33,046 nucleotides of DNA from contig JALTZY010000367.1 in assembly GCA_027045905.1 (NCBI GenBank), forward strand, positions 1-33,046, written 5' to 3'. Positions 1 to 33,046 of the stretch are shown here, one piece after another. Position 1 is the stretch's first letter; every line of letters starts with the position of its first letter. The stretch comes from Paracoccaceae bacterium. Lineage in GTDB: Bacteria > Pseudomonadota > Alphaproteobacteria > Rhodobacterales > Rhodobacteraceae. The notes beneath the pieces were generated by a model, which worked only from the letters and a program-made list of their open reading frames with translations, did no database searches and was not told the origin of the DNA. Both the position numbers and the translations under genes were made by a program.

Positions 1-416
1 GGAAATTTCCAGGTAGATCGACTGCAGGTATTGCCACTGGGTGCGCAGGGTGCAGATGATCTCGATGGATTCATAATCTGCAAATATCTCCCTCACCTCG
101 CCGATATTCGGTGCCTCCCGTGCTGGAAAACGGGAAAATTCCTCGCTGCTCAGCAAGACCGTTACATCCCGGTCCACATGTTCGGCGGCGATTTTCTCGA
201 GTGCGGCTTTGCCGCCCCCCTCGAGGTGAAAAGGGCGTGGCATGTGCTCCCAGAAAAAAACCAGTCCGTGATGGCCAGTAGTATCGGAATGCTCATAGGG
301 CAGACGTGGGTAGATCACGCCTCTGTGCGCCAGAAACTCGGAATTCAGCCAGAAGATGTTCTGCAGGCTGGTCGTCGCCGTCTTGTGGGTGCCGATATGA
401 AGGACAATTCTCGCCA
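1..416 (-). CDS. Sulfotransferase-like protein, N-terminal part; 3' end cut by window edge
   Basis: Reverse complement from 416 reads MARIVLHIGTHKTATTSLQNIFWLNSEFLAHRGVIYPRLPYEHSDTTGHHGLVFFWEHMPRPFHLEGG...; IGTHKTATTSLQ resembles the PAPS-binding loop of sulfotransferases. Open to the edge, so absent from the ORF track. Confidence 0.75.
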
Positions 417-519
417 TTTCAGTATACCTGTCGTTTTCTGACATTCATTTGCCGGGGCCGGAAATGATTGCCCGACTTTTCTTCTGGTTCTTCCGGCATA
501 TGGGAAACAGGCAAATTCC

Positions 520-2763
520 TTAATTCCTCTGGTTCGGGAGAACTCTGGATGCCAGCACTTCCAGGCAGAGCCTGCCGTATCTGTCGCTGGGCTCGAGTAC
601 AGCCTTTTCGGCCCATTCGTTCCAGGCATTGAGGAAAAGTTCGCCCCGATAGGAATGCGCCAGCCGGTGCTCGGCGATGCGACGCAGCCACAGGTCGAAC
701 CTGCCCGGATGAGCGCCATGGGCCATATGCGCTTCGAGCCCGCGCCGGGCGGTGTTGTCCCAGCCGGGCATGGCGCCGCAGATCGTGTTTGGCGGCAGGC
801 TGGCGGTGTGGGCGGGCGAAACGGCATTGTCGATGACCCGGACGTAGTCATAGACCAGCCCCCTGAAGCCGGGAGCGACCTCGCGGCCGAGGAGGTTGCC
901 TTGCGGGCCGCCAAACAGGTAGTCGTCCGCCGTGACCAGCCCGTGCGGCGGCATTTCCACCCAGAAATCGAACAGATCGTCGGCCACCGGGTTCTCGCCC
1001 TGGATGTGAAAGCGCACCGCGCCGAGCTCCACCTCGCCGATCCCGGCCGCGCGCCAGGCCTTGCGCATCCGCTCCACGCTGGAAGCCGGATCGGGCATGT
1101 CTTCGGGGCGGTAGATCATGAAGCGGGGGCGGGTGCCGTCGGGGCGCTGGTAGCGGGGGTCGCGCATGTAGGGCAGGCTGCTTTCGACAAGCGCGCGCTC
1201 GAACCCCTCGCCATAGGTCTGCTCGAGCAGGACCACGCCGGAGAGCCCGTCCCAGTTGCGCCGCCAGCTTTCATTGGCCCAGCACAGGTAGAAGGGGAAG
1301 TCGATCTCGGGCCGCTCCAGCAGGCGGTCGAGCGGGGCTTCCAGCACGCGCCTGCCGTCGAACCAGTAGTGATAGACGCAGAACGCATCTATCCCGGCAT
1401 TGCGGGCCAGCTCCGCCTGCTCGCCCATGACTTCGGTCAGGCGCAGGTCGTAAAAGCCCAGATCGGCGGGCAGGAGCGGCTGGGTGTGGCCATGGTAGAG
1501 CGGGCGCGCCGCGGTCACCGAGCGCCATTCGGTAAAGCCCTTGCCCCACCAGGCATCGTTTTCCGGGATCGGGTGAAACTGGGGCAGGTAGAAGGCGCTC
1601 ACATGGCCGGGCCGGGGCAGGGCCGGGGGCGGGGGTGCTTCGGCCAGTTCGGTGCTTTGCAGAACCCTCTGTCCGGAGGCCGTGGCCAGGAATCCCATGC
1701 AGCGCTCCAGCGCGTGGGCGGTGGTGCCATCGACCTGTCCGCTTTCCGGCTCGAAATCCTCTTCCCGCAGATGCATGGCGCGCAGCAGGCCGAGCATCAG
1801 CGGCTTGACCCAGTACATGGAGCCGGCGGGAAAGGCGAGCGAGTCATGGTCGATGTCGATCTCGACCCGCCGCAGCAGGTCGCGGGTGCGCCCACAATTC
1901 GACCCCCACCATTTCCTGCCGGTATAGTGCTGCCCGTCGGCGACCCAGAAGGCCGCGTCCGGCATCGCTTCGAAACGGTCGAGAAGCTCTTGCAGGCCCT
2001 GTTCGGGCAGGATGCCGGAAATCAGGTGGTCGCGCCAATGGTCGCCATCCTCGCGATGCGGGGATTTCTTGGTGTGGATCTTGCAGACGGCCCGGTAGCC
2101 GTCGAGCAGCCCGGCACTGAGCAGCGTCACGAAGGGCAGCATGTCGCGGCCCCTGTTCTGGAGAGGTATGACGGTGGTGCCGGGGAAGCGCGCGCGGATG
2201 GTCTCGGCCAGGGCCTCAGTCTCCTCGCCGCGATAGGTGAGGGTGACATGGAGATCATGCTCGATCTCCAGCCCGGCCAGGCGGCGCTCGAATTCAGGCC
2301 AGAGGTCAGGGTAGTAGATATGCGCGACCACCGCATATGGGGCGTGCTGACGGTCGGGATCGGCGTGCAGCCGGGGGCTGGCGGGCGCCGGCATGTCCAC
2401 GATTTCGGGCAGCTCCTTGCATGGCCGGCCCTCGTCCCTTCCGCTGGTGACGAAGTGATAGAGCGGGGAGATGCCCGCTTCGGCGATGTCGGGGTTGTAT
2501 TTCAGGTAGGCTTCGGGGCAGAAGTCCGGATTGGGCCGGTATCCGCGCGCCTCTCCGAACAGGAGATAGTGGCGCAGCGGCATCTTCCGGTAGATCGGGT
2601 GAATCGCCGGATAGGCTCCGAGGTAATAGACAGGATCGAAGAGACCGGACCTGCGGATTTCCCGCAGCATCCTCATCTCCTGCGGTCTGGGAAACAGTAC
2701 TCTCAGCAGCCTGAGAAGGCGAGTACTTCCGGTATGATTCACATTCACGCTTTCTTTGCTCAA
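520..2763 (-). CDS. Rhamnan synthesis F / WbsX-like polysaccharide biosynthesis protein
   Basis: 747 aa; RgpF-like part (VVAHIYYPDLWPEFERRL...VCKIHTKKSPHREDGDHWR) plus WbsX-type part (FYLPQFHPIPENDAWWGKGFTEW...FCVYHYWFDGRRVLE...FPFYLCWANESWRRNWDG). Confidence 0.82.
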   Translation of the reverse strand: MSKESVNVNHTGSTRLLRLLRVLFPRPQEMRMLREIRRSGLFDPVYYLGAYPAIHPIYRKMPLRHYLLFGEARGYRPNPDFCPEAYLKYNPDIAEAGISPLYHFVTSGRDEGRPCKELPEIVDMPAPASPRLHADPDRQHAPYAVVAHIYYPDLWPEFERRLAGLEIEHDLHVTLTYRGEETEALAETIRARFPGTTVIPLQNRGRDMLPFVTLLSAGLLDGYRAVCKIHTKKSPHREDGDHWRDHLISGILPEQGLQELLDRFEAMPDAAFWVADGQHYTGRKWWGSNCGRTRDLLRRVEIDIDHDSLAFPAGSMYWVKPLMLGLLRAMHLREEDFEPESGQVDGTTAHALERCMGFLATASGQRVLQSTELAEAPPPPALPRPGHVSAFYLPQFHPIPENDAWWGKGFTEWRSVTAARPLYHGHTQPLLPADLGFYDLRLTEVMGEQAELARNAGIDAFCVYHYWFDGRRVLEAPLDRLLERPEIDFPFYLCWANESWRRNWDGLSGVVLLEQTYGEGFERALVESSLPYMRDPRYQRPDGTRPRFMIYRPEDMPDPASSVERMRKAWRAAGIGEVELGAVRFHIQGENPVADDLFDFWVEMPPHGLVTADDYLFGGPQGNLLGREVAPGFRGLVYDYVRVIDNAVSPAHTASLPPNTICGAMPGWDNTARRGLEAHMAHGAHPGRFDLWLRRIAEHRLAHSYRGELFLNAWNEWAEKAVLEPSDRYGRLCLEVLASRVLPNQRN

Positions 2764-2916
2764 TTCACTTCTCGGGGATGCCGCATCCTGAAGCGCTTCG
2801 ACCTGGACCCGAGGCAGGTTTGTGCCAAGGCGCGGCGAGACCCTTCAATGTTTCGCGCGCATCGCAGAATACCGATTCGGGTTTTGCGAAACGCTCAGAC
2901 CAAGAGGTAGGACATA

Positions 2917-2933
2917 TTGCACCCCGGGTGCAA
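2917..2933. repeat. Perfect inverted repeat TTGCACCC-C-GGGTGCAA
   Basis: 8-bp arms around one centre base, in the gap between kpsM (ends 2957) and the RgpF/WbsX gene (starts 2763). Confidence 0.6.
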
Positions 2934-2956
2934 CTGGAGCGGAGGGCGGTCGGCAT

Positions 2957-3748
2957 TCAGGTGCCTTCGTCCAGCAGGTAGCTGTGATAACGCTTGAGCA
3001 GGACGAGCCCGAGGGCAGCCAGGGAAAAGGCGATGAGATATACGTAGAGTTCCGAAACATACGGGCCCTCATAGGTGGAGAAGATACCGGTCCGGATCCG
3101 CATGATGACGTGGGTCAGGGGATTGAGAAGCAGGTAATCGCGCATTTCTTCGGGCAGATCGTCAACCAGAAACAGCACCCCCGAAACGATAAACAACGGC
3201 CGGTTGATGACCGCCCAGACAAATTGCCAGATGGGGAACATTCCCATAAGCAGCGTATTTATCAACCCCACGCCGATACCCATTGCGATCGCCATCAGGA
3301 AGCCCCGGGCAAGCCTCGGATAGTCGATCATCAGCCTGAGATCGTCCAGAAATACGATTCCGCTGATGATGATCCCGAAAACGATCAGATGCGTGAGAAT
3401 CGCCAGGATGATCCGGCTGATGATTGCATCCATGTAGGTGACGTTCGGATAAGTCAGGAAGGGGCGCGAATACTTGAGCGAGGTGCCCACCTTGACCACG
3501 ATATCCTGATACATGGCCAGCGGCAGGAAGCCGGTGGCGAAAAACAGCGCGAAGCTCTCGCCCAGCGGGGGGGAGGAGACCAGGAAGCTGAAGACGAAGG
3601 AAAAGATGCTGATCCCGGCCACGGGCTCCAGAATCGCCCAGATATAGCCCCCCGGGGAGCGTCCGTAGGTCGATGCCATCTCCCGGAGCAACAGGGCCAG
3701 GATGACCCGGCCCGAGGCGAAAGGGATCTTGTGCGCGGCGCGGGGCAT
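2957..3748 (-). CDS. kpsM: Capsule polysaccharide ABC transporter permease (KpsM-like)
   Basis: 263 aa, several hydrophobic segments, ABC-2 type permease pattern (LALLLREMASTYGRSPGGYIWAILEPVAGI); next to KpsE- and KpsT-like genes. Confidence 0.82.
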   Translation of the reverse strand: MPRAAHKIPFASGRVILALLLREMASTYGRSPGGYIWAILEPVAGISIFSFVFSFLVSSPPLGESFALFFATGFLPLAMYQDIVVKVGTSLKYSRPFLTYPNVTYMDAIISRIILAILTHLIVFGIIISGIVFLDDLRLMIDYPRLARGFLMAIAMGIGVGLINTLLMGMFPIWQFVWAVINRPLFIVSGVLFLVDDLPEEMRDYLLLNPLTHVIMRIRTGIFSTYEGPYVSELYVYLIAFSLAALGLVLLKRYHSYLLDEGT

Positions 3749-3840
3749 TCCTGCGGGTTCCTGTCGTTCAGCGTATTGTATGGCCCAGCCGGGGAGTGCG
3801 GGTATGGGCCCGGCGTCAGTCTAGGAGATAAGCCCTTGTA

Positions 3841-5088
3841 TTGCGAGCCACAAAATCCCACAATTGCACAAGGACAGCCAGACGCAGAAGACATCGGAGA
3901 AAACCCATCGCTACCGCCCCCGCCCGGAATGCACCGAAGAAAGCCCCCGGGCCTGCTGCGCCCCAGCCGGCGCGCAAGGCTTCGTTGCGGCCGCGTCACC
4001 GCAGGATCCTGATCAGCTTCGTGGTCTTCGTGGTGCTGCCACTGGCGGCGACGGTATATTACCTCTTCTACATTGCCAGCGATCAATACGCCTCGCGGAT
4101 CGGATTTTCGGTTCGCTCCGAGGATCTGACCTCGCCAGCGAGCCTCTTGGGCAGCCTGAGCAGCATATCGGGCTCGAGTTCCTCGGATACCGACATTCTC
4201 TATGAATTCATCCAGGGCCAGACCATGGTCGAGCGGATGAACGAGCGGCTCGACCTGGCCGAGATCTTCTCGCGCCCGGAATACGACCCGATCTTCGCCT
4301 ATGATCCATCCGGTACGATTGAGGATCTGGCCGATTACTGGCGGCGCATGGTCAAGGTCGGCCATGCCTCCAGTTCCGGCCTGCTGGAGGTCGAAGTTCG
4401 CGCCTTTCGCCCGGAGGATGCGCGGGATATTGCCAAGGGGATCATCGAGGAATCTACCAGGATGATCAACGAATTGTCCGATATCGCCCGGGCTGATGCC
4501 ACGCGCTCGGCAATCGAGGACGTGAACCTCGCCCTGGAGCGGCTCAAGGTGGCGCGCGAAAATCTGACCCGGTTTCGTTCGAAAACCCGGATCATCGACC
4601 CCATCGCCGACCTGCAGAGCCAGATGGGCCTGCTGGGCTCGCTCGAGGCACAGCTGGCCGAGGCCCAGATCAGCCTGAACCTTCTGCGCAGGAATTCCAG
4701 TGAAAGCGACCCTCGAATAGAACAGGCACAGCGCCGGATAAAGGTCATTCGCGAACTGATCGAGCAGGAGCGGGCCAAGTTTTCGAGCGGTTCCGGTGCG
4801 GGGGGTGATGGTGAGGACTATTCTACCCTGGTTGCCGAATACGAGCGCCTCAGCGTCGAGGTGGAATATGCCCAGGAAGCCTACCTTGCCGCACAGGCGG
4901 CGCTGGACGCGGCCCGGGCCGAGGCCCAGCGTCAGAGCCGCTATCTGGCGATCTTCACCGCTCCGAGCCTGCCTCAGAGTGCCCGCTATCCCCAGCGCGT
5001 CCTGCTATCGGTGGTTGCGGGGATATTCCTGCTGCTGGGATGGAGCATTTCGGTTCTGATCTATTATTCGATCCGGGACCGGCGCTGA
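3841..5088 (+). CDS. kpsE: Capsule export inner-membrane protein, KpsE/BexC-like
   Basis: N-terminal TM (ILISFVVFVVLPLAATVYYLFYIASDQYASRIGFSVRSED), coiled-coil middle, C-terminal TM; directly upstream of the KpsT-like ATPase. Exact start uncertain (TTG). Confidence 0.75.
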   Translation: MRATKSHNCTRTARRRRHRRKPIATAPARNAPKKAPGPAAPQPARKASLRPRHRRILISFVVFVVLPLAATVYYLFYIASDQYASRIGFSVRSEDLTSPASLLGSLSSISGSSSSDTDILYEFIQGQTMVERMNERLDLAEIFSRPEYDPIFAYDPSGTIEDLADYWRRMVKVGHASSSGLLEVEVRAFRPEDARDIAKGIIEESTRMINELSDIARADATRSAIEDVNLALERLKVARENLTRFRSKTRIIDPIADLQSQMGLLGSLEAQLAEAQISLNLLRRNSSESDPRIEQAQRRIKVIRELIEQERAKFSSGSGAGGDGEDYSTLVAEYERLSVEVEYAQEAYLAAQAALDAARAEAQRQSRYLAIFTAPSLPQSARYPQRVLLSVVAGIFLLLGWSISVLIYYSIRDRR

Positions 5089-5103
5089 GGAGGCGCGTGG
5101 CAC

Positions 5104-5781
5104 ATGATCGAGCTGCGCAATCTCTCCAAGTCCTACCGCACCCGGTTTGGCCGCAAGGTTGTGGCACGCGACATCAATTTCACCTTTCCCACCGGTGAAA
5201 GCGTTGCCCTGATCGGTGGTAACGGGGCCGGGAAATCGACCATGTTGAAGATGATTGCGGGGACCCTTAGGCCGGATCACGGCGAGGTGATTTCCGATGG
5301 CACCATTTCCTGGCCGGTCGGTTTTGCCGGCAGTTTTCACGGGGATCTGACCGGCGCGCAGAATGTCAAGTTCTGCGCCCGCATCTATGGGGTGGATACG
5401 GAGGAGATGCTGGACTTCACCAAGAGTTTTTCGGAACTGGGCGCTCATTTCCACCTGCCGGTACGTACCTATTCTTCCGGGATGAAGTCACGCCTGGCTT
5501 TTGCCATGTCCATGGCGATTCCGTTCGATACCTATCTGGTGGACGAGGTAACGGCGGTGGGTGACGCCTCGTTTCGCAAAAAGAGCGAGGAAATTCTCAT
5601 GGAGCGGTTGCAGCATTCCGGCGCTATCGTGGTTTCTCATTCGATGGAGCAGCTTGCGCGGCTCTGCACCTCCGGCGTGGTTTTGTCCAATGGCTGGCTG
5701 TTCCACTATCCTCAGGTGGAAAAGGCTATCGAACATCACCGCTACAACATGCAGGGAAAGCGTCCGCCCTGGCTGGCCTGA
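5104..5781 (+). CDS. kpsT: Capsule polysaccharide ABC transporter ATP-binding protein (KpsT-like)
   Basis: Walker A GGNGAGKST, signature YSSGMKSRLAFAMSMAIPFDTYLVDEVTAVGD. Confidence 0.9.
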   Translation: MIELRNLSKSYRTRFGRKVVARDINFTFPTGESVALIGGNGAGKSTMLKMIAGTLRPDHGEVISDGTISWPVGFAGSFHGDLTGAQNVKFCARIYGVDTEEMLDFTKSFSELGAHFHLPVRTYSSGMKSRLAFAMSMAIPFDTYLVDEVTAVGDASFRKKSEEILMERLQHSGAIVVSHSMEQLARLCTSGVVLSNGWLFHYPQVEKAIEHHRYNMQGKRPPWLA

Positions 5782-5797
5782 GGGGTAGGGGGATCTG

Positions 5798-6616
5798 TCA
5801 GCCCGGCCGGTGCAGTTCCCGCAGGGCATCGCGTACGATCACCCGGCTCGATTGCAGAAACAGCCCCGCCATGATCACTGCCACGGCGAGGTCGGGCCAG
5901 TTGCTGCCGGTCCAACCCACCAGCAGCGCGGCCAGCACCACCGCCGCATTGCCGAGCGCATCGTTGCGCGAAAACAGCCAGACCGCGCGCATATTGGCAT
6001 CGCCCGCCCGGTGCGGGATCAGCACCAGCGCCGCGGCGACGTTGACAAGCAGGGCGAGCATGGCGACGGCGCCCATCGCTCCGGCCTCCACCGCGCGTTC
6101 GGCGCCCAGCTTCAGAAGGGTGTCGGCCAGCACACCCAGCCCCATCGCGCCCAGAAAGATTCCCTGCACCAGCGCCGAGCGCGCCCGCCAGACGAGACTC
6201 CAGCCGATCGCCAGCAGGCCGAGAAAGGTGATCAGCCCGTCGCCGATGAAGTCCAGCGCATCGGCCTTCAGCCCCTGCGAGCCGGTGAGGAAGCCGGCGG
6301 CCATCTCGATCACGCCGAAGCCGGCATTGAGTGCGATGACGATCCAGAGCGCCCGGCGATATCCGGCGCCCAGATGCGCCGGCGGGCTGGCCACCCGGTC
6401 GCCGGTGATCTCGTCGAGCCCGTATCCCAGCGCTGCGATCGCCGCTTCCAGATCGCCCTTGCGCTTGTCTTTCTCCGGCAGCGAGATCCTGAGAGTTTGC
6501 GAGGCGGTCGAAATCTCGATTTCCTCCACTCCCGCGCTCCTGGCCGCCTTTTCGATCTTGGCGGCGCAGGAGGGGCAGTCCATGCCGGTGATGCGGTATT
6601 CAAGCGGCTCGGTCAT
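5798..6616 (-). CDS. Cation transporter: N-terminal HMA domain fused to CDF-type membrane domain
   Basis: YRITGMDCPSCAAKIEKAA (HMA CxxC), then TM segments with KADALDFIGD and FSRNDALGN. Confidence 0.82.
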   Translation of the reverse strand: MTEPLEYRITGMDCPSCAAKIEKAARSAGVEEIEISTASQTLRISLPEKDKRKGDLEAAIAALGYGLDEITGDRVASPPAHLGAGYRRALWIVIALNAGFGVIEMAAGFLTGSQGLKADALDFIGDGLITFLGLLAIGWSLVWRARSALVQGIFLGAMGLGVLADTLLKLGAERAVEAGAMGAVAMLALLVNVAAALVLIPHRAGDANMRAVWLFSRNDALGNAAVVLAALLVGWTGSNWPDLAVAVIMAGLFLQSSRVIVRDALRELHRPG

Positions 6617-6689
6617 CTCTTGGAACTTTCGGTTTTCGGGCCGGAAAATTTACAATATTCGCTCTTTCCGGAGGGCAAAAGTGCAAATT

Positions 6690-7826
6690 TCAGCGAATCT
6701 GCGGTGGCGGGAGAGTCGCTTCCTTGTAGGGCGTCCAGTCCTTGATCTCCGGGTAGTATTTGCGCCGCCAGGCGCGTACGCGCGGGTTCATGATCCGGCG
6801 CCAGACCGGCGGCACCATCGCCGCCATGGTCATCAGCGGATAGCCCCGCGGCAGCAGCGGGGCGGTGTCGGCGTCATAGGTCTGCAGCAGCGGAAACCGG
6901 CGCGCGGGCTTGTAATGGTGGTCGCTGTGGCGTTGCAGATTGATGAATTGCCAGTTGGTCGCCATATGATCGGAGTTCCAGCTGTGATGCGGCTTCACGG
7001 GCTCATATCTGCCGTCGCCCAGGTACTTTCGGGTCAGCCCGTAATGCTCGACATAATTGGTCAGCTCCAGCTGCCATATGGCGACAAGTGCCTGAAATAC
7101 GAAGAAACCCACCCCGGCCCAGCCACTGATCAGGTAGGCGGCGAGCAAGGCGATGGCCTGCAGCAGGCCGTAGAGCCAGAAGGGGTTTCGCAGGCTGGTC
7201 ACCGGCAGCGACCGGCGCGCCAGCATCGCCTTTTCCGCCTGCCAGGCCGAGCGTGGCACTTCGTGGAGGACGCGGGCGAAATAGCGGTGAAAGCCCTCGT
7301 TGTAGCGCGCCGTGACCGCATCGCGGCTGGTGCCGACCCAGGGGTGATGCACCAGCAGGTGCTCGGTGCGGAAATGGCTGTAGAGGACGGTGGCCAGCAG
7401 CAGATCGGCGAGCCAGCGCTCGAGCCGGTTCGGCTGGTGCATGAGCTCGTGGGCATAGACGATTCCGACCGAGCCGGAGACCACGCCGACGCCGAACATC
7501 AGGGCGAATTTCTCCCATGTTGCCAGAGTGTCGGTATGGGTGACGAAGTAGAGCGCGCCATAGATCAGCGCCACCTGCACCGGCAGCCAGATGAGGGTGA
7601 TGAAGCGGTACCAGAACAGCTCTTCCTCCGGCGTGTCCGGGTCGGCATTCTCGGTGTTGCGGCCCAGGATCGCATCCAGGAGCGAGGTCATCCACCAGGC
7701 GGCGGCGGGAGGGAGCAGCAGCGCCCAGCCCCCATATCTGGCGGCAACCACCACCAGTGGCACGAGCGATAAGGAGATCCAGAACGGGAGCGCGTTTCTC
7801 AGGCGGACGGTTGCAGAGCCGGGCAT
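6690..7826 (-). CDS. alkB: Alkane 1-monooxygenase (AlkB family)
   Basis: AlkB-type histidine boxes HELMHQ, EHLLVHHPWVGT, LQRHSDHHYKPARRFPLLQ; also NYVEHYGL. Confidence 0.9.
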   Translation of the reverse strand: MPGSATVRLRNALPFWISLSLVPLVVVAARYGGWALLLPPAAAWWMTSLLDAILGRNTENADPDTPEEELFWYRFITLIWLPVQVALIYGALYFVTHTDTLATWEKFALMFGVGVVSGSVGIVYAHELMHQPNRLERWLADLLLATVLYSHFRTEHLLVHHPWVGTSRDAVTARYNEGFHRYFARVLHEVPRSAWQAEKAMLARRSLPVTSLRNPFWLYGLLQAIALLAAYLISGWAGVGFFVFQALVAIWQLELTNYVEHYGLTRKYLGDGRYEPVKPHHSWNSDHMATNWQFINLQRHSDHHYKPARRFPLLQTYDADTAPLLPRGYPLMTMAAMVPPVWRRIMNPRVRAWRRKYYPEIKDWTPYKEATLPPPQIR

Positions 7827-7865
7827 GGTTTTTCCCTCGCATGAGCGCGCCTCTCGGGCACAAGG

Positions 7866-8930
7866 CTACAGTGGCGCAGGATTCGAAGCAATGGCCGCTG
7901 CGGCCAGTTTGTATGCCTTGCGCATCACGCTTGGCAGATCGGTGGGGCGAAACTCGGGTACTGGCATGAAAAAGCCGTGATCGGGGGTGGTGCCGATCGG
8001 TACAGTAGCAATGCTCACGCTTAGAATCAGGTGAAAATGTGTGAAGGTGTGGCGGACCTGCTCGTCAAGCGCCCGCCAGTCGGCGCGGATCGGCGGCGGG
8101 CTGTCGGCAGACGTCTTTTCCCACGCACCGCCGGGCCAGCCGAGCATTCCGCCCAGAAGTCCTTTGGCCGGGCGGCGCTCCATGAGCCAGGCGCCATCGG
8201 CGCGGCGAGCGATCCAGACCCGTCCGTGGCGGATGGGTTTTGCGGGCCTGGGCGCGCGCCGGGGCAGCGTTTCCTGGATGCCTCGTGCATGGGCCTTGCA
8301 GGCGCTGCGCCAGGGGCAGGCGGGACAATCGGGCCGCGCCGGTGTGCAGATGGTGGCGCCCAGATCCATCACTGCCTGGGCATAGTCGCCGGGGCGTGTG
8401 CGGGGGGTCAGGCGCGCCGCATGCGCGCGCAGGGCGGGCTTGGCGGCGGGCAGAGGTTCCTCGACACAGAACAGGCGCGCCATCACCCGCTCCACATTGC
8501 CGTCCACCACCGTTTCCGGCTGGCCGAAGGCAATGGCGGCGATTGCTGCGGCGGTATAGGGGCCGATGCCGGGAAGCTTCAGCAAGTCATTGTGTTCGCT
8601 TGGAAATACACCACCAAGTTCCGCCGAGACCATGCGCGCGCATTTGACCAGATTGCGGGCGCGGGCGTAATAACCGAGCCCGGCCCATTCGGCCAGTACA
8701 TCGGCTTCGGGCGCGCGGGCAAGGGCATGGACATCCGGCCAACGGGCGATGAAGCGGTGAAAGTAGTCACGTACCACTGCCACCCCGGTTTGCTGGAGCA
8801 TGATTTCGGAGAGCCAGACCCGGTAGGGATCGGCCCGCGCCCCGCTCAGCGGCGGCACCCGCCAGGGCAGGTCCCGGGCGTACCGGTCATACCAGTCCAG
8901 CAACCTTCCGGCAGGGGGCAGATCTGACAA
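7866..8930 (-). CDS. mutY: A/G-specific adenine glycosylase
   Basis: WLSEIMLQQTGVAVVRDYF...LPGIGPYTAAAIAAIAF...VDGNVERV; C-x6-C-x2-C-x5-C (CTPARPDCPACPWRSAC). The track ORF extends to 9098 but its 5' part overlaps the divergent DUF721 gene; start set near 8930 (possible TTG), uncertain. Confidence 0.88.
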   Translation of the reverse strand: MSDLPPAGRLLDWYDRYARDLPWRVPPLSGARADPYRVWLSEIMLQQTGVAVVRDYFHRFIARWPDVHALARAPEADVLAEWAGLGYYARARNLVKCARMVSAELGGVFPSEHNDLLKLPGIGPYTAAAIAAIAFGQPETVVDGNVERVMARLFCVEEPLPAAKPALRAHAARLTPRTRPGDYAQAVMDLGATICTPARPDCPACPWRSACKAHARGIQETLPRRAPRPAKPIRHGRVWIARRADGAWLMERRPAKGLLGGMLGWPGGAWEKTSADSPPPIRADWRALDEQVRHTFTHFHLILSVSIATVPIGTTPDHGFFMPVPEFRPTDLPSVMRKAYKLAAAAIASNPAPL

Positions 8931-9001
8931 GTTCGTTATCCCTTCTCGCTTTGGGCTGGCATGTGGGCGCCTTTGCCGTAAGATAGCGCCATGTCGAGGA
9001 C

Positions 9002-9535
9002 ATGCCAGAGATGAAACCGCAATATCTGAGAGAACGGGGCCGGGGCTTTGCCCGTGCGGGCAGGCTGGTCGAGGCCCGGGTGCGCGAGGCCGGGGCATCG
9101 CGCGGCTTTGCCGTGACCCGGCTGCTTACGCACTGGGCCGAGATTGCCGGGCAGGAGATCGCCGCCATGGCACGCCCGGTTGAGGTCTCGTATGGCCGCA
9201 GCGGCATGGGGGCGACGCTTACGCTGCTCACCACCGGCGCGCATGCGCCGATCATGGAAATGCATAAGGAGTGGCTGCGCGAGCGGGTAAACGCGGCCTA
9301 TGGTTATGCGGCCATATCCCGCATCCGCATCACCCAGACCGCGCCGACGGGCTTTGCCGAAGGGCGGGCCGATTTCGCCCCTGCGCCGATGAAGCCGACG
9401 AAAAGGCAGCCGCGCCAGCCGGTCGGAGAACGGCGCGCGCGTGCAGCGCAGGTAGTCGAGGGGGTCGAGAACGAGGCCCTGAAGGCCGCTTTGGAGACGC
9501 TTGGGGCGAATATTCTCGCCCGCCGGAATTCTTGA
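9002..9535 (+). CDS. DUF721/DciA-family protein
   Basis: 177 aa; small basic protein with LLTHWAEIAGQEIAAMARPVEVSYGRSGMGATLTLLTTGAHAPIMEMHKEWLRERVNAAYGY; located between mutY and dsbA-like genes as is common in Rhodobacterales. Confidence 0.75.
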   Translation: MPEMKPQYLRERGRGFARAGRLVEARVREAGASRGFAVTRLLTHWAEIAGQEIAAMARPVEVSYGRSGMGATLTLLTTGAHAPIMEMHKEWLRERVNAAYGYAAISRIRITQTAPTGFAEGRADFAPAPMKPTKRQPRQPVGERRARAAQVVEGVENEALKAALETLGANILARRNS

Positions 9536-9560
9536 GGGACAAACCGAAAAGGTAACACGG

Positions 9561-10190
9561 ATGAAAAAACTCGCTTCACTGCTTCTTACCGTCCTGGTGG
9601 TATTTGCCGGCGGATTTGCCGCTTTTGCCCAGGATACGACTGCCGAGGTGCCGCTTGCGCCAGACATGACCATGGGCGATCCCGATGCGCTGGTCACCCT
9701 GATCGAATACGCGTCCTATACCTGCCCCCATTGCGCGCGCTTTCACGAAGAGGTTTTCCCGCTGCTCAAGGCCGAATACATCGATACCGGAAAGGTGCGC
9801 TTCATCCACCGCGAGATATATTTCGACCGCTACGGACTCTGGGCCGCGCTGCTGTCGCGTTGCGGTGACGGCACCCGCTATTTCGGCATGAATGACATGA
9901 TCTACGGTACTCAGCGCGACTGGCTGGGCAATGGAGAGCCGCAGGAAGTGGTAAACAACCTGCGCAAGATGGGTCGCCTGGCCGGTCTGGAAGACGAGCA
10001 GATCACCGCCTGCCTGGAGGATGCCGACATGGCCAGGAGTCTGGTAGCGACGTTTCAGCATCACTCCACTGCCGACGAGATCAATGCAACGCCGACCTTC
10101 ATGATCAATGGCGAGAAGTTTCCCAACATGCCCTACAGCGACCTCAAGGAGGCAATCGAGGCGCATCTGGCGGCTTCGGTTTCGGAGTAG
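9561..10190 (+). CDS. DsbA-family thiol:disulfide interchange protein (secreted)
   Basis: Signal peptide MKKLASLLLTVLVVFAGGFAAFAQ; CPHC active site; thioredoxin-like TPTFMINGEKF. Track ORF starts at 9501, but ATG 9561 begins the signal peptide. Confidence 0.85.
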   Translation: MKKLASLLLTVLVVFAGGFAAFAQDTTAEVPLAPDMTMGDPDALVTLIEYASYTCPHCARFHEEVFPLLKAEYIDTGKVRFIHREIYFDRYGLWAALLSRCGDGTRYFGMNDMIYGTQRDWLGNGEPQEVVNNLRKMGRLAGLEDEQITACLEDADMARSLVATFQHHSTADEINATPTFMINGEKFPNMPYSDLKEAIEAHLAASVSE

Positions 10191-10198
10191 TCCGGGCC

Positions 10199-11197
10199 TT
10201 ACTCCTGCAGCAGCCGCGTCAGGGCCTCGCGCAGGAGATTCGGGTCGGCAAGCTGCAAGCGCACCGGTAGGGTGATGACCTTGGAGCGGAAGGACGCGGG
10301 CAGGCGCACCGCGTCCTTTTCCGTGGTTACCATCTGCGCATCCAGAGCCAGGGCCTCGGCCTCGAGGCGCAGGAGCAACGCATCGCTCAGCTTCTGGTGG
10401 TCGGCCAGGGCTTCGCTGCGGCGCAGGACGGCGCCGAGTCCCCGGAGCGTGGCGAAGAACTTCTCCGGGTGACCAATGCCGGCAAAGGCCAGCACTTCCA
10501 TTCCATGCCAGTCGATTCCGGTTTCCAGCGGCGCAAGCGCGCCCTGCAGGCGCGGGCAGGGCAGGTCGGCGCCCCATTGCGAACCGAAGCGCTCCTGTGC
10601 CCGCTCCGGGCCGATGCTCAGTACGAAATCGGCACGTTTCAGCCCGATGGGGGCCGGCTCGCGCAGGGGGCCGGCAGGGATACAGCGGCCATTGCCGAAG
10701 CCTTTTGCCGCATCCACCACGACGATGGCGAGATCATGGAATAGCGCCGGGTCCTGAAAGCCGTCGTCAAGGATGATCGCATCGGCTCCGGCGGCAATGG
10801 CGGCGCGGGCGCCGGCGAGCCGGTCGCGGGCCACCCAGCAGGGGCCGAAAGAGGCGATCAGAAGTGGTTCGTCGCCGGTCTGTTCGGCTCCGTGGCGCTG
10901 CTCGTCCACTCTGAGCGGCCCCGCCTCGCTGCCGCCATATCCGCGCGAGACCACATGTGGCCGGTGCCCCATCTCCTGCAGCATCTGCAAGAGTGCGATG
11001 ACACCGGGGGTCTTGCCGGTGCCGCCGGCATTGAGATTGCCCAGGCAGATGACCGGAACCGGCAGGCGTGTGCGCGTGCCGCGGGCCAGGCGCCAGGCCG
11101 TGGCTCGCCCATAGAGCCAGCCCAGGGGTGAGAGAAGCCGGGCCTTCCAGCCGGGACGCCCGGGCGGGGTGAACCAATGAGCCGGCGCGCGCATCAT
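10199..11197 (-). CDS. lpxK: Tetraacyldisaccharide 4'-kinase
   Basis: [60 protein letters not shown]. Confidence 0.93.
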
Positions 11198-12489
11198 ACT
11201 CCCCGTGCGTCAAGTGCGTCATGGACAAGCTCGCACAAGCGCTCGCTGACCAGCGCGCCGCTGGTCGTCACATCCCAGGCGGCCTGTGCCATTTCGGCAA
11301 TCTTGTCGGGGGCCAGCAGGTATTCGAGTTCGCGGGCAAGCTCCTGTTCGGTCCTGACCTCGTGTGCCGCTCCGATAGAGCGCAGCCGGGCGAAGCGCGG
11401 ACCAAAGGCACCGGTTCTCGGCCCGTGCAGCAGTGCCGCTCCCAGCGCCGCGGCATGAAATGGATCTTCGGGCGCTTCGTTGCTATCGGCGAGGGTTCGG
11501 CCGAAAAAGGCGATCGGGGACAGGTGCAGCATCAGGCCCAGTTCGCCCGGCTCGTCAGCGATGAAGATCTGCGTGTCCTCACCCGGCTCCTGCCCGGCCG
11601 AGCGCAAGGCAATGATCCAGCCCTCCCGTTCCAGTTCCCGGGCCAGTTCGGCACCGCGCCGAGCTTCGGAGGGGATCAGGATCAACAGATAGCGGTGTGC
11701 CCGGCGTGAGACCTGGCGGTGGGCACTGATTACCGGCGTTTCTTCCGCGCGGTCGAGTCCGGCAGCCAGCCATACCGGGCGGGCCGCCAGCCGTTCGGCC
11801 AACCTTTCGCGTTCGGTTTCAGCGCATTCCAGCGGCGGCGGCAGATCGCACAGGCGGCCAAGCACTTCGAGCCGATCTTCGGCCACGCCCAGGCGGCGCA
11901 GGTTGCGTGCCGAGCGTCCGTCCACGGCCAGAATGTAGCTGAACCGGCCAAAGATGCGGCGCGCCGATCCGGCAAACCAGCGCAGCTTGTGGATCCTGTC
12001 ATCGGGCATTGCCGCATTGGCCCAGAACAGGGGGACTGCGTGCCGGCTCAGGGCTTCGATGGCGGCGGGGTTCGGAGCCTCTTCCAGCCAGATGCAGCTG
12101 TCCGGTTGCCAGTGCTCCAGCAGTCTGTCGAGACCCGGTCCTTCCTCATAGGGAAAATACTGGTGAAAACAGCGCACGGGCAGGTGCCCCTGCAGCGGCA
12201 GTTCCGGATCGTAAACGGAAGTGGTCAGCAAGAAGTTCACCTCCTCGCGCTCCAGCCGCAGCCGCTCTATCAGCGCCAGATGGTCGAGCGCGTCATTCTC
12301 GCGCGCGCAGTGCAGCCAGACCAGCGGCCCCTTTGGGCGAGTCGTGCCGGAAATGCCCAGCCGCTCCCGGCCGCGCTCCGGGTGTTCGCGCCCCTGTGCA
12401 ACTTCGCGTTCGAGCCTCTGGCGCGCGCGTGCCTCCTGCCGTCGGCCCCTGCCCGGCCCCAGAAGCGGCAAACCCGGTCGCGTGCCCAC
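11194..12489 (-). CDS. waaA: 3-deoxy-D-manno-octulosonic-acid transferase-like (GT30) protein
   Basis: Overlaps lpxK start; [46 protein letters not shown] typical of KdtA/WaaA. Divergent overall. Confidence 0.75.
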
Positions 12490-12495
12490 GGTATC

Positions 12496-12741
12496 CTACT
12501 CGCCCAACTCTTCGGTCGGCGATGCTTCCACCGCCTCGTCGCGAAGCCGGTGCAGATGGGCGATGAAGTAACGCATATGGGCATTGTCCACGGTGCGGTG
12601 CGCTTCGGCCTTCCAGGCATCATAGGCGCTGGCATAGTCGGGAAATATTCCGACGATATGAATGTCATCGACATTGCGAAACACGTTATGCGCCGGATCC
12701 ACGAGTTCGCCGCCGAAAACAAGGTGCAGGCGTTGGGTCAT
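12496..12741 (-). CDS. DUF4170 family protein
   Basis: 81 aa MTQRLHLVFGGELVDPAHNVFRNVDDIHIVGIFPDYASAYDAWKAEAHRTVDNAHMRYFIAHLHRL, next to waaA/lpxK as expected. Confidence 0.72.
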   Translation of the reverse strand: MTQRLHLVFGGELVDPAHNVFRNVDDIHIVGIFPDYASAYDAWKAEAHRTVDNAHMRYFIAHLHRLRDEAVEASPTEELGE

Positions 12742-12848
12742 GCGGCCTCTCCCCCTTCGGGTTGCTTCTGGCTTCCGCGCATCTCTAGCGCCTCACAGGG
12801 CAGGGAGGAAGGGCTCACCCCGCCCCAGTGCGCTGATCTCGCCGATTA

Positions 12849-13103
12849 TCAGCTCACCCCATGCAGATACACCAGGCTGAACGCCGGCGCGCCATGCTGG
12901 TAGATGCGCACCGGTGCTCCGCCCATGGAGGTATCCCGGGCGCTGAACCCTGACGGATAGCCGCTAAAGAACGCGCGGCACATCTCGTCATGGACCCGCC
13001 GTTGATCGGCGATGCTCATCACCCACCGCCCCGGCGGATAATGCGCCTCGGTGCGGTGGATGAAATCCCAGGTCTCCGCATCGACGATTTTCGAATAATC
13101 CAC
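12849..13103 (-). pseudogene. Truncated alpha/beta-hydrolase (carboxylesterase type), N-terminal remnant
   Basis: 84 aa; ...GGAPVRIYQHGAPAFSLVYLHGVS-stop ends exactly at the HGGG oxyanion-hole region; no catalytic residues encoded downstream. Confidence 0.55.
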
Positions 13104-13171
13104 ACACGCAGGCTATACCGGCGACCCGGTTCGGGAAAGCCCTTTCATCTTTCTCTCAATACTCCGGGGGT

Positions 13172-13190
13172 CTGGGGGCAGCGCCCCCAG
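13172..13190 (-). terminator. Hairpin downstream of cysG, CTGGGGGC-AGC-GCCCCCAG
   Basis: Perfect 8-bp stem with 3-nt loop just 3' of the cysG stop (13206); minus strand reads CTGGGGGCGCTGCCCCCAGACCCCCGGAGTATT. Confidence 0.65.
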
Positions 13191-13205
13191 CCAGGGCGAA
13201 ATCCT

Positions 13206-14627
13206 TCAAAGCCCGGTCTGCGCGCCGATATCCAGCGAAACGTGTTCTTCGGCCACCCCGGTATAGCCCAGCTTGTCGCGCATGGTCACCACGTCACCCA
13301 TGACGATCAGCGCCGGGCCCTTGAGATCGGCCGCCCGCGCTTTGCTCTCGATCGTCTCCAGAGTTGCCGATATCACCCTCTGGTTCTGCCGCGAGCCATT
13401 GTCGATCACCGCCACCGGAAGGTCAGGGCGTACGCCCTGCTCGAGCGCCGCGGCGGTGATCTGGCCGAGGCTGCCAAGGCCCATATAGACCACCACGGTC
13501 TGGCCCGGCCGGGCCAGTCGGGTCCAGTCATGGGCCAGCACGCCCGCAGCACCGTGAGCGGTGACAAACACCACCGATTGCGCGTGATCGCGGTGGGTGA
13601 GCGGGATGCCGGCGCAGGCGCCGCAGCCGGCGGCGGCGGTGATGCCGGGAATCACCTGCACCGGGATGCCGGCGCGGGCCACGTCCTCGAGTTCCTCGCC
13701 GCCGCGCCCGAAGATGAACGGATCGCCCCCCTTGAGCCGCAACACCCGGTTGCCTTCCTTTGCCAGCCTGATCATCAGCGCGGTGATCTCGTCCTGCTTC
13801 AGGGCATGGTAGCCGGGGCGCTTGCCGACATTGATCCGGCGCGCGTCGCGGCGCGAAAGCTCGAGGATGCCGGGGCCCACCAGCCGGTCATAAAGCACCA
13901 CGTCGGCATGCTGCATCAGTCTCAGCGCCTTGAAGGTCAGGAGGTCCGGGTCGCCAGGACCGGCGCCGACCAGCCAGACCTCGCCGGTGACGGGGCCTGC
14001 GGTCTCCAGGTCCGCTTCGATCTGCGCCACCGCATCGGCCTCGCGCCCGGCGAGGAAGGCATCGCCCGCGCGCCCCTCGATCATGTCTTCCCAGAAGCGC
14101 CGGCGCCCGCGACCGTCGCTGATCCGCTCGGCGATCTTCTGGCGAAACCGCGCGGCAAAGCTCGCCAGCCGCCCATAGCCGTCGGGCAGCATGGCCTCGA
14201 TCCGGGCGCGCAGGTTGCGGGCGATCACCGGGGCCGCGCCGCCTGTGGAAATGGCGATGGTGATCGGGTCGCGCTCGACCACGCTCGGGGTGATGAAATC
14301 GCAGTAGCGGCGCACATCGGCGACATTGACCAGCGCCCCGGCGGCGCGCCCGGCCTCGGCCAGAAGCTGGTCGCGCTCGGGCTCTTCGCTGGCGCCATAG
14401 GCGATGAAACAGCCCTCGAAATCCGCTGCAACCGGCACCCGGGCATGATGGGTCAGGTTCTCGTGGCCAAAGAGCGCGCGGACCTCCTCGCCCGGCTCCG
14501 GGTCGAAAAGCTCGACCAGCGCGCCGGCGGCAAGGGCGCGCTCGGCGCGGCGCGCGGCGACGGTTTCGCCCCCGTCCACGATCACGCGCTTGCCCTTGAT
14601 GTCGAGAAACAGCGGCAGATAATCCAT
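13206..14627 (-). CDS. cysG: Multifunctional siroheme synthase (precorrin-2 dehydrogenase/sirohydrochlorin ferrochelatase + uroporphyrinogen-III C-methyltransferase)
   Basis: MDYLPLFLDIKGKRVIVDGGETVAARRAE...; VWLVGAGPGDPDLLTFKALRLMQHADVVLYDRLV; GGDPFIFGRGGEE. Start set at ATG 14627 (ATG shares one base with the upstream stop). Confidence 0.93.
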   Translation of the reverse strand: MDYLPLFLDIKGKRVIVDGGETVAARRAERALAAGALVELFDPEPGEEVRALFGHENLTHHARVPVAADFEGCFIAYGASEEPERDQLLAEAGRAAGALVNVADVRRYCDFITPSVVERDPITIAISTGGAAPVIARNLRARIEAMLPDGYGRLASFAARFRQKIAERISDGRGRRRFWEDMIEGRAGDAFLAGREADAVAQIEADLETAGPVTGEVWLVGAGPGDPDLLTFKALRLMQHADVVLYDRLVGPGILELSRRDARRINVGKRPGYHALKQDEITALMIRLAKEGNRVLRLKGGDPFIFGRGGEELEDVARAGIPVQVIPGITAAAGCGACAGIPLTHRDHAQSVVFVTAHGAAGVLAHDWTRLARPGQTVVVYMGLGSLGQITAAALEQGVRPDLPVAVIDNGSRQNQRVISATLETIESKARAADLKGPALIVMGDVVTMRDKLGYTGVAEEHVSLDIGAQTGL

Positions 14628-14845
14628 CACGCCTGCTCCCCGCACTGTGTCTTGGCCCAGGCGAGCATCTCGCCGGCAATGGCGCTGGCCGTGTCGGCGT
14701 CCATCTCTACCTGGGTGATGCGCTTGCCCTCGCGCAGCACCAGGCGCAGCATCTTCATGCCGCTTTCATAGGTATATTCGCGCAGCTCGGCCTTGCGCGA
14801 ATAGGGCAGGGCGAAGGCGGCCAGGTCACGCAGGCCCTCAGTCAT
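14627..14845 (-). CDS. Small uncharacterised protein (72 aa)
   Basis: MTEGLRDLAAFALPYSRKAELREYTYESGMKMLRLVLREGKRITQVEMDADTASAIAGEMLAWAKTQCGEQA; overlaps the genes on both sides, so reads as part of an operon. Confidence 0.7.
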   Translation of the reverse strand: MTEGLRDLAAFALPYSRKAELREYTYESGMKMLRLVLREGKRITQVEMDADTASAIAGEMLAWAKTQCGEQA

Positions 14846-15062
14846 ATTTCAGCCCGCGGGTAAACGCGGCCTCCAGCAGCCATTCCCACTTGCGCGGGGT
14901 GTCCTTGTAATCGGGCTTGATGTCGAATTGCAGGTGCATGATGCCCGACTCCCCCGCATGGGCGACCAGCTTTTCCAGTTCGGCAAAGGAAGTCACTTCC
15001 GGGTGGCCGATGATCAGATCGCTCAACAGAGCATGATGGGCCTGGGTCGTTTCGTCAGCCAT
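14838..15062 (-). CDS. Small uncharacterised protein (74 aa)
   Basis: MADETTQAHHALLSDLIIGHPEVTSFAELEKLVAHAGESGIMHLQFDIKPDYKDTPRKWEWLLEAAFTRGLKYD; starts 1 nt after the TauD-like stop and overlaps the next gene. Confidence 0.7.
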   Translation of the reverse strand: MADETTQAHHALLSDLIIGHPEVTSFAELEKLVAHAGESGIMHLQFDIKPDYKDTPRKWEWLLEAAFTRGLKYD

Positions 15063-15063
15063 G

Positions 15064-15960
15064 TCAGGTTCCTTTCACACGGTTGCTGAACCGCACACGA
15101 TACATCACGCGCGGCGATTTTTCCACCTTTCCGGCGTCAAAGCCGGTGCGGTCATGCAGCACATTGTTGCACAGCACGCCCTGGCCGGCCCTGAACCTTA
15201 CCGAGATGGTCAGCGGATCGGGGTCTTCAAGGATGTGCCGGAGAAAAGCCACCGCCTCGCGGGTCAGCGGATCGTCGCGCCATTCGATGGAGCGGGTGCG
15301 GGCGGTGTAGCGCATCTGCAGCGCGCCGGTCTCCGGGTCGCCGTAAAAGACCGGGCCGACCGAAGCCGGGCGCAGGTTGCCGTCCGGCTCGCGGTTTTCG
15401 GGGATGGTCATGGCTTCGGGGTGCATCAGCGCTTCTATATAGGCGGGGTTTTCGTCCATCAGCCGGATGAAGGCGATGGTATGGTCGAGCAGGTGATTTT
15501 CGCCCCCGTCCTCGGCCGGGCGCGCGCAATGCAGCACCATGGCGCTGATCCGCTCTTCGGAGGCATTGTAATAGCCATCGGTATGCCAGCCCATCTTGCG
15601 CTTGCTGTATGGGATATAGCCGCGCTGGCTCGGGGCGTCTGTTTCCGTCAGCGCGACAATCCCCTGCTCGCCCGCGCTTCTGTGCCTCTCCGCGATACGA
15701 AGGCCGAAACGTTCGGCAAAAGCCCTAAGATCCGCGCGCAAATCCTCGCCCTGGGGAGCCTCGTAAAGCGTGAAATTTGATTCTCTTACCCGGCGAACGA
15801 TCTCGGAAATCTGCGAATCAGAGGGATTCGCAAGGCTGTCGAGCACCACGAATCCGAGCTTGCGGGCCGATTCGGAGGCGGAAATCCGTGCTGCGCGCCA
15901 ATCCTGATAAAAACGATAGGTTTCTGGTCGATTCCAGAAAAATCCCTTTTTTTCCGTCAT
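15064..15960 (-). CDS. TauD/TfdA-family Fe(II)/2-oxoglutarate-dependent dioxygenase
   Basis: 298 aa; HxD motif in MGWHTDGYYN, distal His in NNVLHDRTGF, arginine-rich RVMYRVRFSNR. Confidence 0.82.
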   Translation of the reverse strand: MTEKKGFFWNRPETYRFYQDWRAARISASESARKLGFVVLDSLANPSDSQISEIVRRVRESNFTLYEAPQGEDLRADLRAFAERFGLRIAERHRSAGEQGIVALTETDAPSQRGYIPYSKRKMGWHTDGYYNASEERISAMVLHCARPAEDGGENHLLDHTIAFIRLMDENPAYIEALMHPEAMTIPENREPDGNLRPASVGPVFYGDPETGALQMRYTARTRSIEWRDDPLTREAVAFLRHILEDPDPLTISVRFRAGQGVLCNNVLHDRTGFDAGKVEKSPRVMYRVRFSNRVKGT

Positions 15961-16005
15961 GTTATGAATCGCCCCCTGGACCGCAAGTAATTATGCACTC
16001 GCAGC

Positions 16006-16029
16006 AATATTGGAATCATTCCGAATATT
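16006..16029. promoter_or_regulatory. Nested inverted repeat AATATT-GGAAT-C-ATTCC-G-AATATT in the dsrA/TauD divergent region
   Basis: Inner perfect 5-bp dyad GGAAT-C-ATTCC flanked by AATATT on both sides (offset by one base); lies in the only intergenic control region of the two divergent operons. Confidence 0.5.
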
Positions 16030-16209
16030 TCGCCGCAGTTGATTTTTTCTCTTACATTCGTTTATCCAGATGTATAGATTATTTGGCAATGGCACTCTTT
16101 GCAGGGTGGTGAGGTTTGCGTTGTCGGTTCGTTAAGAATCACCGCATAGAATCCCCCCCGGCCGCAGGGTCTGAACAGTTTGCGCGAACACTCGTAAGGG
16201 AGGAACAAC

Positions 16210-17487
16210 ATGAAAGACGAATCGAAAGGCAAGCACCCGACGCCGATGCTTGACGAGCTCGAGGGCGGCAAGTGGCCGAGCTTCGTTACCGGTCTGAAGC
16301 GCCTGCGCGACGAGGGCACGGAAAACAACCAGAAGATGATGAACGACCTTCTGGGCCAGCTGAACCACTCCTACGAAAAGAAGCTCGGCTTCTGGAAGGG
16401 CGGCACGCTTTCGGTTCTCGGCTATGGCGGCGGGATCATCCCCCGTTTTTCCGAGGTGGCGGAACAGTTCCCGGAGTCGAAGGAATTCCATACCCTGCGG
16501 GTGATGCCGCCTGCGGGCTACCACTACACTTCGGACCTGCTGCGCAAGTTTGCGGATATCTGGGAGGAGCACGGCTCCGGCCTGATCGCCTTCCACGGCC
16601 AGTCGGGCGACATCATGTTCCAGGGCTGCTCCTCGGAGAATGCCCAGCCGGCCTTTGACGCGCTCAACGAGCTCGGCTTCGACCTCGGCGGTGCCGGCCC
16701 GGCCCTGCGCACGGCGATGTCCTGCGTCGGCCATGCCCGCTGCGAGCAGTCCTGCTACGACGAGGTGCAGGCCCACCGCCGCATCATCAACAAGTTTCTC
16801 GACGAGATGCACCGCCCGGCGCTGCCCTACAAGTTCAAGTTCAAGTTCTCGGGCTGCGCCAATGACTGCGTGAATGCCATCCACCGCGCCGACTTCGCGG
16901 TGATCGGCACCTGGCGCGACGACATCAAGATCGACCAGGAGAAGGTCAAGGAGCACATCGCCGAGGTCGGCCGCAAATACACCATCGACACGGTGGTCAA
17001 CATGTGCCCGACTCGCGCCATCAGCCTGCATGACGACGATACGCTGGAGATCGACAATTCGTCCTGCGTGCGCTGCATGCACTGCATCAACGTGATGACC
17101 AAGGCGCTGAGCCCGGGCGACGACCGCGGCGCCTCGATCATGATCGGCGGCAAGCGGGCGCTGAAGATCGGCGATCTGATGGGCATCATGATCAAGCCCT
17201 TCATCAAGCTCGAGACCGAAGAGGACTGGGAAGAGCTGGAGGATTTCGCCGAGACCTGCATCGAATTCTTTGCCGACAATGCTCTCGAGCACGAGCGGAT
17301 CGGCGAGACCATCGACCGCATCGGTCTTCCTGCCTTCCTGGAGGCAGTCGGGGTGGATGCGGACCCGAATATGGTCAATCACCCGCGCACCTCGTGCTAT
17401 GTGCGTACGGATGACTTCGATGAAGAGGCCCAGAAGTGGTTCGAGCGGCGCGCGCGTGAGACCGGAGCCAACGCTCACGCCGAGTAA
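16210..17487 (+). CDS. dsrA: Reverse-type dissimilatory sulfite reductase alpha subunit
   Basis: 425 aa; siroheme/4Fe-4S motifs CVGHARC and CANDC; ferredoxin-type SCVRCMHC; SD GGGAGG upstream of ATG. Confidence 0.96.
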   Translation: MKDESKGKHPTPMLDELEGGKWPSFVTGLKRLRDEGTENNQKMMNDLLGQLNHSYEKKLGFWKGGTLSVLGYGGGIIPRFSEVAEQFPESKEFHTLRVMPPAGYHYTSDLLRKFADIWEEHGSGLIAFHGQSGDIMFQGCSSENAQPAFDALNELGFDLGGAGPALRTAMSCVGHARCEQSCYDEVQAHRRIINKFLDEMHRPALPYKFKFKFSGCANDCVNAIHRADFAVIGTWRDDIKIDQEKVKEHIAEVGRKYTIDTVVNMCPTRAISLHDDDTLEIDNSSCVRCMHCINVMTKALSPGDDRGASIMIGGKRALKIGDLMGIMIKPFIKLETEEDWEELEDFAETCIEFFADNALEHERIGETIDRIGLPAFLEAVGVDADPNMVNHPRTSCYVRTDDFDEEAQKWFERRARETGANAHAE

Positions 17488-17513
17488 GCCGCAGATATCC
17501 TGAACGTTCAATG

Positions 17514-17546
17514 TTCCGCGGCTGCCTCCCCGGAGGCAGCGCGGAA
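17514..17546 (+). other. Strong intercistronic hairpin between dsrA and dsrB
   Basis: TTCCGC-(G)-GCTGCCTCC-CC-GGAGGCAGC-GCGGAA: 9-bp stem plus 6-bp stem separated by one bulged G. No T-tract follows; SD GGGAGGAAG and dsrB ATG lie just 3'. Confidence 0.8.
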
Positions 17547-17559
17547 TGGGAGGAAGAGA

Positions 17560-18642
17560 ATGAAAGACCAAGCCACCAAGCCCCGCATGCCCGATGAAGT
17601 CGGTGTCCCGGATCCGTTTCCCTTCATGCACCCGATCATGAAGAAGAATTACGGCAACTGGGCATGGCATGACCGCGAGCGCCCCGGCGTTCTGCACCAT
17701 GTGGCCAAGTCCGGCGACGAGATCTGGACCGTCCGCGCCGGCACCCAGCGCCAGATGGACGTGTTCACTATCCGCAAGCTCGCCGACATTGCCGATGAGT
17801 TCTCCGATGGCTATGTCCGCTTCACCACTCGCTCCAATATCGAGTTCCTCGTCGGCGACCATGACAAGGTGGCCCCGCTGATCGAGCGGCTCAATGAAGA
17901 GGGCTTCCCGGTCGGCGGCACCGGCGCTTCGGTGTCGATGATCAGCCACACCCAGGGCTGGCTGCATTGCGACATCCCCGGCACCGATGCTTCGGGCGTG
18001 GTCAAGAGCCTGATGGACGAGCTGTACAAGGATTTTGTCGAGGAAAAGATGCCCAACCGCGTGCGCATCACGACCTCGTGCTGTCAGATCAATTGCGGCG
18101 GCCAGGGCGACATCGCCGTGAATGTCCAGTACACCAAGCCGCCCAAGATCAATCACGACCTCGTGGCCAATGTCTGCGAGCGCCCGGCCGTCGTGGCCCG
18201 CTGCCCGGTGGCGGCGATCCGTCCCGCCATGGTCAACGGCAAGCCTTCGCTTGAGGTGGACGAAAAGAAATGCGTCTGCTGCGGCGCCTGTTATCCGCCC
18301 TGCCCGCCGATGCAGATCAACGGCGAGGAATCGACCAAGATCGCGATCTGGGTGGGCGGCAAGCATTCCAATGCCCGCTCCAAGCCGACCTTCCACAAGC
18401 TGGCGGTGGCCAACCTGCCCAACAACCCGCCACATTGGCCGGAGGTGCGCGAGGTGGTCCGCAAGATCGTCGATACCTACAAGAAGGACGCCAAGCACTG
18501 GGAGCGCATGGGCGAGTGGATCGAGCGCATCGGCTGGACCCGGTTCTTCGAGCTGACGGGTCTCGCCTTTACCAAGCACCACCTGGATACCTGGACCGGT
18601 GCGCGCAAGACCATGAACATGTCTGCTCACGTCCATTTCTGA
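17560..18642 (+). CDS. dsrB: Reverse-type dissimilatory sulfite reductase beta subunit
   Basis: 360 aa; TTSCCQINCGGQGDIAVN, CVCCGACYPPCPPM; directly follows dsrA. Confidence 0.96.
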   Translation: MKDQATKPRMPDEVGVPDPFPFMHPIMKKNYGNWAWHDRERPGVLHHVAKSGDEIWTVRAGTQRQMDVFTIRKLADIADEFSDGYVRFTTRSNIEFLVGDHDKVAPLIERLNEEGFPVGGTGASVSMISHTQGWLHCDIPGTDASGVVKSLMDELYKDFVEEKMPNRVRITTSCCQINCGGQGDIAVNVQYTKPPKINHDLVANVCERPAVVARCPVAAIRPAMVNGKPSLEVDEKKCVCCGACYPPCPPMQINGEESTKIAIWVGGKHSNARSKPTFHKLAVANLPNNPPHWPEVREVVRKIVDTYKKDAKHWERMGEWIERIGWTRFFELTGLAFTKHHLDTWTGARKTMNMSAHVHF

Positions 18643-18673
18643 GGCCTGCGCTCACTTTCAAGGAGAGAGAAAC

Positions 18674-19066
18674 GTGAAAATCGGTGTTCTCGTCAGCGAA
18701 GGCCCCTATACCCACCAGGCGGTGGATTCGGCCTATAACTTCGTGAAAGCGGCGCTTGCCGCCGGCCACGAAGTGCCGCGGGTGTTCTTCTACCATGATG
18801 GCGTCAACGTCTCGACGCGGCTTTCCGTGCCGCCGCAGGACGAGCGCAATATCCAGGAGAACTGGACCAGCCTTGCCAAGGAGCATGGCGTTGACCTGGT
18901 GGTCTGCATCGCTGCCGCCCAGCGGCGTGGCATCCTCGACAAGAATGAGGCCGAGCGCCAGGGAAAGGATGCGGATAACATCGCCGAGGGTTTTCGCATC
19001 TCGGGGCTCGGGCAACTGATCGAAATGGGGATCCAGACCGACCGTCTGGTGACCTTCGGGGACTAG
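18674..19066 (+). CDS. dsrE: Sulfurtransferase subunit DsrE
   Basis: MKIGVLVSEGPYTHQAVDSAYNFVKAALAAGHEVPRVFFYHDGV...; GTG start, SD AGGAGAG; conserved Cys in LVVCIAAAQRRG. Confidence 0.93.
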   Translation: MKIGVLVSEGPYTHQAVDSAYNFVKAALAAGHEVPRVFFYHDGVNVSTRLSVPPQDERNIQENWTSLAKEHGVDLVVCIAAAQRRGILDKNEAERQGKDADNIAEGFRISGLGQLIEMGIQTDRLVTFGD

Positions 19067-19075
19067 GAGGAAGAC

Positions 19076-19483
19076 ATGTCTGACGTGAAGAAATTCCTCT
19101 ATGTGAACCGAAAGGCGCCCTATGGTACCATCTATGCGCTGGAAAGCCTCGAGGTGGTGCTGATCGGTGCAGCTTTTGAGCAGGATGTGGCGCTGGCCTT
19201 CCTCGATGATGGCGTGTTTCAGTTGACCAAAAGCCAGGAAACCGACGGCATCGGGGTGAAGAACTTCTCGCCCACCTTCCGGGCGCTGGGCGATTACGAC
19301 GTGACCCGGCTCTATGTCGAGCGCGAAAGCCTTGAAGAGCGCGGCCTGACCGAGGACGACCTGCAGGAAATCATGTATGAGGACGAGGATGACGATTGGG
19401 CCGAAAAGCCCTCGATCCGCGTCATCAGCCGTGCCGAAATGGCCGACGTGATGGCCGAACAAGATGTCATCCTGAGCTTCTGA
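19076..19483 (+). CDS. dsrF: Sulfurtransferase subunit DsrF
   Basis: MSDVKKFLYVNRKAPYGTIYALESLEVVLIGAAFEQDVALAFLDDGVFQL; DsrEFH order. Confidence 0.93.
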   Translation: MSDVKKFLYVNRKAPYGTIYALESLEVVLIGAAFEQDVALAFLDDGVFQLTKSQETDGIGVKNFSPTFRALGDYDVTRLYVERESLEERGLTEDDLQEIMYEDEDDDWAEKPSIRVISRAEMADVMAEQDVILSF

Positions 19484-19492
19484 GGGGGAAAG

Positions 19493-19801
19493 ATGTCAAC
19501 GCTTCATACGGTAAACAAGTCTCCCTACATGACCCAGTCCCTAGTGTCGTGTCTCAACCACTGCAAGGATGGCGACGCGGTGCTGATGATCGAGGATGGC
19601 ATCTACGGCGGCCTCGCCGGCGGCCAGATGGCGCCCATTGTCGAGGAAATGGGGAAGAAGGTGTCGCTCTATGTGCTCATGCCCGACATGGCTGCGCGCG
19701 GGGTGGACAGCTCCCGCCTGCTTGAGGGTATCGAGGGCGTGGATTACACGGGGTTTGTGGAACTGGTCGCCAAACACGACCGCACACAAGCCTGGCTTTG
19801 A
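19493..19801 (+). CDS. dsrH: Sulfurtransferase subunit DsrH
   Basis: MSTLHTVNKSPYMTQSLVSCLNHCKDGDAVLMIEDGIYGGL; follows dsrF. Confidence 0.92.
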   Translation: MSTLHTVNKSPYMTQSLVSCLNHCKDGDAVLMIEDGIYGGLAGGQMAPIVEEMGKKVSLYVLMPDMAARGVDSSRLLEGIEGVDYTGFVELVAKHDRTQAWL

Positions 19802-19807
19802 AATTGC

Positions 19808-19826
19808 CGCCCTGGATGGCAGGGCG
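19808..19826 (+). other. Hairpin in dsrH-dsrC gap
   Basis: CGCCCTG-GATGG-CAGGGCG, perfect 7-bp stem, 5-nt loop, immediately 5' of the dsrC SD TAGGAGGAAC. Confidence 0.6.
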
Positions 19827-19844
19827 CCTATAGGAGGAACGAAA

Positions 19845-20177
19845 ATGGAATACACTGTCGATGGCAAGACTGTCCCCGCTGACGAAGAGGGCTACATCAT
19901 CAATCTGAGCGACTGGTCGCCGGAGCTGGCCGAGGTGATCGCCAAGTCCGAAGATATCGAAATGGACGAAGAGCGCTGGGAGGTGGTGAACTTCCTGCGT
20001 GATTATTACGACGAATACCAGATCGCCCCGGCGGTTCGCGTGCTGATCAAGGCGCTGAAAAAGTCCATGGGCCCGGAAAAGGGTAACAACAAGTACATGT
20101 ACGAACTGTTCCCCTATGGTCCGGCCAAGCAGGCCTGCAAGATCGCGGGCCTTCCCAAGCCGACCGGCTGCGTCTGA
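19845..20177 (+). CDS. dsrC: DsrC sulfur carrier protein
   Basis: MEYTVDGKTVPADEEGYIINLSDWSPELAEVIAKSEDIEMDEERWEVVNFLRDYYDEYQ...; C-terminal arm ACKIAGLPKPTGCV with both Cys spaced by 10 residues. Track ORF (19596) is too long; SD GGAGG precedes ATG 19845. Confidence 0.96.
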   Translation: MEYTVDGKTVPADEEGYIINLSDWSPELAEVIAKSEDIEMDEERWEVVNFLRDYYDEYQIAPAVRVLIKALKKSMGPEKGNNKYMYELFPYGPAKQACKIAGLPKPTGCV

Positions 20178-20194
20178 TACGATAAGAAGCCCTG

Positions 20195-20221
20195 CCCCGG
20201 TGCCTGGAGGAGGTGCCGGGG
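20195..20221 (+). other. Strong hairpin 17 nt after dsrC stop
   Basis: CCCCGGTGCCT-GGAGG-AGGTGCCGGGG: 11-bp RNA stem (two G-U pairs), 5-nt loop, no T-tract. Confidence 0.75.
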
Positions 20222-20238
20222 TATCGAGAGCCCCAAGA

Positions 20239-20261
20239 GCCTGAAAATGACAACTTCAGGC
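20239..20261 (+). other. Second hairpin upstream of dsrM RBS
   Basis: GCCTGAA-AATGACAAC-TTCAGGC, perfect 7-bp stem, 9-nt loop. Confidence 0.5.
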
Positions 20262-20282
20262 CAGGGAACGGGAGGAGTCCGC

Positions 20283-21005
20283 GTGCTGGGCACGATTTAC
20301 GCATTGCTGTTTTATGTGGCGACCTTGTTGCTGGTTGCGGGTCTGGTTCGCAAGATCTGGGTTTACGCGCGCACCCCGGCGCCACTTAAGATTCCGACCA
20401 CGCCTGCCCCGACCACGCTGGGCGGTGTCGTCCTGCGCATATTCATGGAAGTGGTGTTCTTCCAGAGCCTGTTCAAGTCGAACAAGTGGATCTGGGCGCT
20501 GGGCTGGATGTTTCATATGTCCATGTGGCTGGTCCTGCTGCGCCATGTGCGCTACTTCCAGGAAAATATCTGGTGGATCGTCGAACTGGCGCAGCCCTTT
20601 GGTACCTATGCGGGCTTTACTATGCTGATCGGTCTTGCCGGCCTGCTGGCCCGCCGCTTTCTCGTCAACCGGGTGCGGTATATTTCGGCGCCGTCCGATT
20701 ACCTGATGCTGGTCTTGCTGCTACTGATCGTGGTCACCGGCCTTTCCATGCGCTGGGTCGCGCATACGGACATCGTCATGGTCAAGAGTTACATGACCGG
20801 CCTCCTGCGTTTCCGCATCGGAGAATTGCCCGGTGATTTCAACCTGCTTGCGCATTTGGCGCTGGTTGCGGTGCTGATGATAGTCTTCCCGATTTCCAAA
20901 CTCCTGCATGTGCCGGGCGTCTTCTTCAGCCCGTCGCGCAACCAGGTAGACAATGCGCGTGAGAAGCGCCATCTGGCCCCCTGGGCCGCCGAGCTGGAGA
21001 AGTAG
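20283..21005 (+). CDS. dsrM: DsrM, cytochrome b-like membrane subunit of DsrMKJOP
   Basis: Membrane protein MLGTIYALLFYVATLLLVAGLVRKIW...; GTG 20283 preceded by GGGAGGAG preferred over ATG 20247, which lies in a hairpin loop. Confidence 0.9.
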   Translation: MLGTIYALLFYVATLLLVAGLVRKIWVYARTPAPLKIPTTPAPTTLGGVVLRIFMEVVFFQSLFKSNKWIWALGWMFHMSMWLVLLRHVRYFQENIWWIVELAQPFGTYAGFTMLIGLAGLLARRFLVNRVRYISAPSDYLMLVLLLLIVVTGLSMRWVAHTDIVMVKSYMTGLLRFRIGELPGDFNLLAHLALVAVLMIVFPISKLLHVPGVFFSPSRNQVDNAREKRHLAPWAAELEK

Positions 21006-21007
21006 GC

Positions 21008-22549
21008 ATGGCTGACGGCGACAAGGCAGTACCGGAGCGGGAATTCCCGCTGAAGCTTCCCGAATTCAAATGCGGGGCGATGGAGGGGCTGGAGCCTTTC
21101 CGCGCCGCTCCCGAGCACAACGAGGCGCTGGGTTTCCCCGGCGAGCTTGTGCCCGACTGGAAGGAAAAGGCCATTGCCTATATGGGCGAACTGGCCAGGA
21201 AGAACCGCGCTTTTCAGGTCTACCTGGACATGTGCGTCAAATGCGGCGCCTGCACCGACAAGTGTCACTATTACCTCGGCACCGGCGACCCCAATAACAT
21301 GCCGGTCGCCCGCCAGGATCTGCTGCGCTCGGTCTATCGCCGCTATTACACCTTCGCGGGCAAGTATTTCCCGTGGCTGGTGGGCGCGCGGGATCTGACC
21401 GAAGACGTGCTCAAGGAGTGGTACAGCTACTACCACCAGTGCTCCGAGTGCCGCCGCTGTTCGGTCTTCTGCCCCTACGGCATCGACACCGCCGAGATCA
21501 CCATGGCCGCGCGCGATATTCTCGATCATGTCGGTATCGGCATGAAATATTCCAACGAGATCATCGGCAAGGTGCACAAGGTCGGCAACAATCTCGGCCT
21601 GCCGGGCAAGGCGCTGAAGGCCACCCTCGAGGATCTCGAAGAGGATATCGAGGACGATACTGGCGTCTCGGTCCGACTGCCGCTGGACGAAAAGGGCGCC
21701 GATATCCTGCTGGTCACGCCCTCGGCCGATTTCTTCGCCGAGCCGCATATCGACGGGCTGATCGGCTATGCCAAGGTCTTCCACGAGACCGGTGCTTCCT
21801 GGACGCTCAGCTCCTATGCCTCCGAGGCGGCGAATTTCGGCCTGTTCATCGGCTCCTACGAGAACATGCGCGAAGTGGCGCTGCGTATCCGCAAGGCGGC
21901 CGAGGATCTGGGTGTAAAGCGGATCGTCTTCGGTGAATGCGGTCACGCCTGGCGGGTGGCCTACAGTTTCCTCAACACGCTGGCGGGGCCGTTCGACTTC
22001 CTCGATCAGAATTATCCGATTCCGCAGCATATTCTCGAATACACTTGGGACGCGATCCAGAAGGGTAAGCTGAAATTCGACAAATCGAAAAACGATCATT
22101 ACAGGCTGACCTATCACGACAGCTGTAATGTGGCGCGCGCCAGCCGCATGGGTGACGAACCGGGCGGCCAGTTCGAGATCCCGCGCAACGTGATCAAGGC
22201 CGTCTGCAACCATTTCTACGACATGCCCGAGGAGACCATCCGCGAAGCCACGCTTTGCTGTGGCGGCGGCGGCGGGCTGCTGACGGATGACCTGATGGAC
22301 CTGCGCATCAAGGGCGCAAGCCCTCGCATGACCGCGCTCCAGCAGGTGACGGAAGACCACGGCGTGACCCATATGGCGGCGATCTGCGCCATCTGCAAGA
22401 CACAGTTCTCCAAGGTCATGCCCAAATACGGCTACGAAATGGATTCGATCGTATCGGTACACCAGCTGGTGTCCAACGCGATCATCCTCACGGGCCAGGA
22501 AACGGAAGAAGATGACGCCGACGGCGCGAAAGCGGAGGAACAGCCATGA
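21008..22549 (+). CDS. dsrK: DsrK, HdrD-like iron-sulfur protein
   Basis: 513 aa; CVKCGACTDKCHYYLG, CSECRRCSVFCPYG, CCGGGGGLL. Confidence 0.94.
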   Translation: MADGDKAVPEREFPLKLPEFKCGAMEGLEPFRAAPEHNEALGFPGELVPDWKEKAIAYMGELARKNRAFQVYLDMCVKCGACTDKCHYYLGTGDPNNMPVARQDLLRSVYRRYYTFAGKYFPWLVGARDLTEDVLKEWYSYYHQCSECRRCSVFCPYGIDTAEITMAARDILDHVGIGMKYSNEIIGKVHKVGNNLGLPGKALKATLEDLEEDIEDDTGVSVRLPLDEKGADILLVTPSADFFAEPHIDGLIGYAKVFHETGASWTLSSYASEAANFGLFIGSYENMREVALRIRKAAEDLGVKRIVFGECGHAWRVAYSFLNTLAGPFDFLDQNYPIPQHILEYTWDAIQKGKLKFDKSKNDHYRLTYHDSCNVARASRMGDEPGGQFEIPRNVIKAVCNHFYDMPEETIREATLCCGGGGGLLTDDLMDLRIKGASPRMTALQQVTEDHGVTHMAAICAICKTQFSKVMPKYGYEMDSIVSVHQLVSNAIILTGQETEEDDADGAKAEEQP

Positions 22550-24495
22550 ACGACATGACCCCCAAGGAAAAGCCCACATTTCGGCGTTTCAGGGAAGGTG
22601 AGCGCGCCAGCGACTGGGACCTGGAGGAAAAGATCTTCACCCAGGACAAGTCCTACAAGTGCCCGACTTACATCGCCAAGACCCCGCCGTGCCAGGGCTC
22701 CTGCCCTTCCGGTCACGAGATCCGCGGCTGGCTGGCCATCGCCCGCGGCATGGACAAGCCCGCCGATCCCGACATGCCGTGGCAGGAATACGCCTTCCAG
22801 CGCATGGTTTCGGCCAACCCGTTCCCGGCCACCATGGGCCGGGTCTGCCCCGCCCCCTGCGAGGCCGGCTGCAACCGCAACGAGGTGGATGATTATGTCG
22901 GCATCAATGGCGTCGAGCAATATGTCGGCGACTGGGCCAATGACAATGACGTGAAGATGCCCGAGCCCGGTGCGCCGACCGGCCGCAAGGTCGCGGTGAT
23001 CGGCGGCGGCCCCGCCGGCCTGTCGGCTGCCTACTTCCTGCGCCTCGACGGGCACGAAGTGACCCTCTTCGAGGCCAACGAAGAGCTCGGCGGCATGATG
23101 CGCTACGGTATTCCCGGCTACCGGACGCCGCGCGAGATGCTGGACAAGGAAATCGGCCGCATCATCGACATGGGCGTGGACGTGCACACCAATACCCACG
23201 TCGGTACGGACGTATCACTGGAAGAGATCGATAAGAGCTTCGATGCCGTTTTCTGGGCGCTGGGCGCGCAGAAGGGCCGCCCGCTGCCCATCGAAGGCTG
23301 GGAAGGCACTGAGAACTGCATCGAGGGGATCGAGTTCCTCGACGCCTTCAACAAGGGCTGGGTCTTCGGCACCGCCAAGAAGGTCGTCGTGGTCGGCGGC
23401 GGCGATACCTCCATCGACGTGGCTTCGGTGGCCCGCCGCCTCGGTCACATCACCGAGGTCAAGCCGGCCGAGCACGCTTCCGGTTCGGTGATCGACTTCA
23501 CCGCTTCCGATGCTGCCGGCGCGCTGGTGCGCGAGGGCATTCAGGCTACGCTGACCTCGCTGTTCCCGGTCGAGGAGATGACCGCCGCCGAGCACGAGCG
23601 CGAGGATGCGAAGCGCGAGGGCGTCGAGATCAGAGGCGGGGTCATGCCGCTTGAAGTGCTCAAGGATGAGAACGGCCGCGCCCGTGCCCTGAAGATGTGC
23701 GAATGCACGATGAAGGGCAACGTGCCGGAGCCGATCGAAGGTACCGAATTCGAGCTCGAATGCGACATCATCATCGCCGCCATCGGCCAGTATGGCGACC
23801 TCGAAGGGGTTGAGGAGCTCGACAATGGCCGCGGCTTCATCGACATCGACGGCACCTATGCGGTCAAGGGCCGGGCCAAGCACTTTGCCGGCGGCGATAT
23901 CGTCAAGCCCCACCTGCTGACCACCGCGATCGGCCATGGCCGTATCGCCGCCGAAGCTATCACCGATTATTTCGACGATGGCGAGGTGGAGAAGCGTCCG
24001 AAGGTGGACGTGCATCATTTCAACCTGCTCGAAGAGCTGCGCCGCCGGGGAAAGGAACCTTCGGAATACGACCATACCCAGACCCGGGGCACCAGCGCAT
24101 CTGACTTCGCCATTCACAATTTTGAAGACCGCTCCGACAGCCAGATCATCCCGCATACGGAGCTGTTCAAGGGGCATTTCGAATATGTCCCGCGCGAGGT
24201 GCGCCAGGAGAAGCATATCGAAGGTGACGAGGTGATCGGCAATTTCGAGGAGCGGATCATCGGCTACACCGAGGAGCAGGCGAAGAAGGAAGGCGAACGT
24301 TGCATGTCCTGCGGCATGTGCTTCGAATGCGACAATTGCGTGATCTTCTGCCCGCAGGACGCGGTGCATCGGGTGCCGAAAAAGGACCGTGCCGTCGGGC
24401 GTTATGTCTTTACCGACTATACCCGCTGCATCGGTTGCCATATCTGCTCCGACGTTTGCCCGACGGGCTATATCAAGATGGGTCTTGGGGAGTAA
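22546..24495 (+). CDS. dsrL: DsrL, NAD(P)H:acceptor oxidoreductase (GltD-like flavoprotein with C-terminal ferredoxin domain)
   Basis: 649 aa; VAVIGGGPAGLSAAYFL, VVVVGGGDTSIDVA; C-terminal CMSCGMCFECDNCVIFCP and CIGCHICSDVCP; ATGA overlap with dsrK. Confidence 0.94.
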   Translation: MNDMTPKEKPTFRRFREGERASDWDLEEKIFTQDKSYKCPTYIAKTPPCQGSCPSGHEIRGWLAIARGMDKPADPDMPWQEYAFQRMVSANPFPATMGRVCPAPCEAGCNRNEVDDYVGINGVEQYVGDWANDNDVKMPEPGAPTGRKVAVIGGGPAGLSAAYFLRLDGHEVTLFEANEELGGMMRYGIPGYRTPREMLDKEIGRIIDMGVDVHTNTHVGTDVSLEEIDKSFDAVFWALGAQKGRPLPIEGWEGTENCIEGIEFLDAFNKGWVFGTAKKVVVVGGGDTSIDVASVARRLGHITEVKPAEHASGSVIDFTASDAAGALVREGIQATLTSLFPVEEMTAAEHEREDAKREGVEIRGGVMPLEVLKDENGRARALKMCECTMKGNVPEPIEGTEFELECDIIIAAIGQYGDLEGVEELDNGRGFIDIDGTYAVKGRAKHFAGGDIVKPHLLTTAIGHGRIAAEAITDYFDDGEVEKRPKVDVHHFNLLEELRRRGKEPSEYDHTQTRGTSASDFAIHNFEDRSDSQIIPHTELFKGHFEYVPREVRQEKHIEGDEVIGNFEERIIGYTEEQAKKEGERCMSCGMCFECDNCVIFCPQDAVHRVPKKDRAVGRYVFTDYTRCIGCHICSDVCPTGYIKMGLGE

Positions 24496-24497
24496 CC

Positions 24498-24965
24498 ATG
24501 CGGCTGATCCTGGCATTCTTGGTCCTCCTGGGCCTGTCGTTGCCGCTCCATGCGGATGACCACGAGGGCTTGCCCGCAGTGCCCAAGGCCACGGGTGAGC
24601 CCCATCCCGAGGGCAACGAATACTGGCGCAAGAATCACATGACGCTGCTGCTCCATGATCGCGACCTGACCCTGCGCGAGGGCGAGCGCGAGGATATCCG
24701 GGCTTCCCTGGAGTCATGTTTCGACTGCCATACGGTGAAGGATGAGGCGGGCGAAGCGGTCACGATCGAGGACGAGCGCCATTTCTGCCGGGTATGCCAC
24801 GATTATGCGGCGGTGAAGCCCGATTGCTTCACATGCCATCGCTCCACCCCGTCGGACAATGTGGCGAACCGCCTGATGGCCACGCCCGAAGAGCCCAATT
24901 CCATCGCCGCCTATCTCGAGCGCCTGAAGGCTCTGGAAGCCGATGAATCGGAGGCCAGCCAATGA
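24498..24965 (+). CDS. dsrJ: DsrJ, triheme periplasmic cytochrome c
   Basis: Signal peptide [19 protein letters not shown]; three CxxCH motifs CFDCH, CRVCH, CFTCH. Track start 24300 lies inside dsrL; ATG 24498 used. Confidence 0.93.
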
Positions 24966-25711
24966 CCAACCGTGCAGAAATGACCCGCCGCGACATTCTG
25001 AAATCCGGCGCGGCGGTGGCCACTCTCACGCTCGCGCCGGGCGTGACGCTGATGACTTTTGGCGGTTCCGAGGCCAATGCCGCCAGGGCCGATGCCGGCA
25101 AACGCTGGGGGCTTCTGATCGATGCCAACAAATGCGCCGCCGACTGTTCCGCCTGCGTTACTGCCTGCAAGACCGAAAACGGCTGGGGCAATGACGGCGG
25201 CGAGCATTCCGGCCCCGAGACCGAGAGCGCCTGGATCCGCAAGGTCACGCTCAGGGACAAGCATACCGGCCGCCAGGTCAGCGCGCCGGTGATGTGCCAG
25301 CATTGCGAGAGCCCGCCCTGCGTCGATGTCTGCCCTACCGGTGCCTCCATGCAGCGGGTGGACGGGATCGTGCTGGTGGACAAGCATATCTGCATCGGCT
25401 GCCGCTATTGCATGATGGCCTGCCCGTTCAAGGCGCGCTCCTTCGTCCACAGCGACGTGCCCGAGCAGAGCGTGAATGCGCCCCGCGGCAAGGGCGTGGT
25501 CGAAAGCTGTACCCTCTGCGTGCACCGGGTGGACAGGGGCCGTATCCCCGCCTGCGTCGAAGCCTGCGAGGCTTCCGGTAACTCGGCCATCCTGTTTGGC
25601 GACCTGAAAGACCCGGAAAGCCCCATTTCCAGGGCGTTGAAGCAATACTCCTCCATCGCCCTGCGTGCCGACCTCGAGCTCAATCCGGGCGTCCGCTACC
25701 AGAATCTCTGA
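24962..25711 (+). CDS. dsrO: DsrO, Tat-exported periplasmic ferredoxin-like protein
   Basis: [20 protein letters not shown] twin-arginine signal; [46 protein letters not shown] overlap with dsrJ. Confidence 0.94.
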
Positions 25712-25723
25712 CGGGGAAAGACC

Positions 25724-26911
25724 ATGGAACGCACGATCTACCGCACCATCAAGGCGACCCCCGCCTCCTGGGGCGTGGCCATTTTGCTGGCCGCCATTAT
25801 CGGCGCCGCCGGGCTTGCTGTGCTCACCATCGAGCATTACGGCCACATCATCACCGGCATGAACAACCAGATCGTCTGGGGCCTGCCGCATGTCTTCGCG
25901 ATCTTCCTGATCGTCGCCGCGTCGGGGGTGCTCAATGTGGCCTCGATCTCGTCGGTCTTCGGCAAGAAGGCCTACAAGCCCATGGCCCGCTTCTCGGCGC
26001 TTCTGTCGATCACGGTGCTGCTGGGCGGGCTCGCCATCCTGGTGCTGGACCTCGGCCGGCCTGACCGGCTGATCGTCGCCATGACCAAGTATAACTTCAC
26101 CTCGATCTTTGCCTGGAACATGATTCTGTACAATGGCTTCTTTGCCATTGTCGGGGCCTATCTGGTGGTGCAGATGACCCAGGGGCTTTCGCCTCGGGTG
26201 CACAAGGCCGCCGGCATCGCCGCCTTTACCTGGCGGCTGATCCTGACCACGGGAACCGGCTCGATCTTCGGCTGGCTGGTGGCGCGTCCGGGCTATGACG
26301 CGGCAATCATGGGCCCTCTGTTCATCGCCATGAGCTTTGCCTTCGGGCTTGCCCTGTTCATCCTCGTGACTCTCGCCCTGTTCAGGCTCGACGGGCGCAT
26401 CTTTGGCGACAAGCTGATGCTGCGGCTAGGCAATCTTCTCGGGGTCTTTGTTGCAGTGGTACTGTATTTCACCATCGTTCAGCACCTGACCGCGCTTTAT
26501 GCCGAGGAACATGCGGGTATCGAGCGCTTCATCCTGCTCGACGGCGGGGCTTATACCACGCTGTTCTGGCTGGTGCAGGTGGTGCTGGGCGCGCTGGTGC
26601 CGATGGCGCTGGTTTTCCTGCGCCCGTCGCGAGCATCGACGATCCTCGCGTCGTTCCTGGTGATCCTTGGTGGGCTCGCCCAGATCTATGTGATCGTGAT
26701 CGGCGGGCAGGCCTATCCGCTGCAGATCTTCCCCGGCTACGAGGTGCTTGAGGGTTTCAACGAAGGCGTGGTCAACAGCTACTCGCCCACGATCTACGAG
26801 CTTGCCCTTGGCCTTGGCGGGGTGGCGCTCGCGCTGCTGGCGGCTGGCTTGGGGGCGAAGATCCTGCGGGTTCTGCCCACCAACCTGTCGGATGCGAATT
26901 ACCCCGACTGA
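25724..26911 (+). CDS. dsrP: DsrP, NrfD-like integral membrane subunit
   Basis: 395 aa polytopic membrane protein, follows dsrO. Confidence 0.93.
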   Translation: MERTIYRTIKATPASWGVAILLAAIIGAAGLAVLTIEHYGHIITGMNNQIVWGLPHVFAIFLIVAASGVLNVASISSVFGKKAYKPMARFSALLSITVLLGGLAILVLDLGRPDRLIVAMTKYNFTSIFAWNMILYNGFFAIVGAYLVVQMTQGLSPRVHKAAGIAAFTWRLILTTGTGSIFGWLVARPGYDAAIMGPLFIAMSFAFGLALFILVTLALFRLDGRIFGDKLMLRLGNLLGVFVAVVLYFTIVQHLTALYAEEHAGIERFILLDGGAYTTLFWLVQVVLGALVPMALVFLRPSRASTILASFLVILGGLAQIYVIVIGGQAYPLQIFPGYEVLEGFNEGVVNSYSPTIYELALGLGGVALALLAAGLGAKILRVLPTNLSDANYPD

Positions 26912-26947
26912 GCCGGTTGCGGCACGCACCGATTGCATCTTCTGATC

Positions 26948-26986
26948 CGATATGGGCTATACCTGTCACGGGAATGGCCCATATCG
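26948..26986. promoter_or_regulatory. Perfect 10-bp inverted repeat CGATATGGGC-(19)-GCCCATATCG
   Basis: Lies between dsrP stop (26911) and the preferred ATG (27007) of the next gene; no T-tract. Confidence 0.55.
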
Positions 26987-27006
26987 TCATCAATCCGGGA
27001 GCGCGC

Positions 27007-28005
27007 ATGAAACAACACCCGTTTTCCAAATTCGTCGCCATCCTCGGGCGCGGCAAGACCAAGCAGCGCCACCTGACGCTGGAGGAAAGCCGAGAGGCGA
27101 TGGAGATGCTGCTCTGCGGCGAGGCCGAGCCCGAACAGATCGGCGCTTTTCTCATGCTGCTCAGGCTCAAGGAAGAAGCGCCCGAGGAGATCGCCGGTTT
27201 TGCCATGGGTACCCGGGCGACTTTCAAGCGCCCCGCTGACCTGCCCGCTGTCGATCTCGACTGGTCGTCCTATGCCGGCAAGCGGGTGCAGCTGCCGTGG
27301 TATATCCTGAGCGCGCTGGCGCTGGTGGGGGCCGGCTACAGGGTGCTGATGCACGGCACCGAGGGCCACACGCCCGGCCGTGTCTATACCCGCGAGGTGC
27401 TCGAAAGCCTCGGCGTGCCGATTGCCGACGGCTTCGAGGCGGCGGCGGGGCACATCCGCGCCTCGGGTTTTGCCTATATGCCGCTGGAAGTACTGAGCCC
27501 GCCGCTCAAGCACATGATCAACCTGCGCCCGATCCTCGGCCTGCGCAGCCCGGTGCACAGCTTCACCCGGATGCTGAACCCTTTTGACGCGCCCTCGGTG
27601 GTGGTGGGGATCTTTCATCGCGGATTCATGGATATCCATGCAGGTGCTGCGCGGATCATGGAGATGGAGAGCTTCTCGGTGTTTCGCGGCGATGGCGGCG
27701 AGGCCGAGCGCCGGCCCAACAAGCCGACGCAGGTGTGGAACAGCCTCGGGGCAGAAGAGCCCACAGTCGAGACCTGGCCCGCCCTGCTCGAGGGCCATGC
27801 GCCCAGGGATGAGGAAATGGATATCGCCCGCCTTGCCCGCGTCTGGGAGGGCGAGGCGGATGAATACGGCGAAGCGGCGGTGACCGGCTCCATGGCCATC
27901 GCGCTCAGGACCATGGGCAAGGCCGACAGCATGAAAGAAGCTGATGCAAAGGCGCGCGAGATATGGGCCGCCCGCGACCGCGGCCGCATCCCGGCCAGCG
28001 CCTGA
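27007..28005 (+). CDS. TrpD2/YbiB-like glycosyl/phosphoribosyltransferase family protein (anthranilate phosphoribosyltransferase-related)
   Basis: MKQHPFSKFVAILGRGKTKQRHLTLEESREAMEMLLCGEAEPEQIGAFLMLLRLKEEAPEEIAGF...VLMHGTEGHTPGRVYT; GGGAG upstream of ATG 27007. Track start 26917 crosses the inverted repeat. Confidence 0.8.
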   Translation: MKQHPFSKFVAILGRGKTKQRHLTLEESREAMEMLLCGEAEPEQIGAFLMLLRLKEEAPEEIAGFAMGTRATFKRPADLPAVDLDWSSYAGKRVQLPWYILSALALVGAGYRVLMHGTEGHTPGRVYTREVLESLGVPIADGFEAAAGHIRASGFAYMPLEVLSPPLKHMINLRPILGLRSPVHSFTRMLNPFDAPSVVVGIFHRGFMDIHAGAARIMEMESFSVFRGDGGEAERRPNKPTQVWNSLGAEEPTVETWPALLEGHAPRDEEMDIARLARVWEGEADEYGEAAVTGSMAIALRTMGKADSMKEADAKAREIWAARDRGRIPASA

Positions 28006-29369
28006 TGCAGGCGCCGCGCTTCCTCATATCCGCCGCGCATAAAAGCTCGGGCAAGACGGTGATCGCCACCGGGCTGGCGGCGGCCCTTGCCGCGCGCGGC
28101 GTGGCGCTGGGGGCATTCAAGAAGGGGCCGGACTACATAGACCCGATGTGGCTCTCCGCCGCCTCGGGGCAGGCGTGTTACAATCTCGACTTCAACACCA
28201 TGGCGGGCGGCGAACTCGCTGCGTTCTTCGCCTCGCGCGCCTCGGGCGAGCTGAACCTAATCGAGGCAAACAAGGGCCTCTATGACGGCATGGCGCTGGA
28301 TGGGAGCGACTCGAATGCCGCCCTGGCGCGGCTCCTGTCCCTGCCCGTGGTGCTGGTGATCGACTGCAACGGAATGACCCGTGGCATCGCTCCTCTGCTG
28401 ACGGGCTATCAGGCCTTTGACCCTCAGGTGCATATCGCCGGAGTGATACTGAACAAGGTCGGCGGCCCGCGCCACGAAGAGAAGTTGCGCGCGGCGGTGG
28501 CCGAATATACCGACATCCCGGTAATCGGCGCCGTCTATCGTAACCCGGCGCTGGAGATCGGCGAGCGGCATCTGGGTCTGACCACGCCTGCCGAAAGCGG
28601 CGAACTCGCAGCGCGGATCGCCCGGATCGGCGAGATCGTCGGCGCCTCGGTGGAACTCGACGCGCTGCTTGCCATCGCCGCCAGCGCACCGCCACTTGCC
28701 GCGCCGCCTGCCGCTCCCGCAGTGCCCGCGCCGGACCTGCGCATTGCCATTGCCCGTGACCAGGCCTTTGGCTTCTACTACCCGGACGACCTCGAAGCCT
28801 TTGCCGCCGCCGGGGCCGAGCTTGTACCGTTCAGCACGTTCACCGACCCGGCCCTGCCGCCGGATATCGACGGGCTGTTCATCGGCGGTGGTTTCCCGGA
28901 GATGTTCATCCCGGAACTTGAGGCAAACAGCACCCTGCGCGCCGATATCCGCGCCCGGATCGAGAGCGGCCTGCCTGCTTATGCGGAATGCGGCGGGCTC
29001 ATGTATCTGTGCCGCTCGATCCGCCACGGCGATGTGGCGGGCGATATGGTCGGGGTGGTTGCGGCAGATGCGGTGATGCACCCACGCCCGCAGGGCAGGG
29101 GCTATGCGGCTTATCACGACATGCCAAGCCACCCCTGGGGCACGGGCGTGGCGCAGAAGGCGCATGAATTCCACTATGCCCGGCTGGAAAGTACCGACCC
29201 CGGCCTGACATTTGCCCGCAAGATCACCCGTGGTCACGGGATCGACGGCGCCCATGACGGGGTGCTGGTCCACAATGCTCTGGCCGGCTTCATCCACCTG
29301 CGCAGCAGCCGCGGACTGCCCTGGGTCAGCGATTTCGTCGCTTTCCTGCGCCGTTGCAAGGCTGCCTGA
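28005..29369 (+). CDS. dsrN: DsrN, CbiA/CobB-like (siro)cobyrinate a,c-diamide synthase
   Basis: FLISAAHKSSGKTVIATGLAAALAARGVALGAFKKGPDYIDPMWLSAASG; glutaminase part GLFIGGGFPEMF, YAECGGLMYL; TGATG overlap with previous gene. Confidence 0.92.
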   Translation: MQAPRFLISAAHKSSGKTVIATGLAAALAARGVALGAFKKGPDYIDPMWLSAASGQACYNLDFNTMAGGELAAFFASRASGELNLIEANKGLYDGMALDGSDSNAALARLLSLPVVLVIDCNGMTRGIAPLLTGYQAFDPQVHIAGVILNKVGGPRHEEKLRAAVAEYTDIPVIGAVYRNPALEIGERHLGLTTPAESGELAARIARIGEIVGASVELDALLAIAASAPPLAAPPAAPAVPAPDLRIAIARDQAFGFYYPDDLEAFAAAGAELVPFSTFTDPALPPDIDGLFIGGGFPEMFIPELEANSTLRADIRARIESGLPAYAECGGLMYLCRSIRHGDVAGDMVGVVAADAVMHPRPQGRGYAAYHDMPSHPWGTGVAQKAHEFHYARLESTDPGLTFARKITRGHGIDGAHDGVLVHNALAGFIHLRSSRGLPWVSDFVAFLRRCKAA

Positions 29370-29380
29370 GCCCATGAAAA

Positions 29381-29403
29381 AGCCCCGCTGCGAGAGCGGG
29401 GCT
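29381..29403 (-). terminator. Rho-independent terminator for tusA-dsrE2 (minus strand), possibly bidirectional
   Basis: AGCCCCGCT-GCGAG-AGCGGGGCT; minus strand continues TTTTTCAT, a T-tract. Confidence 0.8.
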
Positions 29404-29426
29404 GTTCGTCACTCAGGCAAGAGACC

Positions 29427-29651
29427 TCAGGTCTTCTTGATCTCGAACGTATAGACGTCGCCCGCAGTTTCGGACTTCAGCAGTTCGTTGCCGGTCTGGT
29501 TGCAGAATGCGGCGAAGTCGGCCACCGAGCCGGGATCGGTCGAGAGCACTTCGAGCACCTGACCAGCCTGCATCCCCTTCAGGGCCTTCTTGGCTTTGAG
29601 GATCGGCAGCGGGCAATTCAGCCCCTTCGCGTCGAGAGTTTGGTCGGCCAT
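29427..29651 (-). CDS. tusA: TusA-family sulfur carrier
   Basis: 74 aa; LDAKGLNCPLPILKAKKAL CPxP motif. Confidence 0.93.
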   Translation of the reverse strand: MADQTLDAKGLNCPLPILKAKKALKGMQAGQVLEVLSTDPGSVADFAAFCNQTGNELLKSETAGDVYTFEIKKT

Positions 29652-29678
29652 ATGTGTGTTACCTTCTGTTGGTCGGGG

Positions 29679-30176
29679 TTAGATGAAAAGGTTGATATCG
29701 GATTCGAGCGCACCTTCCATGTAGGTCGCCGCGCCACCGAGCGTGATTCCGTCGATCAGGTCTTTCTGATCCATTTCGAACAGATCCAGCGTCATCTGGC
29801 AGGCGACCATCTTGATATCGCTCTCGATGGCGGCTTCGCGCAGATCGGGGATCGAGGCCACGCCCTTTTTCTTGATGAGATTCTTCATCATCGTGGTGGC
29901 CATGCGGTCCACACCGGGGATGGCCGAGACGATGTTCGGCATCTTCATGTGCATGCCCATCATCGGCATTTCCATGGCTGGATTGCCGAGCGTCGAGATT
30001 TTCAGGTCCAGGTCCTTCTTCAGCAGTTGCAGACCGTAGAAGGTGAAGAACATGGTCACTTCCACATCCATCGCTGCCGCTGTGGTGCCGAGGATGAAGG
30101 GAGGGTAGGCCCAGTCCAGCGTGCCCTTGGTGATGATGATCGACATTTTCTTCGTGTTATCCGCTGAATCGAGCAC
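29679..30176 (-). CDS. dsrE2: DsrE2-family protein
   Basis: MSIIITKGTLDWAYPPFILGTTAAAMDVEVTMFFTFYGLQLLKK...IKMVACQMTLDLF; GTG at 30176 preceded by GGGAGGAAG preferred over track start 30323. Confidence 0.88.
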   Translation of the reverse strand: MLDSADNTKKMSIIITKGTLDWAYPPFILGTTAAAMDVEVTMFFTFYGLQLLKKDLDLKISTLGNPAMEMPMMGMHMKMPNIVSAIPGVDRMATTMMKNLIKKKGVASIPDLREAAIESDIKMVACQMTLDLFEMDQKDLIDGITLGGAATYMEGALESDINLFI

Positions 30177-30209
30177 GATTCTTCCTCCCGTTCCGCTGTG
30201 CCAGACATT

Positions 30210-30235
30210 TATTTGACTATTGTGATTTTTAAATA
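30210..30235. promoter_or_regulatory. Imperfect palindrome TATTTGACTATTGTGATTTTTAAATA, candidate ArsR operator
   Basis: 8 of 13 base pairs symmetric, including perfect 5-bp outer arms TATTT/AAATA; between divergent dsrE2 and arsR. Confidence 0.5.
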
Positions 30236-30340
30236 CAAAATGCGTGACGTCAAGTAGAGACTGGAACACGGGTTGTTGACTGCGCGGGGATACCTGGCCG
30301 GGCCGACAAGAAGCTGAAAACATGGGGGTTTTCCTGAAAA

Positions 30341-30667
30341 ATGGAAATGACGCATGACGAAATGAGCGAAACGGCCGAGAAGGCCAGCGAGCTTTTGCGG
30401 GTGCTTTCGAATCAGAAGAGGCTGCTGATTCTGTGCAAATTGGGAGAGGGCGAGCACTCGGTTCATCAGTTGCAGGAAGCGACCGGGCTGGGCCAATCGA
30501 CGGTTAGCCAGCAGCTGGCCAAGCTGCGCGGCGAGCGCCTGGTAAAGGCGCGGCGCGAGGCGCAGTCAGTCTATTATTCGCTTTCATCCAGAGAGGTGGA
30601 GGCGCTTATCGAAACCCTCTACGGTCTCTACTGCCCCCGCAAATGCAGCGATAACGAAGAGAACTGA
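30341..30667 (+). CDS. ArsR-family transcriptional regulator, SqrR/BigR/YgaV-like
   Basis: 108 aa winged helix; LSNQKRLLILCKL...GLGQSTVSQQLAKLRGERLVKARREAQSVYYSL...LYGLYCPRKC; Cys32, Cys97, Cys101. Confidence 0.87.
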   Translation: MEMTHDEMSETAEKASELLRVLSNQKRLLILCKLGEGEHSVHQLQEATGLGQSTVSQQLAKLRGERLVKARREAQSVYYSLSSREVEALIETLYGLYCPRKCSDNEEN

Positions 30668-30759
30668 CCCACCCCCTGCCGGCGTTCGCGGCCCGCCTCG
30701 GACGGGTGCGGGCGATGGCGCGCCTTCACGCATGAAATCTGAGAATCACGGTGTAAAGC

Positions 30760-33046
30760 ATGACAAGACCTGAAAACATCCAGATCGACACATCCCCGCC
30801 CGTTTCCGACGAGATCCGCAAGACCACCTGCTACATGTGCGCCTGCCGCTGCGGCATCAATGTGCATCTGAAGGGGGGCGAGGTGGTCTATATCGAGGGC
30901 AACCGCGACCACCCGGTCAATCAGGGCGTGCTCTGTGGCAAGGGCTCTTCGGGGATCATGCAGCACCTGGCGCCCTCGCGGCTGAAGAATCCGATGAAGC
31001 GGGTAGGCGAGCGCGGCTCGGGCGAGTTCGAGGAGATCAGCTGGGAGGAGGCGCTCGACATCGCCGTGAACTGGCTGAAGCCGATCCGCGAGAGCGACCC
31101 GAAGAAGCTCGCCTTCTTCACCGGGCGCGATCAGAGCCAGAGCTTCACCGGCTGGTGGGCGCAGAATTTCGGCACCCCCAATTATGCCGCTCATGGCGGT
31201 TTCTGCTCGGTCAACATGGCCGCGGGCGGCATCTACACGATGGGCGGGGCGTTCTGGGAATTCGGCCAGCCGGACTGGGACCGCACCAGGCTCTTCGTGC
31301 TGTTTGGCGTGGCCGAGGACCATGACAGCAACCCGATCAAGATCGGCATCGGCAAGGTCAAGGCCAATGGCGGCCGGGTCGTCGGGGTGAACCCGATCCG
31401 CTCGGGTTACAATGCGGTGGCCGATGACTGGTATGGGATCACCCCTGGCTCCGACGGGCTGTTCATCCTCGCGCTGGTGCATGAGCTGATGCGCGCGGGC
31501 AAGATCGACGTGGAATATCTGGCCCGCTACACCAATGCCGGCTTCCTCGTCAATGAAGACCCGGAGAGCGAGGAGCGCGGCCTTTTCCTGCGCGATGAGG
31601 ACGGCACTCCGCAGGTGATCGACCGCGCCACCGGCAAGCTCGCGCCCTATGACAAGAAGGGCGTCATGCCCGACCTTGCCGCCAGCCACACGGTCGATGG
31701 GGTGACCCACCGCACGGTCATGCAGCTGATGGCCGAGCGCTACATGGCCGACGAATACTCTCCCGACGCCGTGGCCGAGCGCTGCGGGATCAGCGCCGAG
31801 CGCATCCGCGCGCTCGCCGCCGAGATGGCGCGGGTGGCCTTTGAAGAAGAGATCGTGATCGAGCAGCCCTGGACCGACTGGAAGGGCCAGAAGCACGAGC
31901 GCATGATCGGCCGCCCGGTTTCGATGCACGCGATGCGCGGCATCAGCGCGCATTCCAACGGCTTCCAGACCGCCCGTGCCCTGCATGTGCTGCAGATCAT
32001 GCTGGGCTCGGTCGAGGTGCCCGGGGGCTTCCGCTTCAAGCCGCCCTATCCCAAGCCGCCCGAGGCGCATCCCAAGCCCCACGCGGGCGCTCGGCCCGGC
32101 AAGCCGCTTGACGGTCCGCATCTGGGTTATCCGCTCGGCCCCGAGCACCTGCTGATCAACGAGGACGGTACGGCGAAACGCATCGACAAGGCCTTTACCT
32201 GGGAGAACCCGCTATCGGTCCACGGCCTCATGCACATGGTCATTTCCAATGCCCATGCAGGCGATCCCTACAAGATCGACACCCTGTTCATGTTCATGGC
32301 CAACATGGCCTGGAATTCGACCATGAACACCTCGAAAACCATGGAGATGCTCACCGATAAGGACGAGAACGGCGAATATGTCATCCCCCACATCATCTAT
32401 GCCGACAGCTACTCGTCGGAGATGGTGGCCTATGCCGACCTGATCCTGCCCGATACCACCTATCTGGAGCGTCACGACTGCATCTCGCTGCTCGACCGGC
32501 CGATCTGCGAGGCCGAGGCGGCGGCGGATGCGATCCGCTGGCCGGTGGTCGAGCCCGACCGCAACGTGCGCGGCTTCCAGACTGTGCTGATCCAACTTGG
32601 CGTCAGGCTGGGCCTGCCGGGCATGGTCGATGACGAGGGCAAGGCGATCTACGAGGATTATGCCGATTACATCGTCAACCACCAGCGCCGCCCCGGTGTC
32701 GGCCCGCTTGCGGGCTGGCGCGGCAAGGATGGCCAGAGCCACGGGCGCGGCGAGCCGAACCCGGACCAGCTTCAGCGCTATATCGACAATGGCGGTTTCT
32801 GGGTCGGCTATATCCCCGAAGAGGCGCAGTTCTACAAGCCGTGGAATCAGGCCTATCAGGACTGGGCGGTAGAGATCGGCCTGGTCGATGCGCCGGCCCC
32901 CTATGTGTTCAACCTATACTCCGAACCCCTGCGCAGGATGCAGGCCGCGGCCGAGGGGATCGGCGACATACAGCCGCCCGAGCATCTGCGTGCGCGCATC
33001 CGGCGTACCATGGACCCGATGCCGGTCTGGTACGAGCCGTTTGAAG
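30760..33046 (+). CDS. soeA: SoeA-like molybdopterin oxidoreductase (sulfite-oxidising enzyme catalytic subunit), 3' end beyond window
   Basis: MTRPENIQIDTSPPVSDEIRKTTCYMCACRCGINVHLKGGEVVYIEGNRDHPVNQGVLCGKG...; N-terminal 4Fe-4S Cys motif; open to the edge, so absent from the ORF track. SoeA versus other family members not resolved. Confidence 0.8.
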   Translation, partial: MTRPENIQIDTSPPVSDEIRKTTCYMCACRCGINVHLKGGEVVYIEGNRDHPVNQGVLCGKGSSGIMQHLAPSRLKNPMKRVGERGSGEFEEISWEEALDIAVNWLKPIRESDPKKLAFFTGRDQSQSFTGWWAQNFGTPNYAAHGGFCSVNMAAGGIYTMGGAFWEFGQPDWDRTRLFVLFGVAEDHDSNPIKIGIGKVKANGGRVVGVNPIRSGYNAVADDWYGITPGSDGLFILALVHELMRAGKIDVEYLARYTNAGFLVNEDPESEERGLFLRDEDGTPQVIDRATGKLAPYDKKGVMPDLAASHTVDGVTHRTVMQLMAERYMADEYSPDAVAERCGISAERIRALAAEMARVAFEEEIVIEQPWTDWKGQKHERMIGRPVSMHAMRGISAHSNGFQTARALHVLQIMLGSVEVPGGFRFKPPYPKPPEAHPKPHAGARPGKPLDGPHLGYPLGPEHLLINEDGTAKRIDKAFTWENPLSVHGLMHMVISNAHAGDPYKIDTLFMFMANMAWNSTMNTSKTMEMLTDKDENGEYVIPHIIYADSYSSEMVAYADLILPDTTYLERHDCISLLDRPICEAEAAADAIRWPVVEPDRNVRGFQTVLIQLGVRLGLPGMVDDEGKAIYEDYADYIVNHQRRPGVGPLAGWRGKDGQSHGRGEPNPDQLQRYIDNGGFWVGYIPEEAQFYKPWNQAYQDWAVEIGLVDAPAPYVFNLYSEPLRRMQAAAEGIGDIQPPEHLRARIRRTMDPMPVWYEPFE

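Follow-up and report, generated by a model that had tools for sequence, protein, structure and literature searches.

The reverse dissimilatory sulfite reductase (reverse Dsr) pathway very likely has an overlooked component: a gene set that is led by an Fe(II)/2-oxoglutarate-dependent dioxygenase and placed beside dsrA. The window, by which we mean the whole analysed stretch of 33,046 nucleotides (contig JALTZY010000367.1 of a Paracoccaceae bacterium), carries this set as a four-gene operon, in which the dioxygenase gene is followed by genes for two small proteins of 74 and 72 residues and by cysG. In our reading, to which we assign a probability of roughly 0.4, this operon is an accessory unit dedicated to reverse Dsr, with the dioxygenase performing an O2-conditional hydroxylation of a Dsr-linked target.

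The divergent operon and the dsr cluster

The four open reading frames lie tightly packed on the minus strand, divergent from dsrA. The first, at 15064–15960, encodes a 298-residue member of the TauD/TfdA superfamily (PF02668, 91.9 bits against a gathering score of 27). A gap of 1 nt separates it from the gene of the 74-residue protein (s74; 14838–15062), which in turn overlaps by 8 nt the gene of the 72-residue protein (14627–14845), a member of DUF6967 (PF22295, 86.4 bits against a gathering score of 27). The last junction, a TGATG overlap, leads into cysG (13206–14627), whose 473-residue product starts with MDYLPLF (an alternative in-frame GTG at 14645 is less likely) and is a full-length trifunctional siroheme synthase, scoring 571.6 bits with NF007922 against a cut-off of 400. 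The coordinates, strand and tight packing given for the four genes in the original prediction are confirmed, and the plus-strand gene dsrA begins at 16210. On the 3' side of cysG, a small DUF4170 gene and an 84-residue open reading frame (12496–12741 and 12849–13103) recur near the operon in two other loci, L064 and L066.

On the plus strand, dsrA (16210–17487; TIGR02064, 553 bits) and dsrB (17560–18642; TIGR02066, 518.8 bits) are followed by dsrEFHCMKLJOP (18674–26911) and by dsrN (27963–29369), a siroheme amidase-type gene of the CbiA/GATase kind (PF07685, PF13500 and PF01656). With dsrEFH and dsrL, the mark of the oxidative type, accompanying dsrAB, the cluster is complete and of the reverse type. 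Its dsrABEFHCMKLJOP and dsrN stand in the same order as in the dsrABEFHCMKLJOPNRS cluster of Allochromatium vinosum; however, that published cluster begins at dsrA and, unlike the window, does not include the divergent genes for the dioxygenase and the 74- and 72-residue proteins (PMC3368242).

Several further genes accompany the cluster. Between dsrP and dsrN lies a gene of the TrpD-like glycosyl transferase family (26917–28005; PRK09071, 377 bits), which is found in the dsr cluster in eight of the nine loci of relatives that cover the region and is missing in L059. A 175-residue protein without a Pfam match (29640–30167) is kept 3' of dsrN in relatives, and a SoeA/PhsA-like molybdoenzyme gene follows at 30760, beyond the dsr cluster. 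Three other loci hold a tandem pair of different dsrL copies inside one dsr cluster (L061, 4319–8240; L062, 11308–15276; L071, 1–3312), with about 56% and 74–80% identity to the DsrL of the window.

The operon and dsrA have a control region of 249 bp in common (15961–16209). Conservation in alphaproteobacterial loci picks out within it a promoter-like element with an inverted repeat, CTTACATTCGTTTATCCAGATGTATAGAT, directed towards dsrA (16051–16079, plus strand). The element occurs once in the window. Most of 29 alphaproteobacterial loci have it about as far from dsrA, and 16 loci match at least 20 of 26 positions, the maximum among shuffled sequences being 19. An ArsR-type regulator whose nearest model is BigR (84.7 bits, below the cut-off) is encoded at 30341–30667, between the dsr cluster and the molybdoenzyme gene at 30760, and is a candidate regulator of this element.

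Co-occurrence with dsrA

The distribution of the gene set was followed in samples of related genomes, in which counts are not independent draws; the pattern covers 8 of the 141 genera of the family sample and two classes overall. Among 393 genomes of the family of the window, with dsrA called above the model cut-off and the dioxygenase at E ≤ 1e-30, dsrA was present in 11, and the dioxygenase and DUF6967 were found in exactly those 11 and in none of the 382 dsr-less genomes. The 74-residue protein was likewise found in all 11, and of 357 genomes sampled across the class five contain it (the genome of the window and four others), all with dsrA.

The same holds, with few exceptions, in Chromatiales, the order of Thiohalocapsa. 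Of 127 genomes, 116 have dsrA (115 plus one in which dsrA is cut by a contig end), and these include 112 with the dioxygenase and 114 with the 74-residue protein, whose gene nearly always adjoins dsrA in these 114. The 11 genomes without dsrA contain the dioxygenase once and the 74-residue protein not at all. One apparent dsr-less carrier of the dioxygenase, G437, was rejected, since its dsrA runs off the contig end; the sole remaining one, G483, is either a real exception or an incomplete genome. At least two dsr-containing Chromatiales (G504 and G521) have the 74-residue gene and lack the dioxygenase, so that the two are separable. In a mixed test set of 15 genomes, chosen mostly with no dsr seen near the dioxygenase, dsrA was present in all 15. 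In-frame stops in many homologues of the 74-residue protein were considered as signs of broken genes and rejected: in L159, L160 and L166 the alignments overrun the natural C-terminal stop.

The link of the dioxygenase, 74- and 72-residue genes to reverse Dsr is therefore real, and broader than the original prediction could see. That prediction had placed the module with reverse Dsr, which the co-occurrence counts and the conserved placement at dsrA bear out, and had named its presence in genomes without dsr as an argument against the link; the family sample holds no such case.

Conserved placement and the variable cysG

The order of the first three genes and their divergence from dsrA are kept in all ten other dsr-containing relatives of the family sample, a conservation far beyond chance; a lack of conserved neighbours there would have spoken for a chance association. 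A scan of named genomes gave at least 587 stretches with relatives of the dioxygenase. Among the best 80 of these, the dioxygenase gene is divergent from dsrA in all 36 alphaproteobacterial loci and in about half of the gammaproteobacterial ones. It is adjoined by the 74-residue gene in 52 of the 58 divergent loci in this best 80, with the 72-residue gene present in 31 and cysG in 26; in the other 22 the 74-residue gene is never beside the dioxygenase, although some of these loci end at contig ends.

In Chromatiales with an unlinked dioxygenase, it is the dioxygenase that has moved, the 74-residue gene still adjoining dsrA. In a tree built by a quick method, with several weakly supported forks, the unlinked dioxygenases branch off late from within the linked family, roughly as one group. 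Several Chromatiales have both linked and unlinked copies, and Thiothrix fructosivorans has a second, unlinked copy on plasmid pTfr153 (L182, 7983–8888) in addition to the dsr-linked chromosomal one (L101). This plasmid copy was the one unlinked homologue of the dioxygenase in the plasmid collection, which held no homologue of the 74-residue protein.

The fourth gene behaves differently. Directly next in the operon in seven of the ten relatives (the three exceptions being species of a single genus), cysG belongs to the operon in 24 of the 36 alphaproteobacterial loci among the best 80 of at least 587, six of the 36 ending too close to show it, and is absent from it in 16 of the 17 linked gammaproteobacterial loci of the same set. 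With cysG the least constant member, the idea of a siroheme operon as the core is rejected; the core is the dioxygenase plus the 74-residue protein, and the operon with cysG at its end is mainly alphaproteobacterial.

This variability bears on the possibility that the dioxygenase acts on the siroheme (siroamide) of DsrAB, tailoring or repairing this cofactor, with the cysG of the operon providing the substrate. The frequent position of cysG directly next to the other genes in the family and in Alphaproteobacteria, and the presence of the siroheme amidase-type dsrN in the same cluster, are in line with such a function. However, the gammaproteobacterial operons that do without cysG encode the same dioxygenase family, and phototrophs living anaerobically require the cofactor in the absence of O2, which makes cofactor tailoring unlikely.

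The dioxygenase and its substrate

Residues His126, Asp128, His269, Arg284 and Arg288 of the dioxygenase are invariant in an alignment of its 11 closest homologues. The H-x-D...H triad for Fe(II) and the arginine for 2-oxoglutarate (Arg284) align with those of E. coli TauD, and the enzyme keeps a complete Fe(II)/2-oxoglutarate site. A second invariant arginine aligns with Arg270 of E. coli TauD, the sulfonate-binding residue of that enzyme; a substrate with an anionic group is plausible on account of this alignment. The catalytic residues and the motifs of the pocket region, common to both groups of the enzyme, point to one old substrate.

Beyond the H-x-D...H and R-x-x-x-R elements, the enzyme is not closely related to TauD proper: hhalign gives 18% identity and a probability of 17.8%, and, unlike TauD, the dioxygenase co-occurs with dsr and comes without a taurine transporter, tau and ssu genes being absent from the inspected loci. 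Among proteins of solved structure, those closest to it in sequence are TmpA and gamma-butyrobetaine dioxygenase; these two, with trimethyllysine dioxygenase, are the best sequence matches across solved structures and NCBIfam. Compared with these the dioxygenase is shorter, the match is confined to the catalytic core, and the NCBIfam equivalog scores are far below the cut-offs (37.0 against 268.3, 32.2 against 400 and 21.3 against 414.8 bits).

The original prediction had included the release of sulfite from an organosulfonate, and the enzyme might indeed desulfonate an organosulfonate, or open a sulfate ester, in the manner of TauD or AtsK, with the sulfite entering the pathway at its Soe-type or Apr/Sat end. 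Membership in the TauD/TfdA superfamily, the invariant arginine at the Arg270 position and the SoeA/PhsA-like gene at 30760 are compatible with this function. Yet desulfonation would bypass DsrAB, and for that reason leaves the near-perfect co-occurrence with dsrA, and the placement beside it, unexplained. In addition, neither linked nor unlinked loci that were inspected contain a sulfonate transporter or sulfonate-catabolic gene, the closest solved structures are TmpA and gamma-butyrobetaine dioxygenase rather than taurine dioxygenase, and the second arginine is common in the superfamily and not specific for sulfonates. The near one-to-one pairing with dsr and this kinship leave sulfite release unsupported so far and, in our view, improbable; we favour an oxygen-conditional hydroxylation serving Dsr over sulfonate scavenging.

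The small proteins and the gammaproteobacterial operon

The 74-residue protein represents a new family, without a match in Pfam, NCBIfam, PDB sequences or PDB folds, and its homologues adjoin dsrA in both Alpha- and Gammaproteobacteria. The family is marked by the motif D-x-K-P-x-x-x-D-T-P-x-x-W-x-x-x-L-E-x-x-F, and Ser14, Leu29, Asp47, Pro50, Asp54, Pro56, Trp59, Glu64 and Phe67 are invariant in 24 diverse members; the AlphaFold model has a pLDDT of 81.4. The 72-residue DUF6967 protein is predicted to fold into a four-stranded sheet with a helix (pLDDT 93.8). Its best fold matches, PUR-alpha repeats and proteins of the PC4 kind, have a TM of about 0.6 and a Foldseek probability of 0.8–0.98 but weak E-values of 0.4–1.5.

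In Gammaproteobacteria the operon runs from the dioxygenase, where it is linked, through the 74-residue protein to a protein of about 235 residues without a Pfam match, a Cas6-like protein, a paralogue of DsrC and sometimes a rhodanese. The genes for the protein of about 235 residues, the Cas6-like protein and the DsrC paralogue are seen divergent from dsrA in L095 (11089–13808), L161 (5456–7288) and L158 (6430–8567). The Cas6-like protein passes the curated cut-off of TIGR02807, and the DsrC paralogue, whose sequence ends in RKGGY, lacks the two C-terminal cysteines. We note that NCBI's model would call the Cas6-like protein a CRISPR protein.

These partners raise the possibility of a regulatory device, in which the dioxygenase senses oxygen or 2-oxoglutarate and acts jointly with a partner that binds nucleic acid to set the expression of dsr or the fate of its mRNA. 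The modelled resemblance of the 72-residue protein to single-strand-binding folds of the PUR-alpha and PC4 kind would fit, as would the Cas6-like protein and the cysteine-less DsrC of the gammaproteobacterial operon. Nevertheless, the fold matches are weak, and TauD-type enzymes mostly act on small molecules; we regard such a device as quite unlikely. A more elaborate form, very unlikely in our estimate, would be a module dedicated to reverse Dsr that exerts control in response to oxygen and occurs in nearly all sulfur-oxidising Proteobacteria, with the dioxygenase and the 74-residue protein as its core and with nucleic-acid-binding partners that differ by class (the PUR-like DUF6967 protein in Alphaproteobacteria, the Cas6-type RNA endonuclease homologue and the cysteine-less DsrC in Gammaproteobacteria), through which dsr mRNA or protein would be coupled to the status of oxygen and carbon.

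The last alternative, that the genes are fortuitous neighbours carried along when the dsr cluster is transferred horizontally, accords with the patchy occurrence of dsr in the family (11 of 393 genomes) and is rejected as scarcely credible on the co-occurrence counts, which hold even for dioxygenase genes that lie away from dsr and extend, with strong conservation, over two classes with different gene neighbourhoods.

Proposed role of the operon

In the accessory operon that we propose, CysG would raise the supply of siroheme, the cofactor of DsrAB, and this part of the original prediction is plausible. The dioxygenase would consume O2 and 2-oxoglutarate in hydroxylating a target linked to Dsr, either a protein or a small carrier with an anionic group, the 74-residue protein may act as its partner or adaptor, and the 72-residue protein would be an added component, possibly binding nucleic acid. 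Purple sulfur bacteria that oxidise sulfur anaerobically (Thiohalocapsa, Chromatium-type) also carry the dioxygenase. Since the enzyme depends on O2, turnover by Dsr must in general be possible without the reaction it catalyses, and we therefore term the role conditional: the hydroxylation would be needed when the sulfur oxidiser meets oxygen, and not for anaerobic turnover. The best fit is an oxygen-conditional role by which the Dsr system is adapted, protected or controlled.

As to known systems, a siroheme synthesis gene likewise stands beside dsr in clusters with dsrV and dsrW, DsrW being a homologue of uroporphyrinogen-III methyltransferase (PMC6018796). The window differs from these in that its gene encodes a full CysG, shares an operon with the dioxygenase gene and points away from dsrA. 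A large study of Dsr synteny (PMC10504309) mentions no dioxygenase, and the literature search found no mention of DUF6967. Nor is the operon described in the literature searched on dsr with TauD or dioxygenases, on the genes upstream of A. vinosum dsrA, or on cysG with dsrN (subscription papers and preprints lay outside its scope). Two TauD homologues of a Solemya symbiont have been read as taurine synthesis (PMC4287430). We caution that the dsr-associated TauD homologues described here should not be taken as evidence of taurine metabolism.

Reverse Dsr ranks among the main routes by which sulfur is oxidised in sediments, symbionts and phototrophs, and the genes that make it up have been treated as a complete set. 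A dioxygenase and a new family of small proteins strictly co-inherited with it at dsrA would mean that an oxygen-dependent step, or a control by oxygen, has been overlooked. The genes may serve as additional markers of oxidative-type Dsr in metagenomes, and they are direct targets for knock-out and biochemistry.
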